A stretch of DNA of 64,000 nt from Streptomyces sp. P3 (GTDB taxonomy: Bacteria > Actinomycetota > Actinomycetes > Streptomycetales > Streptomycetaceae): assembly GCF_003032475.1 (NCBI RefSeq), contig NZ_CP028369.1, forward strand, positions 7,006,001 to 7,070,000, written 5' to 3'. The position numbers were made by a program, and so were the translations under genes. Positions 1 through 64,000 of this stretch are shown piece after piece. The notes under the pieces were generated by a model. That model was not told where the DNA came from. It did not search any database and saw only the letters and a program-made list of their open reading frames with translations. How positions within the stretch are numbered: position 1 is the first letter of the stretch; each line of letters begins with the position of its first letter.

Positions 1-63
1 ACGCCTGGGCCACATGCACCGGCTCCGCCCTCGCATACGAGGACACAGCACTTCACCCTTATG

Positions 64-76
64 TTGCACTGTGCAA
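64..76. promoter_or_regulatory. Perfect palindrome TTGCAC-T-GTGCAA, candidate operator
   Basis: A perfect 6-1-6 inverted repeat lies 50 bases upstream of the first gene, where a repressor could cover the promoter. No regulator is encoded next to it inside the window, so the binding protein is unknown. One palindrome this short can occur by chance. Confidence 0.35.
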
Positions 77-125
77 AAATGGGTAGAGGCGACTTTGACG
101 TACCTATCGCTCCCGGGAGGCCACC

Positions 126-371
126 ATGCCCACGAACCACGTCCGGCGCGCGTACTCTTTCGTGTGCCTCGACTGCGGACACGGCTGGGAAGGCGCGTAC
201 GACATCGACGTGACCGTGGACGAGCACGCCCGGATCACCGCCGACTACCAGCTCGACGGCGAACGCGTACCGTCCCCGCTGCAGTCACCGCAGTGCCCTT
301 CCTGCGAGGGGCACAAGATACGCATCATGCGGCCGGGGTGTGTGGCTTCGGCCCATCTGTACGAGAGGTGA
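126..371 (+). CDS. Small zinc-ribbon protein, function unknown
   Basis: The product is 81 residues. It has two CxxC pairs, CLDC near residue 15 and CPSC near residue 57, spaced as in a single zinc ribbon, so it probably binds one zinc ion. It has no signal peptide or membrane segment. The ATG is preceded by a good GGGAGG ribosome site at 7-base spacing. Proteins of this size and pattern are common and unnamed in streptomycetes. The gene stands alone behind a palindrome at 64-76. I do not recognise a specific function; nucleic-acid or protein binding is only a guess from the fold. Confidence 0.7.
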   Translation: MPTNHVRRAYSFVCLDCGHGWEGAYDIDVTVDEHARITADYQLDGERVPSPLQSPQCPSCEGHKIRIMRPGCVASAHLYER

Positions 372-778
372 CCGGCGCGGCGGTGGGCTCCCGTGGGACC
401 CCACCGGGCCCGACGGGGCGCGCCGTTCAGAGCAGTCGCCCTCCGCGCACGCTGACGGCTGGGTAGGGACGACCCGAAGACACCCCGATGAGCAGGCCGG
501 GAGAGGGTGACGTCGGCTGCCCTCCCTCGTGGGCCGTACCGTCGATGACTCCGGGGGAATGCCGGAGGTTGTCCGCCGCGCGTGACCTGGTGTCTCGCAG
601 GGCCGGGATCGTGGCCCTCACTCGCCGATCTTCCCGCTCCGTGGTGCGGATCTGCCGGAGCGGCCCCAGCCGGACGTCGCGAGTGCTGCAGGCGGCTTGC
701 CCGTTACCGAGGAGCCCCCGCGTCCATGACCTGGCCATCGGCCGGTCTCGTCATCTTCTGCGAGGTTCGACAGGGCAG
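372..778. other. About 400 bases without a convincing gene
   Basis: Open frames exist on both strands, but their residue composition (runs of Arg, Pro and Ser) is that of shadow frames in GC-rich DNA. None has a recognisable domain or a good ribosome site. I see nothing functional here apart from the terminator that follows. Confidence 0.4.
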
Positions 779-815
779 GCGGCCCGGCCGTGCGCCTCCG
801 CTTCGGCCGGGCCGC
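779..815 (-). terminator. Strong hairpin ending the ectoine operon
   Basis: A perfect 12-bp stem (GCGGCCCGGCCG at 779-790 pairing with 804-815) with a 13-base loop sits 8 bases past the ectD stop. There is no clear U-tract, as is usual for Streptomyces terminators. The position makes it the likely terminator of ectABCD. Confidence 0.7.
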
Positions 816-822
816 GGGAAAC

Positions 823-1680
823 CTATCCCACCGGCAGGAAGTCGCGGGCCGCGATGAAGTCCGGTCGGCGTGCCGGGGCGGCGAAGGGCTCCACCGGCTG
901 GTTCTCCACACTGTTGAACACGATGAAGACGTTGCTGCGCGGGTAGGGCGTGATGTTGTCCCCGGAACCGTGCATGCAGTTGCAGTCGAACCAGGTCGCC
1001 GAGCCCGCGGGGCCTGTGAAGAGCTTGATGCCGTGCTCCAGGGCCATCTCGGTCAGCGCCGACGCCGAGGGAGTGCCGGCCTCCTGCATCCGCAGAGATC
1101 TCTTGTAGTTGTCCTTGGGCGTGGCTCCCGCGCAGCCGAGAAAAGTGCGGTGTGAGCCCGGCATGATCATCAAGCCGCCGTTGGTGTCACGGTTCTCGGT
1201 GAGGGCGATCGACACCGAGACGGTGCGCATTCGGGGCAGGCCGTCCTCGGCGTGCCAGGTCTCGAAGTCGGAGTGCCAGTAGAACCCGCCGGCTCCGAAG
1301 CCCGGTTTGACGTTGACGCGGCTTTGGTGGACGTAGACGTCGGAACCGAGGATCCGACGAGCGGTGTCCACAACTCGCGGATCCCTGACGAGTTGGGCGA
1401 AGACCTCACTGATGCGATGGACTTCGAAGATCGAGCGGATCTCCTGGGAGGAGGATTCGATGACGGCACGCTCGTCGTTGCGTACCGCCGGATCGGCGAT
1501 CAACCGCTTCAGTTCGGCCCGGTAGGTCAGGACTTCCGTCCGGGTGAGCAGTTCGTCCACGGTGAGGAAGCCGTCACGTTCGAAGTCGCGCAGTTCCGCG
1601 GACGGTTCACCCCAGAGCACGGGGTCTCGGCGGGGCGTCGTCACTTCGGCCGCACCGCGTGTCGGATACAGGTCGGTCAT
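823..1680 (-). CDS. ectD: Ectoine 5-hydroxylase EctD
   Basis: A non-haem iron, 2-oxoglutarate-dependent dioxygenase that converts ectoine to 5-hydroxyectoine in the cytoplasm. The 285-residue length fits the family. The iron-binding H-x-D is visible as His136 and Asp138 in YWHSDFETW, followed by the EctD signature region. The distal histidine is in CMHGSG near residue 237, and an Arg for 2-oxoglutarate lies a few residues later (YPRSN). It is the last gene of ectABCD, one base after ectC, so it is translated with the operon. Having ectD means the organism makes both ectoine and hydroxyectoine against salt, heat or drying stress. Confidence 0.95.
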   Translation of the reverse strand: MTDLYPTRGAAEVTTPRRDPVLWGEPSAELRDFERDGFLTVDELLTRTEVLTYRAELKRLIADPAVRNDERAVIESSSQEIRSIFEVHRISEVFAQLVRDPRVVDTARRILGSDVYVHQSRVNVKPGFGAGGFYWHSDFETWHAEDGLPRMRTVSVSIALTENRDTNGGLMIMPGSHRTFLGCAGATPKDNYKRSLRMQEAGTPSASALTEMALEHGIKLFTGPAGSATWFDCNCMHGSGDNITPYPRSNVFIVFNSVENQPVEPFAAPARRPDFIAARDFLPVG

Positions 1681-1681
1681 C

Positions 1682-2080
1682 TCAGGCTCCTTCCGTGAGC
1701 AGGGGGTAGACGCCGTTCTCGTCGTGCACTTCGCGGCCGGTGACCGGCGGATTGAAGACGCAGACGAATCGCAGATCGGTGCGGGGACGCATCGTGTGCC
1801 TCTCGTGCCCGTCGAGAAGGTAGAGCGTGCCGGGGGAGATCCGGTGTGTCTCGCCGGTTTCGTCGTCGGTGAGCTCGCCCTCGCCCTCGATGCACAGGAC
1901 AGCCTCGACGTGGTTCGCGTACCACATAGAAGTCGTGGTGCCCGCGTACATGACGGTCTCGTGGACGGAGAAACCCACCCGGTCCCCGGCGAGGACGAGG
2001 CGCCTGCTGCGCCAGGCTCCGGATTCGGCGGTCACATCACGGTCCGTGCCCTCGATGTCGGTCAGTGATCGAATGATCAT
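1682..2080 (-). CDS. ectC: L-ectoine synthase EctC
   Basis: This 132-residue cupin closes the ring of N-gamma-acetyl-2,4-diaminobutyrate to give ectoine, the third step of the pathway. The start [16 protein letters not shown] and the segment [27 protein letters not shown] are characteristic, with the cupin strand pattern and the metal-binding Glu/His region. The ATG at 2080 overlaps the ectB stop as ATGA, which fixes the start and implies translational coupling. A longer upstream extension of this frame is only the shadow of ectB. Confidence 0.95.
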
Positions 2081-3393
2081 GTGTTCGTCTTCTCCTGTGC
2101 GGTCTGGCGTACTGCCCGGGCGAGAGTGCGCAGCCCCTCGTCGAGCTCGTCGGCCGTGATGGTCAGTGCGGGCAGAAGTTTGAGGACCTCGTCCTGGGGA
2201 CCCGAAGTCTCGATGAGCAGGCCCAGTTCGAATGCGCGGGCATTTGCCCGCGACGCCCATCCCTTGTCGTCGAACTCCAGGCCCCACACCAGCCCCCGCC
2301 CGCGGTGGCGGGCGCCGGTGCCGGAGTGCTCGGCGACGATCTCGCGCAGGACGGCCTCGGTCTGCTCGCCACGGGCGATGGTCTGCTTCGTCATGCTGTC
2401 GCTGTCCGCCCAGTACGCGTCCAGGGCTGCTGTCGCTGTGACGAAGGCGGGGTTGTGGCCGCGGAAGGTGCCGTTGTGCTCCCCGGGCTCCCAGACGTCG
2501 AGTTCGGGTTTGAAGAGGGTCAGGGCCATGGGGAGGCCGTAGCCGCCGATGGACTTGGAGAGGGTGATGATGTCGGGGACGATGCCGGCCTCCTCGAAGG
2601 AGAAGAACGAGCCCGTCCGCCCACAGCCCATCTGGACGTCGTCGACGATCAGCAGCATGTCGCGCCGTTCGCACAGATCCGCCAGACCGCGAAGCCACTC
2701 CGGGCGGGCCACGTTGACGCCGCCCTCGCCCTGGACCGTCTCGACGATCACCGCGGCGGGCTGGTTGAGTCCGGAACCCTGGTCTTCCAGCAGTCGTTCG
2801 AACCACAGGAAGTCGGCGACGCGTCCGTCGAAGTAGTTGTCGAACGGCATGGGGGTGCCGTGCACCAGCGGAATCCCCGCGCCGGCCCGCTTCATGGAGT
2901 TGCCCGTCACGGCCAGCGAGCCCAGGGACATGCCGTGGAACGCGTTGGTGAACGAGACGATCGCCTCCCGGCCCTTGACCTTGCGGGCCAGCTTCAGTGC
3001 TGCCTCCACGGCGTTGGTGCCGGTGGGGCCGGGGAACATCACCTTGTGCGACAGGCCACGCGGGCGCAGCACGAGGTCCTGGAAGCGCTCCAGGAAAGCT
3101 CGCTTCGCGGTCGTGCTCATGTCCAGGCTGTGCGTGACGCCGTCGCGTTCCAGGTAGTCCAGCAGGGCGCGTTTGAGTACCGGGTTGTTGTGCCCGTAGT
3201 TGAGCGCTCCGGCACCCGAGAAGAAGTCGAGATAGGTCCGCCCGTCCTCGTCATGGATGCGGCTGCCTCGGGCGCGGTCGAACACGACAGGCCAGCTGCG
3301 GCAGTAGCTGCGGACCTCGGACTCCAGGGTCTCGAAGATGGAGGGGGAAGGCTGAGTGACAGTCACTGAGGTAGGTCCTTCGGTGCGGTTCAT
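2077..3393 (-). CDS. ectB: Diaminobutyrate--2-oxoglutarate transaminase EctB
   Basis: A class III PLP-dependent aminotransferase that makes L-2,4-diaminobutyrate from aspartate semialdehyde using glutamate, the first committed step to ectoine. At 438 residues it is slightly longer than typical EctB (about 420), mainly from an N-terminal extension. The PLP lysine is Lys280 in TLSKSIGG. The cofactor aspartate lies in IVDDVQ near residue 251, and the [16 protein letters not shown] phosphate-binding region is present. The start ATG overlaps the ectA stop by 4 bases (ATGA), and its own stop overlaps ectC in the same way. Confidence 0.95.
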
Positions 3394-3911
3394 GCCAGCG
3401 GGCTGATGCGGTAGAGGATCTCGGGCTCGTGTCCGTGCGCCGTCGGGAACAGGTCCTCGCCGAAGAGGACTTCGCGCTCGATGCGCGCCCCGCGCCGTTG
3501 GGCGAACGAGGCGAACAGCCGGTGCGAGGGTTCATTGCCGGGTGTGATCGTCGTCTCGACCCGGCGTGCCCCTGCGCCCACGCCGCGCACCGCGAGGTCG
3601 TCGAGCATCCGGCCGGCCAGCCCGCGACCCCGATGCGCGCGGTCCACTGCTACCTGCCAGATGACCAATGTCTGCGGGTGATCGGGCCGAATGTATCCGG
3701 TGATGAATCCGGTGGGGTGGCCGAGGTCGTCGCGCGCCACGACGGAGGTGCGGGAGAAGTCACGGCACCACAAAAGATAGCTGTAGGTCGAATTGAGATC
3801 GAGGACCCCGGTGTCACGGGCGATGCGCCACATAGCTACGCCGTCTGCAATATCGGGAAGGTCGAGAGTCGGTACCGGGCAGGGCGAATCCGTCTCCTTG
3901 CTGGATTTCAT
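3390..3911 (-). CDS. ectA: Diaminobutyrate acetyltransferase EctA
   Basis: A GNAT-fold N-acetyltransferase that moves acetyl from acetyl-CoA to the gamma-amino group of 2,4-diaminobutyrate, the second ectoine step. The acetyl-CoA loop is seen as RGRGLAGRM, and VIWQVAVDRAHRGRGLAGRML matches the family. I chose the ATG at 3911, giving 173 residues starting MKSSKETDS; a start 14 codons upstream gives an N-terminus unlike the family. It is the first gene of the operon, so the promoter should lie just above 3911. No osmotic-control site was identified with confidence. Confidence 0.93.
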   Translation of the reverse strand: MKSSKETDSPCPVPTLDLPDIADGVAMWRIARDTGVLDLNSTYSYLLWCRDFSRTSVVARDDLGHPTGFITGYIRPDHPQTLVIWQVAVDRAHRGRGLAGRMLDDLAVRGVGAGARRVETTITPGNEPSHRLFASFAQRRGARIEREVLFGEDLFPTAHGHEPEILYRISPLA

Positions 3912-5024
3912 GGGTGACAAACCTAGATGGAGAAGTTGAATTCCGCAGCGCACGAACTTCTCACAAGAGATCTGTCTGGGACGACTTTGATTCGGGGTGA
4001 AACTGATGAAACCACACCATAAGGAGAGGGCATTTCGGTCATTATGACACCGGGTTACGCTGCGATAACGATCCGGAAATCCCCTGGTTTGACAATCTCG
4101 TTACGGGGGAGGGGGAGGTTCGGGATCAGAATTTCAATGCCAATGAAAATGTGCGCATGCATTCATGACTCCGGCGTCAGGGTTCGCGGGAGCCGTACAG
4201 ACCGACTGTCGGGAACTTCATCTATTTCTTATGGAACCGCCCTGAATTACCTCGCTAGCTATCCTGTTCCGAATTTCTGGAAACTTCAGCGATGGGCTCG
4301 TCTCGTTGTTGCGACCGCCTCTGGCGTCGTGAACTCATCGCGGCGTTCCGGCGCGAACCACGTCTCGGCGGTATGTCGACGCCTCGCTGAGGGCGTCACT
4401 GCCGCCCTTGTGGACGTCAAAAGCCACGTCGCGAAGCTGATCCGACGGGCCGCCGGATGTGCTGCCGGTATGCGTCGTGAGGCGGACCCCTCCTGGACGA
4501 CTGATCACACGGGAGGTCCCCTCGGTGACTCGAACTGTGACCTCTGGGGTTCTCCCATCTTGAGCCTATGCAATCTTTGCTCTGTAGAACCATTGCCCTT
4601 CCTTTACCGTTATCGAACCGAGGCCGAAGCCCCGGCGTGCTTGATCGTCGTCGGTGGGCGCGGTCCCTGCCTGGGCTGACGTCGGAATGGCTTCCTGGCG
4701 TGCGCTTCGGCGCTCCGCTCCGGATCTGCGAGTCGCCATGTGGTGCACGTGATCGCGTTCCGCCCATCTCGGGGCCGTTGCGCCGACAGCGAGCGGAGGT
4801 GGCGGGCGGGAAGGGGGTTCGTAGCCGCCTCGCGTGAGGTCGAAGTGGCCGTTCACCAGGGAGATTTGCACGGTGGCCCGCCCTTTGCGCAGGGAGCGGA
4901 GACCGTCACCGGATGCACGCCCCGGGCATCCGCCCGCGCACACCCGCACGGTGATCGCCTACACCATCACGCGGGACGCCATCGCGGATTGCTCCGGACA
5001 GGGTCCGCAACTGGCGACGCCGGT
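3912..5024. other. About 1.1 kb without an intact gene
   Basis: The part next to ectA (to about 4150) is relatively AT-rich and must hold the ectA promoter. The rest has interrupted frames on both strands and no recognisable full domain. A minus-strand frame near 4566-4949 ends in a short segment (GSITVKEGQWFYRAKIA) vaguely like the start of a tyrosine recombinase. With the disordered codon use nearby, this may be debris of an integrated element. I cannot support a gene call. Confidence 0.4.
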
Positions 5025-5663
5025 TCAGGAGAGGGCGTAGAAGCGGTCTTCGGGGGGATGCGCGGCCACATGCCAGCAGGTGGTCGGTAGGTCGACGTGG
5101 CGGGCCGTGCCCGTGTGCAGGTCGAAGATGCCGACCTCGCGGGCCTCGCCGCGACCGGGGTGGTCCATGCCGCCGTAGACGAGGTATCGGCCGGAGGCCG
5201 TGGTCTTCATGGCGTGGGGCAGCTTCAGGCCGTGCGGGCCCAGGCGCTCGGGACGGCCGAGCTGGTCGATGTCGAACCGCCACAGGTGCTCGCCGATCGC
5301 ACCGACGATCTCCCGGTTTCCCAGCCAGGCGATGTGGGTGGTGCCTTTGATGGACGAGTCGGTGGGCTCGATCCGCAGGGTGGACAGGCGGTCGGTCTCG
5401 GCGAGGGCCGTGGTGTCGTAGAAGAGCAGGTGTTGGCCGGTGGTGCCGAGGAACCCGAGTGAGCGGTCCGGGCTGACGCTGACGGCATGACCGCCGGCGA
5501 TGCCGTCGTAGTACTCGATCTTGTACGCGTACCGGCCGGTGGCGGGGTCGTAGCGGAAGACGCAGACGCCTGCCCGGCCTTCCAGGCCGTTGAGGCCGTT
5601 GCCGTCGAGGGCGATGTGGAAGGCGTACGGGTACTCGTGCGGCTGGGTGGTGAGCGGGGTCAA
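5025..5663 (-). CDS. Beta-propeller-like protein, probably C-terminally truncated
   Basis: The frame reads TTG at 5663 onward for 212 residues (LTPLTTQPHEYPYAFHIALDG...). It has repeated blade-like strands of the YVTN/WD40 type, such as AVSVSPDRSLGFLGTTGQHLLFYDT and IAWLGNREIVGAIGEHLWRFD. The TTG overlaps the stop of the upstream SRPBCC frame as TTGA, which is why I start here; the longer 374-codon frame through this region is a shadow further up. It ends abruptly after HPPEDRFYALS in a region of debris, so one or more C-terminal blades are probably missing. Function is unknown. Confidence 0.6.
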   Translation of the reverse strand: MTPLTTQPHEYPYAFHIALDGNGLNGLEGRAGVCVFRYDPATGRYAYKIEYYDGIAGGHAVSVSPDRSLGFLGTTGQHLLFYDTTALAETDRLSTLRIEPTDSSIKGTTHIAWLGNREIVGAIGEHLWRFDIDQLGRPERLGPHGLKLPHAMKTTASGRYLVYGGMDHPGRGEAREVGIFDLHTGTARHVDLPTTCWHVAAHPPEDRFYALS

Positions 5664-6256
5664 CGGGGCTGCCTCTCGGGCCTGAAGTGACGGAAGCCGG
5701 AACTGTCGGTGTACTCGGGCCGTGTCGGCCTCCACGGGGCCAACCCGGCCAACGGGTTCAACGGCTCGGTCACGCGGGCGACGGCGTCCCGGAGCGAGAA
5801 GTCGGCGCCGGCCGTCTCCGTGACCGGCCCTGTGCTGCCCTGCCCGTGTGCCGCGATGGTGTTCAGGGTGGTGTGGAAGGACCTGCGGTAGGCGTCCTCC
5901 ACCAGAGCGCGCCGGACCGCGGGCCACAGCGTGGGGGTGATCGCCCGCCACAACGGTGGGAGGGCGAACTGCTGATAGGCGCAGATGGTTACTCTGGTGC
6001 CGCCCGCGGTCCGGGCGAAGGACACCGAGCCGTCGTCCTGGAGCGCGGAGGCGTTCTCGCTGTGGACCTGCCGCCAGCGCAGCAGCTGCTCGTCCGGGCC
6101 GTAGGCGATGGTCTCCAGCTTGCAGACGTCGAGTACGTCGGCGCCGCACAGCGCGAGGTAGGCGGGCTGGGCACGGTTGATGCTCCGCTCGAGCTGCCGA
6201 ATCGGCCTTCCGGCCTCATCGCGGGTCTGGACATCCGGCGGAAGGCAGGGTGCGGG
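5660..6256 (-). pseudogene. SRPBCC-like protein, 5' end lacking a start codon
   Basis: An open minus-strand frame from a TGA at 6259-6257 down to 5660 encodes a coherent protein (QLERSINRAQPAYLALCGADVLDVCKL ... RVTICAYQQFALPPLW). The helix-grip strand pattern suggests an SRPBCC/START-like ligand-binding fold. No ATG, GTG or TTG occurs before the GTG at 6025, which is deep inside the fold, so the N-terminus appears lost or mutated. Its TGA overlaps the TTG of the next frame (TTGA), which suggests that the pair was once a coupled two-gene unit. Confidence 0.5.
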
Positions 6257-6308
6257 TCACACCGGCACGTTAGGTCGGGCGGACGTTCACACACCGCCGT
6301 CCGGGCCG

Positions 6309-6329
6309 GACGTCCGCGTTTCGTCATGA
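6309..6329 (+). promoter_or_regulatory. Conserved upstream element, copy 1
   Basis: The core GACGTCCGCGTTTCGT recurs at 16088, on the minus strand at 18902 (two differences) and on the minus strand at 20473. Here it lies 32 bases above a likely -10 box of the oxidoreductase gene. Repetition in front of related genes is better evidence of a binding site than sequence alone. The two-component system at 20521-22385 is a candidate regulator. Confidence 0.5.
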
Positions 6330-6361
6330 GTCGCACGCCCTCCACGAGGGGGACCCCGGCT

Positions 6362-6367
6362 TACGGT
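6362..6367 (+). promoter_or_regulatory. Probable -10 box TACGGT of a leaderless transcript
   Basis: TACGGT ends exactly 6 bases before the ATG at 6374 and there is no ribosome site, the arrangement of Streptomyces leaderless mRNAs. The same TA-x3-T, 6 bases, start-codon pattern precedes the genes at 14798, 16144 and 18952. Confidence 0.45.
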
Positions 6368-6373
6368 CGGACC

Positions 6374-7602
6374 ATGCGAGACGATCCACGGCTCCCCACC
6401 TCTCCCGGCTTCTGGCGCAGCCCACTACGCGGCCCCTGGTTCACGTCCGTGCTCGGCGTCGTCCTGCTCGTCGGCATCACGGTGCTGTTCGTGACGGGAC
6501 TGGTCTCGTACGCCGCCTACAACCCGGATCTGTCGCCGGTGAACGACAAGACCCCCGACAAGGGCCTCCTCGGCTTCTACCTCTTCGCCTGGCCCACCGG
6601 CCCGCACTGGCTGTACCGGCTCAACCAGGGCGTTCACGTCACCCTGGGCATCACCCTGATCCCGGTCCTGCTGGCCAAGCTGTGGTCGGTGGTGCCGAAG
6701 CTGTTCACGCTGCCGCCGGCCCGCTCGCTCGCCCACGCACTGGAGCGGATCTCCCTGTTGCTGCTCGTCGGCGGCGGGCTGTTCGAGTTCGTGACCGGTG
6801 TGTTCAACATCCAGCTGAACTACGTCTTTCCGGGCTCCTTCTATCCGCTGCACTTCTATGGCGCCTGGGTGTTCTTCGCGGCCTTCGTGGCCCACGCGCT
6901 GTTGAAGACCCCATGGCGTTGCGCAATCTGCGGCACGTGCGGGAGGAGCGGAGCGACCTGGTGTCCCCGCGCCCCGCCGAGCCGACCGTCTCCCGGCGCG
7001 GAGCGCTGTGGTTCGTCGGGGGCGGCTCGCTGCTGCTGTTCGCCACGACGGTGGGGCAGAACTTCGACGCTCTGCGGCGCACCGCCCTCCTCGCCCCGCA
7101 CGGCGGGGCCGAGCCCGGCGGCGGCCCGAACGGTTTCCAGATCAACAAGACGGCCGCGTACGCCGGCATCGACGCGGCCGAGACTGGCGACGACGTCTGG
7201 CGGCTCCTCGTCACGGGACGCTCGGGCACTGTCCGCCTCAGCCGGGCGCAACTCGCCGAACTCCCCCTGCACAGCTCGGCGTTGCCCATCGCCTGCGTCG
7301 AGGGCTGGTCGACGTCCGACCAGTGGTGGCGCGGGGTACGGCTGCGCGACCTCGCCGCACTCGTCGGGTACGAGGACGACTCGCCGGACGTGCTCGACGA
7401 GTCCCTCCAGCGGCACGGGGCCTTCCGCCACGCGGCCCTGCGCGCCAACCAGGTCGCCGACCCGCTTTCCCTGCTCGCCCTGTACGTGAACGGAGAAGAG
7501 CTGTCCCCCGACCACGGCTATCCCGCCCGCGTGATCGTGCCCGCGGCGCCCGGCGTGCTGAACACCAAGTGGGTGGCCCGTATGACGTTCGGAGAGCTGT
7601 GA
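6374..7602 (+). pseudogene. Cytochrome b561-like/molybdopterin oxidoreductase with a one-base frameshift
   Basis: The first frame (MRDDPRLPTSPGFWRSPLRG...) has about four membrane helices of cytochrome b561 type. It runs to HALLKTP near 6912 and then turns into shadow sequence. The domain resumes at once in another frame at MALRNLRHVREE with an SUOX-type molybdopterin domain, including the ligand-type cysteine in ACVEGWS (codon at 7294). The switch falls on CCCC at 6909-6912, and one extra C would restore a single protein of about 410 residues. It may be a real mutation, a sequencing error or slippage. The product would be a membrane-anchored molybdenum oxidoreductase of unknown substrate. 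It is coupled to the next gene (TGATG). Confidence 0.7.
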
Positions 7603-8060
7603 TGCGTCCGCGTGTTCCGATCGGCAGCCCTCTGCAACTGCTGCTGCTCGCCTGCTCGTTCGCGCTCGCCGGCTACGCGGGTGTACGGCTGCTCGCGGAC
7701 GACTGGTTCGGTGTGGCGCTGTGGATCGTGGGGGCGGCGCTGCTGCACGACCTCGTGCTGCTGCCCCTGTACGCAGGGGCGGACCGGGCGGTGGTACGCG
7801 GTCTCGGCGTGGTCGGCCGCCGGGAGTGGGCGATGTACGTCCGTGTCCCGGCCGCCCTGTCCGGCCTGCTCCTGCTGGTGTGGTTCCCGCTGATCAGCGG
7901 GATGGTGGACCGGCGCTACCGGGTCGCCACGGGACTGTCACCGGACGGCTTCCTCGCCCGCTGGCTGCTGATCACCGCCGTGCTGTTCGGCGGCTCGGCG
8001 CTGCTGCTGGCACTGCGGCTGCGCAGGACCGCGAAGCGCCGGCCGCCGGCCGTCCACTGA
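7602..8060 (+). CDS. Four-helix membrane protein partner of the molybdopterin oxidoreductase
   Basis: The product is 152 residues with four predicted membrane helices (about 11-30, 37-57, 81-100 and 126-145) and a basic C-terminal tail. The ATG at 7602 shares its A with the stop of the upstream gene, so the two are coupled and probably form one membrane unit. A decayed paralogue lies at 18205-18558 beside a decayed oxidoreductase copy, which supports the partnership. Its 3' end overlaps, antiparallel, a methyltransferase remnant. No catalytic motif is visible. Confidence 0.75.
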   Translation: MRPRVPIGSPLQLLLLACSFALAGYAGVRLLADDWFGVALWIVGAALLHDLVLLPLYAGADRAVVRGLGVVGRREWAMYVRVPAALSGLLLLVWFPLISGMVDRRYRVATGLSPDGFLARWLLITAVLFGGSALLLALRLRRTAKRRPPAVH

Positions 8061-8362
8061 CCGGCCCGCTCCCAGCCCCGCGCGTAGCGGTGCAGGGCCG
8101 GGATGCCGAGCCGTGCCCAGGGGGGAGGGAGCGCCGAGGGTGGCGTGTGCGTCGGTAATGTGGACGTGAACGCGTTCGTCGACGTCCACCGGCGCGGTCT
8201 CGGCGATCAGCAGCCCGCCGGGAGTCAGACGGACGGCGACCCGCTCCGGAAGGGCGCGCGGATCGCCGCCGATGCCGACGTTGCCGTCCATGAGCAGGAC
8301 GGTGCCCCAGCGCCCCTCGCCGGGCAGCGGGTCGAAGACGGAGCGCTGTAGCGCCTCCCCCC
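8010..8362 (-). pseudogene. Remnant of a class I SAM methyltransferase
   Basis: The minus strand encodes LQRSVFDPLPGEGRWGTVLLMDGNVGIGGDP, nearly identical to the middle of the intact methyltransferase at 17525-18358 (LQRSVFEPLPAEGRWDTILLIDGNVGIGGDP). The SAM-binding N-terminal half is absent. Past HATLGAPS the homology moves to another frame (PPWARLGIPALHRYARGWERA). It is therefore truncated and frameshifted. Its last part lies antisense to the 3' end of the membrane protein gene. Confidence 0.75.
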
Positions 8363-8366
8363 GAGG

Positions 8367-8511
8367 AGGAGTACGGGTGGACTTCCGGCACGCCGGCTTC
8401 GCCGCCGACGACCCCGACCTTCCGTACACGGCCGAGACCTGGGGCCGGCTGATGGACCGGCTCAAGGGGTACGCCGAGACGGGCACGCTCCGGCCCTTCT
8501 TCACCCTCTGA
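8367..8511 (+). pseudogene. C-terminal fragment of an AHSA1/SRPBCC-type protein
   Basis: The segment RVDFRHAGFAADDPDLPYTAETWGRLMDRLKGYAETGTLRPFFTL resembles the C-terminal helix of activator-of-Hsp90-like SRPBCC proteins (TWGRLLDRLKxYAETG). Nothing of the rest of the domain is present upstream, where the methyltransferase remnant begins. It is probably an orphan C-terminus left by a deletion. Confidence 0.45.
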
Positions 8512-8522
8512 TCAGGTATCCG

Positions 8523-8972
8523 ATGACGATCGACGTGACGGCGGAGCGGGTGATCCCGCTCCCGCCCGGCCGGGTGGCGGCGTACGCCATGGACTGGCGC
8601 CACGATGCCGAGTGGACCCAGGGCATCCGCGAGGCGAACCTGACCCGGGAGGCTGACGGCGGCGGGTTCGGCGTCGGCGCGGAGGTGACCCGTACGGCGT
8701 ACTTCCTCGGTAAGCGCATCGACTACGTGCTCCGCGTCGCCGCCCACGAACCCGGGCGGCTGCTGGACATGATGTCCGTCGCCGGACCGATGCCGATGCA
8801 CGTCACCTACACCTTCGGCCCGCACCCGGACGGCACGCTCGCGCGCATCCGCGTACAGGGCGACCCCAGCCGGTACTACCGCCTCGCCGCGCCCCTCATG
8901 GCGAGGAAGGTCCGCTCCTCCCTCGGCAAGGACCTGCGCGACCTCGAACGCAGGCTGCGGGCCCAGCGGTGA
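8523..8972 (+). CDS. SRPBCC family protein (polyketide cyclase/dehydrase-like)
   Basis: The product is 149 residues and spans the whole helix-grip fold: N-terminal strand MTIDVTAERVIPLPPGRV, the AYAMDWRHDAEWTQGI turn typical of the family, and a C-terminal helix from about residue 115. Such proteins bind or act on hydrophobic ligands in a deep pocket; no substrate can be read from the sequence. A close paralogue lies at 41159-41605, also next to a TfoX-like gene, so the two-gene unit has been duplicated. Confidence 0.8.
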   Translation: MTIDVTAERVIPLPPGRVAAYAMDWRHDAEWTQGIREANLTREADGGGFGVGAEVTRTAYFLGKRIDYVLRVAAHEPGRLLDMMSVAGPMPMHVTYTFGPHPDGTLARIRVQGDPSRYYRLAAPLMARKVRSSLGKDLRDLERRLRAQR

Positions 8973-9009
8973 CCCGGTCTCCCTTGCCCCTCACGATTGA
9001 AGGTCTGTG

Positions 9010-9343
9010 ATGGCGTATGAGGAAGGACTGGCGGAGCGGATCCGCGCCCGGCTGGGTGCCGATCCGGCGATCAGCGCGAAGCGCATGTTCGGCGGCCTGG
9101 CGTTCCTGCACGAGGGCAACATGGCCGTGGGAGTGATCGGGGACGAGCTGGTGGTGCGGGTCGGGCCCGATGCCACCGACGCTGCTTTGGCCCGGCCCGG
9201 GACACGGGCCTTCCACTGACTTCACCGGCCGCGCCATGCGCGGGTGGGTCGTCGTCGTCGCGCTCGCGGCCTCCGAGGACTCCGACCTCCATGCCTGGAC
9301 CGATCGGGGGTACGCCCTCGCAGCGGGCCTGCCGGCCAGATGA
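9010..9343 (+). pseudogene. TfoX N-terminal domain protein, frameshifted
   Basis: The frame opens MAYEEGLAERIRARLGADPAISAKRMFGGLAFL, matching the intact paralogue at 40819-41148. It stops early at TRAFH near 9219. The rest of the domain follows in a different frame (FTGRAMRGWVVVVALAASED ... GYALAAGLPAR, ending at 9343). About four extra bases near 9215 account for the break. It sits 37 bases after the SRPBCC gene, the same pairing as at 40.8-41.6 kb. Confidence 0.75.
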
Positions 9344-9888
9344 CCTGCGGCTAGGGAGGCGCGGCACCTGTGCGGCAGGTCGATTGCGCCGACGACGGTG
9401 ATGCCCTGACCCATCGTGGGCACCGGCCGCGCCGGATCACGGGCGCTGGTCGCGCGGCCAAGGCGTCGCGGGCGTGGACCGAGGCGAGGACGGTGCCCAC
9501 CTCCCGCACGAGGAGGCGGGCACGGTCGCCGTCGGCGGCCACGCGCAGGATCTCGTCGATGTCTTCTGTGCCGTGTGCCCGGGCGATCTCCGCACCGCGG
9601 CCAGCCCGCACCGAGGAGTTCGCGGATCTTCCCCTATGGGTAAAATTGCTGTAAAGCGATGAAATGGCTTGCTCGGGGTGCGCCATGCACAGGGACGCGT
9701 CCGATCGTTCGGCAGGGTTTCCTTTCCCAGAGGTATCCGGCTGCCCCGAATCGGGGTGCCATCCCCAGCGAGATCACCTCCGCACGTGCACTCAAACGGC
9801 GCAGTGTTGACGAACGCCGATTGCCGGATGGTCAGGTGCTCGGAGGCTTCCGGTGCGCGACCTGCGCCGGCAGAGATGCCGCCCGCCG
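9344..9888. other. About 540 bases with no supported gene
   Basis: A minus-strand frame at 9351-9686 (111 codons) contains the plausible stretch GTEDIDEILRVAADGDRARLLVREVGTVLASV, but its ends are low-complexity and no family is recognised. The segment near 9625-9665 is unusually AT-rich for this DNA and may hold a promoter. The rest shows nothing I can name. Confidence 0.35.
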
Positions 9889-10658
9889 TCAGCGAGGCGG
9901 GTGATGCGGGAGGGCGTCGGGGTTGGCGCCCTCGGCCTCGGCTGCGTCTGCGAGGGCCGCGGCAGCGGCCTCTTCCGCCTGAGCCTTGTCGCTGGCGGCC
10001 TGGACGACCATGTCGTCAGGCGGTTTCTCGCGGGTGGCCGGCGACTGGGGCAGCACCTCGGTGAAGGCGCGGGACACCTTCTGGTCCCGGCGGCGAGCAG
10101 TGCGAAGCCGAGTGCGAAACCGAGCATGGTCCATACGCCGCGGGGCCAGAAGATGTGGCTGTCAGTGAAGGACCAGCCGGCCACCAGGAGAACCACCGTG
10201 CCGGGAATGACGCGCACGCCGTGTTTCGGGAAGAGCGCGACCGCCGTGGCCACGACAGCGACGATGAGGGCGTAGGCCCCGACCTGCCCGAGCGCCTCAC
10301 CCGTGTCGTAGAGCGGGTACTTGATCCGCCCCAGGTTCGCTGTCCCGGCAGCGTGCTCGACTGCGGTTCCCGCCGCGATACCGGCCACCGCGTCGAGACC
10401 GGTGTAGAAGGCCGCGTAGGTGAACGCACTCGCCCAGGCCACCACCGTGGCGAAGCCCGCGAGATCTGGTCGGGGGCGGTGCCACAGAGGGACGAGGAGG
10501 CCGAGCGTGAGCAGTGGAAAGACCGGCAGCAGTGCGATGTGCAACTGTGTCCAGTCCGTGGCCGTCGCCCTGGACAGGCCATGCGGGTGCGCGCCGCCCG
10601 CCGCAGCCAGAACAAGGGGCGCGACAGTGGCGAGGGTGATGTTTCGGATGGTCAACAC
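9889..10658 (-). CDS. Polytopic membrane protein, probable frameshift near the 3' end
   Basis: From the ATG at 10658 the product has an N-terminal hydrophobic segment and about five further helices (for example LHIALLPVFPLLTLGLLVPLW and VGAYALIVAVVATAVALF). A conserved-looking GLDAVAGIAAGTAVEHAAG loop follows the third helix. After FALLAAGTR near 10082 the frame becomes Arg/Pro-rich shadow. Another frame gives a sensible acidic tail (EKPPDDMVVQAASDKAQAEEAAAAALADAAEAE) ending at 9889, so a one-base shift there is likely. No function is assigned. Confidence 0.55.
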
Positions 10659-10777
10659 GCTGCGATCGTAGGCGCGTTACGTCACGTGAGACGGCTGCGT
10701 CAGGGCTTCGTAAGATCTGGCGTGGTTCCGTGGAACGCTGGAAGCCGTCCGCCCGGGTGATTCCCTCCGACGCGACA

Positions 10778-10807
10778 CCGGCCTCGCCGATCTTGCGGCG
10801 AGGCCGG
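10778..10807 (-). terminator. Perfect 11-bp hairpin after the DUF1996 gene
   Basis: CCGGCCTCGCC at 10778-10788 pairs exactly with 10797-10807 around an 8-base loop. It lies 35 bases past the stop of the gene at 10842-12290, as expected for its terminator. Confidence 0.7.
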
Positions 10808-10841
10808 AGCAGAGGAACCGGTGGCGGCCCGGTCGGTCGGT

Positions 10842-12290
10842 TCAGCCGCAGCGGCGCCCTGAGTTGATGCAGGAGACCGCCTGGTTCATGAGCTGGTCGG
10901 TCATCACGTTGATGAAGTCGTTGTGGTCGGTGATGGCGTTGTGCTGCTGTCCTTGGAAGCCGTCGACGGCGAAGTTCGGTGCCGCGGGGGTTTTGTAGGT
11001 GAGCCGCATGGTCAGCTGTGGGATGGCCTTGAAGCCGCTTGCGCAGTTGCCGCCTGCGTCGGCGAAGGCGACGTGGCTGCGGTGGTCGGCGCTGTCGATG
11101 TTCCTGCCGTCCCAGCAGCTCTGGAAGGCGAAGCTGCGCACCACCTTGCTGCCGCTGGGGCAGATCGGGTACTTGTCGGTGAGCTGGACCTTGTTCTCGA
11201 AGCCGGTGCAGCTCCAGTGGGCGTTGGCGTTCTTGGTGCCGTTGGTGAACGCCTTGGCGTCGCCGGTGATGATCCGCAGGAAGCGGGGCATCGCCACGAC
11301 CTTGCCGGTGGGGCTGCCCTGGTAGGTGATCGTGACGGTCGCGGGCACCAGGATGGCTCCCTTGTTGCCTTCGGCGCCGCCGCCGAGGGCGCCTGCGTCG
11401 GGCCCCTGGCGGGTGGTGTCCCGCAGGACGGGCCAGTAGTACGCGGACTGGTCGCCGTTGGTGCAGGAGGTGCCCTGCGCGCTCAGGGACTCGTTGGTCG
11501 AGTTAAAGTCCACCTTCCGGTTGCCCACGTAGTCGTGGACGTGGTGGGCACCGTTGCTGACACCGGGCGCCACGATGTCGTTGTCCGAGTTGTGCTGTCC
11601 CTGCTTGTTGACTCCGCATCGGGAGGTGAAGGCTCCGGTCGAGGCGCCGGCCTGCCTACGGACCTTGGGCACGTTCGGGGCCACCTTCGTGATGTCCACG
11701 AAGTCGGCCACGGTGGGCCCGTCGTTGCTCTGTCCTGCGGCACCGGAGCCGCTTCCTTGCTGTCCGGTGTTGCCTCCGTCGCCCTGGGCGCCGCCGGGGC
11801 TCTGGCTGGCGGCCCCGGCCCCGGCCCCGGATGCCTGGGGCCCGGGTGCATCGAGGCCAAGGTTGCAGACGGCGAGAGCGTCCAGCCCTGTGGGCCTGGC
11901 GGCCGACCGCCCGATGGCGATGGCGATCCGGTCGATGGTCGCCTTCCTCTTGTCTGTCAGAGGGCCGAGGATCGCGTTCTGCACAAAGTTCGGGCCTCCT
12001 TGCCCACGGGTGTCGACCAGCCGCTGGTTGGCCTCCGCGGTCTGGCGGTCCAGCAGTTGCAGGTTTCGGTCCACTTCGGCCTGTGCCTGCTGGGGGACGG
12101 CCGGCAGCTTGCCCTTCACGTCCGGACAGCTGATCGTCTGGGCTGACCGCGTCGTAGGAGCGGTGGCGGTGACGTCGGACGCGTTGGCGGCGTAGTTCAC
12201 GGCTACGAGACCACCGCCCCCTGCCAGGAGCGCCGTGACCGCCATGATGGCGTTGCGGCGGCTTCGGCCGCGCCTGTGATCTGCTCGCAT
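10842..12290 (-). CDS. Secreted DUF1996 domain protein
   Basis: The product is 482 residues from the ATG at 12290, which follows a GGGAG ribosome site. It has a basic start, a hydrophobic signal segment (AIMAVTALLAGGGGLVAVNYAANA) and a Ser/Gly/Gln-rich linker at about residues 145-185. The large C-terminal domain has the DUF1996 landmarks HVHDYVGN, YYWPVL, HWSC and CWDG, and several paired cysteines suit an extracytoplasmic protein. DUF1996 proteins occur widely in fungi and actinobacteria, often with carbohydrate-binding modules, but have no settled activity. It is monocistronic, with a strong terminator. Confidence 0.85.
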   Translation of the reverse strand: MRADHRRGRSRRNAIMAVTALLAGGGGLVAVNYAANASDVTATAPTTRSAQTISCPDVKGKLPAVPQQAQAEVDRNLQLLDRQTAEANQRLVDTRGQGGPNFVQNAILGPLTDKRKATIDRIAIAIGRSAARPTGLDALAVCNLGLDAPGPQASGAGAGAASQSPGGAQGDGGNTGQQGSGSGAAGQSNDGPTVADFVDITKVAPNVPKVRRQAGASTGAFTSRCGVNKQGQHNSDNDIVAPGVSNGAHHVHDYVGNRKVDFNSTNESLSAQGTSCTNGDQSAYYWPVLRDTTRQGPDAGALGGGAEGNKGAILVPATVTITYQGSPTGKVVAMPRFLRIITGDAKAFTNGTKNANAHWSCTGFENKVQLTDKYPICPSGSKVVRSFAFQSCWDGRNIDSADHRSHVAFADAGGNCASGFKAIPQLTMRLTYKTPAAPNFAVDGFQGQQHNAITDHNDFINVMTDQLMNQAVSCINSGRRCG

Positions 12291-12441
12291 GAGAACTCCC
12301 GATTTCACAACGTGGTTCCTGGTCCAGCGGCGATACGCATCACGCGCCGCCCGGACGCCCCCAGCCTCACCTGAGTGGTCGGCGCTTGGCAGCTGTTCAC
12401 GTGGCGCGTCATGGACACGTAAGAACTGAGCCGCGCCCGAA

Positions 12442-12780
12442 CTGACCCCCGCCCAGCACGAGGAACTGCGTCGCCTCGGCAATCTCCGCTCGACGCTGGA
12501 AGAAGCCGGGATCCCATGTGATCCGGGCCGTGTGCGCTACGACGACTTCACCCAGTGCCTCGCGTACCAGGACGCTCTGGAGCTGCTGGAGTCGCCGACC
12601 GCAGTACTGGGGTTTCCGCCGGCAGCAACCATCAGGCGGGTGGGCATCAGTCGCGCGGCCGCGTCGCTCGGGTTGCGCCTTCCCGACGACGTCGGCGTGG
12701 TCGGCGTCGACGATCTGCCCTTCGCGGAGTGGCTGACTCCCTGCCTGACCACCGTGCGCACGCCGCTCGCCGACGTGACG
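12442..12780 (+). pseudogene. Fragment of a LacI-family regulator (ligand-binding domain)
   Basis: One frame reads LRRLGNLRSTLEEAGIPCDPGRVRYDDFT ... LGLRLPDDVGVVGVDDLPFAEWLTPCLTTVRTPLADV. This matches the late part of the LacI/PBP1 domain, including the near-universal VxVVGxDDxPxAEWxxPxLTTVRxP motif. The DNA-binding N-terminus is absent, the middle (TAVLGFPPAATIRRVGI) is scrambled, and homology fades after 12780. It cannot act as a repressor. Confidence 0.7.
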
Positions 12781-12807
12781 CCGACGGGTGATCCGGGTCT
12801 TCCGTCT

Positions 12808-12839
12808 CCTGTGCCAGTCGAGGACCGAACTGGCACAGG
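12808..12839. repeat. 11-bp perfect inverted repeat
   Basis: CCTGTGCCAGT at 12808-12818 pairs exactly with 12829-12839 around a 10-base loop. It lies immediately after the LacI fragment, not after an intact gene. It may be an old terminator or the end of a lost mobile element. Confidence 0.45.
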
Positions 12840-12981
12840 ACTTCGCGGAATTGTCCTGTCCGGGCTCACCAATCCAGTCCCAGCTGGTACCCCGCCCGAC
12901 TGGGCGCGGCCGGCCCGCATGCCTTGTCGGCTGCGGGAGTGGTGATCGCCGTCGAGCATTCCTGCGGGGTCAGAACGGGTT

Positions 12982-13013
12982 CGGCGCCCCGGAGAGGAGT
13001 CTCCAGGGCGCCG
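12982..13013 (-). terminator. Hairpin terminator after the beta-propeller gene
   Basis: CGGCGCCC at 12982-12989 pairs with GGGCGCCG at 13006-13013, and the inner GGAGA/TCTCC extends the stem with one mismatch. It lies 19 bases past the stop at 13032. Confidence 0.65.
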
Positions 13014-13031
13014 GGCCGCGGTGGCAGCTTC

Positions 13032-14258
13032 TTACACCGCGGCTATGCCCTCCATGCCGGACTCGGCGAAGGGGGGCAGTCCGGTGGCTGTGGTGACCTT
13101 GGTGAGGGAGCCGTTCCTGCCGATGCGGAAGCCGTCGACGGTGCCGGAGGTGCCGTTCTGTACGTACAGGAACTTCTCGTCCTGCGTCACCGCCAGGTCG
13201 ATGACCCCCTGGGACATCGCCGATGGCGGGGTGGCGATGCCGACCTCGTTGGTGAGCGCGAGCCTGCCGTGCCGGTCGGTGCGGTAGCCGGTGACGGTCG
13301 AGTTGCCGGTGTTGCCGCCGTAGAAGAAGTCGCCGACGCGCTCCAGCCAGCACAGTGTGTTCTGACCGTTGGCCAAGGGCTTCTGGAGGACCTTGAGGCG
13401 GCCGTCGGCGAGCACCTTGTACGTACTGACCGTCGACTTCTCGGCCTCGGCGACCAGCATCCGGCCCGTCTTGTCGAAGGTGATCGCGAACGGCACGCCG
13501 CCGGCCGAGTGGTTGACCTTCGCCCGGTGTGCGGGACGTCCGTCGCGCCGCATCGGGAACACCTCGATGGTGTTGGCCGACTTCGTGGTGACGACCAGCT
13601 CACGGCCACCCGGGGTGAACGCGACCTGGCCGGGCGAGCTGCTGAACAACGGCACCTTGTCGTTCTTCAGCCCCAGGGAGCGATATGAACCGCCCAGCGG
13701 CTTGAGTCCGTTGGCCGTGATCCTGAAGCCCTGGACGCTGCCCGCGCCTCCCGCGTTCATGACGTAGGCGAGGTTGCCGGACACCGCGATGGACGAGGGG
13801 AAGTCCCCGCCCGAGCGCACCACCCGTCAGTCCGTCAGTTTCTGTCCCTCGACCCGGAACGAGGTCACCGTGCCGCTGCCCGCGTTGACTGCCAGCAGCA
13901 GATGCGAGCCGCGGTCGTAGACGAGTGAGCCCTGGGAGGCGAGGGAGTCGGTGGGTGCGTCGACCTGGTCCCCGCCCTCGCCGCCGGTCGCGTAGGCGCC
14001 TGCGGCGGTGAGCTTTCCGTCCTCGCTGCGCTTGAAGACGTGGATGGTGTTTCCGGCGAGCTCGTTGCCCTGTACGAAGACGGCGTGGTCGGCTCCCGCC
14101 TTGGCGCTCTTCGTCGTCGCCCCTTCGTGCGCGCGGGGGACTTCCCCCGCCGAGGCGATGGCCACCGTGGTCGCGACCGCCGCCGAAGCGAGGATGCCGG
14201 CCCCGGCGACGGTCATCCGGACCTGCGACTTCGACCTACGCCTGGTATGCCTGCTCAC
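13032..14258 (-). pseudogene. Secreted beta-propeller (lactonase-like) gene split by one in-frame TGA
   Basis: The start is the GTG at 14258, with an AGGAG site 6 bases upstream, giving VSRHTRRRSKSQVRMTVAG and a signal segment (AGILASAAVATTVAIASA). Blade sequences follow (HAVFVQGNELAGNTIHVFKRS). The frame meets TGA at 13829-13827 (LTD-stop-RVVRSGG) and continues in the same frame through at least four more blades to 13032. Both halves have good composition and join without a frame change, so this is a single nonsense codon in a protein of about 408 codons. Relatives are seven-bladed lactonase-like propellers of unknown substrate. It may be dead, or read through at low level (context UGA-C). 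Confidence 0.75.
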
Positions 14259-14453
14259 GCCTGACTCCTCGTACCTCGCCGCCACCGTCAGTCGGTGACG
14301 TGCGGAGCCAGAGTTGCCTGTGGGGCGGGTGGGATGAAGATGTTTCGGTCCCGCGTCAGCTTCTCGTAAGAAGTTTCTCGTATGAAGTTGCTTCTGGTCT
14401 GCAGGTTCGTCGAGGGCCGTTGGGCGACCGGTGCGGTGTCGGAGGGGTGCCGG

Positions 14454-14705
14454 TCAGCGGGTGACGCGGCGGGCCATGAGGGTGATGGCGGCCCAGCTGA
14501 TGGGGTTTCGGACCGCTGGACGAGCCATTCGTAGTCCCGGGCATGGCGGCGGGCGTTCATCGTCCAGGCCAGGCTCTGTTCGACTGTCCAGTGCGGGGGA
14601 TGGCGACGAAGCCGGTGGTGTCCTTCGGCCGGCTGAGGGTCTTGACCGTCGGGCTGAGGTGGCGCTCTGCCCACGTCACGATCTTGTCCGCATTGGTGAT
14701 GTGCC
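14454..14705 (-). pseudogene. C-terminal remnant of an IS5-type transposase
   Basis: Three adjoining frames read ITNADKIVTWAERHLSPTVKTL...TGFVAIPR, then HWTVEQSLAWTMNARRHARDYEWLVQRSE, then PISWAAITLMARRVTR with a stop at 14454. This matches the end of IS5-family DDE transposases, where W(T/V)VE(Q/R)(S/T)xAW holds the catalytic Glu. Two frameshifts and loss of the first two thirds make it inactive. No terminal repeats remain. Confidence 0.75.
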
Positions 14706-14785
14706 ATGGGCTGCTGCATCCGGCGAGGTCTTACGGACCCGTGACGTGATGGGCGTGGTGGTGCCGTGCGGGATGCTCATGCTTC

Positions 14786-14791
14786 TAGCGT
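14786..14791 (+). promoter_or_regulatory. Probable -10 box TAGCGT of a leaderless transcript
   Basis: TAGCGT is followed by 6 bases and then the ATG at 14798, with no ribosome site. The identical hexamer with the same spacing precedes the gene at 18952. Confidence 0.5.
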
Positions 14792-14797
14792 TCGCGT

Positions 14798-15793
14798 ATG
14801 CGAGTACTGGTCACCGGCGGAGCCGGGTTCATCGGGCGTCATGTCGTCGAAGCGCTGACCGCACGGGGGCACGAGGCGGTCGTGTTCGATCTGCGTGGCG
14901 GCCTGGACGTGCGCGACGCGCAGGCGGTCGCGGCCGCTCTGCCGGGTGTGGACGCCGTGTGCCATCAGGCGGCGATGGTGGGTCTTGGGAAGGGGTTCGG
15001 CGACGCGGTCGAGTACGTGTCGCGCAACGACCTCGGTACGGCGGTGCTGCTTTCCGCGATGGCCGACGCGGGGGTGGGGCGGCTCGTGCTGGCCGGGTCG
15101 ATGGTCGTGTACGGCGAGGGCTCGTACGGGTGTGAGCGGCACGGGGTGGTACGACCAGGCCCTCGGGCCGTGGCGGATCTGGCGGCGGGGCGTTTCGAGC
15201 CCCGGTGCCCGCGGTGCGAGGAGGCGCTGACGCCGGGGCTGGTCGGCGAGGACGCTCCGGTCGATCCCCGGAACGTGTACGCGACGACCAAGTTGGCCCA
15301 GGAGCATCTGGCTTCGGCCTGGGCCCGGTCGACGGGCGGCACGGCGGTTTCGCTGCGGTACCACAACGTGTACGGGCCGGGCATGCCACGCGACACCCCG
15401 TACGCGGGGGTCGCGTCCTTCTTCCGGTCCGCGCTCGCCCGGGGCGAGGCGCCGCGTGTCTTCGAGGACGGCGGTCAGCGGCGGGACTTCGTGCACGTAC
15501 GGGATGTGGCGGCGGCCAATGTGACGGCGCTGGAGGCCGAGTCCCCGGCCGGAGCGCTGGCGGCGTACAACACCGGCAGCGGGGAGCCCCACACGGTCGG
15601 CGAGATGGCGCGGGCGCTGGCGTCCGCGTACGGCGGCCCCGAGCCCGTGGTGACGGGGGAGTACCGCCTGGGGGACGTACGACACATCACGGCGGACTCG
15701 TCGCGGTTGCGGGCCGAGCTGGGCTGGAAGGCCGAGGTCGGCTTCGAGGAGGGCATGCGGGAATTCGCGAGAGCGGGGCTGCGCGAGGAGTAG
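14798..15793 (+). CDS. NAD-dependent epimerase/dehydratase (extended SDR)
   Basis: A 331-residue extended short-chain dehydrogenase. The N-terminal Rossmann motif is TGGAGFIG at residues 6-13. Asp31 (FDLRGG) suits NAD binding, and the catalytic Tyr-x3-Lys is in YATTKLAQEHL near residue 168. Family members epimerise or dehydrate nucleotide sugars in the cytoplasm; the RRDFVHVRDVAAANV segment is typical of UDP-sugar epimerases. A CPRC-type insert (RCPRCEE) at about residue 135 is unusual and could bind a metal. It opens a four-gene sugar-modification cluster. The start has no ribosome site but a perfectly placed -10 box, suggesting a leaderless mRNA. Confidence 0.85.
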   Translation: MRVLVTGGAGFIGRHVVEALTARGHEAVVFDLRGGLDVRDAQAVAAALPGVDAVCHQAAMVGLGKGFGDAVEYVSRNDLGTAVLLSAMADAGVGRLVLAGSMVVYGEGSYGCERHGVVRPGPRAVADLAAGRFEPRCPRCEEALTPGLVGEDAPVDPRNVYATTKLAQEHLASAWARSTGGTAVSLRYHNVYGPGMPRDTPYAGVASFFRSALARGEAPRVFEDGGQRRDFVHVRDVAAANVTALEAESPAGALAAYNTGSGEPHTVGEMARALASAYGGPEPVVTGEYRLGDVRHITADSSRLRAELGWKAEVGFEEGMREFARAGLREE

Positions 15794-16087
15794 TGCTCGA
15801 CCGGACCCATCGCGGCGGAGATGCCGGCTGTCCTCGCGACGGCCCGGTGTCAACACGGTGTGGGCCGGCCAGGTCGTCGCCCGGCCCCACGGCCGCCGGC
15901 TCCGCGAGCATCGCGGCGACCGCGACAGCGACGACGAACGAGGGAGTCGAGCAGAGTTTGCGCGGTCAGGTCTCTGTGTCCGGTGTCCTCGCGTCCGGCA
16001 GAGCCGGTTGAGCATCCGAGGTACGTGTCTCTCACGCACCCGGCCGGACCCCTGCCGGCTGCACTTCGGTGCGCTGCTCCGTCTCTC

Positions 16088-16108
16088 GACGTCCGCGTTT
16101 CGTAAGGA
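16088..16108 (+). promoter_or_regulatory. Conserved upstream element, copy 2
   Basis: GACGTCCGCGTTTCGTAAGG lies 23 bases above the likely -10 box TATCTT (16132-16137), itself 6 bases before the GTG at 16144. It shares its 16-base core exactly with copies at 6309 and 20454. A further inverted pair (CGTAAGG ... CCTTACG at 16101-16123) overlaps its 3' end. Confidence 0.55.
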
Positions 16109-16143
16109 TCAGAAGTCCCTTACGTACCTTTTATCTTCGTAGG

Positions 16144-16914
16144 GTGAAAGCCGTGACGACTTCTTCTGCAACGCAATCGGAAACGGGGACGGCCGCGGCG
16201 ACTGTCGACGTGGTGCTTCCCTGTCTGAACGAGGCCGAGGCCCTGCCCTGGGTGCTCGCCCGCATACCGCCCACATGGCGCGCGATCGTGGTGGACAACG
16301 GATCCACGGACGGCTCCCCGGAACTGGCCCGCGACCTCGGCGCGACCGTCGTGCGTGAGACGCGCCGCGGCTTCGGCGCCGCCTGTCACGCCGGGCTGAC
16401 CGCGGCCACCGCGGACATCGTGTGCTTCTGCGACTGCGACGCCTCCCTCGACCCGTCCCTGCTCGTGCCCTTCGTACGCGAGGTGCGCGACGGTGAGGCC
16501 GACCTGGTGCTCGGGCGGCGCCGTCCGCAGGGCCGGGGTGCCTGGCCCGCGCACGCTCGGTTGGGCAACCTCGTGCTGGCACGGATGCTGCGTCGCCGCA
16601 CGGGGCTGCGCCTGCACGACCTCGGCCCACTCCGTGCCGGCCGTCGTGAACAGTTGCTCGCCCTGGCGCTCACGGACCGCCGCAGCGGCTACCCGCTGCA
16701 GATGGTCGTGCACGCGGCCGACGCCGGCTGGCGTGTCGTCGAGCGCGACGTGCCCTACCTGCCGCGCACCGGGGCCTCCAAGGTCACCGGTACCTGGCGC
16801 GGAACCTGGCAGGCGGTGCGGGACATGGGCCGCGTCCTGGCCGAACCACCGGTGCCCCGGGGCGGGGCAGGTGCCGACTCATTCGCCGTACTCCCAGGAG
16901 GAACTGCTCAGTGA
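16144..16914 (+). CDS. Family 2 glycosyltransferase
   Basis: A GT-A fold transferase of about 256 residues. It shows DVVLPCLNEAEALPWVL, VVDNGSTDGS (nucleotide-sugar binding) and the metal-binding aspartates in CFCDCDASLD near residue 99; it has no membrane helix. GTG at 16144 is taken because TATCTT ends exactly 6 bases upstream, as in the leaderless neighbours; GTG at 16153 behind AGGGTGAA is an alternative. Its stop overlaps the next gene by 4 bases (GTGA). It probably transfers a sugar from a nucleotide or dolichol-type donor; the acceptor is unknown. Confidence 0.85.
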   Translation: MKAVTTSSATQSETGTAAATVDVVLPCLNEAEALPWVLARIPPTWRAIVVDNGSTDGSPELARDLGATVVRETRRGFGAACHAGLTAATADIVCFCDCDASLDPSLLVPFVREVRDGEADLVLGRRRPQGRGAWPAHARLGNLVLARMLRRRTGLRLHDLGPLRAGRREQLLALALTDRRSGYPLQMVVHAADAGWRVVERDVPYLPRTGASKVTGTWRGTWQAVRDMGRVLAEPPVPRGGAGADSFAVLPGGTAQ

Positions 16915-17528
16915 CCACTCTCCTCGTCATCGCCAAGGAACCGCGGGCAGGACGGGTCAAGACCCGGCTCACCCCGCCGTTCACGCCTCGAGAAGCGGCG
17001 ACGCTCGCCGAGGCGGCGCTCGTGGACACCCTGCGTACGGTGGCGGCCACACCCGCTCGGCGCCGCGTGCTGGTACTCGACGGCGCTCCGGGCCCCTGGC
17101 TGCCTCCCGGCTTCGACGTCGTCCCGCAGTGCGCGGGAGGTCTGGACGAGCGGCTGGCCGCCGCCTTCGCCGGCTGCGACGGACCCGCGCTGCTCATCGG
17201 CATGGACACCCCGCAGGTGACGCCCGCACTGCTCACCGTCGCCTTCGCCGGCTGCGACGCGTATTTCGGGCCGGCCGAGGACGGCGGCTTCTGGGCGCTG
17301 GGCCTTGCCCGCCCGGATCCCGAGCTGCTGCGGGGTGTGCCGATGTCGACGCCCACGACGGGTGCCGTGCAGCGTGAACGGCTCACCGTCGCGGGCCTGC
17401 GCGTACGCGAGCTGCCCCGCCTGCGAGACGTGGACACCGCCGACGACGCGGAGGCGGTCGCCGCGGCTGTGCCGGGGAGCCGTTTCGCCGTCGAACTGGA
17501 GCGTCTCGGGGCGGCTGTCGGCCGATGA
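16911..17528 (+). CDS. DUF2064/TIGR04282-type glycosyltransferase
   Basis: A 205-residue single-domain protein opening TTLLVIAKEPRAGRVKTRL, the nucleotidyltransferase-like P-loop signature of the TIGR04282 family. It also has LLIGMDTPQVTP and the FGPAEDGGFWALGL active-site region. The family is named from arsenosugar biosynthesis clusters but is broader, and no arsenic gene is present here. GTGA overlap with the gene before and ATGA overlap with the gene after show tight coupling. It probably works with the adjacent family 2 transferase and methyltransferase on one glycosylated product. Confidence 0.85.
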   Translation: MTTLLVIAKEPRAGRVKTRLTPPFTPREAATLAEAALVDTLRTVAATPARRRVLVLDGAPGPWLPPGFDVVPQCAGGLDERLAAAFAGCDGPALLIGMDTPQVTPALLTVAFAGCDAYFGPAEDGGFWALGLARPDPELLRGVPMSTPTTGAVQRERLTVAGLRVRELPRLRDVDTADDAEAVAAAVPGSRFAVELERLGAAVGR

Positions 17529-18358
17529 GCACCGCACATGAGATCACGTCGCCGAGGGTGATGGCCCCGGATCGCCTCGCGCCTGTCGCATCCGTCAGCG
17601 CCTCGCGCCCTTGGGCTGCCGACCCCTACTCCGAGGCCCTGGTCACCGGCCGGGGTCCGCTCTTCCTCCGCCGCGCGGACGGCTGGCTGCTGCCGCTGGA
17701 GGTGGAACGCTGGTGTGCCAGGGCCGACGCGGTGGACATGGATGTTCTGGAGCACTGTGAAGGCGCCGTACTCGATGTGGGGTGCGGTCCGGGGCGGCTC
17801 GTCGCCGAACTCGCGGCCCGGGGCCGGCCGGTGCTCGGCGTCGACGTGAGCGAAGCCGCCGTCGCCCGCACGGTGCGGCTCGGCGGCCAGGCTCTGCAAC
17901 GCTCCGTCTTCGAGCCGCTCCCCGCCGAAGGGCGCTGGGACACGATCCTCCTCATCGACGGCAACGTCGGCATCGGCGGCGATCCGACCGCCCTTCTCCG
18001 GCGGATGTCCCAACTCCTCAGCCCAAACGGCCTGTTGATAGCCGAGACGGTCCCGGACAGTGAGGTCGACGAACGCGTCACCGTCCACGTCGTGAGCATC
18101 ACCGCCGGCACTCACGCCACGGGCGGCCCGCCCTTCCCCTGGGCCCGTCTCGGCACACCGGCCCTGCTCCGGCTCGCGACACGCGCCGGCTGGCGCCCGG
18201 AGCGTCAGTGGACGACCGGCGGCCGCTCCTTCGTCGTCCTGCGCAACCGCGCTGACCGCAGCAGGAGCACCGCCGCCGAGCCGCCGAACAGCACCGCCGT
18301 GATCAAAAGCCAACGGGACAGGAATCCGTCGCCGGACAGGGCGGTGGCGGAACTGTAG
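17525..18358 (+). CDS. Class I SAM-dependent methyltransferase
   Basis: A Rossmann-fold methyltransferase with motif I LDVGCGPGRLVAEL near residue 85, an acidic motif II VLGVDVSE, and LLIDGNVGIGGDP. The natural domain ends near FVVLRNR (about 18250). The last 35 residues read through sequence that is antisense to the membrane-protein relic, so the C-terminus may be extended by mutation. It is the last gene of the coupled epimerase-glycosyltransferase-DUF2064-methyltransferase run. A frameshifted half-copy lies at 8010-8362. Substrate is unknown. Confidence 0.85.
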   Translation: MSTAHEITSPRVMAPDRLAPVASVSASRPWAADPYSEALVTGRGPLFLRRADGWLLPLEVERWCARADAVDMDVLEHCEGAVLDVGCGPGRLVAELAARGRPVLGVDVSEAAVARTVRLGGQALQRSVFEPLPAEGRWDTILLIDGNVGIGGDPTALLRRMSQLLSPNGLLIAETVPDSEVDERVTVHVVSITAGTHATGGPPFPWARLGTPALLRLATRAGWRPERQWTTGGRSFVVLRNRADRSRSTAAEPPNSTAVIKSQRDRNPSPDRAVAEL

Positions 18359-18558
18359 TGGTCCGCCACCTGCCCGCTGATCAGCGGAAACCAGATCAGC
18401 AGCAGAAGGCCGGAGAACGCCGCCGGGACGCGCACGAAGACCGCCCACTCCCGGCGGCCGACCACGCCCAGCCCCCGCGCGACGACCCGGTCCGCGCCCG
18501 CGTACAGAGGCAGCAACACCAAGTCGTTCACCAGCGCCGCGCCCACGAACCACAGCAC
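18205..18558 (-). pseudogene. 5'-deleted copy of the four-helix membrane protein
   Basis: LWFVGAALVNDLVLLPLYAGADRVVARGLGVVGRREWAVFVRVP matches residues 45 onward of the protein at 7602-8060 closely, down to the REWA(V/M)(F/Y)VRVPAA motif and the RPP(V/A)VH end. The first helix and start region are gone, because a deletion joins it to the oxidoreductase remnant at 18565. It overlaps the intact methyltransferase 3' end on the other strand by 154 bases. Confidence 0.8.
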
Positions 18559-18564
18559 GACAGA

Positions 18565-18838
18565 TGCCCGGGGTGATGTGGACGCCCTGGGTGAGTCGGT
18601 AGAGCCAGGGGGGCTTGGTCGGTCAGGCGAAGAGGTAGAAGCCGAGCAGGCTCTTGTCCGGGGTCTTGTCGTTCACCGCCGACAGGCAGGGGTTGTAGGC
18701 GGCGTACGACACAAGGCCCGTGACGAAGAGCACCGTGATCCCACCGAGGAGCGCGATACCGAGTACGGAGGTGAACCAGGGGCTGCGCAACGGGCTGCGC
18801 CAGAAACCGGGGGAGGTGGGGAGTTGATGGTCGCGCAT
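18565..18838 (-). pseudogene. N-terminal remnant of the cytochrome b561-like oxidoreductase
   Basis: MRDHQLPTSPGFWRSPLRSPWFTSVLGIALLGGITVLFVTGLVSYAAYNP is nearly identical to the start of the gene at 6374. At FYLFA a TGA replaces the TGG of the other copy (LFAWPTG becomes LFA-stop-PTK). The same frame then continues as PPWLYRLTQGVHITPGI before being cut. The rest of the domain and the whole molybdopterin domain are missing. It therefore has a nonsense mutation and a deletion of about 1.1 kb relative to copy 1. Confidence 0.85.
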
Positions 18839-18881
18839 GTCCCGGCCGTAGGCCGGTACGGGCCGAGGACGGGCCTGCAAC

Positions 18882-18902
18882 TCATGACGAAATGCTGACG
18901 TC
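18882..18902 (-). promoter_or_regulatory. Conserved upstream element, copy 3
   Basis: On the minus strand this reads GACGTCAGCATTTCGTCATG, two changes from the core at 6309. It keeps almost the same distance (31 versus 32 bases) to the TACGGC/TACGGT -10 position of the paralogous oxidoreductase gene. The downstream gene is dead, so drift is expected. Confidence 0.5.
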
Positions 18903-18939
18903 CAGGCTCACGGGAGCCTCATCCGGCTGTTCCCCGGCC

Positions 18940-18945
18940 TAGCGT
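18940..18945 (+). promoter_or_regulatory. Probable -10 box TAGCGT of a leaderless transcript
   Basis: TAGCGT, then 6 bases, then GTG at 18952, with no ribosome site. Hexamer and spacing are identical to 14786-14791. Confidence 0.5.
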
Positions 18946-18951
18946 GCCGGT

Positions 18952-20298
18952 GTGAACCGCGATCTTCTCCGCGACCTGTCCGCGGCCCTGGCCGCAGCGC
19001 TGCTCGTCACGACGGCGGCTGTGGTCGGCACCGTCCTGGAACACCGTTACGGAAACCTTCATGTCAGCTGGCCGCCGCTGTACGGCCATTGGGAGCCGCA
19101 CGTCGGCCCCGGCACCCCCGCCGCGATCATGGTGGCCGTCGCCGTGGTCGCGTACGGTCCGCTCCTCGCCGCCCGGCTGCCCTGGCGCGCGCTGCTGTGC
19201 ACTGCCTGGGGCACCGCCATGGCGTGGACGTTCTCGCTCGCCCTGGTCGACGGATGGCAGCGCGGAATCGCCCGGCGCCTGACGACCAAGTACGAGTACC
19301 TCCAGGTCATCGACCCCGTCAACCGCTTCCACGACATCCCCGCCGCCCTGCGGGACTTCACCCACCACATCCTGATCCACTCACCCGACGCCTGGCCCGC
19401 GCACGTCGCCGGACATCCCCCCGCCGCCACCCTCACCTTCGTCCTCCTCGACCGGATCGGGCTGGGCGGCGGGGCCTGGGCGGGCGTCTGGTGCATCACC
19501 GTCGGCGCGACTGCGGCGGTGGCGGTCCTCATCACCGTACGAGCGCTGTCCGGGGAGGCGCTCGCCCGCCGTGCCGCGCCCTTCCTGGTCCTGGCCCCGG
19601 CCGCCGTGTGGATGGGCACCTCCGCGGACGGGTACTTCGCGGCGGCCGCCGCCTGGGCCGTCGCGTTCCTCGCCCTCGCCGTCACGGGACACCGGCCCCG
19701 GTCGGCAGGTCTCACCTCCGGGCTCCTCTTCGGCCTCACCGCCTATCTCTCGTACGGGCTGACACTGTTCGCGGTGATCGCCGCCGGCGTCCTGCTGCTC
19801 GGCGCCCGACGACTGCGCCCCCTGCCCTACGTCCTCGCCGGATTCGTCGTCGTTGCGGCCGTGTTCACGTTCGCGGGCTTCAACTGGTGGGAGGCGTACC
19901 ACCTGCTGGTCACCCGCTACTACCAAGGGGCCGGCGGTATCCGCCCGTACGGCTACTGGGTGTGGGCCAACCTCGCGTGCACGGCACTCGTCGTGGGCCC
20001 GGCGACGGTGGCCGGGCTGCGACGATCCGGCGCGGCTCCCATCCGCCAGGACGTCCGCAGGTGCCTGCGCCGCCCCACCGCCGAACCCCGCCTCGCCCTG
20101 CTCGCCCTCGCCGCCCTGCTCGCGCTCCTCGCCGCCGACCTCTCCGGCATGAGCAAAGCGGAAACAGAGCGCATCTGGCTGCCGTTCGCGATGTGGCTGA
20201 TCCCGGCATGCGCGTTCCTGACCCGACCCCGCGCCTGGCTCACCGCACAGGCCACCCTCGCCCTGCTCCTCAACCACCTGCTGCTGACGGGATGGTGA
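18952..20298 (+). CDS. Polytopic membrane protein, possible GT-C-type glycosyltransferase
   Basis: The product is 448 residues with about ten membrane helices. An extracytoplasmic loop after the first helices (EHRYGNLHVSWPPLYGHWEPHVGPGTP) and the conserved-looking HVAGHPPAATLTFVLLDRIGLG recall the early loops of GT-C mannosyl/arabinosyltransferases, which carry acidic residues for a polyprenyl-phosphate sugar donor. A late loop has SGMSKAETERIWLPFAMWL. This is a fold-level inference without a diagnostic motif. Its position beside nucleotide-sugar and glycosyltransferase genes supports a role in surface glycan assembly. Confidence 0.7.
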   Translation: MNRDLLRDLSAALAAALLVTTAAVVGTVLEHRYGNLHVSWPPLYGHWEPHVGPGTPAAIMVAVAVVAYGPLLAARLPWRALLCTAWGTAMAWTFSLALVDGWQRGIARRLTTKYEYLQVIDPVNRFHDIPAALRDFTHHILIHSPDAWPAHVAGHPPAATLTFVLLDRIGLGGGAWAGVWCITVGATAAVAVLITVRALSGEALARRAAPFLVLAPAAVWMGTSADGYFAAAAAWAVAFLALAVTGHRPRSAGLTSGLLFGLTAYLSYGLTLFAVIAAGVLLLGARRLRPLPYVLAGFVVVAAVFTFAGFNWWEAYHLLVTRYYQGAGGIRPYGYWVWANLACTALVVGPATVAGLRRSGAAPIRQDVRRCLRRPTAEPRLALLALAALLALLAADLSGMSKAETERIWLPFAMWLIPACAFLTRPRAWLTAQATLALLLNHLLLTGW

Positions 20299-20453
20299 CC
20301 ATGAGATCGGGCTCACCAGCGGACGGGACGTGCGCTTCTCGCGCCCGCGACGGCAGCCGTCCCCACTACCGTTGAGGTACACGGCGACGCCGTACGACGG
20401 GAGCGATGGGCGCGAGAACGGCCGGATTCGCAAAAGCCAAACGGGCGTCAAGG

Positions 20454-20473
20454 TCTTACGAAACGCGGACGTC
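20454..20473 (-). promoter_or_regulatory. Conserved upstream element, copy 4
   Basis: The minus strand reads GACGTCCGCGTTTCGTAAGA, the same 16-base core as 6309 and 16088. It lies 48 bases upstream of the response-regulator start but in the opposite orientation, so it could serve autoregulation. Confidence 0.5.
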
Positions 20474-20520
20474 GGGGCGGCCCTGCCGCACAGCGATGAG
20501 GCCGGTGGGAAGCTGGGGGC

Positions 20521-21270
20521 ATGCAGCAGCCGCACGAATCCCCGGACTCCGGACATGCTCCACGTGAGCACGGAGGTACGACCCGCGTCCTCGTCGTGGA
20601 CGACGACCCCACCGTCGCCGAAGTCGTCTCCGGCTATCTGGACCGCGCCGGGTACCAGGTGGACGTAGCCGGGGACGGGCGCTCCGCGCTCGCGCGGGCC
20701 GCAGAGCACCGGCCGGATCTGGTGGTGCTCGACCTGATGCTGCCCGGCATCGACGGCCTGGAAGTGTGCCGCCGGATGCGTGCCCGCGGGCCCGTGCCGG
20801 TCATCATGCTCACCGCCCGCGGCGACGAGGGCGACCGGATCCTGGGCCTGGAAGTGGGCGCCGACGACTACGTCACGAAGCCCTTCAGCCCCCGTGAGCT
20901 GGTCCTGCGGGTCGAGTCGGTACTGCGCCGGACCCGGCCCGCCGTCGCGGCTCACCCGGTGCACGCGGCAGGCGTCACCGTCGACCCGGCAGCCCGCCGC
21001 GCTACCAAGAACGGCACGGAGCTCAGCCTCACACTCCGCGAGTTCGACCTGCTCGCCTTCCTCCTGCGCAACCACGGCCGCGCCTACAGCCGTGAAGAGC
21101 TGATGCGCGAGGTGTGGGGCTGGGACTTCGGCGACCTGTCCACCGTCACCGTCCACGTCCGCCGGCTGCGGGGCAAGGTGGAGGACGACCCCGCCCGGCC
21201 CCGACTGATCCAGACGGTGTGGGGAGTGGGCTACCGCTTCGATGCCACGCCCTGCGAGGAGGCGGTCTGA
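20521..21270 (+). CDS. OmpR-family response regulator
   Basis: The product is 249 residues. The receiver domain has the acidic pair Asp27/Asp28, the phospho-acceptor Asp71 in VVLDLMLPG and Lys120 in YVTKPF. The winged-helix output domain follows (SLTLREFDLLAFLLRNHGRAYSREELMREVWG and VTVHVRRLRGKVEDDP). It regulates transcription after phosphorylation by the kinase encoded 2 bases downstream. Four copies of one element nearby, including one just above this gene, make the adjacent sugar/oxidoreductase genes candidate targets. Confidence 0.92.
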   Translation: MQQPHESPDSGHAPREHGGTTRVLVVDDDPTVAEVVSGYLDRAGYQVDVAGDGRSALARAAEHRPDLVVLDLMLPGIDGLEVCRRMRARGPVPVIMLTARGDEGDRILGLEVGADDYVTKPFSPRELVLRVESVLRRTRPAVAAHPVHAAGVTVDPAARRATKNGTELSLTLREFDLLAFLLRNHGRAYSREELMREVWGWDFGDLSTVTVHVRRLRGKVEDDPARPRLIQTVWGVGYRFDATPCEEAV

Positions 21271-21272
21271 CC

Positions 21273-22385
21273 ATGCGCGACATCCTCCTCATCGCCCTCT
21301 TCGCCTTCCTCGGCGCCGTCGCGGCCGGGCTGCTCGGGGCGGGTGTGCTGTGGCTGATCAGGCGACGCTCGCTGACCGCGTCCCTCGCCGTGGTCGCCGC
21401 CGTGGCCGTGACCGCCATGCTCGCGGGCACGCTGGCCGTGGCGCGGGCGATGTTCCTGTCCACGCACGACCTGACCGTCGTCACCATGGTCGTCGCGATG
21501 GCGGCGGTCGTCTCCCTGGCCACCGCGCTGCTGCTCGGTCGCTGGGTCGTCGCCCGCAGCCGGGCGCTCACCGCCGCCGCCCGTTCTTTCGGTGACGGCG
21601 GCCACTTCTCGGCACCGAACGGCCCGGCCACCGCCGAACTCGACGCACTCAGCCAGGAGTTGGCCGCTACCAGTGCGAAGCTGGCAGAGTCCCGCGATCG
21701 CGAGCGCGCCCTGGAGGCATCGAGACGCGAGCTGGTCGCCTGGATCTCGCACGACCTGCGTACTCCGCTCGCCGGTCTGCGCGCCATGTCCGAGGCCCTG
21801 GAAGACGGCGTGGCCGCCGATCCCCAGCGCTACCTTCGCCAGATGCGCACCGAGGTCGAACGCCTCAACGGCATGGTGGGGGACCTCTTCGAACTCTCCC
21901 GCATCCACGCCGGGGCGCTCGCCCTCTCCCCCTCCCGCATGTCGGTGTACGACCTCGTGGGCGACGCCCTCGCGGGAGCGGACGCCCTCGCCCGCGAGTA
22001 CGGGGTGTGGCTGACCGGCGACCGCGTCGAGCCGGTGCCGGTCGAGGTGGACGGCAAGGAGATGAGCCGAGTGCTGGGCAATCTGCTGGTCAACGCGATC
22101 CGCCGGACACCCTCCGACGGTACGGTCGCTGTCGCCGCCGAGCGCTTCGCCGACGGAGTCGTCCTGTCCGTCACCGACGGATGCGGCGGCATCCCCGAGG
22201 AGGACCTGCCGCGTGTCTTCGACACCGGCTGGCGCGGTACCCATGCCCGCACCCCTCCCGCCGGTGCGGGCCTCGGCCTGGCCATCGTCCGGGGCATCGT
22301 GGAGGCTCACCGGGGCCAGGCCGCCGTACGCAACGTCCCCGGCGGCTGCCGCTTCGAAGTGACGCTTCCCCTGGCCAAGGCGTGA
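21273..22385 (+). CDS. Sensor histidine kinase
   Basis: The product is 370 residues with an N-terminal region of three to four membrane helices (about 5-27, 34-60 and 68-90) and almost no extracytoplasmic domain, typical of kinases that sense within the membrane. A HAMP-like linker follows. The H box is WISHDLRTPLAGLR with His160. The ATPase domain shows the N box NLLVNAIRRTP, G1 DGCGGIPEEDLPRVFD and G2 GAGLGLAIVRGI. Spacing to the response regulator is 2 bases, so they form one operon. The signal is unknown; cell-envelope stress is a fair guess from topology. Confidence 0.92.
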   Translation: MRDILLIALFAFLGAVAAGLLGAGVLWLIRRRSLTASLAVVAAVAVTAMLAGTLAVARAMFLSTHDLTVVTMVVAMAAVVSLATALLLGRWVVARSRALTAAARSFGDGGHFSAPNGPATAELDALSQELAATSAKLAESRDRERALEASRRELVAWISHDLRTPLAGLRAMSEALEDGVAADPQRYLRQMRTEVERLNGMVGDLFELSRIHAGALALSPSRMSVYDLVGDALAGADALAREYGVWLTGDRVEPVPVEVDGKEMSRVLGNLLVNAIRRTPSDGTVAVAAERFADGVVLSVTDGCGGIPEEDLPRVFDTGWRGTHARTPPAGAGLGLAIVRGIVEAHRGQAAVRNVPGGCRFEVTLPLAKA

Positions 22386-22579
22386 TCGGGGGCTCCTGAG
22401 CCGAGCGAATGCGCCGACCAGCCGACCACCGGAAGGGCATCCGGGCTGAGTTCCACGGCGGTCGGCCATCCGGAGCGGTCAGCGACAGAACGTGGTCGGG
22501 ATCGGTCCGATGAACGCACGCTGGTGAGGCAGGAGTCCGCACGGTCGGTGGTCGCGGTCGTAACCCCTGTGCTGCTCGG

Positions 22580-23113
22580 TCAGGGCTGTGGGGTGCCGCC
22601 CATCTCGGCGACGAAGATCACGGGATCGCTGTCGAACCCTCGGACCATCGCGCGGTACTCCCACGTTCCGGAGTCGCCCCTGGTGAACTCCGCAACCGTC
22701 GCGGCGGTGTATTCGGAGAGCTGCGCGAAGTCGTCCTTCAGCAGCTCCCTGTACCCCTCGACGACCAGAACTCCGGCGTTCGACAGGTCTCCGAAGGTTT
22801 TTGGGCCGCTGTTCTGGTGGATCGCCACACCCACCACCACCCGTGCGAAGGAGGAAGCGAGGCGATCGAGCTCCAGGGTCATCGCTTCGACGTAGCCGAA
22901 GCCCTGGCCGGTCTGGCTGTGCCGGCTCATGTTGATGGTGCCGTCCGGTGAGCGGCTGTCGAAGTGGACGACGTACACCGGTCGTCCGAAGGGGGCGTCC
23001 GCCGAGTAGGTGGCGGCGATGATGTCGAGATGGTGGGGTGGCTGATCCCAGGGACTCGGGTCCCATTTGAGCCGTACCTCGGCCTTCCCGACGCCATGGC
23101 TGTCGCTGCTCAC
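22580..23113 (-). CDS. TerD-like protein (tellurium-resistance fold family)
   Basis: The product is 177 residues. SSDSHGVGKAEVRLKWDPSPWDQPPHHLDIIAATYSAD, then VVHFDSRSPDGTINMSRHSQTGQGFGYVEAMTLELDRL, then KTFGDLSNAGVLVVEGYRELLKDDF follow the TerD/TerZ beta-sandwich layout with acidic calcium-site positions, though it is divergent. Such proteins belong to stress modules of unknown mechanism. It stands alone here. A paralogue lacking its first 50 residues lies at 54598-55025. Confidence 0.75.
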   Translation of the reverse strand: MSSDSHGVGKAEVRLKWDPSPWDQPPHHLDIIAATYSADAPFGRPVYVVHFDSRSPDGTINMSRHSQTGQGFGYVEAMTLELDRLASSFARVVVGVAIHQNSGPKTFGDLSNAGVLVVEGYRELLKDDFAQLSEYTAATVAEFTRGDSGTWEYRAMVRGFDSDPVIFVAEMGGTPQP

Positions 23114-23598
23114 CGAATTGCTGCCTCTCTCATTTCAAGCCACCACGCGATGGTGCCTACATGAGCAAGTATGGCTCTCGGCCGTCCTGTTGAAGCATCG
23201 CGCGGCAGCTCGCGATCGGGCTCGCCCTGCTGTGGACGGTGGGAAACGTTTGCGGCGTACAGCTACTTGAGGGGCGCGTACGACCTCGGCCTTCCGCAAT
23301 ACCTTGCCGTTGGCCGGCCGGGCCCGCGGCACTGCGCCGCAACTGGCACGGCGGCACTCATCACCTGGCATCCATTCCTCGCGCAGCAGGCGAGGGCGCC
23401 CGCACCCGGTAACGGCTGGGCCGGAAACCGCCGGCCCCTGGCATTAACGCTCGACGAGGAGGTGGGAGGTCTCCCGCTCCCGACCCCCGTGGCCGACGGC
23501 GCGACGTAAGGATTCGGTCATCAGCTGCGGGGTGGGGGACGGCCGCCCGTGCCCGTTGAATGGGAGCGCAACAGGAAAACCTCAGGAGGCGAGCGGGG
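23114..23598. other. About 480 bases without a supported gene
   Basis: Open frames on both strands have no recognisable domain. An inverted repeat GGGCCGG-N6-CCGGCCC at 23418-23437 could be a terminator. The last 45 bases before 23599 (from CCGTTGAATGGG) are repeated at 42627-42675, so the DM13 gene and its leader were once duplicated. Confidence 0.4.
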
Positions 23599-24159
23599 AT
23601 GGGGCGCGTGCGGAAGGCATTGACCGGGCCGTGGGTCATCGCGGTTGTGGTGGCGGCGGTCGGCTTCGGGCTGTACTGGTTCCAGCCCTGGAAGCTGTGG
23701 CAGGACGAGACCGTCCAAGAGGCCCTGCCCGGGGTCGCGGAGATGTCCGCTCCTGCTGCGGCGCCCTCGGAAGAGACCTTCGCACCGCCCTCCCCGGCCA
23801 CCGGTCCGCAGGTGCTGGCCAGTGGTCACCTGATCAGCCACGAGCATGCGACCTCGGGCACGGTGAAGCTCGTACGGCTGCTTGACGGCTCCCATGTCGT
23901 CCGGCTGGAGAACCTCGACACCAGCAACGGACCGGACTTGCGTGTCTGGTTGACCGACGCGCAGGTGAAGCCGGGGGAGGCAGGGTGGCATGTCTTCGAC
24001 GACGGGAAGTACGTCAGCCTCGGCAGGCTGAAGGGCAACAAGGGAAGCCAGAACTACGCCCTTCCCAGGGACGTGAATCCGTCGAACTACCGCAGCGTGA
24101 GCATCTGGTGCGACCGTTTCGACGTGTCGTTCGGCGCCGCCGAACTCGCCCGAGTCTGA
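23599..24159 (+). CDS. DM13 domain protein with a membrane anchor
   Basis: The product is 186 residues. One N-terminal membrane helix (ALTGPWVIAVVVAAVGFGLYWF) is followed by a Pro/Ala linker and then a DM13 domain (ASGHLISHEHATSGTVKLVRLLDGSHVVRLENLDTSNGPDLRVWLTDA ... SVSIWCDRFDVSFGAAELA). DM13 is an electron-transfer or redox-associated extracellular domain with a near-invariant cysteine, here the Cys in SIWCDRF. The start follows CAGGAGGCGAGCGGGG. The protein should face outside the cell. The leader and first codons recur as a relic at 42627. Confidence 0.85.
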   Translation: MGRVRKALTGPWVIAVVVAAVGFGLYWFQPWKLWQDETVQEALPGVAEMSAPAAAPSEETFAPPSPATGPQVLASGHLISHEHATSGTVKLVRLLDGSHVVRLENLDTSNGPDLRVWLTDAQVKPGEAGWHVFDDGKYVSLGRLKGNKGSQNYALPRDVNPSNYRSVSIWCDRFDVSFGAAELARV

Positions 24160-24266
24160 CAGCGGTGCTGCCATTTCCCGGCACCGGTCCCGAGGAGCTG
24201 ACCAGGACCGTGGCTGGGGCCCTCGACGCGCTGGAGCCGCGTAGCCGGGCCGTGCGGCGGGCGGTG

Positions 24267-25325
24267 TCAGACGTCTTGGGACGGCCAGTCCAGCAGCCGC
24301 GCGCCGATCACCGCCGTCTGGAGCATGTAGCGGTGGGCGGGATCGGCTGGGTTGGCGCCGGTGAGTTTGTGGATGCGTTCCAGGCGGTAGGTCAGGGCGC
24401 GCACGCTGAGGGTGAGGCGGCGGGCGGCCTCGGCGGCGACGCAGCCGGAGTCGAAGTACGCGGTGAGCGTGTCCAGGAAGGGCTGGGCGCCGCCGCGGGC
24501 GGTGGTGAGCGGTCCCAGGGTGTCGGCGACGAGGTCGGCCATGGCTTGGCGGTCGCGGGTGAGGACGGGGTAGACCAGCAGGTCGGCGGCGCGCAGGACG
24601 GGGTCGTCGAGGTCGAGGCGCTCGGCGAGTTCCAGGGCGTTGAGAGCTTCCTCGTAGGACTGGACGACGCCTCCGGGGCCGGGTTGGGGCCGTCCGATGG
24701 CGACCCGGCCGCCGTCGGTGGCGGCGTGGGCCTGTTTGGCGAAGTGGGCGAGTACCTCGTCCTGGTGGCCGGGGGCGATGCACAGCAGCCGGCCGTCCTT
24801 GGTGGTGAGCAGGATGCTGCGGTCGCCGAAGCGGGAGATGAGCGCGCGTTCCACCTGCTGGGGCACCGGGTCGCCCTCGTCGTAGGCGGCGGGACCCTGT
24901 GCGACGGCGACGGCGTGCGCGTGGGACAGGCGCAGGCCGAAGCGTTCGGCGCGCTCGGCGAGGCGGCCGAGGTCGCTGCGGCCGTAGAGGAGGTCGTCGA
25001 TGAACTCGCGGCGGGCGGCCTCTTCCTGGCGTACGGCCAGGAGCTGGGCGCGTTCGTAGCCTTCGGCGAAGGCGTCGATGACCTGCTGCACGGCGGCAAG
25101 CGCGTCGTCGGCGGAGCCGGGTGAACCTGGCCAGGCCGTGCGGGCGCGGGTCAGATGCGCGCTGACGAGGGCGCGTAGCCCGTGGCCTGCCTCGGCGGCC
25201 TGCTCGCCCAGGGCGCGGCGGGAGGCGAGCTCGTCCCGGGTGAGGCGTCGCCCGGTGGCCGACACCTCGGTCAGGATCTCGGCGTAACCGTCCAGATACT
25301 GCTCGGGAAGTGCCCGGTCTGTCAT
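24267..25325 (-). CDS. PucR/CdaR-family transcriptional regulator
   Basis: The product is 352 residues. An N-terminal helical domain (RALVSAHLTRARTAWPG) is followed by a middle GGDEF-like CdaR domain (GRVAIGRPQPGPGGVVQSYEEALNALELAERL). The C-terminus has the characteristic PucR helix-turn-helix (LDTLTAYFDSGCVAAEAARRLTLSVRALTYRLERIHKLTG). Members are activators or repressors responding to small molecules. It is divergent from the flotillin/ATPase operon, and the shared 246-base gap holds the TGCCGG-N3-CCGGCA palindrome, making it the obvious candidate regulator. Confidence 0.9.
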   Translation of the reverse strand: MTDRALPEQYLDGYAEILTEVSATGRRLTRDELASRRALGEQAAEAGHGLRALVSAHLTRARTAWPGSPGSADDALAAVQQVIDAFAEGYERAQLLAVRQEEAARREFIDDLLYGRSDLGRLAERAERFGLRLSHAHAVAVAQGPAAYDEGDPVPQQVERALISRFGDRSILLTTKDGRLLCIAPGHQDEVLAHFAKQAHAATDGGRVAIGRPQPGPGGVVQSYEEALNALELAERLDLDDPVLRAADLLVYPVLTRDRQAMADLVADTLGPLTTARGGAQPFLDTLTAYFDSGCVAAEAARRLTLSVRALTYRLERIHKLTGANPADPAHRYMLQTAVIGARLLDWPSQDV

Positions 25326-25399
25326 GTGGTTCCCCCGGATTCTTGACGCGCCGGTGACGGCTTCTTAGCGGCCACCGGCATATAGACCCTAATGAACAC

Positions 25400-25414
25400 T
25401 GCCGGGAACCGGCA
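25400..25414. promoter_or_regulatory. Palindrome TGCCGG-GAA-CCGGCA, candidate operator
   Basis: A perfect 6-3-6 inverted repeat lies in the divergent gap between the PucR-type regulator and the flotillin operon. The same repeat, extended to ATTGCCGG-N3-CCGGCAAT, occurs at 37144-37162 above the second flotillin operon. Extra half sites (ACCGGCA) lie at 25374-25380 and near 25484. Confidence 0.6.
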
Positions 25415-25571
25415 ATGCGCGGCTGGGATCGGATCGTGCAGCATGGCTGTGGGGGAGCGCGGCGGACGGTTCCGGTGCCGGACACCGGCAGGTACCCGGC
25501 ACCGAGCCCGGAATGACCGTGCGCCGTCGGAGACGACTGATGTGCGCCGCGTGCGAGAGGGGGATCAGGCG

Positions 25572-26063
25572 ATGCGGACATTTCTGGTAGCGGCCACGGG
25601 CCTGCCCACGATCCTGCTGACCGCTGCGCTCGTCGTGGTCGTCTGTTTCTGGCTCCTGGCCGCCGTGGGCGTCGTCGGCGCCGACAGTTTCGACACGGAC
25701 GTGGACCTTCGGGCGTGGTGTATGGGCGGGGTGCCCGTGGCGGTCGCCTTCTCCGTGCTGACGGTGCTCGCCTGGTCCTTGAGCGTCGGCGCGACGGTTG
25801 TGGTCGCCGTGTCGGCGCCCCCGGGGCCTGTCACCGGGCTGCTGCGCATAGTCGTGCCCGGGGGAGCCCTGCTGGTCGCTTGGGCCACGACCTGCCTGAT
25901 CGTGCGGCCGTTGCACCGCCTCTTCCCGGATGAACCCGCGCCGTCCGTGCTGTGCGAGGCTCGCACGGGCGGCGGCACCGGGCCACGAGGTGCCGGGAGC
26001 CGCGATCCCCATGGGGGCGCGTCCCGTGTCGCCGTGCACCAGCCGCGGGACCGCGCCGCCTGA
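25572..26063 (+). CDS. Membrane protein at the head of the flotillin/ATPase operon
   Basis: The product is 163 residues with three membrane helices (about 8-34, 50-75 and 85-105) and a short Arg/Gly-rich tail. The ATG follows AGAGGGGGA; a longer frame from 25392 is rejected because its first 60 residues look non-coding and overlap the operator. It sits where YqiJ/NfeD-like partners usually precede flotillins, but no OB-fold is present. I infer a flotillin partner from context only. Confidence 0.65.
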   Translation: MRTFLVAATGLPTILLTAALVVVVCFWLLAAVGVVGADSFDTDVDLRAWCMGGVPVAVAFSVLTVLAWSLSVGATVVVAVSAPPGPVTGLLRIVVPGGALLVAWATTCLIVRPLHRLFPDEPAPSVLCEARTGGGTGPRGAGSRDPHGGASRVAVHQPRDRAA

Positions 26064-26139
26064 GCCCCGACACCGCCGGATCTCACCTCCGGCCTCTCTT
26101 CCTCACGCTCAACTCCCTTACGCCTCAAGGACGTATGCC

Positions 26140-28173
26140 ATGACTGCCGTGATCGTGGGCATCGGCGTGCTCGTCGCCGTCTGCCTGCTCGTCGTACTTG
26201 TCGTCTCCCAGCTGTTCCGCAAGGTGGAGCAGGGCAAGGCGCTGATCGTCTCCAAGCTGCGCAAGGTCGACGTGACCTTCACCGGGCAGGTCGTGCTGCC
26301 GGTGCTGCACAAGGCCGAGGTGATGGACATCTCGGTGAAGGCCATCGAGATCACCCGGGCCGGCAAGGACGGGCTGATCTGCCGGGACAACATCCGTGCC
26401 GACATCCGGATCTCGTTCTTCGTGAAGGTCAACAAGACCGTCGAGGACGTCGTCAAGGTCGCCCAAGCCGTCGGCACGGCGCGGGCGAGCGACCAGAGGA
26501 CGCTGCAGGAGCTGTTCCACGCGAAGTTCTCCGAGGCGCTGAAGACCGTTGGCAAGCAGCTGGACTTCACCGACCTGTACACCAAGCGCGAGGAGCTGCG
26601 GTACCGGATCATCGAGGTCATCGGCGTCGACCTCAACGGCTACCACCTGGAGGACGCGGCGATCGACTACCTGGAGCAGACGCCGCTGACCCAGCTCGAC
26701 CCGGCCAACGTCCTCGACGCCCAGGGCATCCGCAAGATCACCGAGCTGACAGCCGTGGAGCACGTGCGCACCAACGAGGCCCAGCGCACGGAGGAGAAGG
26801 AGATCACCCGGCAGAACGTCGACGCGCGCGAAGCGATCCTGGAGCTGGAGCGGCGCCAGGCCGACGCCGAGATCAAGCAGAAGCGGGAGATCGACACCGT
26901 ACGGGCCCGCGAAGAGGCCGAGACGGCGCGGGTCATGGAGGAGGAGCGGCTGCGTGCCCAGGGCGCGTTCCTCAAGACCGAAGAACAGCTCGGTATACAG
27001 CGGGAGAACCAGGCCCGTGAGGTCGCCGTCGCGGCGAAGAACCGCGAGCGGGTCATCGCCGTCGAGAACGAGCGCATCGAGAAGGACCGGCAGCTCGAGG
27101 TCATCGCGCGGGAGCGGGAGACGCAGCTGACGCAGATCGCCGCCGCCAAGGAGGTCGAGGCGGAGAAGCGGGAGATCGCCGAGGTCATCCGCGAGCGGGT
27201 CGCCGTGGACCGTACGGTCGCCGAGCAGGAGGAGGCCATCAAGAAGCTGCGGGCCGTGGAGGAGGCCGAGCGCGGCCGGCAAACCGTGATCATCGCCGCC
27301 GAGGCCGAGGCGCAGGAGAAGCTGGTCAAGGACATCAAGGCGGCCGAGGCCGCCGAGCATGCCGCCGTCCACCGCGCCGCCGAGGAACTCACCCTCGCCG
27401 AGGCCCGGTTGAAGAGCGCCGACCTCGACGCACAGGCCAAGCTGCGCCTCGCCGAGGGCATCCAGGCCGAGACCGCCGCCGAGGGCCTAGCGGCCGTCCA
27501 GGTCCGCGACAAGGAGGCCGAGGTCATCGAGAAGGCCGGCCGCGCGGAGGCGGAGGCGACCCAGGCCAGGCTGCGTGCCGAAGCCGACGGTGCGCGTGCC
27601 AAGGCGCTGGCCGAGGCCGAAGGCATCAGCGGGAAGCTGAAGGCCGAGGCCGCCGGTCTCACCGAGAAGGCGGCCGCGATGGCCGCCCTGGACGACGCCT
27701 CCCGCGGTCACGAGGAGTACCGGCTGCGCCTGGAGGCCGAGAAGGACATCCGCCTTGCCGGGCTGGATGTGCAGCGGCAGGTCGCCGAGGCACAGGCCAC
27801 GGTGCTGGCCACCGGGCTGGAGAACGCCGACATCAACATCGTCGGCGGGGACTCGGTCTTCTTCGACCGGCTGGTGTCCTCGATCGCGCTCGGCAAGGGT
27901 GTCGACGGCTTCGTCCAGCACTCCGAAACGGTCCAGGCGCTCGCCAAGCCCTGGCTGGACGGCACCTCCAGCTTCACCGACGACCTCAGCCGCGTCCTCG
28001 GCTCGGTCTCCACAGCAGACGTGCAGAACCTGACCGTCTCCGCCCTGCTGATGAAGCTCATGAACAACGGCGGCGCGAACGCCGGACAGTTCCGGCAGCT
28101 CCTGGACAAGGCCGGCGAGTTGGGCCTCGCCGAGACCTCGCTGACCGCTCTCAACGGCAACGTCAGGGCCTGA
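26140..28173 (+). CDS. Flotillin-like protein (SPFH/band 7, YqiK type)
   Basis: The product is 677 residues. One N-terminal membrane helix (TAVIVGIGVLVAVCLLVVLVVSQLF) is followed by an SPFH domain at about 30-200 (KALIVSKLRKVDVTFTGQVVLPVLHKAEVMDISVKAIEI). A very long charged coiled coil of Glu/Ala/Arg repeats spans about 215-560, and a globular tail follows (VGGDSVFFDRLVSSIALGKGVDGFV). Flotillins scaffold membrane microdomains by oligomerising. Start ATG at 26140 has AAGGA at 9 bases; a frame open upstream to 25930 is non-coding. It is separated from the giant ATPase gene by a long hairpin. Confidence 0.92.
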   Translation: MTAVIVGIGVLVAVCLLVVLVVSQLFRKVEQGKALIVSKLRKVDVTFTGQVVLPVLHKAEVMDISVKAIEITRAGKDGLICRDNIRADIRISFFVKVNKTVEDVVKVAQAVGTARASDQRTLQELFHAKFSEALKTVGKQLDFTDLYTKREELRYRIIEVIGVDLNGYHLEDAAIDYLEQTPLTQLDPANVLDAQGIRKITELTAVEHVRTNEAQRTEEKEITRQNVDAREAILELERRQADAEIKQKREIDTVRAREEAETARVMEEERLRAQGAFLKTEEQLGIQRENQAREVAVAAKNRERVIAVENERIEKDRQLEVIARERETQLTQIAAAKEVEAEKREIAEVIRERVAVDRTVAEQEEAIKKLRAVEEAERGRQTVIIAAEAEAQEKLVKDIKAAEAAEHAAVHRAAEELTLAEARLKSADLDAQAKLRLAEGIQAETAAEGLAAVQVRDKEAEVIEKAGRAEAEATQARLRAEADGARAKALAEAEGISGKLKAEAAGLTEKAAAMAALDDASRGHEEYRLRLEAEKDIRLAGLDVQRQVAEAQATVLATGLENADINIVGGDSVFFDRLVSSIALGKGVDGFVQHSETVQALAKPWLDGTSSFTDDLSRVLGSVSTADVQNLTVSALLMKLMNNGGANAGQFRQLLDKAGELGLAETSLTALNGNVRA

Positions 28174-28237
28174 CCCTCGCCGGGGCCTGACCGGCATGCC
28201 AGGACCCACGCTGCCGCCACGGCCCGACCCCCGGCCC

Positions 28238-28280
28238 GTGGTCCGGAGCTGCCGCACAGGGGACGGCAGCTCCGGACCAC
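28238..28280 (+). terminator. Perfect 17-bp hairpin between flotillin and ATPase genes
   Basis: GTGGTCCGGAGCTGCCG at 28238-28254 pairs without mismatch with 28264-28280 around a 9-base loop. It lies inside an apparent operon, 28 bases before the ATPase ATG. It may be a partial terminator that lowers ATPase expression relative to flotillin, or an mRNA-stabilising stem. Confidence 0.7.
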
Positions 28281-28307
28281 GTTTCTCCGACACCCGAGAG
28301 GGACCCC

Positions 28308-31300
28308 ATGACCACCGGGACCACCGGTCCGGACGCCGGCACGTACGAGGTGCTGCGCGACCGGCTCACCGCGCAGGCCGCCGAGCTCGCCCGCCGCGCC
28401 GAGGCGCTCAACGCCCGGCGGACCGAGGAGTTCGGCTCCACCCGGCTGGAGTTGACGAGCACCGAGCGGCTGCGCACCGAGCACACCTGCGTGCCCCGCG
28501 ACATCGTCTCCGTCGGCGACACGCTGCTCTTCGGCCACAACGTTTTCCTCGGGTTCCTCGGGCTCAAGCCGGAGACCACGGTGGGCGACGTCTTCGCGCT
28601 GTACGACCGCGACCTGAACCGCCTGCCCGAGGACGCCGTGCCGGGCCTGATCGACGACCCCGCCTTCGTCCGCGAGTTTGCCGCCCTCTACCGCTACTAC
28701 CGGCAGACCCACCTCCTGCAACTACGCCGTGTCGAAGGCAAGTTGCTGGCCGTCTTCCAGACCGGCGAGAAGGCCGGCGACATCCGCGTGCTGCGCTGGG
28801 CCCTTTCCGACGACGGCCGTGCGTCCTTCCTGGACGCGCGCGGCGAGCGCGACCACGTCTTCCCGCCTTCCCACGACTTCGCATGGACGCGGACGACCCG
28901 CGAGGACCACGTCCTCGGCCGCCACCCGCACGTCTCCATCGAGGGCGAGGTCTTCGTCGAGACCGTCGGCGGCACCTTGACCGTCAAGGTCGAGGACAAC
29001 ACCGAGACGGGCGAGGGGATGTACGCAGAGCCGGTCGCCGAGCCGCTGCAGTCCCTTGCCGACGCGGACATCGCGTACGCGCGCGTGGGCGCTCTCGTCC
29101 TGTTGGACGTCCTCCCTTACAAGGAGGACGTCCACCGCTACCTGGTCTTCAACACGCTCACGAAGAGCGTCGTCCGCCTCGATGGCATCGGCCGGGCGTG
29201 CCGTCGGCTGCCCGAGGACCAGGGCATCGTCTTCCCCGGCGGATACTGCCTGGCCACAGGCAGGTACAAGACGTTCGACGGGCTCGACACCGAGGAATTG
29301 GAATTCGAGCGAGTGGTCCGCTCACCCAACGGCGAGGACGTTCTCTTCGCCTTCCACGCGCGCGTGGAAGGCCGCAGTCTGCTGCTGCCCTACAACATGA
29401 TCCGCAAGGAGGTCGCCACCCCGCTGTCCTGCCACGGCTGGGCCCTCTTCGACGACGGCACGCTGGTGGCCCTGCGAGCAGACAGCGACGAACCGCAGCG
29501 CGTCCACCCCGTCCAGCTCTGGAACTCCCCGTTCGTCTCCGACACCCATACCGCCACCCAGCCGGTAGGGGCCGGCCCGCTCGCCCGTGTCGGCAACGCC
29601 GACCTCGTCCGCGGCATCTCCGACTGCCTGTCCATCACGCGCGCGGTCACCGAGACCACCCCGACGAGCGAGGTGTACGAGGCACTGGCCGCCGCCTGCG
29701 TCCGGGCCACGGATTCGTACCACTGGCTGAGCCATCCCGAGCTCGGAGATCTGCACGAGCCGCTCACCCAGGTGCGGACCACCGCCGAGCAGGTGCTGGC
29801 CGAGTTCGAAACCGTCCAGGCTCTCACCCGCCAGGCCGCCGACGCACTGGCCGAAGCCGCCGCACGGGTAGCGGCGGTCGTTCGACGCCTGCGCGGCGAG
29901 GCCCCGCGCAGCGCAGGCGCCTGGGTGACCGGCCTGACCGAGCTGCGCCACGCGCAGGGCCACCTGCTCACCCTCAAGGACACGCGGTACGCCGACGCCG
30001 CGCGCATCGACGAACTCGCCGCCGGCGCCGAGGCCGAACTCGCCTCCTTCGGGCAGCGGGCCGTCGCTCACCTCGCCCGCGAGGACGCCTTCGCCGGCCA
30101 CCAGGCCGACATCGAGCAGCTCGCCGCCGATGCCGAGGCGATCGCCACCGTCGCCGAAGCCGCGCCTGTCGCCGCCCGCCTCGGCGACCTCGCCGACGGA
30201 CTGCGCACCGTGACCGAGGTCGTCGCCGGGCTCGACATCGGCGACGCCACCGTCCGCACGTCCATCCTGGAGCGGATCGCCGAAGTCCTCGGCGACATCA
30301 ACCGCGCCCGAGCCACCCTCGACGGTTGCCGCCGCGCGCTTCTCGACCGTGAGGGGCGGGCCGAGTTCGCCGCCGAGTTCGCGCTGCTCGGCCAGGCCGT
30401 CATCGGCGCGCTCGCGGCTGCCGACAGCCCCGAGGGGTGCGACGAGCAACTCACCCGCATGCTGGTGCGGGTGGAGAACCTGGAGTCCAGGTTCTCCGAG
30501 TCCGACGACTTCCTCGGCGAGCTGGCGGACAAGCGCGACGAGGTCCACGGGGCGTTCTCCGCCCGTAAGCAGACCCTGGCCGACACCCGCGCCCGCCGCG
30601 CCGAGCGCGTGGCCGACTCGGCGAGGCGCGTCCTGCAGACGGTCGCCCGCCGCGCGGGCGCGCTCGCCGACGCGGACGCGATCGCCACGTACTTCACCTC
30701 CGACCCGACGGCCGCCAAGGTCCGCCGTCTCGCCGACGAGCTACGCGAACTCGGCGACCAGGTACGGGCGGAGGAACTGGACGGCCGGCTGAAGGCTGCC
30801 CGCCAGGAGGCGCTGCGCGCCCTGCGCGACCGCACCGACCTGTACGCCGACGACGGCCGCACCCTCCGCCTGGGCACTCACTGCTTCGCCGTCAACACCC
30901 AGCCACTCGATCTCACCCTCGTCCCGCACGGTGACACCCTCGCCTTCGCGCTCACCGGCACCGACTACCGCTCGCCGGTCACGGACCCCGACTTCGCCGC
31001 CACCCGGCTGTACTGGGACCGCCCGCTGCCGTCGGAGTCGCCGGAGGTCTACCGCGCCGAGCACCTCGCCGCCCGGCTGCTGGACGAACACGGCCCGACC
31101 GCGCTCGCGGAGGCCGACCTGTCCGCCGTCGTCCGGCAGGCGGCGGAGGCGGCATACGACGAGGGCTACCAGCGCGGCGTCCACGACCACGACGCGACCG
31201 CGATCCTCGCCGCACTTCTGCGCCTGCGCGAGGACGCCGGCCTGCTCCGCCACGAGCCCGCCGCCCGCGCCACCGCCCAGCTCTTCTGGGCGCACGGCAC

Positions 31301-33200
31301 GACCGCCGAGGAGCGCGAGAGCTGGACCCGGCGGGCGATGTCGTTGGCGCGCGCCCGGGACACGTTCGGGCCCGCGCCCGCCATCGACGACCTCGTGGCC
31401 GAATTGGCTGAGGCGATCGGCACACGAGCGGCGGCCGCCTACCTCTTCGAGGAGCTGACGAGCGGCCCCGACGGCTTCGTCATCAGCGCCGGCACCCGCA
31501 CGCTGCTCGACAAGTTCCGCCGCACGGTGGGCACATCGCCCTACGACGACGACCTCGCCGTCCTCCCCGACCCGGCCGCACGCAGGCAGCTGGTGGAGGC
31601 GTGGCTGACGTCGTACACCACCGCGACCGGCACGGAGATCACCCCTGGCGACCTGGCCGAGGCGGTGGCCGCCGAGCTCTGCCCGGACCTGCACCGCTAC
31701 GAGTCCGACGCACCACTGACCCAGTGCGTGGAGGGGCTGCTGGGCGCCCACCCGCGCATCAGCGGCCGTAGGCTCACGATCCGGGTGGACGAATTCCTCG
31801 CCCGCACAAGGGAGTTCCGCGCCCAAGACGTCCCCGCCCACCGCGCCTACCAGCGGCGCCGCGCGGCGTTGGTGACCGCCGAGCGCACCCGCCTCCGCCT
31901 GGACGAGTACCGGCCGACGGTGATGTCCGCGTTCGTGCGCAGCAAGCTGATCGACGAGGTGTACCTGCCGCTGGTCGGCGACAGCCTCGCCAAGCAACTG
32001 GGCACCACGGGCGAGTCCAAGCGCACCGACACCGGCGGCCTGCTCCTGCTCATCTCACCACCCGGCTACGGCAAGACGACCCTCATGGAGTACGTAGCCG
32101 ACCGCCTCGGCCTGATCCTGGTCAAGGTCAACGGACCCGCGCTCGGCCGTGCGGTGACCTCCCTCGACCCGGCCGAGGCTCCGAACGCCACCGCCCGCCA
32201 GGAGGTCGATAAGATCAACTTCGCGCTGGAGACAGGCAACAACACACTGCTGTACCTGGACGACATCCAGCACACCTCGCCCGAGCTGCTGCAGAAGTTC
32301 ATCCCGCTGTGCGACGCCACCCGCCGCATCGAGGGCGTCCGGGACGGCCAGCCGCGCACCTACGACCTGCGCGGCAAGCGCTTCGCCGTCTGCATGGCCG
32401 GCAACCCCTACACCGAGTACGGCAGCCGCTTCTGCGTCCCCGACATGCTCGCCAACCGCGCCGACGTCTGGAACCTCGGCGACGTCCTGACCGGCAAACA
32501 GGACGCCTTCGCGCTCAGCTTCATCGAGAACTCGCTCACCGCCAACCCCACCCTCGCCCCGCTCGCCGGTCGCGACCGCGCCGACCTCGACGTGCTCATC
32601 CGCCTGGCCGAGGGCGACGCGACGGCCCGCGCCGATCGGCCGGCCCACCCGTACGCCCCAGCTGAACTGGAGCGGATCCTGGCCGTACTGCGGCACCTGC
32701 TCGCGGCCCGCGAGACGGTCCTTGCGGTGAACGCCTCCTACATCGCCTCCGCCGGCCAGTCCGACGCCACCCGCTCCGAACCGCCCTTCCAGCTCCAGGG
32801 CTCCTACCGCAACATGAACAAGATCGCCCAGCGCATCCAGCCAGTCATGAACGGCACCGAGCTCGCCGCGCTGATCGACGACCACTACCGGGCCGAGGCC
32901 CAGACCCTCACCACCGGAGCCGAGGCCAACCTGCTGAAGCTGGCTGAGCTGCGCGGCACGCTCACCGACGAACAGACGCTGCGCTGGGTCGAGTTGAAGA
33001 CAGCGTATGTCCGCACCCAGACCCTGGGCGGACCGGACGACGACCCCCTCACCCGCGCGGTGGCCACCCTCGGCCTGCTCGCCGACCGGGTCGCGGCCGT
33101 CGAGTCGGCGATCAACCGCGCCGCCGATCCACGCCACCTGATCGCCGACCCCAGTGCCCGACACGCGGCCCGCCCCGACCCTGGCCACGGGGGGTACTGA
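28308..33200 (+). CDS. Giant AAA-type ATPase (family often annotated DNA repair ATPase)
   Basis: The product is 1630 residues. The N-terminal 480 residues are mixed alpha/beta with beta-rich repeats (HNVFLGFLGLKPETTVGDVFALYD; PYNMIRKEVATPLSCHGWALFDDG). Residues 480-850 form long Ala/Glu/Arg coiled coils. An AAA module lies near 1200-1500, with Walker A PPGYGKTT at 1251-1258, Walker B LLYLDD at 1314-1319 and the sensor-like VCMAGNPYTEYGSRF. It has no membrane helix. The family has no defined activity that I know of; the DNA-repair label comes from distant similarity. Placement after a flotillin and before a membrane protein suggests a membrane-tethered motor. Confidence 0.85.
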   Translation: MTTGTTGPDAGTYEVLRDRLTAQAAELARRAEALNARRTEEFGSTRLELTSTERLRTEHTCVPRDIVSVGDTLLFGHNVFLGFLGLKPETTVGDVFALYDRDLNRLPEDAVPGLIDDPAFVREFAALYRYYRQTHLLQLRRVEGKLLAVFQTGEKAGDIRVLRWALSDDGRASFLDARGERDHVFPPSHDFAWTRTTREDHVLGRHPHVSIEGEVFVETVGGTLTVKVEDNTETGEGMYAEPVAEPLQSLADADIAYARVGALVLLDVLPYKEDVHRYLVFNTLTKSVVRLDGIGRACRRLPEDQGIVFPGGYCLATGRYKTFDGLDTEELEFERVVRSPNGEDVLFAFHARVEGRSLLLPYNMIRKEVATPLSCHGWALFDDGTLVALRADSDEPQRVHPVQLWNSPFVSDTHTATQPVGAGPLARVGNADLVRGISDCLSITRAVTETTPTSEVYEALAAACVRATDSYHWLSHPELGDLHEPLTQVRTTAEQVLAEFETVQALTRQAADALAEAAARVAAVVRRLRGEAPRSAGAWVTGLTELRHAQGHLLTLKDTRYADAARIDELAAGAEAELASFGQRAVAHLAREDAFAGHQADIEQLAADAEAIATVAEAAPVAARLGDLADGLRTVTEVVAGLDIGDATVRTSILERIAEVLGDINRARATLDGCRRALLDREGRAEFAAEFALLGQAVIGALAAADSPEGCDEQLTRMLVRVENLESRFSESDDFLGELADKRDEVHGAFSARKQTLADTRARRAERVADSARRVLQTVARRAGALADADAIATYFTSDPTAAKVRRLADELRELGDQVRAEELDGRLKAARQEALRALRDRTDLYADDGRTLRLGTHCFAVNTQPLDLTLVPHGDTLAFALTGTDYRSPVTDPDFAATRLYWDRPLPSESPEVYRAEHLAARLLDEHGPTALAEADLSAVVRQAAEAAYDEGYQRGVHDHDATAILAALLRLREDAGLLRHEPAARATAQLFWAHGTTAEERESWTRRAMSLARARDTFGPAPAIDDLVAELAEAIGTRAAAAYLFEELTSGPDGFVISAGTRTLLDKFRRTVGTSPYDDDLAVLPDPAARRQLVEAWLTSYTTATGTEITPGDLAEAVAAELCPDLHRYESDAPLTQCVEGLLGAHPRISGRRLTIRVDEFLARTREFRAQDVPAHRAYQRRRAALVTAERTRLRLDEYRPTVMSAFVRSKLIDEVYLPLVGDSLAKQLGTTGESKRTDTGGLLLLISPPGYGKTTLMEYVADRLGLILVKVNGPALGRAVTSLDPAEAPNATARQEVDKINFALETGNNTLLYLDDIQHTSPELLQKFIPLCDATRRIEGVRDGQPRTYDLRGKRFAVCMAGNPYTEYGSRFCVPDMLANRADVWNLGDVLTGKQDAFALSFIENSLTANPTLAPLAGRDRADLDVLIRLAEGDATARADRPAHPYAPAELERILAVLRHLLAARETVLAVNASYIASAGQSDATRSEPPFQLQGSYRNMNKIAQRIQPVMNGTELAALIDDHYRAEAQTLTTGAEANLLKLAELRGTLTDEQTLRWVELKTAYVRTQTLGGPDDDPLTRAVATLGLLADRVAAVESAINRAADPRHLIADPSARHAARPDPGHGGY

Positions 33201-33201
33201 G

Positions 33202-33795
33202 GTGCCGCGCATCCGTCCGGCACCGCTGCCTCGGGAACTGCCCGACGCGGGCACGGCCCGCCGCCGGGCGCGTGCGGGCACGGGCCTGGTCGTGGCGCTG
33301 CTCGTGCTGCCCTTCGCCGTCGGTGGCATGGTCCGGTCGGGCGCGGCGGTGGGGCTCGTGACTGGTCCGGTGGCCTTCCTGCTGTGGGTCGAGCTGTGCG
33401 CGGAACGCGCGCCGACGCGCTGCTCGTCGGCCAGAATGACCGCGCGGACCCTGACCGGCATACGGTCCGTCGACCTGCGCCGCATCGCGAGTGTCCGGCT
33501 GCGGACGACGTTCTCGTACGGCACTGTCCACCGGGCCCTGCTTGTCCGCGACGCACATGGGGTGCGGCTCGGCGTTACCTCCACAGCCGGGCGGCGCGCG
33601 CTGCGGCGGGCGCTCGAACGGCAGCCGGGGGTCGTCATGGGACGCCGTCCCAGGGTGAGCCGGGCGGCACGGGTCTGCCTCGGGACCGGGCGCCCTGGCC
33701 AACTCGCCGTCCACACCGTGCTCGTGTTCCTCGCACAGGTGGGGCTCGTCTGCGCGTATGTCGTGGCGCTGGTGGAGGCCGGCGGGATCGGCTGA
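33202..33795 (+). CDS. PH-like membrane protein, last gene of the flotillin/ATPase operon
   Basis: The product is 197 residues from the GTG at 33202, one base past the ATPase stop and just after a GGGGGG ribosome site. Two membrane helices (about 25-45 and 47-65) are followed by a soluble beta-rich part (ARTLTGIRSVDLRRIASVRLRTTFSYGTVHRALLVRDAHGVRLGV) with the look of a bacterial PH domain. A last helix lies at about 168-190. Such proteins often anchor to membranes. Tight spacing links it to the ATPase. No catalytic residues are seen. Confidence 0.7.
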   Translation: MPRIRPAPLPRELPDAGTARRRARAGTGLVVALLVLPFAVGGMVRSGAAVGLVTGPVAFLLWVELCAERAPTRCSSARMTARTLTGIRSVDLRRIASVRLRTTFSYGTVHRALLVRDAHGVRLGVTSTAGRRALRRALERQPGVVMGRRPRVSRAARVCLGTGRPGQLAVHTVLVFLAQVGLVCAYVVALVEAGGIG

Positions 33796-33858
33796 CCCGA
33801 CGGCCCAAGACCGCCCTGTCACTGAGCAGCCGGCACACGCGCGAGTTTCACAGCGCGG

Positions 33859-34359
33859 TCACGTGGTGCTCAACGCTCCCGCAGCGCCCAGCAGTTCGTG
33901 CAGGAGGTGCGAGGCCGTGATCACGCCCAGCAAGCGGATACTGCCTGGTTCCCGGCCGCCCGGTCCGGCTTTGACCTTCTCGGCGACCGCCACCAGCGGG
34001 CTGCGTACCTGCGCCATCAGCGCGGCCACCTCCAGCGCTGTGTCGTCCGGGTCGGCGATCGGCGGCGGGGCCGCCTTGCTGGACAGGCAGTCCCCGACAC
34101 GGCGGCCGGCCAGTGCCTGGCAGAGCCGGTCGGCGTGCTTTTCGTCGACGACGGCGGCGAGGGCCGGGTCTTCGACGACGTAGGCGGGCACCAGCACTTT
34201 GATCATCTGGGAGGCCGGCAGGATCGCCTTCGGCTCGCCCCGCTCGTCGAGCACCAGCAGGCCCGGCAGTCTGTGCTCGGCCATCAGCCGGGCAGCGTCC
34301 ATGGCGTCGCTGTCGACGCTCACCGTTTCGTATTCGACCGCCAGGTCACGAGCGCGCAC
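33859..34359 (-). CDS. Tandem CBS-domain protein
   Basis: The product is 166 residues made of two CBS domains: VRARDLAVEYETVSVDSDAMDAARLMAEHRLPGLLVLDERGEPKAILPASQM and VGDCLSSKAAPPPIADPDDTALEVAALMAQVRSPLVAVAEK...LLGVITASHLLHELLG. CBS pairs bind adenine nucleotides and often gate transporters. GTG at 34359 follows GAGGAG at ideal spacing; the longer frame above it is rejected. A broken paralogue lies at 38705-39108 between two ion transporters, suggesting that this copy may serve the same transport system. Confidence 0.85.
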   Translation of the reverse strand: MRARDLAVEYETVSVDSDAMDAARLMAEHRLPGLLVLDERGEPKAILPASQMIKVLVPAYVVEDPALAAVVDEKHADRLCQALAGRRVGDCLSSKAAPPPIADPDDTALEVAALMAQVRSPLVAVAEKVKAGPGGREPGSIRLLGVITASHLLHELLGAAGALSTT

Positions 34360-34556
34360 GGCGGGCTCCTCTTCCACTGGAAATGTTCCTGTGCCCAGCG
34401 TCGTACGGTTTCGGGGCGCGGGCCAGGTCATTGACGCGGAACATACGCAGCGGCCCTGTTCGAACACGCATCACTCCGCTCTGGTCACCAACCGTGGTCC
34501 GACTGGTTCCGGGTGGCCGAGGTCCTGGCGTCCATTTCGCCGGGCTGCACCCGAGC

Positions 34557-34913
34557 TCACCATGGTGGCCCGCCGCTGCCGGGGGCCTCCTCGGCTGCCT
34601 GAGACCGCACACTCCGCCGGTAGAACCGCTCACTGAGCTGTGATCCGCCGATGAGTCCAGCGGCGAACATCAGCGCGCCAACCTCCATCGTCGAGCCGAA
34701 AAACGTGGCGTCCTCGGTGTCCAGGCCGCTCCACCGCAGCATGGGAACCACCAGACCGCCGATCCAGATCACCAGCAGCGCCACCCCTCGCACGCGGATG
34801 CCCCACGGGCTCGTACGACGTCGTACTCGCGCGGGTGCCCAGCCTCGCAACGAGGCGATCGCCAGAGGGAGGGCGAATGCCGACCAACCGATCAGCCACA
34901 GCCAGGGGAACAA
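34557..34913 (-). CDS. Small membrane protein of unknown function
   Basis: The product is 118 residues with three hydrophobic helices (MFPWLWLIGWSAFALPLAIASLRGW, GVALLVIWIGGLVVPML, and VGALMFAAGLIGG) and a hydrophilic tail. No family is recognised. It lies between the CBS gene and the terminator of the second flotillin operon, so it is probably expressed on its own or with the CBS gene. Confidence 0.65.
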   Translation of the reverse strand: MFPWLWLIGWSAFALPLAIASLRGWAPARVRRRTSPWGIRVRGVALLVIWIGGLVVPMLRWSGLDTEDATFFGSTMEVGALMFAAGLIGGSQLSERFYRRSVRSQAAEEAPGSGGPPW

Positions 34914-34994
34914 GGTTCACGCTCCATATCCGGGTGCCGCCCAGCGGCCGAAGGCTTTGCGGCGGCTACCGCCGACGGCAGGCGCCGGCGCGAG

Positions 34995-35032
34995 GGCGCG
35001 CCCGGGCGGTTCCAGGACCGTCCGGGCGCGCC
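34995..35032 (-). terminator. 16-bp hairpin ending the second flotillin operon
   Basis: GGCGCGCCCGGGCGGT at 34995-35010 pairs with ACCGTCCGGGCGCGCC at 35017-35032 with one G-T pair and a 6-base loop. It lies 21 bases beyond the flotillin stop. Confidence 0.8.
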
Positions 35033-35052
35033 GCGCCACCGGGTGTCCGACG

Positions 35053-36486
35053 TCAGCCGGTGACCTCGATCTTTCCGTTGGCTTCGGCGGGAGCCGTGGT
35101 CGCGGCCTGTGTCCCACCGGTCCGCCGGGTCATGCCCTTCAGCAGGTCGGCGAGGTCGACTCCGGTGGTGGAGCTGAGAAGTTCGACGCCCTGGGCGACG
35201 TTGTCGGTGACGGTCCGCGACAGCCGGCTCGCGCCGTCCGTCGATATCACCGTCATCTTGTCGATGGCGCTGAGCGGCTCGGACGCCTTGGCGACGACCT
35301 GGGGCAGGACCTCGACGAGCATCTGGAGCACGGCCGCGTCGCCGTACCGCGCGAACGCGTCGGCCTTCCTGTGCATGGCCTCGGCCTCGGCGGCGCCCTT
35401 CGCGCCGATCGCGGCGGCCTCGGCCTCACCCTCGATGCGGACCGCGTCGGCGAGCGCGGCGCGGTGTGCCTTCTCGCCCTCACCGGTCAGCCGGGAGCGC
35501 TGGGCGTCCGCCTCGGCCTGCTTGACCAGGGCGATGCGGCGGGCCTCGGCCTCCTGCTCGGCCTGGTAGCGGGCGGCGTCGGCGGGCTTGCGGACCTTGG
35601 TGTCCAGTTCGCGGTCGGTCAGCGCGGCCTGCCGCTCGGCGACCTTCTCCTGCTCGGCGAGCACCTCCTGGCGGCGGGCGGCCTCGGCCAGCGGGCCGGC
35701 GGCTGCGGCTCGGGCAGCGGCCTCGTCGGTCTCGGCCTTGATCTCCGCCTGCTTCAGCGCGAACGTCCGCTGCGCGATCGCGATCTCCTCCTCGGCCTTC
35801 AGCCGGGCCTGCTCGGCGGCCCGCCGGGCCACCGCCTCGGCGATGTCGGCCTCCTGCTTGGCGCGCGCGGCCTCGGGACGGCCGAGGTCCTCCAGATAGG
35901 AGCCCTCGGTGCTGATGTCCTGGATCTGGAAGGCGTCCAGCACCAGGCCCTGCCCGGACAGACTCGCCTCGGCCTCCTCCGCGACCTGCCCCGCGAAGGC
36001 GGCGCGGTCGCGAATGATGTCCTCCACCGACATCCGGCCGACGATGGCGCGCAGCGCGCCGGAGAGCACCTCCTGGGTGAACCCGACGATGCCGTCCTGC
36101 TGCATCAGGAACCGCTGGGCGGCGGCACGGATGGAGTCCTCACTGCCGCCGACCTTGACGATGGCGACGCCTTCCAGGTGCGCCTTGACACCGCGCAAGG
36201 TGACCGCGCCGCGCACCGCCACCGGGATGTGCCGCGAGGACAGGTCGAGGGTGAACTTCTGCTGCACGAACGGCACGACGAACACGCCGCCACCGACCAC
36301 GACCTTCTGGCCGCTGTTGTCCGTGAAGACCCGGCCGGTCTCCGGATCGGTGGCCTTCTTGCCGCGCCGCCCGGTGACGATGAACGCCTCACTGGGACCG
36401 GCCACCTTGTAACGCGTGACCACGACCAGAGCCAGCAGGACCAGGAGTATGACGACTCCCACGACCGCGACGAGGACAGGACTCAT
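35053..36486 (-). CDS. Flotillin-like protein (FloT/YuaG type)
   Basis: The product is 477 residues. An N-terminal membrane helix (SPVLVAVVGVVILLVLLALVVV) is followed by the SPFH domain (SEAFIVTGRRGKKATDPETGRVFTDNSGQKVVVGGGVFVVPFVQQKFTLDLSSRHIPV). A coiled coil rich in EAEA/RQAE repeats spans about 200-370, with a flotillin C-terminus (VLQMLVEVLPQVVAKASEPLSAIDKMTVIS). It fits the canonical bacterial flotillin length. The partner NfeD gene is 77 bases upstream, the usual NfeD-FloT order. It points toward the flotillin/ATPase operon, and both operons share an operator-like palindrome. Confidence 0.93.
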   Translation of the reverse strand: MSPVLVAVVGVVILLVLLALVVVTRYKVAGPSEAFIVTGRRGKKATDPETGRVFTDNSGQKVVVGGGVFVVPFVQQKFTLDLSSRHIPVAVRGAVTLRGVKAHLEGVAIVKVGGSEDSIRAAAQRFLMQQDGIVGFTQEVLSGALRAIVGRMSVEDIIRDRAAFAGQVAEEAEASLSGQGLVLDAFQIQDISTEGSYLEDLGRPEAARAKQEADIAEAVARRAAEQARLKAEEEIAIAQRTFALKQAEIKAETDEAAARAAAAGPLAEAARRQEVLAEQEKVAERQAALTDRELDTKVRKPADAARYQAEQEAEARRIALVKQAEADAQRSRLTGEGEKAHRAALADAVRIEGEAEAAAIGAKGAAEAEAMHRKADAFARYGDAAVLQMLVEVLPQVVAKASEPLSAIDKMTVISTDGASRLSRTVTDNVAQGVELLSSTTGVDLADLLKGMTRRTGGTQAATTAPAEANGKIEVTG

Positions 36487-36563
36487 GACAATGCCCCTCT
36501 TGGAAACCCAGCCCCCTGAGTGCGGGGCGGAACGAAAAACAACAACGACGAACGGACGAAGGC

Positions 36564-37079
36564 TCAGCGGTCGACCGGGCGTACCGCCAGGGAGGTGGCC
36601 GACAGGGCTTCCTCGACCCACACCTCGGTACCGCGCTCGACGGGGCCGACGCTCTTCGCGGCGTACTTGACCGGCTGGCCCGCCAGATACACCAGCACCT
36701 CGCCGTAGCCGTCGGCCGGGATCGGCGTGACCACGGAGCCGGAACTGCCCAGCAGGTCCGTGCCGCGCGGGGTGGCGCCGGGCTCGTCCCGCATCAGGGC
36801 CCGGCTGAGGCGCCAGGTCAGCCAGCCCGCCCCGGTTCCCGCGCCCGCCCCCGCGACGGCCGCGGCGCCGGCCCCGAGGCCCGTGGTGCCGAGCACGATC
36901 GCCCCGCCGAACCCGAGCATCGAGACGAACCCGGCGATCACCGGCAGCGACAGCAGCCCGTCGAACAGACCCTCCAGCGCGCCGACGCCGTCGAAGAGCC
37001 CTTCCAGGACACCGTCGAAGACGAGCGCGAACACCAGCAGGACGAGACCTGCGATGCCGAGACCCAGAAACAGCGTCAC
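36564..37079 (-). CDS. NfeD-like membrane protein
   Basis: The product is 171 residues. An N-terminal hydrophobic part with three helices ([68 protein letters not shown]) precedes a C-terminal OB-fold (LLGSSGSVVTPIPADGYGEVLVYLAGQPVKYAAKSVGPVERGTEVWVEEAL). This is the short NfeD1b architecture that pairs with flotillins. It should help organise flotillin assemblies in the membrane. It heads the second flotillin operon, with the palindrome 65 bases upstream. Confidence 0.85.
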   Translation of the reverse strand: MTLFLGLGIAGLVLLVFALVFDGVLEGLFDGVGALEGLFDGLLSLPVIAGFVSMLGFGGAIVLGTTGLGAGAAAVAGAGAGTGAGWLTWRLSRALMRDEPGATPRGTDLLGSSGSVVTPIPADGYGEVLVYLAGQPVKYAAKSVGPVERGTEVWVEEALSATSLAVRPVDR

Positions 37080-37143
37080 GGAACTTCACCTCCCCGCTGT
37101 CGTCCACGCCACGTGGATGGTCTCACGTGCGACTACGGCGGTC

Positions 37144-37162
37144 ATTGCCGGATTCCGGCAAT
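37144..37162. promoter_or_regulatory. Palindrome ATTGCCGG-ATT-CCGGCAAT, candidate operator
   Basis: An 8-3-8 perfect inverted repeat lies 65 bases above the NfeD start. Its central 15 bases match the 25400-25414 palindrome apart from the spacer. Two such sites in front of two flotillin operons strongly suggest one shared regulator. Confidence 0.65.
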
Positions 37163-37397
37163 CTTTACGCGCCTTTTATGCCTGACCCAAGCGTCTACGG
37201 ACCGCGTCCGAAGCAGCGGCCGCCGGCTGAGGAGCCGGGCGGGCCCTGGTGGGCCGTGGAGAGCACCACACGGTCCTGGGGCGCGGAAGGACCTGGCGAT
37301 GGTGCGCACTTCGCAGCCGTCCGCTCCGGACGGTCTCCTTGCCCGCGCGGTACGACGAGGGTGAACCGCTCCCGGTATGCAGTCCGTCACCTCCGGA

Positions 37398-38696
37398 TCA
37401 GGCCAGTGCGAAGTAGCGCAGCCACACGTACCCCGCCGACAGCGCCACGGTGACGACGGTGACGACCAGGCCGTACTTGGTGAACTGCCAGAAGGAGATG
37501 GGCTGCCGGTTGCGTTCGGCGATGCCCAGGACGACCACGTTGGCACTCGCGCCGATCGCGGTGGCGTTGCCGCCGAGATCCGCGCCGATGGCCAGGGCCC
37601 ACCACATGACGTGGTCGCCCGAACCGCCCATCGACTGCACGAGGTCGCTGGTGATCGGCGCCATCGTCGCGACGTAGGGGATGTTGTCCACGACGCCGGA
37701 CAGCACGGCCGACGCGCTCAGCAGCAGCATCGAGCCGCCGAGTTCGTTGTCGCCGATGGCGTCGGCGAGGGCCTTGGAGACCTCGCCGATGACACCGGTC
37801 TCGATCAGACCGCCGATCATGATGAACAGCCCGGCGAAGAACGCGAGGGTGGGCCACTCGACCTCGGTCAGGACCTCGCCGGTCTCCACGGCGGACACTG
37901 CGATCAGCAGGCCGGCGCCCAGCAGCGCGACGACGCTGGGCTCGTAGTGCAGCACCGGGTGGAGCACGAAGCCGACGACGACCAGGGCGAGCACCACGAG
38001 CCCCTGGACGAGCAGCCGGGGATCCTTGATGGCCTCACGCTCCTCCAGCGCCATGACCTCCTCGGCGCGCGCCTCGTCGTAGACGAAGGACTCGCGGAAC
38101 AAGAAGCGGCACAGAGCGACGAGCACGACGACCAGGACCGCGGAGAGCGGGGCGAGGTGAACCAGGAAGTCGTTGAAGGTCAGGCCGGCCCGGCTGGCGA
38201 TGATGATGTTGGGTGGGTCGCCGACCAGGGTCGCGATGCCGCCGATGTTGGATGCGAACACCTCGGCGATCAGGAAGGGGGCGGCGGGCAGCCCGAGGCG
38301 CTCGCAGACCAGCAGGGTGACGGGGGCGATGAGCAGGACCGTGGTGACGTTGTCGAGCAGCGCCGAGGCCATCGCCGTGATCACGATGAGCATGACCATC
38401 ACGCGGAAGGGTCTGGCCCGTGCCCGTTTCACCGACCAGATCGCCAGATACTCGAACATGCCGGTCTTCTTGAGCACGCCGACGATCATCATCATGCCCA
38501 TGAGCAGGAAGATGACGTTCCAGTCGATTCCGCTGTGCTCGGAGAAGAAGGCCGACTCGTCGTCGGTCGCGCCGATCGCCAGCATCAGCGCGGCACCGCC
38601 GAGGGCTGCCCCCACGCGGTGGATCTTCTCGCTGATGATCAGGCCGTACGTCGCCACGAAGACGACGATCGCCGCCCAGCTCTGCCAGCCGTTCAC
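37398..38696 (-). CDS. ArsB/NhaD-type ion transporter (SLC13-like)
   Basis: The product is 432 residues with 10-12 membrane helices. It has paired family motifs ALLDNVTTVLLIAPVTLL and GGIATLVGDPPNIIIASRAGLTFNDF, repeated later as SGVVDNIPYVATMAPI and GGNATAIGASANVVVLGIA. This inverted repeat is typical of the ion-transporter superfamily containing ArsB, NhaD and CitM. Na+/H+ exchange or anion export is equally possible, and no arsenic gene is nearby. GTG at 38696 follows CGGAGGATC. A broken CBS gene and a cation/proton antiporter follow on the same strand, so this looks like an ion-homeostasis group. Confidence 0.85.
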   Translation of the reverse strand: MNGWQSWAAIVVFVATYGLIISEKIHRVGAALGGAALMLAIGATDDESAFFSEHSGIDWNVIFLLMGMMMIVGVLKKTGMFEYLAIWSVKRARARPFRVMVMLIVITAMASALLDNVTTVLLIAPVTLLVCERLGLPAAPFLIAEVFASNIGGIATLVGDPPNIIIASRAGLTFNDFLVHLAPLSAVLVVVLVALCRFLFRESFVYDEARAEEVMALEEREAIKDPRLLVQGLVVLALVVVGFVLHPVLHYEPSVVALLGAGLLIAVSAVETGEVLTEVEWPTLAFFAGLFIMIGGLIETGVIGEVSKALADAIGDNELGGSMLLLSASAVLSGVVDNIPYVATMAPITSDLVQSMGGSGDHVMWWALAIGADLGGNATAIGASANVVVLGIAERNRQPISFWQFTKYGLVVTVVTVALSAGYVWLRYFALA

Positions 38697-38704
38697 GATC
38701 CTCC

Positions 38705-39108
38705 GATGAGTCGTTCCGTCGGGCGGGCGGCCGTCACGGCGCCTGCCGGCCAGGTTCGGCCGCCGTCGTGTTCGACGACGGTGACCAGTGGGGTGTGCGT
38801 GCGGGCCATGAGAGCCGCGATGCACATGATGCTCGCGTCCGGTCCGACCGTCGGCCGGCGGAACCCGCGACGCGGGAGCCTCCCCAGGCTCTCAACTTCT
38901 CCCCCCAGTGGCTCACGGGCCTGGGAGGTGCCCCCGGAGCAGGGGGGATCCCCGTCGCGACCGTGGGCACGACGGCGTACGGCTGGTCGTCCCGGTCGAC
39001 GGCCGGCAGTGACGGCAGCTTGTGCTCCCGGGCAGCAGCGCCGCGTCGGTGGCGTCGTCGTCGGGTGGACACGTACGGGTAGGACTCGGCGAGTTCATGC
39101 GCCGACAT
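38705..39108 (-). pseudogene. Broken CBS-domain gene
   Basis: The start MSAHELAESYPYVS, then DDDATDAALL in another frame, then EHKLPSLPAVDRDDQPYAVVPT back in the first frame trace a CBS domain like that at 33859-34359. The second domain survives only as DASIMCIAALMARTHTPLVTVVEHDGG in a third frame near 38830-38755. A palindromic repeat at 38876-38950 interrupts the region between them. Its start overlaps the antiporter 3' end by 14 bases, so the intact gene was coupled to it. Confidence 0.7.
38876..38950. repeat. Palindromic intergenic-type repeat inside the CBS pseudogene
   Basis: CCTCCCCAGG near 38880 pairs imperfectly with CCTGGGAGG near 38922, and the flanks are runs such as GTGCCCCCGGAGCAGGGGGGA. 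Short C/G-run palindromes like this are frequent between Streptomyces genes. Here the repeat is inside former coding sequence, consistent with an insertion that broke the gene. Confidence 0.45.
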
Positions 39109-40330
39109 GGCCGGCCTCCTTGGTCGTACGGGCGGACTCGTCGCCGCCGGGTACGCCGGCGAGGTCCTCGACGTCGAAGAGGCGGGCGATCGGAACGTCG
39201 GTGGAGCTGTGCGCGATGATCGAGAAGGCGATGCACACGGCGATGAGCGTGAACGCCTCCTCGCCCTGCGGGATCCCGGCTTGCAGCACCAGCAGCCCGT
39301 ACACGACCGACGCGAAGCCCTTCGGCCCGAACCAGGCCGCGACCAGCTTCTCCCGCCGGTCGAATCGCGTGCCCAGCAGCGAGAGCAGCAGAGAAGCCGG
39401 GCGGATCAGCACGATGGCCAGGACCACGGCGACGTAGCCGCCGAAGGACAGGTCCCCGAATAGCTGAGGAGTCAGCAGCGCGCCGAACACCAGCAGCGCC
39501 GCGAACTTCGCCAGCTCCGCCAGCGCTTCGCCGAGTGGTTCGAACGCCTCCTTCGCCTCCGGTGAGCGCGCGGTGAGCACCGCGCCCGCCGAGAACGCGG
39601 CCAGGTAGGGGTTGGCGTGCGTCAGGTGGCACGTCGCGTAGAGGATCACGCCGATCGCCAGCGGCAGCAGCGGTTGCAGCTTGGGCTCGGCGCCCAGCAG
39701 CCGGAACCGGACGAGCTCGATCACCACGAACGGCAGGACGACACCGAACGCCAGCCCGAGGACCAGCTCGAGCGCGATCTTCCCCAGCGACGCCTCGGCG
39801 TGCCCGGAGGTCGGCCCGGCCGCGGCGATCAGGATGAGCACGACCGGCAGAGCGAGCCCGTCGTTGATGCCGCTCTCCACATTCAGCAACTGCCGCAGCT
39901 TCGCCGGGACTTCCTTGCGACCGACGATCGCCGAGGCGAACACCGGGTCGGTCGGCGCCAGCACGGCGCCGACCAGGAACGAGGTCGTCCAGTCCAGGCC
40001 CACCAGGTAGTGCGTGATCAGCGCCATGCCGACGAACGCGAGCGGCATGCCGAGTCCGAGGGCGCGGGCCGGGTTGCGCCAGTTGGCGCGCAGCTTGGGG
40101 AAGGAGACGTGCATGCCGTCGGTGATGAGCACCGCGAACAGCGCCAGATCGGCTGTGACGGACACGATCTCACTGTCGGGCGTGATGTGGATCAGCCCGA
40201 GGAAACCGTCGCTGACGAGCGCGCCGCCAACCAGGAAGAGAAAGGAGGTGGACAGCACGGTCCGTGCGGCCAGACCTGACAGCAGCACCGCGATGAGCAG
40301 TGCTGCTCCGAACACCACGACGAGCACCAT
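39095..40330 (-). CDS. Cation/proton antiporter (CPA family)
   Basis: The product is 411 residues with 11-12 membrane helices. The motif GAVLAPTDPVFASAIVGRKEVP holds the TDP pair of CPA1 exchangers. LLNVESGINDGLALPVVLI carries the ESGxND signature, in which the Asp takes part in ion and proton exchange. It probably swaps Na+ or K+ for H+ across the cytoplasmic membrane. The C-terminus is short and lacks a regulatory TrkA domain; the neighbouring CBS gene may have supplied regulation before it decayed. Confidence 0.9.
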   Translation of the reverse strand: MVLVVVFGAALLIAVLLSGLAARTVLSTSFLFLVGGALVSDGFLGLIHITPDSEIVSVTADLALFAVLITDGMHVSFPKLRANWRNPARALGLGMPLAFVGMALITHYLVGLDWTTSFLVGAVLAPTDPVFASAIVGRKEVPAKLRQLLNVESGINDGLALPVVLILIAAAGPTSGHAEASLGKIALELVLGLAFGVVLPFVVIELVRFRLLGAEPKLQPLLPLAIGVILYATCHLTHANPYLAAFSAGAVLTARSPEAKEAFEPLGEALAELAKFAALLVFGALLTPQLFGDLSFGGYVAVVLAIVLIRPASLLLSLLGTRFDRREKLVAAWFGPKGFASVVYGLLVLQAGIPQGEEAFTLIAVCIAFSIIAHSSTDVPIARLFDVEDLAGVPGGDESARTTKEAGHVGA

Positions 40331-40407
40331 GACCTGAACCCCCGATCAACGAAGAGAGAGTTGTCCTCACATCGCCGACCAGGCTTCCCGGCACACCGCT
40401 GGGAACC

Positions 40408-40673
40408 CTACACGTTCTTTACGCGGCACTGACAGGCCACCAGCGCGCACTCTGACCGGCCGGACACTGCCGGGTTCGGGAAAAAGACGTCTCGGCCGCG
40501 CAAGGTGCCGTCGTCCGTTCCAGCCGCCGGCGCATGGGTGATGCCGATGTGGCGCAGGACCGACCGTGCCCGGTCGTGCGCATGCGTGCGGCCAGCCGTG
40601 TGCCGCGCGCCCGGGCTGCACGAAGAGCCATGAGCAGCGCCGCCCCGCAGCCGTCCGGACTGAGGTGGTTCAC
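40408..40673 (-). pseudogene. Frameshifted STAS-type (anti-anti-sigma-like) fragment
   Basis: NHLSPDGCGAALLMALRAARARGTRLA in one frame is followed by RARSVLRHIGITHAPAAGTDDGTLRG in another, ending at 40408. The order and motifs parallel the fragment at 55035-55240 (TYLSPDGCRALCVALRAALAHGTRLVV ... RARSIPNQIGLARVLA). STAS domains typically carry the phosphorylated Ser before the LSPDG-like helix. Only the C-terminal half is present and it is broken. Confidence 0.5.
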
Positions 40674-40818
40674 ACCGGCCGGGTGACCTGTCGCCTCGGG
40701 CCGGGCGGCATCCGACGCATTCCGGATCCTCTGATACTGCTTGCCGGAAGGGCGGTACGAGTCAGTCCGGCTGCTGCAGGGAGGAGGGCCGGGGCGCGGG
40801 CCAGGGCGTCGAGGGCCG

Positions 40819-41148
40819 CTACTTGGGCGGCAGGCTCACGGCGAAGGCACGTCCCTCGTCGATCCACTCGCCGAGGACGTCATCCTTGCTGAGAGCGGTT
40901 CCGGCGACGAGGATCCAACCGCGCATGGGACGGCCGGTCATGTCGAAGACGCGCGTCCCGGGCCGGGCCAGGGCCACGTCGGTGTGGTCGGGGCCGACTC
41001 GCACCATCAGATCGTCGCCGCTCACGCCCACGGCCATGTTGCCGCGGTACAGGAAGGCGATCCCGCCGAACATACGCCTTTCCGTGACGTCCGGATCAGA
41101 GCCGAGTCGCTGTCTGATCCGTTCCGCCAGTCCTTCGTCGTATGCCAT
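40819..41148 (-). CDS. TfoX N-terminal domain protein
   Basis: The product is 109 residues. MAYDEGLAERIRQRLGSDPDVTERRMFGGIAFLYRGNMAVGVSGDDLMVRVGP is the TfoX_N domain with the conserved MFGG(I/L)AF and the closing MRGWILV. In gamma-proteobacteria TfoX relates to competence. Stand-alone actinobacterial TfoX_N proteins are uncharacterised, so no competence role should be assumed. It lies 10 bases after the SRPBCC gene, repeating the pairing at 8.5-9.3 kb. Confidence 0.85.
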   Translation of the reverse strand: MAYDEGLAERIRQRLGSDPDVTERRMFGGIAFLYRGNMAVGVSGDDLMVRVGPDHTDVALARPGTRVFDMTGRPMRGWILVAGTALSKDDVLGEWIDEGRAFAVSLPPK

Positions 41149-41158
41149 GGTGGTCCTC

Positions 41159-41605
41159 TTACCGTCCGGTCAGCCGGTGTTCGAGGTCACGCAGGTCCTT
41201 GCCGATGGAGGAGCGGACCTGGCGGGCCAGGACAGGCGCGGCCAGCCGGTAGAAGCCACCCCCACCGCCCCGGACCCGGATGCGGGCGAAGGTGCCCCGC
41301 GGGTCCGGCTCGAAGGTGTACGTGACGTGCATGGGCATCGGCCCGGCCACGGAGACCATGTCCAGCAGGCGGGGCGGCTCGTACGCGGCCACGCGCAGGA
41401 CGTAGTCGATGCGCCGGCCGAGAAAGTACGCCGTACGGGTGACCTCGGCGCCCACGCCGAAGCCGCCCTGGTCCGACTCCCGGGTCAGCTCCGCGGTGCG
41501 GATACCCTGCGTCCACTCGGCGTCATGGCGCCAGTCCATGGCGTACTCGGCCACCCGTTCGGGCGGAAGCGGGACCATGCGCTCCGCTGACACGTCGATC
41601 GTCAT
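41159..41605 (-). CDS. SRPBCC family protein, paralogue of 8523-8972
   Basis: The product is 148 residues, close throughout to the protein at 8523 (MTIDVSAERMVPLPPERVAEYAMDWRHDAEWTQGI ... VTYTFEPDPRGTFARIRVRG). It has a helix-grip fold with a long C-terminal helix, so it probably binds a hydrophobic ligand. The ATG at 41605 is equivalent to the paralogue's start. It is followed by TfoX at 10-base spacing, so the two are one transcription unit. Confidence 0.85.
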   Translation of the reverse strand: MTIDVSAERMVPLPPERVAEYAMDWRHDAEWTQGIRTAELTRESDQGGFGVGAEVTRTAYFLGRRIDYVLRVAAYEPPRLLDMVSVAGPMPMHVTYTFEPDPRGTFARIRVRGGGGGFYRLAAPVLARQVRSSIGKDLRDLEHRLTGR

Positions 41606-41839
41606 GGTGCTGTTGCCTTGTCCTCGACCGGCCAGGATCCGGGCTCTGTTACCGCCTCCAGGATCCTTGAGGCGGTGGGCGAGCGCACGACGAACCGTCG
41701 CTCGCCGGTGGAAAACACCGTGCGGCGGTGCGTCGCAGCGAGACAGCGTGCCATTTCCGCGAGACGCTGCCGCCGGGCGGTGCGAATTGCCGCCTGCCCC
41801 GCCCGTCGGCCCTGTCCGCTGTCCTCCCCGGAGTCCGCC

Positions 41840-42577
41840 ATGGCAGCACAGCCCACCCCGTCCACTGAGGACGGTTACCGTTTCGACGACCTGCGCGCCC
41901 TTTTCATCAACTGCACCCTCAAGCCGTCCCCCCAGCTCAGCCACACCCAAGGACTCATCGACAAGAGCCGGGCGATCATGGAGGCGCGCGGGGTGACCAC
42001 GGACCTCGTTCGCGCGGTCGACCAGGACATCGCGCCCGGCGTCTACCCGGACATGACCGAACACGGCTTCGCCACCGACGCCTGGCCCGCGCTGTATGAG
42101 CAGGTGATGGCCGCGGACATCCTGGTGCTGGCAGGGCCCATCTGGCTGGGCGACAACAGCTCCGTCACCAAGCAGGTCATCGAGCGCCTCTACAGCTGCT
42201 CCAGCCTGCTCAACCCCCAGGGACAGTACGCCTACTACGGGCGGGTCGGCGGCTGTCTGATCACCGGCAACGAGGACGGGGTCAAACACTGCGCCATGAA
42301 CGTCCTCTACAGCCTCCAGCACCTCGGCTACACCATCCCCCCGCAGGCCGACGCGGGCTGGATCGGCGCCGCGGGCCCCGGACCCTCGTACCTGGATCCA
42401 GGTTCAGGCGGCCCGGACAACGACTTCACCAACCGCAACACCGCCTTCATGACCTGGAACCTGCTGCACCTGGCAGCCCTGCTCAAACGCGCCGGAGGCA
42501 TCCCGGCCCACGGCAACCAGCGCTCGGAGTGGGACGCCGGCTGCCGCCCGGGGGCGGACAACCCCGAGCACCGCTGA
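41840..42577 (+). CDS. Flavodoxin-like NADPH-dependent FMN reductase
   Basis: The product is 245 residues with a flavodoxin-fold core. LRALFINCTLKPSPQLSHTQGLIDKSRAIMEARG holds the FMN-phosphate loop (TLKPSP). DILVLAGPIWLGDNSSVTKQVIERLY and YYGRVGGCLITGNEDGVKHCAMNVLY line the flavin site. Members reduce FMN or quinones with NAD(P)H in the cytoplasm. Start ATG has GGAG at 8 bases. It is divergent from the SRPBCC-TfoX pair and appears monocistronic. Confidence 0.9.
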   Translation: MAAQPTPSTEDGYRFDDLRALFINCTLKPSPQLSHTQGLIDKSRAIMEARGVTTDLVRAVDQDIAPGVYPDMTEHGFATDAWPALYEQVMAADILVLAGPIWLGDNSSVTKQVIERLYSCSSLLNPQGQYAYYGRVGGCLITGNEDGVKHCAMNVLYSLQHLGYTIPPQADAGWIGAAGPGPSYLDPGSGGPDNDFTNRNTAFMTWNLLHLAALLKRAGGIPAHGNQRSEWDAGCRPGADNPEHR

Positions 42578-42626
42578 GCCGTACCGGTCGGCACCTTCAG
42601 CACCCCGCCCCTGCGCGACTGCGTTT

Positions 42627-42725
42627 CCGTTGAATGGGGGAGCGACGGGCAGAACTCCCAAGAAGCGAGGCGGGGATGGGGCGCGTGCGGGTGGTACCGG
42701 CCAGGCCGTGGGCCATCCGCGTGTC
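42627..42725 (+). repeat. Relic copy of the DM13 gene leader and first codons
   Basis: CCGTTGAATGGG, a purine-rich leader and GGGGATGGGGCGCGTGCGG match 23554-23620. The peptide MGRVRVVPARPWAIRV parallels MGRVRKALTGPWVIAV, then similarity ends. It is the stub of a second copy of the DM13 gene. From 42726 to 43022 I see no gene on either strand. Confidence 0.6.
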
Positions 42726-43022
42726 GGCGTCGGCACCGCGTAGCCCGGCCGGGGCCCGCGCACTTCGCAACATTGTCGCCCCTGGGATGTGCTCCCTGAC
42801 GGCTGCGCCAAGCGCGATTCGGCCCCGGAGTCCTGGCACGGCCACCAAGGAAAAAACTAGCCCGCCGGTAGCTTTCAGGGCTTCGTGACCGCCGTCTTCT
42901 TGGCTCGGGACTCCTGTCCGTGCCCCACGGTGCAAAGTAGCGAGGTGAACACGTCCTCACGGCTGCGGCGACCGGTTCATCGCAGCACGGGTGGTGCGCG
43001 CCCAGCAGTGGTCGGCGTCGGG

Positions 43023-43976
43023 TCACCATTGGGCGATGAGCGGCGTGTCCGGTTCGTGCTGTCGCCAGGCTTCGGTGAGGCGGGCGAGGCGGGTGGGGGC
43101 GGCGATGCCGCGCACAATTGCGATCTTGCCGCCTGCGATGTCGAACGTCACGGAGCCGACGACCTGGTCGCCGAGCACGGTGAGGATGGCGGGGGCGCCG
43201 TTGACGAGCGCGTAGTGGACGGCGGGCGTGCCGCCGACAAGTCGCCGTTTCGCGGGTGTGGGTTTGAAGCCGGCCCGTGCGACGGCGGCGACGCGCTGCG
43301 GAGTGTCGTACCGCAGCAGCCTCTCGGTCAGGCCGGCGCCGTCGGAGATCGCGGTCGCGTCGTCGGTGAGCAGCGCCACGAGCCGTTCGGTGCGGCCCGT
43401 GGTGGCGGCGGCGAGGAACTCCTCGACGATCCTGCGGGCGGATGCCAGGTCGACTTCGCCGCCGCCGCGGCGCGCGGCGGTGATGCGGCGCCGGGCCCGG
43501 TGGAGGTGCTGCTGGCTCGCGGACTCGGTGAGGTCGAGGATCCCGGCGATCTCGGCATGGCTGTGGGAGAACGCTTCGCGCAGGACGTAGACGGCCCGCT
43601 CGAGGGGTGACAGGCGCTCCATGAGCGTCAGCACGGCCAGGGAGACCGATTCGCGCTGCTCGAACGTGTCGGCCGGGCCGAGCATCGGGTCGCCGTCGAG
43701 GAGCGGTTCGGGCAGCCAGGCGCCGGCGGTGCGTTCGCGGCGGGCCTGTGCCGAGCGGAGCCGGTCGAGACACAGGTTGGTGACGACCTTGGTCAGCCAT
43801 GCTTCCGGCACCCTGATCTGCTGCCTGTCGGCGGCCTGCCAGTGCAGGAACGTATCCTGCACGGCGTCTTCGGCGTCGGCGGCGGAGCCCAGCAGCCGGT
43901 AGGCCAGCGAGGCCAGCCGGTTCCGGCTGGCCTCGAACCGGCTGGTGTCGAAGCGATCAGTGGCGGTGCTGTCCAC
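43023..43976 (-). CDS. SigJ-like ECF sigma factor with SnoaL-like C-terminal domain (ECF41 type)
   Basis: The product is 317 residues. Region 2 is NRLASLAYRLLGSAADAEDAVQDTFLHWQ and region 4 is LSPLERAVYVLREAFSHSHAEIAGILDLTESASQQHLHRARRRI. A C-terminal SnoaL-like domain follows (RIVEEFLAAATTGRTERLVALLTDDATAISDGAG). This fused domain, without a separate anti-sigma gene, is the hallmark of ECF41/SigJ factors, where it tunes activity. The GTG at 43976 is chosen because AGGGTGA precedes it. It starts 10 bases after the NDH-2-like gene; such sigma factors usually control the neighbouring oxidoreductase. Confidence 0.9.
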   Translation of the reverse strand: MDSTATDRFDTSRFEASRNRLASLAYRLLGSAADAEDAVQDTFLHWQAADRQQIRVPEAWLTKVVTNLCLDRLRSAQARRERTAGAWLPEPLLDGDPMLGPADTFEQRESVSLAVLTLMERLSPLERAVYVLREAFSHSHAEIAGILDLTESASQQHLHRARRRITAARRGGGEVDLASARRIVEEFLAAATTGRTERLVALLTDDATAISDGAGLTERLLRYDTPQRVAAVARAGFKPTPAKRRLVGGTPAVHYALVNGAPAILTVLGDQVVGSVTFDIAGGKIAIVRGIAAPTRLARLTEAWRQHEPDTPLIAQW

Positions 43977-43986
43977 TCGGATCACC

Positions 43987-45204
43987 CTAGGCGGCCACGC
44001 GACCGACGACCGCCTTTTCTTCGGCGGACGCATCCGGCGTGGCGGCCAGGCGGCGCTTGCGCTTGGGCAGCCCGAAGGTCGGGTGCGAGGTGGCCCACAG
44101 CGACATCTTGAGGATGCCGGCCTTGATCCGCGCGGCCTTCCGGCCACCCATGTACTTCGGCTTCGCCTGCGCTTCGTCGTCGACCATCTGCAGGATCCCG
44201 TCCCGCCGCCCGAGGCTGATGTGGTTGCCCAGGTACTCCAGCTTGGTGTTCGGGATCTCGCGGCCGGTCAGGCGTCCCACGATCGCCTCCGTGGCCTGCC
44301 GGCCGGTGTAGCCGGCCGAAGCGCAGGACATCGGCAGCGGGCGGCCGTTGTCGCCGATGGCGTAGGCGCTGTCGCCGGCGGCGTAGACGTTCGGGTGCGA
44401 GACCGACCGCATGGTGCGATCGACGACGATCCGACCGTTGTCGGTGACCTCCAGCCCGCCCACGGCGGCGATGGAACTGACCGCGAACCCGGCCGTCCAC
44501 ACGGTCGCGTCGGACGCCAGGGCGGTGCCGTCGGAGCACAGCACCCGCGTCGCTTCGACGGCTTCGACGGTGGTGTGCTCCAGTACGGTGATGCCCAGCC
44601 GATCGCACGCATGGCGCAGGTGGCTGCGTGCTCCGGCCGAGAGAGGGGCGCTCAGCTCGCCGCGGGCGACCAGTGTCACCGACACGCCCGGCCGGGATTC
44701 GGCGATCTCGGTGGCGGTCTCGATGCCGGTCAGCCCGTCGCCGACGACCAGCACGCTTCCTCCCCCGTCCCGCCTGCTCAGGCTGTCCAGGCGCTCGCGC
44801 AGGCGCAGCGCGGAGGGCCGGCCGGTGACGTCGAAGGCGTGCTCGGCCACGCCGGGGACGCCGTGGTCGGCGGCGTGGCTGCCGAGCGCGTAGAGAAGCG
44901 TGTCGTAGCCGAGTTCGCCGCCGCCGTCGGCGTCGGCCACGGCGACGACCTGGCGCTCGGGGTCGACGGCGGTGACACGGGCCAGACGCAGCCGTATCCC
45001 CGTGCCTGCGAAGACGCCGGTGAGCTGTGGAGCCTCGATCTCTCGGCCGGCCGCGAGCTGGTGCAGCCGCAGCCGCTGGACGAAGTCCGGCTCGGCGTTG
45101 ACCACTGTGATGTCGGTGTCCGCCGGGGACAGTCGACGGGCCAGGGTCCCGGCCACGTAGGCCCCGGCATAGCCGGCGCCGACGACGACGATGCGGTGCT
45201 TCAT
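43987..45204 (-). CDS. FAD-dependent pyridine nucleotide oxidoreductase (NDH-2-like)
   Basis: The product is 405 residues. The FAD motif is IVVVGAGYAGAYVAG at the N-terminus, the NAD(P)H motif VLVVGDGLTGIETA near residue 155, and the second FAD motif HPNVYAAGDSA near 275. Single-subunit NADH dehydrogenase-like enzymes of this type pass electrons to quinones or other acceptors at the membrane face. Start ATG has AGGAG at 6 bases. It is cotranscribed with the ECF41-type sigma factor downstream and is its likely target. Confidence 0.88.
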   Translation of the reverse strand: MKHRIVVVGAGYAGAYVAGTLARRLSPADTDITVVNAEPDFVQRLRLHQLAAGREIEAPQLTGVFAGTGIRLRLARVTAVDPERQVVAVADADGGGELGYDTLLYALGSHAADHGVPGVAEHAFDVTGRPSALRLRERLDSLSRRDGGGSVLVVGDGLTGIETATEIAESRPGVSVTLVARGELSAPLSAGARSHLRHACDRLGITVLEHTTVEAVEATRVLCSDGTALASDATVWTAGFAVSSIAAVGGLEVTDNGRIVVDRTMRSVSHPNVYAAGDSAYAIGDNGRPLPMSCASAGYTGRQATEAIVGRLTGREIPNTKLEYLGNHISLGRRDGILQMVDDEAQAKPKYMGGRKAARIKAGILKMSLWATSHPTFGLPKRKRRLAATPDASAEEKAVVGRVAA

Positions 45205-45374
45205 GTCTTGCTCCTGTCGGTTCGCTGCTCCCTGTCGACGACTTGAGCGGAACAGCGACCCGATTGCTGACAGGAACTGCATGTGGCATGGGTCACAGAG
45301 CGGCAACCCGGCAGCCCCGGACCGGCTCGCCGCTGCGATCCTGGCCCAACTCCACGAGAAATTCGTCCGACCAG

Positions 45375-45503
45375 TTCGCCAGCGTCCGGTACCTCGTCGA
45401 CGACGTCCAGAAGGCCGTCGACTTCTACACCGCCTACCTGGGCTTCGCCCTGCGCACCAACGCCGTACCGGCGTTCGCCTATGTCACCCGGCCCGCCGGG
45501 TCA
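45375..45503 (+). pseudogene. N-terminal fragment of a glyoxalase/VOC protein
   Basis: FASVRYLVDDVQKAVDFYTAYLGFALRTNAVPAFAYVTRPAG is the first beta-alpha-beta unit of a VOC protein. It runs straight into sequence antisense to the terD 3' end and has no second half and no clear start. It is a stub. Confidence 0.7.
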
Positions 45504-46076
45504 GACGTTGACGCCGAAGTGGGCGGCGATGCCGGCCAGTCCGGAGGCGTAGCCCTGTCCGGCGGCGCGGAATTTCCACTCCGGGCCACTGCGGTAGAGC
45601 TCGCCGAAGGCCATGGCTGTTTCCGTCGAAGCGTCCTCGGACAGGTCGTAGCGGGCGATCTCGGCGCCGCCGGCCTGGTTGACGACGCGGATGAAGGCGT
45701 TGCGGACCTGGCCGAAGCTCTGGCCGCGGTTCTCGGCGTCGTGGATGGAGACGGGGAAGACGATCCGGTCGACCTCGGCGGGCACGGCGGCGAGGTTCAC
45801 CTTGACGGACTCGTCGTCGCCCTCGCCCTCACCGGTGAGGTTGTCGCCGGTGTGCTCGACCGAGCCGTCCGGGCTCTTCAGGTTGTTGTAGAAGACGAAG
45901 TGGCGGTCGGACAGGACCTTGCCGGAGGCGTCCAGGAGCAGTGCCGAGGCGTCGAGGTCGTAGTCGGTGCCCGTGGTGGTGCGCACGTCCCAGCCCAGGC
46001 CGACCAGGACCGCGCTCAGGCCCGGCGCCTCCTTGCTGAGCGAGACGGTGCCGCCCTTGGGCAGGGAAACTCCCAC
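45501..46076 (-). CDS. terD: TerD family stress protein
   Basis: The product is 191 residues, the standard TerD length. [30 protein letters not shown] is the family start, and [12 protein letters not shown] and DDESVKVNL supply the acidic calcium-binding positions. GTG at 46076 follows GAAGGA. TerD proteins are Ca2+-binding cytoplasmic or membrane-associated beta-sandwich proteins in tellurite/oxidative-stress modules of unclear mechanism. A perfect TCTACA-N4-TGTAGA palindrome lies 55 bases upstream, matching others near terB, Spo0M and blaI. Confidence 0.92.
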
Positions 46077-46130
46077 AGTGAAGTCCTTCGCGATGCGTCA
46101 GGTCGGGGCCGGCGCGGCCCAAGCTTAAAA

Positions 46131-46146
46131 TCTACAGCAATGTAGA
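46131..46146. promoter_or_regulatory. BlaI-type operator TCTACA-GCAA-TGTAGA upstream of terD
   Basis: A perfect 6-4-6 palindrome of the TACA...TGTA type bound by BlaI/MecI repressors, 55 bases above the terD start. Related sites are at 46502, 49178, 51216 and 53931, and a BlaI homologue is encoded at 46626. Confidence 0.75.
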
Positions 46147-46164
46147 AAATGGTGAAGGGGTGCT

Positions 46165-46431
46165 TCAGTCGCGGGAGTTGCCGAAGAGGAGGCGGTAACC
46201 GATCAGCAGGACCAGTGCGCCCGCGATGGCCGAGCCCCAGGTTGCGGCGTCGAAGAACTCTCGCTGCACCGGCCGGTCGAGGAACCTCGCCGAGAGCCAT
46301 CCGCCCAGGAAGGCTCCCGCGATGCCGATGAGCGTCGTGCCGATGAGTCCGCCCGGGTCGCGCCCGGGGAGGATGGCCTTGGCGATGGCCCCGGCGAGCA
46401 GTCCCAGAACCAGCCATGCGATGACGCCCAT
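46165..46431 (-). CDS. GlsB/YeaQ/YmgE-type small membrane protein
   Basis: The product is 88 residues with three membrane helices. MGVIAWLVLGLLAGAIAKAILPGRDPGGLIGTTLIGIAGAFLGGWL is the transglycosylase-associated family signature; despite that name no enzymatic activity is established. It is usually a general-stress envelope protein. The start follows GGAGAGAGGG. The BlaI-type palindrome at 46502-46517 sits 71 bases upstream, between this gene and blaI. Confidence 0.9.
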   Translation of the reverse strand: MGVIAWLVLGLLAGAIAKAILPGRDPGGLIGTTLIGIAGAFLGGWLSARFLDRPVQREFFDAATWGSAIAGALVLLIGYRLLFGNSRD

Positions 46432-46501
46432 GTCTGCCCTCTCTCCTTGTGTACTGGTGTTGTCTCTGCGGTCCGGACGGACCCACCTGGCCAGCCTATC
46501 T

Positions 46502-46517
46502 TCTACAATTGTGTAGA
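46502..46517. promoter_or_regulatory. BlaI-type operator TCTACA-ATTG-TGTAGA between glsB-like gene and blaI
   Basis: A perfect 6-4-6 palindrome in the divergent promoter region of the YeaQ-type gene and blaI, placed to control both, including autoregulation of blaI. Confidence 0.78.
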
Positions 46518-46625
46518 TGGTGTGGTGTTGGTGCCGCACATAAGTCGCGGTGCGGTGGGTGGCCGCAGGGGCGTCTATACGATGGGCTGCGCGTGGATTC
46601 GGGGTCGATGGAAGGGAGACAGGGC

Positions 46626-47012
46626 GTGACGGACCAGCGGGGTTCCCGGCGACGGGGGCAGGGGGAGCTGGAGGCGCTTGTCCTGTCTGTGCTGCGCGAG
46701 GCGGACGGCCCGGCGAGTGCGGGCTGGGTGCAGGAGCGCCTCGGCGGTGACCTTGCCTATACGACGGTGATCACGATCCTGACCCGGCTGCTGGCCAAGG
46801 GAGCGGTGACCCGTGAGCGGGCCGGTCGGTCCTTCGCCTGGACCCCGGCCTCGGACCAGGCGGGCCTGGCCGCGCACAAGATGCGCAAGGTGCTGGACGG
46901 CCAGGACGACCGTGAGGCGGTGCTGGCCCGCTTTGTCACCTCCCTGGAGCCGGGCGATGAACGGCTGTTGCGGGAACTGCTGGATCCTGCGAGGGGCGAG
47001 AGGGAAGACTGA
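46626..47012 (+). CDS. BlaI/MecI-family repressor
   Basis: The product is 128 residues. GELEALVLSVLREADGPASAGWVQERLGGDLAYTTVITILTRLLAKGAVTRERAGRSFAWTPA is the winged-helix domain with the BlaI Y-T-T-V-x-T-x-L-x-R-L motif, followed by a short dimerisation tail (LARFVTSLEPGDERLLRELL). BlaI proteins dimerise on TACA-TGTA palindromes and are inactivated through a BlaR1-type protease. GTG at 46626 has AAGGGAG at 7 bases. The peptidase partner starts 6 bases after its stop. Confidence 0.92.
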   Translation: MTDQRGSRRRGQGELEALVLSVLREADGPASAGWVQERLGGDLAYTTVITILTRLLAKGAVTRERAGRSFAWTPASDQAGLAAHKMRKVLDGQDDREAVLARFVTSLEPGDERLLRELLDPARGERED

Positions 47013-47018
47013 AGCCTC

Positions 47019-47951
47019 ATGGGGGTGTTCGTCTTTCTTCCACTGGTCCTGCCGCTGACGGCATGGCCGATCGCGCGCCTGGCCGAGCAGCGGCTGCATC
47101 CGCGAACCGCCACCCGGCTGCTGACTGGGGTGACCGTGGTGATGGCGCTGTGCAGCACGGTGTGCCTGGGCTTGCTCATGGTGGTCGGCACCGCGCAACT
47201 GCCCGGCAACCCGCTGCCTGATGGCTGGTCGGACCCCGAGGTGCGCGAGGCCGTCCCGTACGACGAGGTCGCCGGGAAACTGGCCATCCCGGCGCTGCTC
47301 GCGGTCCTGCTGACGTGCGGCCGCACGCTGCGGCGGCACGGGCTGATCCGCCGCCGCGCCCACCGGGCCCTGGCCGGACTGCCGGGCACACAGGTAGCGG
47401 TTCTGTCCGACGAGGTGCCGTACGCGTACGCCCTCCCCGGCAGGCGGCGGGACCGGGTCGTGGTGACCACCGGCATGCTGTCCTGCCTCGCCCCTGCCGA
47501 GCGCCGCGCCCTGTTCGCCCACGAGCGCGCCCATCTCGCCGCCCGGCACCACCGGTTCCTGCTCGCGGTCCAACTGGCCGCGCGCGCCAACCCGTTCCTG
47601 CTCCCGCTGCGTACGGCGGTCTCCTACACGACGGAACGGTGGGCGGACGAGGAAGCGGCGCGGACGGTCGGCAGCCGCCGGGATGTGGCGTGCGCGATCG
47701 GCAAGGCGGCTCTGGTCTCGCGCGGCACCCCGGCCGCCACGCTCGCGGGCTTCGCCGAGCCGGGGCCGGTGCCGCGCCGGGTGGCTGCCCTGCTCGGCCC
47801 CGCGCCGACGTTGCGCAGCTGGCCGTCGGTGTTCACTTCGGTGGGCCTGGCCGCCTGGGGTGCGGCCGTTGGGGCCGCGGTCTCCGCGCTGTCGTCCGCG
47901 AACTCGGCGGTGACGATGGTGCTCATCCTGCATGCGGCGACACCGCTCTGA
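47019..47951 (+). CDS. BlaR1-like M56 family membrane metallopeptidase
   Basis: The product is 310 residues. Two or three N-terminal helices precede a catalytic domain with the zinc motif HERAH at 168-172 and a downstream Glu ligand candidate in ERWADEEA near 206. A final helix lies at about 275-300. It lacks the C-terminal penicillin-sensor domain of true BlaR1, so it would sense something in the membrane or envelope. It probably releases BlaI from DNA by triggering its cleavage. The ATG is 6 bases after blaI. Confidence 0.88.
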   Translation: MGVFVFLPLVLPLTAWPIARLAEQRLHPRTATRLLTGVTVVMALCSTVCLGLLMVVGTAQLPGNPLPDGWSDPEVREAVPYDEVAGKLAIPALLAVLLTCGRTLRRHGLIRRRAHRALAGLPGTQVAVLSDEVPYAYALPGRRRDRVVVTTGMLSCLAPAERRALFAHERAHLAARHHRFLLAVQLAARANPFLLPLRTAVSYTTERWADEEAARTVGSRRDVACAIGKAALVSRGTPAATLAGFAEPGPVPRRVAALLGPAPTLRSWPSVFTSVGLAAWGAAVGAAVSALSSANSAVTMVLILHAATPL

Positions 47952-48113
47952 CACTGGACAGACGCGGTCCACGGATACGGCGATGTCCCTGGCGAGCCGT
48001 CGGCGGCCCGAATCGGCGCCGCGTGCGAACAGCGCCGGCCGGTCAGCGTGCCGGTCGGCGCGAATCCGAGACGTTCGTCGGCTGGAGGCGTCCCTGGCTG
48101 CGAGACGCGGAAC

Positions 48114-48566
48114 TCAGGCATACGGCAGAGTCGCCTGGGGCTGGCCGGCCTGGCCCGCGGCCCCAGTAGCCGCGCGATGCAACGGGAGCAAGAACGCGAC
48201 GACGAACAGGCTGAAGAGGGTGATGGGCAACAGGCGCAGCAGCCTCGCAGGATCATCGTGCAGCCAATGCCGGTTGCCCCACCAGTTCGCGCAGACGTCC
48301 ACCACCATCACGGCGCCTGCCAGCCACACCCCTTCCCTCCGCATTACCCCCACCAATACGGCGACGAGCGGATCGAGGACCGCCAAGCCGACGAAGAACG
48401 CCTGCAGGGGAACCTGCGGAAATGACGCATAGGCATGGATGCCGCGCCCGGCCAGGTCGAGAGCGTGGACGCAGGAACCCTCCAAGAAGCCGATCACGTA
48501 CACCGCGCGGACCCATCTCGCCCACACCGGCTGCCCGCCCCACCGTGCCCGCAGCTCAAACCCCAC
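48114..48566 (-). CDS. Four-helix membrane protein of unknown function
   Basis: The product is 150 residues with helices at about 18-35, 52-72, 80-100 and 115-135 and a WWGNRHWLHDDPARLLRLLPITLFSLF stretch before the last. No family is recognised. Start GTG at 48566. It is convergent with the M56 peptidase gene and downstream of terB on the same strand, and it could be cotranscribed with terB across a 96-base gap containing a CCGTCGACGG palindrome. Confidence 0.65.
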   Translation of the reverse strand: MGFELRARWGGQPVWARWVRAVYVIGFLEGSCVHALDLAGRGIHAYASFPQVPLQAFFVGLAVLDPLVAVLVGVMRREGVWLAGAVMVVDVCANWWGNRHWLHDDPARLLRLLPITLFSLFVVAFLLPLHRAATGAAGQAGQPQATLPYA

Positions 48567-48662
48567 CGAGCCACCCTAGACGAGCCTGGGTGTCCGGATC
48601 CGCCGTCGACGACGCCCGTGCCGGGCTGCCGTCGACGGGCCGGCACGAGCGCAGTGGGGCGA

Positions 48663-49118
48663 TCAGAGGTCGAACTCGTGCGGCGGCAGATCCAGGGTGA
48701 AGCACGCCTCGCGGACAACGGCCTGCTCGGTCTTGTCGAAGTCGCCGTCGGCGCCGCCGATGACGATGCCGATCTGGATGACGGCACGGGCCTCGGCCGG
48801 CTTCTTCTTCGCCTTGGCGATCTCCTGCAGCACGCTGACCTTGCCGAAGGCGAAGTCGGCGGTCAGCTTGCCCAGGTTGTCGTCGAAGCGCCGCTGCAGG
48901 TCCATGGCGTCGAAGTTCTGCAACACCTCGTTGGTGCCGATCAGTTGGGCCACCCGCTGCCGCTCGGAGGGGTCGATGGTGCCGTCGGCGGCGGCGACCA
49001 GGGCACACATCGCCATGCTGGCATCGCGGAAGGCACCGCTCTTGAGGTCGTTCTTCTTCGCCACGAGCTGGGTCTGCATCGTCGACGCGGACTCCTTGAG
49101 GCGGTCCCACAGGGCCAT
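48663..49118 (-). CDS. terB: TerB tellurite-resistance family protein
   Basis: The product is 151 residues and all helical. KKNDLKSGAFRDASMAMCALVAAADGTIDPSERQRVAQLIGTNEVLQNFD and AVIQIGIVIGGADGDFDKTEQAVVREACFTLDL carry the paired acidic metal-binding segments (AADGTIDPSE, GADGDFD) of TerB. TerB works with TerD-type proteins in stress modules, probably at the membrane. A BlaI-type palindrome lies 60 bases upstream, as for terD. Confidence 0.92.
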   Translation of the reverse strand: MALWDRLKESASTMQTQLVAKKNDLKSGAFRDASMAMCALVAAADGTIDPSERQRVAQLIGTNEVLQNFDAMDLQRRFDDNLGKLTADFAFGKVSVLQEIAKAKKKPAEARAVIQIGIVIGGADGDFDKTEQAVVREACFTLDLPPHEFDL

Positions 49119-49177
49119 GTGAACTCCAAACGGTTGGTCGGCCGGCCCGCTTCGGCGGCGGTCCGAGCCCGTAAATA

Positions 49178-49193
49178 TCTACAGCAACGTAGA
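49178..49193. promoter_or_regulatory. BlaI-type operator TCTACA-GCAA-CGTAGA upstream of terB
   Basis: Fifteen of 16 bases match the perfect site at 46131. It lies 60 bases above the terB start in the gap divergent from the gene at 49306. Confidence 0.7.
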
Positions 49194-49305
49194 AACTAAC
49201 GGTCCGGCGGAGAAGTTCCGGCGATTTCCGGCAGGTTCACAAGGCGGGTCGCGGCTCTCACGGGGCGCTGCGGCCGTGACGCCCTGCCTGCCTAGGATTT
49301 CAGGC

Positions 49306-49959
49306 ATGGCGAAGCGCAAGGTGCATCGACGGGCCCGGAAGATCCTTGGCGAGGACCCCGTGGCCATGGTCTGGTGCGAGATCGGCAAGCCGATTCCCGC
49401 GCCTCCCAAGGCCGTCCACCGGGCTGCGGGCAAAGGACGGTTGAAGCCGAGGCACCACTGGCTGCTCTACGTCGGCGGTGTGGTGTTCTTCTTCGTCGTC
49501 GTGCCGATGATGTTGATCGACAAGCTCGGCGACGTGCTGGACGAGCAGACCTCTTCCGGAGAGGGAGGCTCCACCCGGGACCGCGCCGCCGGCAGCGGCC
49601 GCCGCGAAGTCGACGACCCCACCAGAGGCATCTTCGATGGCGACTGGAACCTGACTGCGGGCCAGTTGTTGCTGCGCTGGTACGGCCACTCACCCAATCC
49701 GAAACGCCTGGTGATGCTGGCTCGTGACCGCGTCTGCGTGGCCGCCTCCCCGCGCCGTACGCTGTCGCCCACCAAAGCCGACGACTTCCGGACCATCGCG
49801 GAGTTTCCCTACACCGAGGCCCGTATCGAAGCCGAGGCGGGCCGGCCGCGAGGGTTCGCCACCTTCAGGATCCGCTTCAGCGACGGCTCCTGGCTGGAGC
49901 TGGGCCGACTGGGTGAGCCGGAGGACGCGGACCACTTCCTGCGCACGGTCAGCGCCTGA
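49306..49959 (+). CDS. Single-span membrane protein of unknown function
   Basis: The product is 217 residues. A basic N-terminus (MAKRKVHRRARKILGED) is followed by one membrane helix (WLLYVGGVVFFFVVVPMML, about 50-68) and a C-terminal domain with beta strands (GQLLLRWYGHSPNPKRLVMLARDRVCVAA; GFATFRIRFSDGSWLELGRL) that looks like a PH-like or immunity-type fold. The ATG has no ribosome site, but TAGGAT lies 7 bases upstream, so a leaderless mRNA is likely. No family is assigned. Confidence 0.7.
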   Translation: MAKRKVHRRARKILGEDPVAMVWCEIGKPIPAPPKAVHRAAGKGRLKPRHHWLLYVGGVVFFFVVVPMMLIDKLGDVLDEQTSSGEGGSTRDRAAGSGRREVDDPTRGIFDGDWNLTAGQLLLRWYGHSPNPKRLVMLARDRVCVAASPRRTLSPTKADDFRTIAEFPYTEARIEAEAGRPRGFATFRIRFSDGSWLELGRLGEPEDADHFLRTVSA

Positions 49960-49984
49960 TCCGATCCTCCGGCAACCCGCGCCG

Positions 49985-51007
49985 TCAGTCCTCGTCTTCG
50001 TCTTCCTCGTCACCCTCGAAGAAGTCCCCGACCTCGTCGACGACCTCGGCCGCGACCATCCCGCCCACGACGCCGACCGCGAGGCCGGCCGCGCCCGCGG
50101 CGATCGCGGTGCCCATGCCGGGGCCGGAGCGGTGGCCCTCGTGATGGTGCTCGTCGTCTCCGTGCCCGTAGTGCCCGCCGTGGCTCCCCGAGTACGGGTC
50201 TGCATGTGCGTAGGCGGAGTGCGAGCCGTAGGAGGCGCGGTGCTCGACGAGCTGGCGGATCCAGCCGTCGACCAGGGTGATCCAGTCCTGGTGCTCGACG
50301 CCGTCGTGGGAGACGGTGAAGCGGGTGAGCGCGTCGTGCCCCTCGGAGAAGAGGCCGCCGCGCTTGTCGGCCTCCAGGACCACCTCCATGCCGCCGGGGT
50401 GGGCGAGGAAGGTCAGCTCGATCTCGTTGACCTGGTGGGCGTACTGAGGGGCCGGGGTGAGCTCGATCTCCTGGTAGAAGGGCAGCTGCTGGCCGGTGCC
50501 GCCGATGCGGCCGTACTCCAGGTCTGCGGACTTGAAGCCGAAGCCGAGCTGTCCGAGGGCTTCCAGGATCGCCTCCTGGGCGGGCAGCGGGCCCACGGCG
50601 AGCTGGTCGAGGTCGCCCTTGTCCTTGGCTCCGGCGACCGACAGTTCGGTGCGCACGCCGAGGACGATGCCCAGGCCCTGTCCGTACAGCTCGGTGATGG
50701 GGGTCTCCCACGGCAGCATCACGCTGAACGGGATGCTGTGCTGCGCGCCCTCGGCGAGCCGGAAGCCGCCGCCGACGGTGAACCGTTCGAAGGCGACGAC
50801 GCCCTCGCTCTCCCCCTCTTCGTGCTCGGCCTCGACCCGGGCCACCAGCTCCAGGGTGATGTGCTCGATGTCGAAGTCGGCGCTTCCGCCCTTGAGATGG
50901 ACCTGGCCGCTGAGCGTGGAGCCGGGGTGGGCGGCGCCGGGGGTGAGGACCGTGTCCACCGTGGGGCCGCCCACGCCGAGCGAACCGAGCAGTCGTTTGA
51001 ACACCAT
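49985..51007 (-). CDS. spo0M: Spo0M-like sporulation-control protein
   Basis: The product is about 340 residues. MVFKRLLGSLGVGGPTVDTVLTPGAAHPGSTLSGQVHLKGG opens an arrestin-like Spo0M domain (to about residue 235). A His/Gly-rich linker (HADPYSGSHGGHYGHGDDEHHHEGH) that could bind metal follows, then a hydrophobic Gly/Ala segment and an extremely acidic tail. The ATG at 51007 is chosen over an upstream GTG that abuts the AAGGAG site. In Bacillus Spo0M influences sporulation and cell-shape control; here it belongs to the BlaI-site stress set (palindrome at 51216). Confidence 0.88.
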   Translation of the reverse strand: MVFKRLLGSLGVGGPTVDTVLTPGAAHPGSTLSGQVHLKGGSADFDIEHITLELVARVEAEHEEGESEGVVAFERFTVGGGFRLAEGAQHSIPFSVMLPWETPITELYGQGLGIVLGVRTELSVAGAKDKGDLDQLAVGPLPAQEAILEALGQLGFGFKSADLEYGRIGGTGQQLPFYQEIELTPAPQYAHQVNEIELTFLAHPGGMEVVLEADKRGGLFSEGHDALTRFTVSHDGVEHQDWITLVDGWIRQLVEHRASYGSHSAYAHADPYSGSHGGHYGHGDDEHHHEGHRSGPGMGTAIAAGAAGLAVGVVGGMVAAEVVDEVGDFFEGDEEDEDED

Positions 51008-51215
51008 CGTGGCGTCCACTCCTTAACGTGCGTGTGTTCCGTGAGAGCGATGCCGCATGCCTTCGCGGGTGTTACGGCAGCGGCTGCGCGCGTGCCGGGC
51101 TGGCGTGCCGGGCTCTGTGTCCAGGCCGGTCGAGGCCATGCGTCTCATCCCGTCGCGCGAGCAGGTGAGAGGCGCGCGGCTCCCGGGAACAACCGGCAGG
51201 AGCCACCGCGTTCTC

Positions 51216-51231
51216 TCTACAAACACGTAGA
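51216..51231. promoter_or_regulatory. BlaI-type operator TCTAC-AAACAC-GTAGA upstream of spo0M
   Basis: A perfect 5-6-5 palindrome of the same family, 209 bases above the spo0M start and 287 bases above the CorC-type gene at 51518. It could control either direction. Confidence 0.62.
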
Positions 51232-51517
51232 AGCATAGGGTCGCCGCGGGCTGGTCCACAGCGCATCCTGGCGGCTGCGGCGGGAAAGTCCGAAAAGAGC
51301 CGCCGATCGAGACCGGCGGCGGCTGACCTCGATGCTTTGCCGATCTTTTACGATAATGGGCAGGGTGTGTCTCTGCCCTGCCGACGACTGAGGGCCCTGT
51401 GGCCCTCCCGAACAGAAGGAGCGACGGTCCCGCAATGGGCGAGCCTCCCAGTATCAGCCGCGTCGTACCCCGTCCGCAGTCCGCGCTGTGTGTGCGTGAG
51501 GGATCGGGGGTGGCGCG

Positions 51518-52852
51518 GTGACCGAGGTCCTGCTGCTCCTGCTGGCCCTCCTGCTCACACTGGCCTGCGCGGTGTTCGTCGCGGCCGAGTTCTCGCTGAC
51601 CACCGTCGAGCGCGGTGACCTGGAGCGAGCGGCGGAGGCGGGTGAGCGTGGTGCCGGGGGCGCGCTGAAGGCCGTACGCCGTCTGACGGTCCAGCTCTCC
51701 GGCGCCCAGCTCGGCATCACGGTCACCTCGCTGGTGATCGGCATGCTTGCCGAGCCGTCGCTCGCGGCGCTTCTTCAAGGCCCGCTCAAGGCGGTCGGGC
51801 TGGGCGGCGCCGCCTCGTCGGTGGCGACGGTGCTGGGTGTGGCCCTCTCCACCGTGGTGCTGATGGTGGTGGGCGAGCTGGTGCCGAAGAACTGGGCGAT
51901 CTCCCGTCCGCTGGCCGTGGCCAAGGTGGTGGCCGGCCCGCAGCGCGGCTTCACCGCGGCATTCGGGCCGTTCATCCGCCATCTGAACAACACCGCGAAC
52001 CGGTTCGTCCGTCGCGTCGGCCTGGAGCCCGCCGAGGAACTGGCCTCCGCCCGCACCCCTGAGGAACTGGTCGCGCTCGCCCGGCACTCGGCCGCCGAGG
52101 GCGCCCTGGAGGCGGACTCCGCCGAACTGTTCGTGCGCACGCTGCACTTGGGCGAGCTGACCGCGGAGAACGTCATGACGCCGCGCGTGGACGTCAAGGC
52201 GCTCGAAGCGCACGCGACGGCCGCGGACGCGGCGAACCTGACGCACGCCACCGGCCTGTCCCGCTTCCCGGTGTACCGCGACAGCCTGGACGAGGTCATC
52301 GGGACCGTCCACATCCGCGACGTCCTCGCCCTGGAACCGGAGAAACGGGCCGTCACCCTGGTGACCGAGCTGGCCACCGCACCCCTGCTGGTGCCCGACA
52401 GCCTGACTGCCGACCGGCTGCTGGAGCGGCTGCGGGAGAAGCGCACCATGGCCGTGGTCATCGACGAGTACGGCGGCACGGCGGGCGTGGCGACGATGGA
52501 GGACATCGTCGAGGAAGTCGTCGGCGAGGTCCGCGACGAGCACGACCCCGTCGAGGTGCCCGACCTGCTGCCCGCGCAGACCGGCGCGGACGGCCGCGCG
52601 GTGTGGGAGGCGGACGGCGGCGTCCGCCTCGACCAGCTCGGGGAGATAGGACTCGCGGCGCCGGAGGGCCCGTATGAAACCGTGGCCGGCCTGATCGCCA
52701 CCCGCCTCGCCCGCATCCCCGCCAAGGGCGACACCGTCGACCTCGACGGCTGGCAGCTGGACGTCCTGGACGTCGAGCACCACCACGCAGACCGGATCCG
52801 CATCACCGAACCGGCCCAGGTGCCGGCCGGGGCCGGGGAGGAGTCCCGATGA
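51518..52852 (+). CDS. CorC/HlyC-type (CNNM) membrane protein with CBS domains, copy 1
   Basis: The product is 444 residues. A DUF21/CNNM membrane domain at 1-190 (FVAAEFSLTTVERGDLERAAEAG; GAQLGITVTSLVIGMLAEPSL; VGELVPKNWAI) precedes two CBS domains (NVMTPRVDVKALEAHAT; LVTELATAPLLVPDSLTADRLLERLREKRTMAVVIDEYGGTAGVATMEDIVEEVVGEVRDE). A C-terminal CorC/HlyC domain (GPYETVAGLIATRLARIPAKGD) follows. Family members export Mg2+ or related cations. It overlaps the next gene by ATGA, so the two probably form a heteromer. Confidence 0.92.
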   Translation: MTEVLLLLLALLLTLACAVFVAAEFSLTTVERGDLERAAEAGERGAGGALKAVRRLTVQLSGAQLGITVTSLVIGMLAEPSLAALLQGPLKAVGLGGAASSVATVLGVALSTVVLMVVGELVPKNWAISRPLAVAKVVAGPQRGFTAAFGPFIRHLNNTANRFVRRVGLEPAEELASARTPEELVALARHSAAEGALEADSAELFVRTLHLGELTAENVMTPRVDVKALEAHATAADAANLTHATGLSRFPVYRDSLDEVIGTVHIRDVLALEPEKRAVTLVTELATAPLLVPDSLTADRLLERLREKRTMAVVIDEYGGTAGVATMEDIVEEVVGEVRDEHDPVEVPDLLPAQTGADGRAVWEADGGVRLDQLGEIGLAAPEGPYETVAGLIATRLARIPAKGDTVDLDGWQLDVLDVEHHHADRIRITEPAQVPAGAGEESR

Positions 52853-53871
52853 CCACCCTGCAACTCCTCATCGGCGCCCTGACACTGCTGACCAACGCGT
52901 TCTTCGTGGGCGGCGAGTTCGCCCTGATCTCCGTGCGCCGCAGCCAGATCGAGCCGCACGCCCAGGCAGGGAACACACGGGCCCGGATGACCCTGTGGGG
53001 CCTTCAACACCTCTCCGCGATGATGGCCACCGCCCAGCTCGGCATCACCGTCTCCTCCCTGGTGCTCGGCGCGGTCGCCGAACCGGCCATCGCGCACCTG
53101 CTGGAACCCGGCTTCAACGCGGTCCACATCCCGCACGGCCTGGTGCACCCCATCGCCTTCGTTATCGCCCTGACGGTTGCGACCTACCTGCACATGCTGA
53201 TTGGCGAGATGGTCCCCAAGAACATCGCCCTGGCCGCACCGGTCCCGACCGCACTCCTGCTCGGCCCGCCGCTGGTAGCCCTCACCCGGGCCCTGAAGCC
53301 GGTCGTGTTCGGCATCAACGCCTTCGCCAACACCCTGCTGAAACTGCTGCGCGTCGAGCCGAAGGACGAGGTCGAGTCGGCGTTCACCGACGACCAGCTC
53401 GCCCGCATGGTCCTCGACTCCAGCCAGGCCGGCCTGCTCTCCAGCGCCGACGGCGAACGGCTGCGCGACGCCCTGGAGCTGGGCACCCGCCCGGTCGGCG
53501 AGATCCTTGTCCCCGCCCAGAAGATGCGCACCGTCGCCGACACCGTCACCCCGGGCGAACTGGAGCGGACCGCAGCCGCTGCCGGCTACTCCCGTTTCCC
53601 GGTCACCGGCCCGAACGGCACCCTGCTGGGATACCTCCACATCAAGGACACCCTCGGCATCACCGACCGCGACCAGCCCTTCCCGCGCACCGTCCTGCAC
53701 CCGATCACCCAGGTCCGCATCGACACCCCGCTGGACGACACCCTCACCGCCCTGCGCGCCGACGGCAGCCACCTGGCCGCCGTCACCGGCGAGGCCGGCG
53801 CGGTCCTCGGCTTCGTGACCATGGACGACGTCCTGTCCGAACTGGTCGGCCCCGCACCGGCCGCCGCCTGA
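52849..53871 (+). CDS. CorC/HlyC-type (CNNM) membrane protein with CBS domains, copy 2
   Basis: The product is 340 residues. It has the same DUF21 membrane domain (FFVGGEFALISVRRSQIEPHAQ; ATAQLGITVSSLVLGAVAEPAIAHLL; LIGEMVPKNIALAAP) and two CBS domains (GEILVPAQKMRTVADTV; LTALRADGSHLAAVTGEAGAVLGFVTMDDVLSELVG). It lacks the C-terminal CorC/HlyC domain of its partner, so the pair has an asymmetric architecture. ATGA overlap with copy 1 shows coupling. Probable cation transport. Confidence 0.92.
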   Translation: MTTLQLLIGALTLLTNAFFVGGEFALISVRRSQIEPHAQAGNTRARMTLWGLQHLSAMMATAQLGITVSSLVLGAVAEPAIAHLLEPGFNAVHIPHGLVHPIAFVIALTVATYLHMLIGEMVPKNIALAAPVPTALLLGPPLVALTRALKPVVFGINAFANTLLKLLRVEPKDEVESAFTDDQLARMVLDSSQAGLLSSADGERLRDALELGTRPVGEILVPAQKMRTVADTVTPGELERTAAAAGYSRFPVTGPNGTLLGYLHIKDTLGITDRDQPFPRTVLHPITQVRIDTPLDDTLTALRADGSHLAAVTGEAGAVLGFVTMDDVLSELVGPAPAAA

Positions 53872-53930
53872 CCACCGGGCCACCTCGTGCGCGCCCCCGC
53901 ACGAGGCGTCCCGCCTGGTACACCTTCCGC

Positions 53931-53946
53931 TCTACAGTGATGCAGA
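53931..53946. promoter_or_regulatory. Degenerate BlaI-type palindrome TCTAC-AGTGAT-GCAGA
   Basis: One mismatch from the 5-6-5 pattern of the other sites. It lies after the CorC pair and before a decayed acyltransferase gene, so its target may have been lost. Confidence 0.45.
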
Positions 53947-54061
53947 AATCTCTCCTGGAGCGTGACCGCGCTCAACACGCCCGTCCGTCATGCCGGTTGG
54001 CCGGGCAAATAGCGCTGGGTGAAGGAGCAGATACAGCAGGAAGACCGACCACCGCACCCCT

Positions 54062-54530
54062 ATGGACAACGCGCATTGGTCCGCACGCCAGGCTCTGGCG
54101 CACCGGGACCGAGGCCCGCCGGTTCACCCTCACGTCTTCGCCCTGATCCTCGCCAACGCCGCCCTGCTCGGCGTGGAAACCTACCGCCGTCTGACCCAGG
54201 ACTGGTAGTGGTACCTCGAAGGCCAGCCGCGCACCGGCGCCCTCGCGCCCCTGTGGGCGGTCGACGAGGCGTTCTTCATGAGCCTGTTCTTCTTCCTCTC
54301 CGCGGTCTTCGTGCCTGGCTCCTACGACCGCCGGGCGCCCGCCGCTTCCTGGTCGGCCGTCTGCTGCGCCTCGGCCTGCCACTCGTGGTGGGTGCGCTGA
54401 CGATCGTGCCCGGCCTGATGTACGCGTACTACGTGCACTACCGCGGCTATCCGCCGATCTCCTTCCCCGCTACTCCACCGACGTCTACCTCGGACTCTGA
54501 GGTTCCCCCGCTGCTGCGCGGGAGCGGCTG
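54062..54530 (+). pseudogene. Acyltransferase-3-type membrane protein, nonsense and frameshift
   Basis: MDNAHWSARQALAHRDRG opens a frame that reaches LTQDW, then TAG, and continues in frame as YLEGQPRTGALAPLWAVDEAFFMSLFFFLSAVFVPGSYDRR. It next resumes in another frame as FLVGRLLRLGLPLVVGALTIVPGLMYAYYVHYRGYPPISF. The FFFLS and R-L-L-R-L-G-L-P motifs are typical of acyltransferase family 3 (OPG/MdoC-like) membrane enzymes. Only the first few helices remain and the 3' part is missing. Confidence 0.65.
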
Positions 54531-54597
54531 ACTTGCTGATCAGGGCGGGTTGACGTGGTTTCAGGTTCACTTGTTCGGCCGTTGCCTGGTCGGCATA

Positions 54598-55025
54598 GTG
54601 CCTACGACAGCCGGTCACCCGACGGCACGATCAACATGCCCCGGCACAGCCAGACCGGCCTGGGCTTCGGTTACGTCGAGGTGATGGTGCTGGAGTTCGA
54701 CCGCCTTATGGCCGTCTACGGGCGGGTGGTGGGGGTGGTCATCCACCAGGACGGCGGACGCCGGACCTTCGGCGACATCTCCAACGCCGGGGTGCTGGTC
54801 GTCCAGCGCTACACCGAACTGCTGGCGGACGACTTCACGCAGGTCGCCGACTGCACCGCCGCCACCGCGGCCGAGTTCGTCAGAGCCGGATCGGGCGAGT
54901 GGGAGATGCACGGCATGGTCCGGGGATCCGACAGCGACCCGATGCCTTTCACCCTGGAGATGGGCAGCGCGCCCCGGCCCCGCCGCGGCCACACCCCGGA
55001 GGAGCGTCCGGCCGGGACGATCTGA
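54598..55025 (+). pseudogene. N-terminally truncated TerD-like paralogue
   Basis: YDSRSPDGTINMPRHSQTGLGFGYVEVMVLEFDRLMAVYGRVVGVVIHQDGGRRTFGDISNAGVLVVQRYTELLADDF aligns along its length with residues 50-177 of the protein at 22580-23113. The first 50 residues, including the first strands of the fold, are missing, and the preceding sequence is acyltransferase debris. It may be expressed, but the fold is incomplete. Confidence 0.7.
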
Positions 55026-55034
55026 GCGCACCGA

Positions 55035-55240
55035 TCAGAAGTCGCTGCCCGGCTGGGCCGCCAGCACCCGGGCAAGACCGATCTGGTTCGGGATCGACCG
55101 GGCCCGCTCGTCGGCGTGCGTGACGACCAGCCGGGTGCCGTGGGCGAGAGCGGCACGCAGCGCGACGCACAGCGCTCTGCAGCCGTCCGGGCTGAGATAG
55201 GTCACCTCTCCGAGATCGATCTCCCACGAGCACCAGCGCG
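55035..55240 (-). pseudogene. C-terminal STAS-domain fragment
   Basis: The minus strand reads WEIDLGEVTYLSPDGCRALCVALRAALAHGTRLVVTHADERARSIPNQIGLARVLAAQPGSDF, then a stop at 55035. This is the second half of a STAS (anti-anti-sigma-like) domain with the ID-L-x-x-V-x-(Y/F)-L-S-P-D-G motif. No first half or start is present. A frameshifted relative lies at 40408-40673. Confidence 0.6.
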
Positions 55241-55653
55241 GCCGTGGAAACCACCGATGCCCTCATGGGTAGCGACGCACCCGACGTCTATTGGAACACC
55301 CGCGGCACCGCTTGGGGGAACCTGGTCGGAGGCGGTGCCCTACTCCTCGATGACGACCCGGAGATACCTGACCGTAGGGCGGGCCAGACGGCTGTCCGTC
55401 ATTGCCGCTCACGAGTGGGCGGGGAGTCAACTCATTCTCGGTCTGTTCCGGCCAGGTTGGGCACTGGTTCGAGCGAAGCCATCCGGCTGTAGTCGGGACG
55501 TGCCGATGCGCCGGGATCGATGGGACGGTTGCGCGATGCCGTTCCGGACGGGGGTCTGACCCATGAGATCTTTGACCGAAGTGTCCAGTCACAGGCATGT
55601 CGACTGCCGTTGCGGGATGGTTCCTGCTGTCACCGAGCCACAGGGCGTGTCCC
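55241..55653. other. About 410 bases of unassigned sequence left of the IS110 element
   Basis: Frames such as METTDALMGSDAPDVYWNTRGTAWGNLVGGGALLLDDDPEIPDRRAG look partly protein-like but match nothing I recognise and are interrupted. It is probably debris like its left neighbours. Confidence 0.35.
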
Positions 55654-56856
55654 TATAGGGGCCTTGCCGAGTTCCAGGCGCCATCACGGTTCAGACCGCC
55701 CGAGCGGGCCGGTGCCATCCATCCAGCATGTCACCACGCGGGAGGCGAACCATCATGACGACCCGACAGCACAGCACCTCCTCGAGCACGGATCCTCCCG
55801 TTCGGCGCGAGGTCGTTCTGGGCGTGGACACGCACGGCGAGGTTCACGTCGCCGCCGTGCTCTCCCCACTCGGGAAGGTCCTGGACACCGAGTCCTTTCC
55901 GGCCACGGCGGCCGGCTACCGCCGACTGCTCGTCTGGGCCCGCAAGCGAGGGACCGTGCGCCGGGTCGGTGTGGAGGGCACCGGCACCTTCGGCGCGGGC
56001 CTGTCCCGCTACCTACTGACCCAGCAGATCCAGGTGTTCGAAGTGAACCGGCCCGACCGCACGGCCCGCCGGCTGCTGGGCAAGTCGGACCCGCTCGATG
56101 CGCAGGCCGCCGCGCGGGCCGTGCTCAGCGGTCGTGCCCGGGCCCGGGCCAAGTCCGGCGACGGTCCGGTGCACAGCGCCCGGATCTTCAAGCTCGCCAA
56201 GGACTCCGCGGTCAAGGCGCGTACCCAGGCGATCAACCAGCTCAAGGCCGTCCTGGTCATCGCCGATCCCGCACTGCGGGAACGGTTGTCGAGCTTGGGC
56301 AATGCCGAGCTGTTCCGCACCTGCGCGACCCTCAGCCCACCCGGCGGTGGGGGAGACGAGGACGCGGTGGCCCAGGCCACCCACATGACCTTGCGCATGC
56401 TCGCCGAGCGCATTGAACAGCTCACGGGGCAGATCAATGAGCTGAACCAGCGCCTGACCCGGCTCGTCGAACGCCACGCCCCACAGCTGCTCGTGCCGGT
56501 GGGCATCGGTCCGGACAGCGCCGTCACTCTCCTGATCACCATGGGGGACAATCCCGAGCGGCTGAATACCGAGGCGTCCTTTGCTGCCCTTTGCGGAGTC
56601 AGCCCCATCGAGTACTCCTCCGGGCGTCGGAGCACGCGCCGGCTCAACTACGGCGGCGACCGGCAGGCCAACGCCGCCCTGCACCGCATCGTCTTCACCC
56701 GGCTGCGTCACGATCCGCGCACCCAGGCGTACTACGAACGCCGCACGCAGGAGGGCAAGACCCGACGTGAGATCATCCGATGCCTCAAGCGATACGCAGC
56801 CCGCGAGGTCTTCAACCTGGTCAGACCGGTTTCCCGTACCCCTACGTTATAGGGGC
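55654..56856 (+). mobile_element. IS110-family insertion sequence
   Basis: An intact transposase gene lies between two copies of TATAGGGGC, at 55654-55662 and 56848-56856; the right one overlaps the transposase stop. IS110 elements lack long terminal inverted repeats and carry non-coding ends, in characterised members a bridge RNA. The 90-odd bases between the left copy and the ATG would be the place for such an RNA. Exact ends are inferred from the repeated 9 bases and could be off by a few bases. Confidence 0.65.
55755..56852 (+). CDS. IS110-family (DEDD) transposase
   Basis: The product is 365 residues, intact. The RuvC-like DEDD residues are visible as Asp25 (GVDTHGEVHVAAV), Glu74 (VGVEGTGTFG), Asp112 and Asp115 (KSDPLDAQAAARA). 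The C-terminal transposase_20 domain has LLVPVGIGPDSAVTLLITMGD and FAALCGVSPIEYSSGRRSTRRLNYGGDRQANAALHRI, containing the catalytic serine region. The ATG at 55755 is preferred over an upstream ATG on length and family start. No frameshift was seen, so it may be active. Confidence 0.93.
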   Translation: MTTRQHSTSSSTDPPVRREVVLGVDTHGEVHVAAVLSPLGKVLDTESFPATAAGYRRLLVWARKRGTVRRVGVEGTGTFGAGLSRYLLTQQIQVFEVNRPDRTARRLLGKSDPLDAQAAARAVLSGRARARAKSGDGPVHSARIFKLAKDSAVKARTQAINQLKAVLVIADPALRERLSSLGNAELFRTCATLSPPGGGGDEDAVAQATHMTLRMLAERIEQLTGQINELNQRLTRLVERHAPQLLVPVGIGPDSAVTLLITMGDNPERLNTEASFAALCGVSPIEYSSGRRSTRRLNYGGDRQANAALHRIVFTRLRHDPRTQAYYERRTQEGKTRREIIRCLKRYAAREVFNLVRPVSRTPTL

Positions 56857-56921
56857 GTCGGTGATACGACGAGGCGCCGCCGGGTCCGTCCTGACAGGGC
56901 CTCTGCACGGAGCTGTGAGAC

Positions 56922-56959
56922 GACGAAGCCGCATCCGGGCGCTCCGGTGCGGCTTCGTC
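56922..56959. terminator. Perfect 12-bp hairpin right of the IS110 element
   Basis: GACGAAGCCGCA at 56922-56933 pairs exactly with 56948-56959 across a 14-base loop. It probably terminates transcription from the transposase. From 56960 to 57392 I see no gene; a short AT-richer stretch just before 57340 may hold the promoter of the next gene. Confidence 0.6.
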
Positions 56960-57392
56960 GCGAGCTCGGGTGGGCCGGCGCGGCCGATGCGGTCGGCGCC
57001 TGATGCGGTCCGTGTTCCTGGGGCGGTCTTGCAGGATGCGGGGGTTTGCGTCTGCACTTCCTCGCTGGCGTGCTGGATGTACCGCGCCTCATTCAGCGTC
57101 GGCGGGCTCACCCCACTCAGAGCGTCCGGTGCCTGCTGGGGAGGATGCCGATGCAGCGGCCGGCGCCGGCACCCTTGTACTTCGGGACTCTGCACACCGC
57201 TCCAACAGTTGGTGTCGACGCGGAGAAACGAGCCACTGTCGCCCGACAGCCCTCGCCGGACTTCGTCCTGTGCGCCCAGCACCATGAGATGTGGCTGATT
57301 GTGTTCGAAAGAATACTCAGAGTGCTTATCGCTGGTGGCTGAGGGCAGACGTCGAAGCGTTCCTCAGCCGTATGGAAGGACGCTTGATTTTC

Positions 57393-58511
57393 ATGGCTCA
57401 CCGCAAGGTGTATCTGGCCGTCGGCAGGACCGGCACCCGGATCTACCGCTTCGATCCCATCGACGGCGACACTCGCGTCGTTGACAACGTCGCGCCCTAC
57501 GAGAGCGGTTACACCGCCATGGGAGCGCAGTACCGCGGCGACGACCAGGAGCCCCTGTTGCTGGCCGTGAGCGGCAACAAGCTCATCACCATCGACGTGG
57601 CGGCCGGCACTCTCAAGGACCAGGTCATCGACGGGCTGCCGAAGGGGCCTTGGTTCGACGGCGCCATGGACCCCGACGGCAAGAGCCTCTTCGTCGCCGG
57701 CAATCCCGACACACCCAGCTACGCCATCGACGTGGCAGCCGGCAGGGCCACACCCCGCAACTCGCCGGGAGGCGGCCGGTGGGACGACTTCGCCTACCAC
57801 CCCAAGGACGGCCGGCTGTACTCGGTGGAGGGCGACAACGGTGACCTGCTGCTCATCGACCCGGGCCGGCAGCCCACGAAGACCGTTCTGAAGGCTGGTG
57901 TCTTCCCGCCGGCGCAAGCCAGCGGCGCGGCAGGCTCACGCAAGGCGTACGCGGCCACCTTCTTCGACCAGGACGGCAACTTCTACGCCGTCGACTCCGC
58001 GGGCAACGTCAACCACCTCGACATGACCACGGCGAAGATCCCCGATCACTCGCAGCGCATCGGACGGGGCAGGGTGCCCGTAGACGACCTGGAGATCGTG
58101 AACGGCGCCGGGCGTATCACCCCGCTGCCTGTGCCGCCCAGTTACGACGAGATCGTCGTGACGAAGAAGTTCAAGGGGACGTGGGAGAACGGCGAACCCC
58201 GAGGCCGGGTCTACAGCTTCGACCTCACGCTGACGGCCGTCAGCAAAGACAGCGGCACGGCGGAGGACGTCAGGAAGTTCCGCATCTCCTTCGACCTGCC
58301 CACGGCCAAGGGCGCGAAAGCCGAAGCCTCCGGCGTCGACGTCATCGCCCAGGACGGCAAGGCGTATCTGAGCTCGGTGGGAGACCAGTTCCTCGCCGCG
58401 GGCACGTCCCGGACGATCACCGTGCTGATCACCGTGCCGGGCGACCCGACCCATTTGCCCCGGGAGTACCCCCTCGACGGACTCAGGGCCACACGCCTGC
58501 TCAGCCACTGA
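57393..58511 (+). CDS. Beta-propeller-like protein (DUF6923-like)
   Basis: The product is about 372 residues from the ATG at 57393 (MAHRKVYLAVGRTGTRIYRFDP); an ATG at 57372 is also possible. Repeated strands (LITIDVAAGTLKDQVIDG, SYAIDVAAGRATPRN, GRLYSVEGDNGDLLLIDPG, GNFYAVDSAGNVNHLDM) indicate four to six blades. A C-terminal immunoglobulin-like segment follows (GRVYSFDLTLTAVSKDSGTAEDVRKFRISFDLP). There is no signal peptide with this start. Its binding partner is unknown. It lies 100 bases before the cupin gene on the same strand. Confidence 0.7.
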   Translation: MAHRKVYLAVGRTGTRIYRFDPIDGDTRVVDNVAPYESGYTAMGAQYRGDDQEPLLLAVSGNKLITIDVAAGTLKDQVIDGLPKGPWFDGAMDPDGKSLFVAGNPDTPSYAIDVAAGRATPRNSPGGGRWDDFAYHPKDGRLYSVEGDNGDLLLIDPGRQPTKTVLKAGVFPPAQASGAAGSRKAYAATFFDQDGNFYAVDSAGNVNHLDMTTAKIPDHSQRIGRGRVPVDDLEIVNGAGRITPLPVPPSYDEIVVTKKFKGTWENGEPRGRVYSFDLTLTAVSKDSGTAEDVRKFRISFDLPTAKGAKAEASGVDVIAQDGKAYLSSVGDQFLAAGTSRTITVLITVPGDPTHLPREYPLDGLRATRLLSH

Positions 58512-58611
58512 TCACACCGCACAACCCGCCTCGAGCCGTGGCACCGAACATGCGTGGCGTTATCGGGTCCCGCGCCGAGCCGCGGCACACCTGCACACGA
58601 AGGAGTCCCTC

Positions 58612-59529
58612 ATGAGCCTGACCGCCGACCAGACGCCCGCCGGGCAGCCGGAGTACGGCGATGCGACGTACCCCTTCCACATCACCAAGGAAGAGGAACG
58701 GCAGTTGCGCCTTCGCGGCGCCCAGGCCGCCCCGTCCCTTGTGATCGGGCAGGCCACGTCCTTCGACGAGTACACCCGCCAGCTGATGATCCCGCCGGCC
58801 GTCATGGACCTCGCGCGCAAGGCCGAGGACCTGCGCCTGTCGGCCTGGGAAGTCGAGGCGATGCGCAAGCACCTGGCCCCCGCCACCGCACCCGGCGAGA
58901 AGGTGGGCCTGCTGCGCCAGATCCTCGTGGAGAAGTACAAGCACGATCCGTCCCACCCGCCGTACATCCGTGTCGCCTGCACCGGCCGGGGCGACTACGA
59001 CCACCTGGCAGCAAAGCACGGCCACCTCCACCCCGACGACCACCCCAAGGGTGACATCGGCTCGCCCGTCGTCCTCGAGATCTGGCCGGCGCAGCACTAC
59101 TCGCCCATCCACTCCCACGGACACACCACCGGCATCGTCTTCTGCCTCGCCGGCCAGCTCGACGTCATGGTCTACGAGCACCTCGACTGGGACGCCCGCA
59201 AGCTCGGCCTGATCACCCTCACCCCCGGCCAATGCGCCTGGCTGTCCAGGGACAACTACGCCGTGCACCGCGTGTATTGCCCGATGGACGGCGGTGGCGG
59301 CTCCACCGGCCCCGGCTACATGAACGCCTCCGCCGATTTCGGCGCTAGCTTCCACGTCTACCTCAACCCGGAGGAGACCGGCGTCGAGGACGACGACGGC
59401 GACAGCTACAGCCGCGACGCCTTCAACTACATCGACGAAGAATCCAAGAAGCGGCGTGCCTTCGCCACCGAGTCCGATCTCTCCTGGGGCATCCTGCGCC
59501 GGGTCCTGGCCAACACCAAGCTGACCTGA
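58612..59529 (+). CDS. Cysteine-dioxygenase-like cupin protein
   Basis: The product is 305 residues. An N-terminal helical part precedes a cupin fold whose metal site is HSHGHT (His167, His169, with His171 nearby) and a third histidine in NYAVHRVYC (His219). This matches the three-histidine iron site of thiol dioxygenases. Cysteine dioxygenases are normally about 200 residues, so this is a longer relative and its substrate is uncertain. The ATG follows GAAGGAGTC. It may be cotranscribed with the propeller gene. Confidence 0.82.
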   Translation: MSLTADQTPAGQPEYGDATYPFHITKEEERQLRLRGAQAAPSLVIGQATSFDEYTRQLMIPPAVMDLARKAEDLRLSAWEVEAMRKHLAPATAPGEKVGLLRQILVEKYKHDPSHPPYIRVACTGRGDYDHLAAKHGHLHPDDHPKGDIGSPVVLEIWPAQHYSPIHSHGHTTGIVFCLAGQLDVMVYEHLDWDARKLGLITLTPGQCAWLSRDNYAVHRVYCPMDGGGGSTGPGYMNASADFGASFHVYLNPEETGVEDDDGDSYSRDAFNYIDEESKKRRAFATESDLSWGILRRVLANTKLT

Positions 59530-59819
59530 GCCCAGCGATGGTGTGGCACCCCTCCGCCGTGGCTGAGTCCGTGTCGCCATCGCCCAGGCGACTGACGGAC
59601 GACGCCCCGGTGACCGCCACCGAGCGGGCCGCGGCCTCCCGCGCGGAGGGGTTCCCCGGAACTGGCGTCTGGTGTCCCCGACGATGACCGGCACTTGCGG
59701 ACCGGTCACCTCATGCACCCGCCAGGCGGCCGGGCGTCCTCACCGGAGCGTCCGGCCGCAGCACCTCTCCTCGTGAGCGGGGGCTTGCGCGTGCGGTGTG
59801 CCCCCCACGGCGGTGGAGG

Positions 59820-60371
59820 TCACAGAGGGCCATACAGCCAGTTGCCGCGGGCTTCGGCGTCCTCGCTGGTGAAGTACTCGGTCACGGCGGTGCGGATCTC
59901 CTCGGGGCCGAGGGCGCCGTCACCGTTGAGGTCGAGTGCGGCGAAGGCGGTCGCCATGTCCTTGGTGCTGCCGCCGCTCACGGCCTGGCCGAGCAGGGTG
60001 TATTCGTCGAGGGTGATCAGGCCGTCGTTGTCCCTGTCGCAGATGTCCAGGCAGGCGGCGACCACGTCGTGGAGGGCGGAGATCAGCGCGGACTCCTGGG
60101 AGGCGATGGCTCCGCGGACGCCGCGCTCGTACTCGGTGGAGCTGATCAGTCCGTTGCCGTCGTCGTCCATGTGCCGCAGGTGCTGGTCCCAGATGACAGC
60201 GAGGGCGTCCCTCAGCCGTTGCACCTTCTCCGGCTGGGTGGGGACTGAGCCGGCCAGACGGTCGGCGATGGCCGTCAGGTCCTGCTCGTTGAGGGAGCCG
60301 TCCTGGTCGGCGTCGAGGAAGGTGAACATCCGGTGGAGCTTGATGCTCAGCACTGAGCTGTCGATGGTCAT
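59820..60371 (-). CDS. Four-EF-hand calcium-binding protein (calerythrin-like)
   Basis: The product is 183 residues with four EF loops: DADQDGSLNEQD (about 18-29), MDDDGNGLISSTE (about 66-77), DRDNDGLITLDE (about 108-119) and DLNGDGALGPEE (about 142-153). All have acidic residues at the chelating positions, so four Ca2+ could bind. The layout is that of calerythrin and the sarcoplasmic calcium-binding proteins, which act as cytoplasmic calcium buffers or sensors. The ATG at 60371 is chosen because the longer frame above it is Arg-rich shadow. Confidence 0.92.
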   Translation of the reverse strand: MTIDSSVLSIKLHRMFTFLDADQDGSLNEQDLTAIADRLAGSVPTQPEKVQRLRDALAVIWDQHLRHMDDDGNGLISSTEYERGVRGAIASQESALISALHDVVAACLDICDRDNDGLITLDEYTLLGQAVSGGSTKDMATAFAALDLNGDGALGPEEIRTAVTEYFTSEDAEARGNWLYGPL

Positions 60372-60676
60372 GGCTCGCTGTGTCTCCGCTCTTCGAGGCG
60401 CTCGCGCCGGCGAACACCGGGCAGTGGCAAGGTGGTTGACGGGGCCGTCACGGCGATCGGCTCCAGGGCGCTGCCTACCCATGGGCAGGAGGCAGCTCGC
60501 CTCGCGAAGGGTGTTTCATCCGTAGGAATGAACCGCTGGTCCGTGTGGCGTAGCAGGGGGCATCGCCTGGGGACGGTGAGGGGGACCGGCGGCTCCGGGC
60601 CAGGGCCGCCCCCACCGGTTCCAGCACGTGCCGAAACCCGGTCGAACATGCTCCAGAGTGTGTATGAGGAACAGCC

Positions 60677-62896
60677 ATGACACCCGTACCGCCGGCCCGT
60701 GATCCGGCCCCCGTGCTCGTCATCCCCTCGATCGTTCTGCCGTTCGAGCCGCCGCCGTGCCGTGCGGACGCGGGCGCCTTGCGGGATGCCGCGATCGGCT
60801 GGGCCGAGCGGCACGGCCTGATCGGGCTGCGAGGCCGGGCCAGACTGCAGAAGTCTTCCCTGCTGGGCCTGGGAGTGGCCCTGGCAGGTCCGGCGCCGCT
60901 GCCCGGTGCGGCGGTGCTGATGGACTGGTTCCTGTGGGCGCTGGCACTCGACGACCGGGTCGACGACGGACCCTGGGGTGAGGACGGAGCGCTGGAGCGC
61001 TTCTCCGCCGAGGTCGAAGACATCGTGAGCCGGGACAGCGGCCCAGGCAGCCGCGATCCGATGCTGCGCGCTCTGGCAACCGATCTGTGGCCACGTACCC
61101 GGAGCCTCGGTGACACGGCGTGGCAGGCACGATTGCGCCGAGATCTCCTGCGCCATCTGCGGGCCCAGCAGGCATTGGTACGGATGCGGGAGCGCGGAGT
61201 GACCTGCACCGTGGCCGAGTACAAGGAGCTGCGGCGCGACGCGTTCGGCGCGTTGCTTTTCTTCGACCTGATCGAAGCCGCGGACGGCGCCGTCCAGTCC
61301 ACCGAACCGTGCGGCGAGGGCTGTTGGCACGAGCTACGGGCTCTCGCAGCCGATGTGATCGCCTGGACCAACGACATCCACTCCGTCGCGAAGGACCTCG
61401 TCCACGACGATCCCTTCAACCTGGCATTGCTGCTCGCCGGGGAACATCGCGCCCCATTGCAGCAAACTCTGGACGCGACTCGCGACATGATCACCGCGGC
61501 CGCCGACGACTTCAGCGCCCGCGCACTCTGCCACCTCGCCCACCTGCCACCGTCCGGTCCTGATGTCACAGTGCAGGCAGCCTGGATCGGACGGCTCGAA
61601 CAGGCGATGCGTGCCTCCGCCGACTGGCACGCCGACGTCTCCCGCTACCACCTGCAGGCCAGCGGCGGCACCGACGCCGGCGCCGTGGACACCTCGCTGA
61701 CGCCGCCCACACTGAAATCGCGGGCCTTCGAGACCGACCCCTATCCGCTGTACCGGTGGCTGCGCGACACCCTGCCGATCGCCTACGACGAACCCACCGA
61801 CACCTGGCTGCTGAGCCGCCACGCGGACGTACACGCAGCCTTGACCGATCCCCGGTTCAGCAACGACAACTACACCTGGCAGATCGCCCCGCTGCTGGGC
61901 CACAGCATCGTGTCCATGGACGGCCAGGAGCATGCCGTGCACCGCGCGCTGCTCACACCCGCCTTTCGCAGCCGGGCCTTGGCCGTCCTCCAGAAGTCCA
62001 TCACCGAAGTCACCACAGACCTGGTGACGCGGCTCAGCGGCCGTGAACAGGTCGACCTGGTAGCCGAGTTCACCACCCCCCTGCCGATCCGGGTGATGGC
62101 CCGGGCCCTGGGCCTGCCTGCCGACACACCCGAGCAGGTCGCCCGGCTGAAACGCTGGTGCACCGTGGGCTTCGCGTACATGGGCAACTACCGTCAGGAC
62201 CCGGGACTGTTGACCCACGGCCTCGCCAACCGGGACGACTTCTACGACTACCTCCAGCCTCACCTTGACGCCCGGCGGGCCCGCCCCGGCGACGATCTGA
62301 TCTCCGCCCTGCTGACCGCGACAGTCGACGGCCGACCGCTTTCGGAGCAGTACGTCCGCGGGTGCTGCGCGATCCTGATGACCGCGGGCAGCGAAACCAG
62401 CCACGGCACGCTCGCCAACCTGATAGCCAATGTCCTGGACGTCCCCGGCCTCCTGAACGCGGTACGCACCGACCCTTCCGTGATCGACCTCGCGCTCGCC
62501 GAGACCCTGCGTCGCGACCCCGCCCTGCAGTTGGTGCTCCGGCAGACTCGCGAAGCTGTCGATCTGCCCTCCGGGGCCGTGCCGGCGGGTGCCACCGTCG
62601 CCTGTCTGATCGGCTCGGCCAACCGCGACCCCCGACGCTTCCCGGACCCGGACGCTTTCGCACTGCACCGCGCCGACGACCGCCTCGACCGGGAGTACGG
62701 CGGCGCAGCAAGCCACTTCGCCTTCGGCGCGGGCCGGCACTTCTGTCTCGGATCACACCTGGCCCGCGCCGAGATCACCACCGGTCTGAGGCTGTTGGTC
62801 GCGCAATACCCCCGCCTTCGCTGGGCAAGCGGCTTCCGCCCCGTACCGGCCGGCTTCCTCAACCGCTGCCCCAGCCGATTGGAGGTGACCCTGTGA
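60677..62896 (+). CDS. Terpene synthase-cytochrome P450 fusion enzyme
   Basis: The product is 739 residues. Residues 1-335 are a class I terpene synthase with the Mg-binding aspartate motif DDRVDD (92-97), the NSE triad NDIHSVAKD (232-240, Asp replacing the usual final Glu) and a closing RY pair at 323-324. From about 345 a cytochrome P450 follows, with I-helix AGSETS (570-575), ExxR at 609-612 and haem loop FGAGRHFCLG with Cys690. Both halves have complete motif sets. The chain could cyclise a prenyl diphosphate and oxidise the product. There is no P450 redox partner nearby. GTGA overlap couples it to a methyltransferase. Confidence 0.93.
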   Translation: MTPVPPARDPAPVLVIPSIVLPFEPPPCRADAGALRDAAIGWAERHGLIGLRGRARLQKSSLLGLGVALAGPAPLPGAAVLMDWFLWALALDDRVDDGPWGEDGALERFSAEVEDIVSRDSGPGSRDPMLRALATDLWPRTRSLGDTAWQARLRRDLLRHLRAQQALVRMRERGVTCTVAEYKELRRDAFGALLFFDLIEAADGAVQSTEPCGEGCWHELRALAADVIAWTNDIHSVAKDLVHDDPFNLALLLAGEHRAPLQQTLDATRDMITAAADDFSARALCHLAHLPPSGPDVTVQAAWIGRLEQAMRASADWHADVSRYHLQASGGTDAGAVDTSLTPPTLKSRAFETDPYPLYRWLRDTLPIAYDEPTDTWLLSRHADVHAALTDPRFSNDNYTWQIAPLLGHSIVSMDGQEHAVHRALLTPAFRSRALAVLQKSITEVTTDLVTRLSGREQVDLVAEFTTPLPIRVMARALGLPADTPEQVARLKRWCTVGFAYMGNYRQDPGLLTHGLANRDDFYDYLQPHLDARRARPGDDLISALLTATVDGRPLSEQYVRGCCAILMTAGSETSHGTLANLIANVLDVPGLLNAVRTDPSVIDLALAETLRRDPALQLVLRQTREAVDLPSGAVPAGATVACLIGSANRDPRRFPDPDAFALHRADDRLDREYGGAASHFAFGAGRHFCLGSHLARAEITTGLRLLVAQYPRLRWASGFRPVPAGFLNRCPSRLEVTL

Positions 62897-63717
62897 CCGG
62901 CACCGAGCGCGCGGCGGCCGAGGGCTACGCCGGCAGCTACGTCGCCCACCACGTCCCCGGAGAACACGCCCGCCTGCGCACCTTGGAGGCCGCCTTCGAC
63001 CCGGCGACCTTCCGGGTGCTCGGCCGTCTCGAACTGCCCGCGGACGCACACTGTCTCGACCTGGGCGCCGGAGCCGGGTCGGTCGCCGCCTGGCTGGCCG
63101 CCCGTCACCCACTCGGACAGATCACCGCCACCGACACGGACACCCGGTTCCTGCGCTTCCCACCCTTGACGCGGGTCCGGGTGCTCCAGCACGACGCCGT
63201 ACGCGAGGACTTCCCGCCCGAGGCGTTCGACCTCGTCCACGCCCGCGCCCTGCTGTGCCACCTGCCCCAGCGTGAGGAACTGCTGCACCGGGCCGTCGGC
63301 TGGGTCCGTCCCGGCGGCTGGCTGGTCATCGCGGACCTCTCCGTCCGCCCCGTCGACGCCTCCGCGCATCCTCTGTTCAGGAAGGTCACCCGCGCTGGCG
63401 AAAGGCTTCTCGCCACGACGGTCGGGTCCGACCTGCGCTGGGCCGACACTCTCGCGGCCCGGTTCACCGAGCTCGGCCTGGCCATGGTCGAGTCCTCCAC
63501 CGCCCCGGGCACCGTAGGCGATCGCAGTGCGACCGACGCCTTCTGGACGGCGACATTCGACCAAGCCACTCCCGCCTTACTGGAACAGGGCCTTCTCACC
63601 CGCCAGGACATCGAGAACATGCGGGCGCTCCACCGCAGCCCCTCCTTCACCGACACCGGCATCAGTCTGATCTCGGTCAGTGGCCGCAAGGCCGCGCCCG
63701 GCCGGGTTTGCCGGTGA
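62893..63717 (+). CDS. SAM-dependent methyltransferase coupled to the terpene synthase-P450
   Basis: The product is 274 residues from the GTG at 62893, which overlaps the fusion stop as GTGA. Motif I is CLDLGAGAGSVAAWLA near residue 57; FDLVHARALLCHLPQREELLHRAVGWVRPGGWLVIADL is the motif IV-V region of UbiE/COQ5-like class I enzymes. The tight coupling implies that it methylates the oxidised terpenoid, probably on a hydroxyl or carboxyl, but prenyl-diphosphate methylation cannot be excluded from sequence. Its own stop overlaps a possible further GTG at 63714. Confidence 0.88.
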   Translation: MTGTERAAAEGYAGSYVAHHVPGEHARLRTLEAAFDPATFRVLGRLELPADAHCLDLGAGAGSVAAWLAARHPLGQITATDTDTRFLRFPPLTRVRVLQHDAVREDFPPEAFDLVHARALLCHLPQREELLHRAVGWVRPGGWLVIADLSVRPVDASAHPLFRKVTRAGERLLATTVGSDLRWADTLAARFTELGLAMVESSTAPGTVGDRSATDAFWTATFDQATPALLEQGLLTRQDIENMRALHRSPSFTDTGISLISVSGRKAAPGRVCR

Positions 63718-64000
63718 CCCGCGATCTGAGCAGCACCGCCCCGCTCGCACCGACCACGAGTGGTCCGAGGCATGTCCCGCGCTCCGGTGCGGACGCATCC
63801 GGGGAAACGATCGGCGAGTTGGGCCGCGGTGCCCTGTCGGCGACCGGCAGCCGAGACCGACAGTCTCCGTCAGCCGGGTGCGTGTCCGTTGTCGAGTGCG
63901 TCGGCCGTGCGGCCGCCGGGCCGGGGGAGGGGAAGGGCTGGCCGCGCCTTCTCCCGGCGCAACGCATGGGCAATCGCGCGTGCCTCGACGCCCGCTTGGC
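63714..64000 (+). other. Possible start of another gene, running off the window
   Basis: A GTG at 63714 overlaps the methyltransferase stop (GTGA) and the frame stays open to the window end (VTRDLSSTAPLAPTTSGPRHVPRSGADASGETIGELG...). The composition is weak and no domain is recognised. It may be the N-terminus of a coupled gene or plain 3' sequence. Confidence 0.25.

What the first reader, a model, noticed from the sequence alone, without database searches (positions are those of the whole stretch)
24267..37162. Two flotillin operons around a 1630-residue AAA ATPase: a candidate undescribed membrane system
A PucR-type regulator, membrane protein, flotillin with a very long coiled coil, giant ATPase (Walker A 1251-1258, Walker B 1314-1319) and PH-like membrane protein face a second cluster of NfeD and canonical flotillin. 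The ATPase family is known only by a vague DNA-repair label. Its fixed company of microdomain scaffolds suggests a membrane-tethered motor for envelope repair, stress or defence. This is inference from context.
Basis: partly seen in the sequence, partly recalled or inferred. Interest (0 to 1): 0.85.

Follow-up and report, generated by a model that had tools for sequence, protein, structure and literature searches.

The report
Flotillin-paired motor with antiporter regulon
In Streptomyces a giant ATP-driven motor is encoded next to its own membrane-scaffold protein, a pairing already noted in other bacteria, and here a shared DNA switch sequence appears to tie it to a second scaffold operon and to a sodium/proton pump, which makes its unknown job directly testable.

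Summary
The genes are real. The core is not two flotillin operons but one pair: a YqiK-type flotillin (26140-28173) and the 1630-residue DUF3686 AAA+ ATPase (28308-33200). Of 150 Streptomyces genomes the same 82 carry both; 82 of 84 ATPase copies lie directly downstream of the flotillin, two on broken contigs. The pair recurs in three other phyla. It is not undescribed: Ravi et al. 2024 reported this operon by gene context, and searches show that DUF3686 is their ATPase. My searches found no functional study.

New here: (1) in Streptomyces the YqiJ partner erodes; the window's copy lacks its OB-fold tail. (2) A palindrome, TGCCGG-N3-CCGGCA, lies twice between PucR and this operon and once before the NfeD-like/FloT operon. 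In 81 loci there are 115 exact copies (1.3 expected), 112 of them before PucR/flotillin-ATPase, one Na+/H+ exchanger family or NfeD-like/FloT. PucR orthologues and palindrome go together in the 17 genomes tested. This predicts a PucR regulon for ion or membrane stress. A flotillin-scaffolded AAA+ remodeller of membrane proteins is the likeliest mechanism, inferred. Defence and DNA repair are not supported.

The parts
24267..25325 (-). PucR-type transcription regulator (GGDEF_2 + HTH_30), candidate binder of the palindrome
   Evidence: relatives in 54 of 81 loci; orthologue in all 13 Streptomyces genomes asked, none at E<=1e-40 in the 4 other actinobacteria asked
25400..25414 (.). palindrome copy 1, TGCCGG-N3-CCGGCA
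25476..25490 (.). palindrome copy 2, 76 bp further on
25572..26063 (+). YqiJ-family membrane protein (163 aa, 3 hydrophobic segments) lacking the OB-fold tail
26140..28173 (+). YqiK-type flotillin: N-terminal hydrophobic segment, Band_7 domain, proline-free stretch 215-560 (taken as coiled coil)
28308..33200 (+). DUF3686 giant AAA+ ATPase, 1630 aa: N-terminal helix, propeller-like beta domain about 48-406, long helices 430-798, AAA+ about 1240-1510, C-terminal helices
35053..36486 (-). canonical FloT-like flotillin
36564..37079 (-). NfeD-like membrane protein (no Pfam support)
37146..37160 (.). palindrome copy 3, centred 74 nt before the NfeD-like gene
39095..40330 (-). Na+/H+ exchanger (PF00999) whose orthologues mostly carry the palindrome 142-149 nt upstream; the window's own site has 2 mismatches

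Best explanation
The locus encodes a membrane-protein remodelling machine. Step 1 (inferred): the YqiK-type flotillin is anchored by its N-terminal segment and oligomerises on the cytoplasmic side into a ring or cage, as solved SPFH proteins do. Step 2 (inferred): the giant ATPase docks on it through its propeller and coiled coils and uses its AAA+ ring to unfold, extract or assemble client membrane proteins; PspA and CesT/Tir proteins join in some versions in other phyla, and YqiJ, where present, is an accessory that many Streptomyces have lost in part or whole. Step 3 (sequence pattern shown, regulation inferred): in Streptomyces a PucR-type regulator binds the palindrome TGCCGG-N3-CCGGCA and co-regulates this operon, itself, one Na+/H+ exchanger family and, in some lineages, a second NfeD-like/FloT operon. 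Likely purpose: keeping ion-transporting or stressed membrane proteins working under ionic, pH or membrane stress.
For: Pairing: the same 82 of 150 genomes, 82 of 84 ATPase copies adjacent; 76 of 80 loci, 3 of the 4 misses being cut contigs; 11 of 11 fetched plasmid-collection records from four phyla. Conserved catalytic residues. AAA+ nearest RuvB, NorQ/CbbQ and ClpX/A-type domains in fold search, RuvB/NVL/Rix7/Cdc48 by profile, with a predicted hairpin between the Walker B strand and sensor 1. Mostly propeller-type hits for the N-terminus. PspA and CesT/Tir-type neighbours in Pseudomonas pQBR103 and Hymenobacter, as published. SPFH cages holding AAA+ proteases are described in the text of PMC11260169 shown. 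Regulon: 115 exact sites against 1.3 expected, 112 in three leaders; first of all half-sites in the loci; PucR 45 of 60, exchanger 13 of 17, NfeD-like 1 of 5 exact (all 5 within 2 mismatches), seven other neighbour families 0 of 109 exact, 3 of 109 within 1 mismatch; PucR orthologues in 13 of 13 Streptomyces and 0 of 4 other actinobacteria; 7 of 12 PucR genes away from the flotillin operon still carry an exact site.
Against: No interaction, localisation, ATPase activity or DNA binding was measured. Fold matches are class-level only (query-normalised TM-scores about 0.1-0.2; C-terminal model pLDDT 76.1, pTM 0.44). No client is known. The window's own exchanger has a degenerate site (2 mismatches). 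4 of 12 unlinked PucR genes, and a further one split in two pieces, lack a site within 2 mismatches. One locus (L057) has the ATPase without the flotillin. None of the four non-Streptomyces actinobacterial loci has the palindrome within 1 mismatch, so the ion link looks lineage-specific. Exchanger proximity was noticed post hoc, and related loci are not independent samples.
Confidence: 0.55

Rival explanations
1. It is a PspA-partnered ESCRT-like membrane repair system; the Streptomyces version simply uses the chromosomal PspA elsewhere.
For: PspA and CesT/Tir or YjfI genes lie in the same cluster in Pseudomonas pQBR103 and Hymenobacter; Ravi et al. suggest that abbreviated operons may act with PspA encoded elsewhere; the window genome has one PspA at 4.07 Mb.
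Against: No PspA match within the held flanks in 9 of 11 plasmid-collection loci; in the window genome it is about 3 Mb away.
Confidence: 0.2
2. It is an ATP-driven DNA-repair or chromosome protein, as the database name says, and the flotillin link is incidental.
For: Pfam label 'ATPase involved in DNA repair'; nearest AAA+ structures include RuvB.
Against: No DNA-binding domain found; the RuvB profile hits cover 45 positions or fewer of the P-loop region; flotillin-positive and ATPase-positive sets are the same 82 of 150 genomes.
Confidence: 0.05
3. It is an anti-phage or conflict system.
For: Patchy presence (82 of 150 Streptomyces; 3 of 245 actinobacterial genera) and carriage in 12 plasmid-collection records; Mads-type genes among sampled neighbours.
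Against: Only weak AAA-domain PADLOC hits in the operon; 4 member-hits in 119 of 925 neighbours; no match in 50,697 phage records; the commonest neighbour families are PucR, exchangers and TrkA.
Confidence: 0.08
4. The palindrome is bound by some other regulator and PucR is a passenger in the same regulon.
For: Binding was not tested; 4 of 12 unlinked PucR genes lack the site.
Against: Sites before PucR itself in many places and matching genome-level presence.
Confidence: 0.25

Closest known systems
Band-7/flotillin - propeller AAA+ ATPase - YqiJ/YuaF operons of Ravi et al. 2024 (PMC11237479; section 19 and passages seen)
   Same: Same flotillin architecture, same ATPase (coiled coil, propeller, AAA+), same YqiJ partner; DUF3686 shown to be that ATPase by the gene orders.
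   Different: Here no PspA/CesT in the operon, YqiJ without OB tail, a PucR-type regulator, and a palindrome linking a Na+/H+ exchanger and a second flotillin operon.
E. coli yqiJ-yqiK
   Same: YqiK 29% identical over 437 aa; YqiJ family by hhalign (probability 92.9, E 3.8e-7); same gene order.
   Different: No ATPase gene beside it in K-12, and DUF3686 rings in 0 of 14 control genomes.
HflK/HflC-FtsH (SPFH cage with AAA+ protease)
   Same: SPFH scaffold paired with a AAA+ protein.
   Different: No peptidase domain found in the DUF3686 protein; its AAA+ core is nearest RuvB/NorQ/Clp types.
S. aureus FloA-NfeD (PMC11222466, abstract and outline seen)
   Same: Bacterial flotillin with NfeD partner, holding unfolded proteins.
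   Different: Described as ATP-independent; no giant ATPase is mentioned in the abstract.

Membership tests
[quoted passage not shown]
   Hydrophobic segment 4-22 and proline-free 215-560, Band_7, YqiK similarity; the C-terminal Pfam Flot domain was not detected in this protein
[quoted passage not shown]
   the propeller call rests on a model without a close structural match
Ravi 2024 flotillin-AAA+ operon | YqiJ/YuaF membrane protein | tested here: met
   Family met but the OB-fold tail is missing in the window
Ravi 2024 flotillin-AAA+ operon | CesT/Tir-PspA dyad (full version only) | tested here: not met
   The only PspA match in the genome is at 4.07 Mb
PF12458 DUF3686 | score above curated cut-off over the full profile | tested here: met
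   689.9 bits, cut-off 25, positions 1-448 of 448
Active AAA+ ATPase | Walker A, Walker B, sensor 1, sensor 2 residues | tested here: met
   Residues invariant in 16 aligned sequences; motif names from general knowledge; activity itself not testable
HflKC-FtsH type SPFH protease complex | protease domain on the AAA+ protein | tested here: not met
   No peptidase family
DNA-repair protein | DNA-binding or nuclease domain | tested here: not met
   None
Known anti-phage defence system | PADLOC model match in the operon proteins | tested here: not met
   Only IetA AAA-domain hits, best E 0.0031
PucR-type regulator | GGDEF-like plus PucR C-terminal HTH | tested here: met
   PF17853 and PF13556 above cut-offs
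PucR regulon | PucR binds the palindrome | not testable with these tools
   Inferred from site position and co-occurrence

The most novel reading that the evidence does not exclude
Streptomyces run a PucR-controlled membrane regulon, marked by TGCCGG-N3-CCGGCA, in which an energy-driven flotillin cage (YqiK-type SPFH plus DUF3686 AAA+) is made together with a Na+/H+ exchanger and a second flotillin, and remodels or stabilises such transporters under ionic or pH stress: an ATP-powered flotillin, whereas the one bacterial flotillin mechanism that I saw described (S. aureus FloA-NfeD, PMC11222466) is ATP-independent.
Probability: 0.3. Interest if true: 0.78.

Novelty: new variant of a known kind. 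Interest (0 to 1): 0.62.

Why it matters
DUF3686 proteins occur in at least four phyla, carry a DNA-repair name that nothing here supports and, in the library searched, no paper uses the family name. Within Streptomyces the gene is found only with its flotillin in 150 genomes, and an operator ties the pair to a Na+/H+ exchanger and a second flotillin operon. That turns a context guess into two simple tests: does PucR bind the site, and do salt, pH or membrane-stress phenotypes appear when the pair is deleted. If so, bacterial flotillins would gain an ATP-driven partner.

Tried and rejected
Two-flotillin core: rejected as a fixed arrangement (FloT cluster in 5 of 81 loci), kept as a regulatory link. 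Defence. DNA repair. A sigma-70 scan of 25200-34600 found no promoter-like site, and terminator-like sites at chance level (3 against 2.2). A profile of the YqiJ-like proteins found no convincing solved structure (best E 0.029) and hardly any Pfam match (1 of 16 members to NfeD, E 0.0024); the name rests on hhalign with E. coli YqiJ, the DUF1449 annotation of the Hymenobacter gene and position. Is truncated YqiJ a pseudogene? In 12 pairs that I picked among 21 loci, dN/dS was 0.22-0.42 in the 7 pairs of the window's close clade (flotillin 0.12-0.18 in the same pairs) and 0.39-0.70 in 4 other pairs, one pair not scorable: relaxed, not plainly neutral. Palindrome elsewhere in the genome: 15 exact copies against 5 for the reversed pattern; 9 of the 12 outside this locus lie inside predicted genes, none of the other 3 was pursued. 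Papers: searches for DUF3686; flotillin with 'DNA repair ATPase'; YqiJ/YqiK; flotillin with Streptomyces; pQBR103 with flotillin; flotillin/AAA+/propeller/PspA; 'DNA repair ATPase' with SPFH; PucR with Streptomyces, flotillin, antiporter (listings) showed only Ravi et al. as describing this operon. Passages of PMC13086221, PMC2636767, PMC10936438 and PMC9239133 did not describe the ATPase.
Full report
What is there. The window lies at 7006001-7070000 of a 9.85 Mb single-contig genome whose nearest relatives in the searches are Streptomyces. From 24 to 40 kb it holds: a PucR-type regulator on the minus strand; divergent from it, a small membrane protein, a long flotillin, a 1630-residue ATPase and a further membrane protein on the plus strand; then, on the minus strand, a CBS protein, a FloT-like flotillin with an NfeD-like protein, a CitMHS/ArsB-type transporter and a Na+/H+ exchanger. 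Gaps inside the plus-strand operon are 76, 134 and 1 bp. The long flotillin most likely begins at 26140, where homologues begin, not at the 25930 of the ORF list.

The ATPase. It matches PF12458 (DUF3686) over the whole profile, PF25472 and AAA. An alignment of 16 sequences from four phyla (40-75% identical to the window's) keeps Walker A SPPGYGKT (1250-1257), Walker B with D1318/D1319, N1366, R1384 and R1501 invariant; calling the last three sensor 1, arginine finger and sensor 2 is from general knowledge. AlphaFold2 of residues 1-800 (pLDDT 86.9, pTM 0.57) gives an N-terminal helix, a beta domain 48-406 and long helices to 798; the fold matches are mostly WD40, clathrin terminal-domain and other propellers (my reading of the titles), with query TM-scores of 0.18 or less. 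Residues 700-1630 (pLDDT 76.1, pTM 0.44) hold a AAA+ core with a beta hairpin between the Walker B strand and sensor 1; nearest are RuvB, NorQ and CbbQ, ClpX/ClpA, and by profile RuvB, NVL, Rix7, Cdc48 at E 0.001 to 0.093. No DNA-binding, nuclease or peptidase domain was found. So it looks like a protein remodeller rather than a repair enzyme.

The pair. In the best 80 of 311 relatives found (76 Streptomyces, 4 other actinobacteria, so a sample of close kin) the flotillin lies upstream on the same strand in 76; L047, L051 and L076 are cut contigs, and L057 has lost it. As a broader test I searched 150 Streptomyces genomes with each protein: 82 have the flotillin (E <= 1e-60) and the same 82 have DUF3686 above cut-off; one more, G490, has a 30-residue fragment below cut-off. 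Both calls drew the same handles as far as they list them (48 and 47 negatives are not listed). Of 84 ATPase copies, 82 have the flotillin on the same contig and strand with 148-638 bp between match ends; the other two lie on different contigs of draft genomes. In 396 Actinomycetota genomes DUF3686 occurs in 16, in 3 of 245 genera; 17 of the 18 further loci from that search (L086-L103) carry the flotillin next to it, the eighteenth being the second piece of one gene. Twelve plasmid-collection records carry the ATPase; all 11 that I fetched have the flotillin directly upstream, and 10 of 11 a YqiJ-like gene before it. No phage record matched.

Known or not. Ravi et al. 2024 (PMC11237479; section 19 read; [quoted passage not shown] In Hymenobacter the order is Tir chaperone, PspA, DUF1449, a long 'hypothetical protein' (the flotillin), 'DNA repair ATPase'; in plasmid pQBR103 YjfI, PspA, rhomboid, DUF2491, DUF350, DUF1190, glutathionylspermidine synthase, a YqiJ-like protein, SPFH, 'DNA repair ATPase'. 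The DUF3686 protein is therefore, by gene order, Ravi's ATPase. The term DUF3686 occurs in no paper of the library; I found no functional study (listings).

YqiJ erosion. The upstream membrane gene family matches E. coli YqiJ (hhalign probability 92.9, E 3.8e-7) and the flotillin matches YqiK (29% over 437 aa). With separate profiles for the membrane part and the OB tail, 81 loci fall into 35 with both, 26 with the membrane part only (the window among them), 13 with neither, 4 without flotillin and 3 at contig edges. The profiles were built from 15 OB-bearing rows, which match by construction; L083 is a marginal call (E 0.00012). The nine non-Streptomyces plasmid-collection loci all have both (8 of them... 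counted with the rows used for the profiles). On a FastTree tree of the ATPase the three states need at least 9 changes against a shuffled mean of 34.9. In the window's close relatives the remaining part is under weaker purifying selection than the flotillin.

The palindrome. TGCCGG-N3-CCGGCA occurs exactly three times in the window: 25400 and 25476, in the 246-bp PucR/YqiJ divergent region, and 37146, before the NfeD-like/FloT operon; within one mismatch there are five matches against a mean of 1.0 in 100 shuffles, 2 of which reach five. In 81 loci (1,855,028 bases) there are 115 exact copies, 1.3 expected from base composition; 97 lie in the flotillin/PucR leader, 5 in leaders shared with the exchanger, 9 before the exchanger, 1 before NfeD-like/FloT, 3 elsewhere. 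Of 74 loci with enough upstream sequence, 59 have an exact site before the flotillin operon, the 11 other Streptomyces have one with a single mismatch, and the four non-Streptomyces have none within one mismatch. Among all 6-mer half-sites with a 3-base gap it ranks first by copies and by loci; the next has 31 copies, and the median of the 60 permutations of the half-site is 1. The loci are related, so copies are not independent. Counting genes with 300 nt upstream held: PucR 45 of 60 exact, 52 within one mismatch; Na+/H+ exchanger family a 13 of 17 exact (12 of these at 142-149 nt, one at 25 nt before a partial match) and 15 within one mismatch; NfeD-like 1 of 5 exact (the window), 3 within one and 5 within two mismatches, at 74-83 nt; CitMHS 0 of 13, the other exchanger family 0 of 15, TrkA_N 0 of 28, NhaA 0 of 10, TrkA_C 0 of 15, CBS 0 of 15, USP 0 of 13 exact, with 1 CitMHS and 2 TrkA_N genes within one mismatch. 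The window's own exchanger has a two-mismatch remnant.

PucR as the likely binder. I asked 17 genomes: 13 Streptomyces, chosen because no full PucR gene lay in the locus, all have a PucR orthologue of 70-95% identity; the four other actinobacteria, which lack the palindrome before their operon, have none at E <= 1e-40. Of 12 PucR orthologues (70% identity or more) that lie away from the flotillin operon, 7 carry an exact site 69-175 nt before their own start, one has a single mismatch and 4 have none within two. Left out of the 12: L153 (beside the operon of L012, exact sites), L154 and L166 (short contigs, place unclear, exact sites), L168/L171 (two pieces of one split gene, no site), L169 and L170 (45-53% identity, no exact site). 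Three of the seven stand divergent to the exchanger and four have neither exchanger nor flotillin in the held stretch. Binding by PucR remains inference.

Ion genes nearby. 42 of 81 loci, or 33 of 62 with full flanks, hold a Na+/H+ exchanger, NhaA, CitMHS or TrkA-type gene, in many different orders; on the tree this needs at least 12 changes. The window genome holds 6 PF00999, 12 TrkA_N and 5 CitMHS matches, which would put about 0.06 in a stretch of this size (my estimate; NhaA and TrkA_C not included). The families were picked after seeing the census, so this is weaker than the palindrome.

Mechanism. SPFH proteins form membrane-attached cages, and HflK/C cages hold AAA+ proteases (PMC11260169, abstract and introduction as shown). 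S. aureus FloA-NfeD is reported to hold unfolded proteins without ATP (PMC11222466, abstract and outline). The most economical reading is a flotillin scaffold with a dedicated AAA+ remodeller. Docking, client and energy use are inferred; the regulon is supported by sequence pattern; nothing was tested at the bench.

Noticed in passing
window 20521-22385: Response regulator (20521-21270) and histidine kinase (21114-22385) pair, Pfam-confirmed, with a large overlap of the predicted frames.
   Followed up: no
window 23560-24159: DM13 electron-transfer domain protein with one hydrophobic segment beside PucR; relatives in 6 of 81 loci.
   Followed up: no
window 22580-23113: Relative of a TerD-family protein (Pfam on the L006 member); relatives in 5 of 81 loci near the operon.
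   Followed up: no
window 36978-37598, minus strand: Weak CitMHS match in a frame with three stops, overlapping the NfeD-like gene and the start of the intact transporter; possibly a decayed piece.
   Followed up: no
L057 8701-10010: The flotillin gene is missing; a truncated YqiJ with a repetitive tail runs straight up to the ATPase, the only clear loss among 77 informative loci.
   Followed up: partly
L009 and L012: Two copies of the operon on one contig of Streptomyces sp. IBSBF 2953; G123 and G172 also carry two copies.
   Followed up: no
L106, L114: Two plasmid-collection records (4.09 Mb Proteus mirabilis, 11.85 Mb Nonomuraea) look by size like whole chromosomes labelled as plasmids.
   Followed up: no
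81 loci: A second palindrome half-site, GTCGGC-N3-GCCGAC, occurs once in each of 31 loci; cause not examined.
   Followed up: no
G490:C1:1258034-1258123: A 30-residue sub-threshold DUF3686 fragment in a genome without the pair, possibly a remnant or chance.
   Followed up: no
neighbours of the operon in relatives: Four PADLOC member-hits (mad1, mad2, mad3) in 119 sampled neighbour proteins.
   Followed up: no
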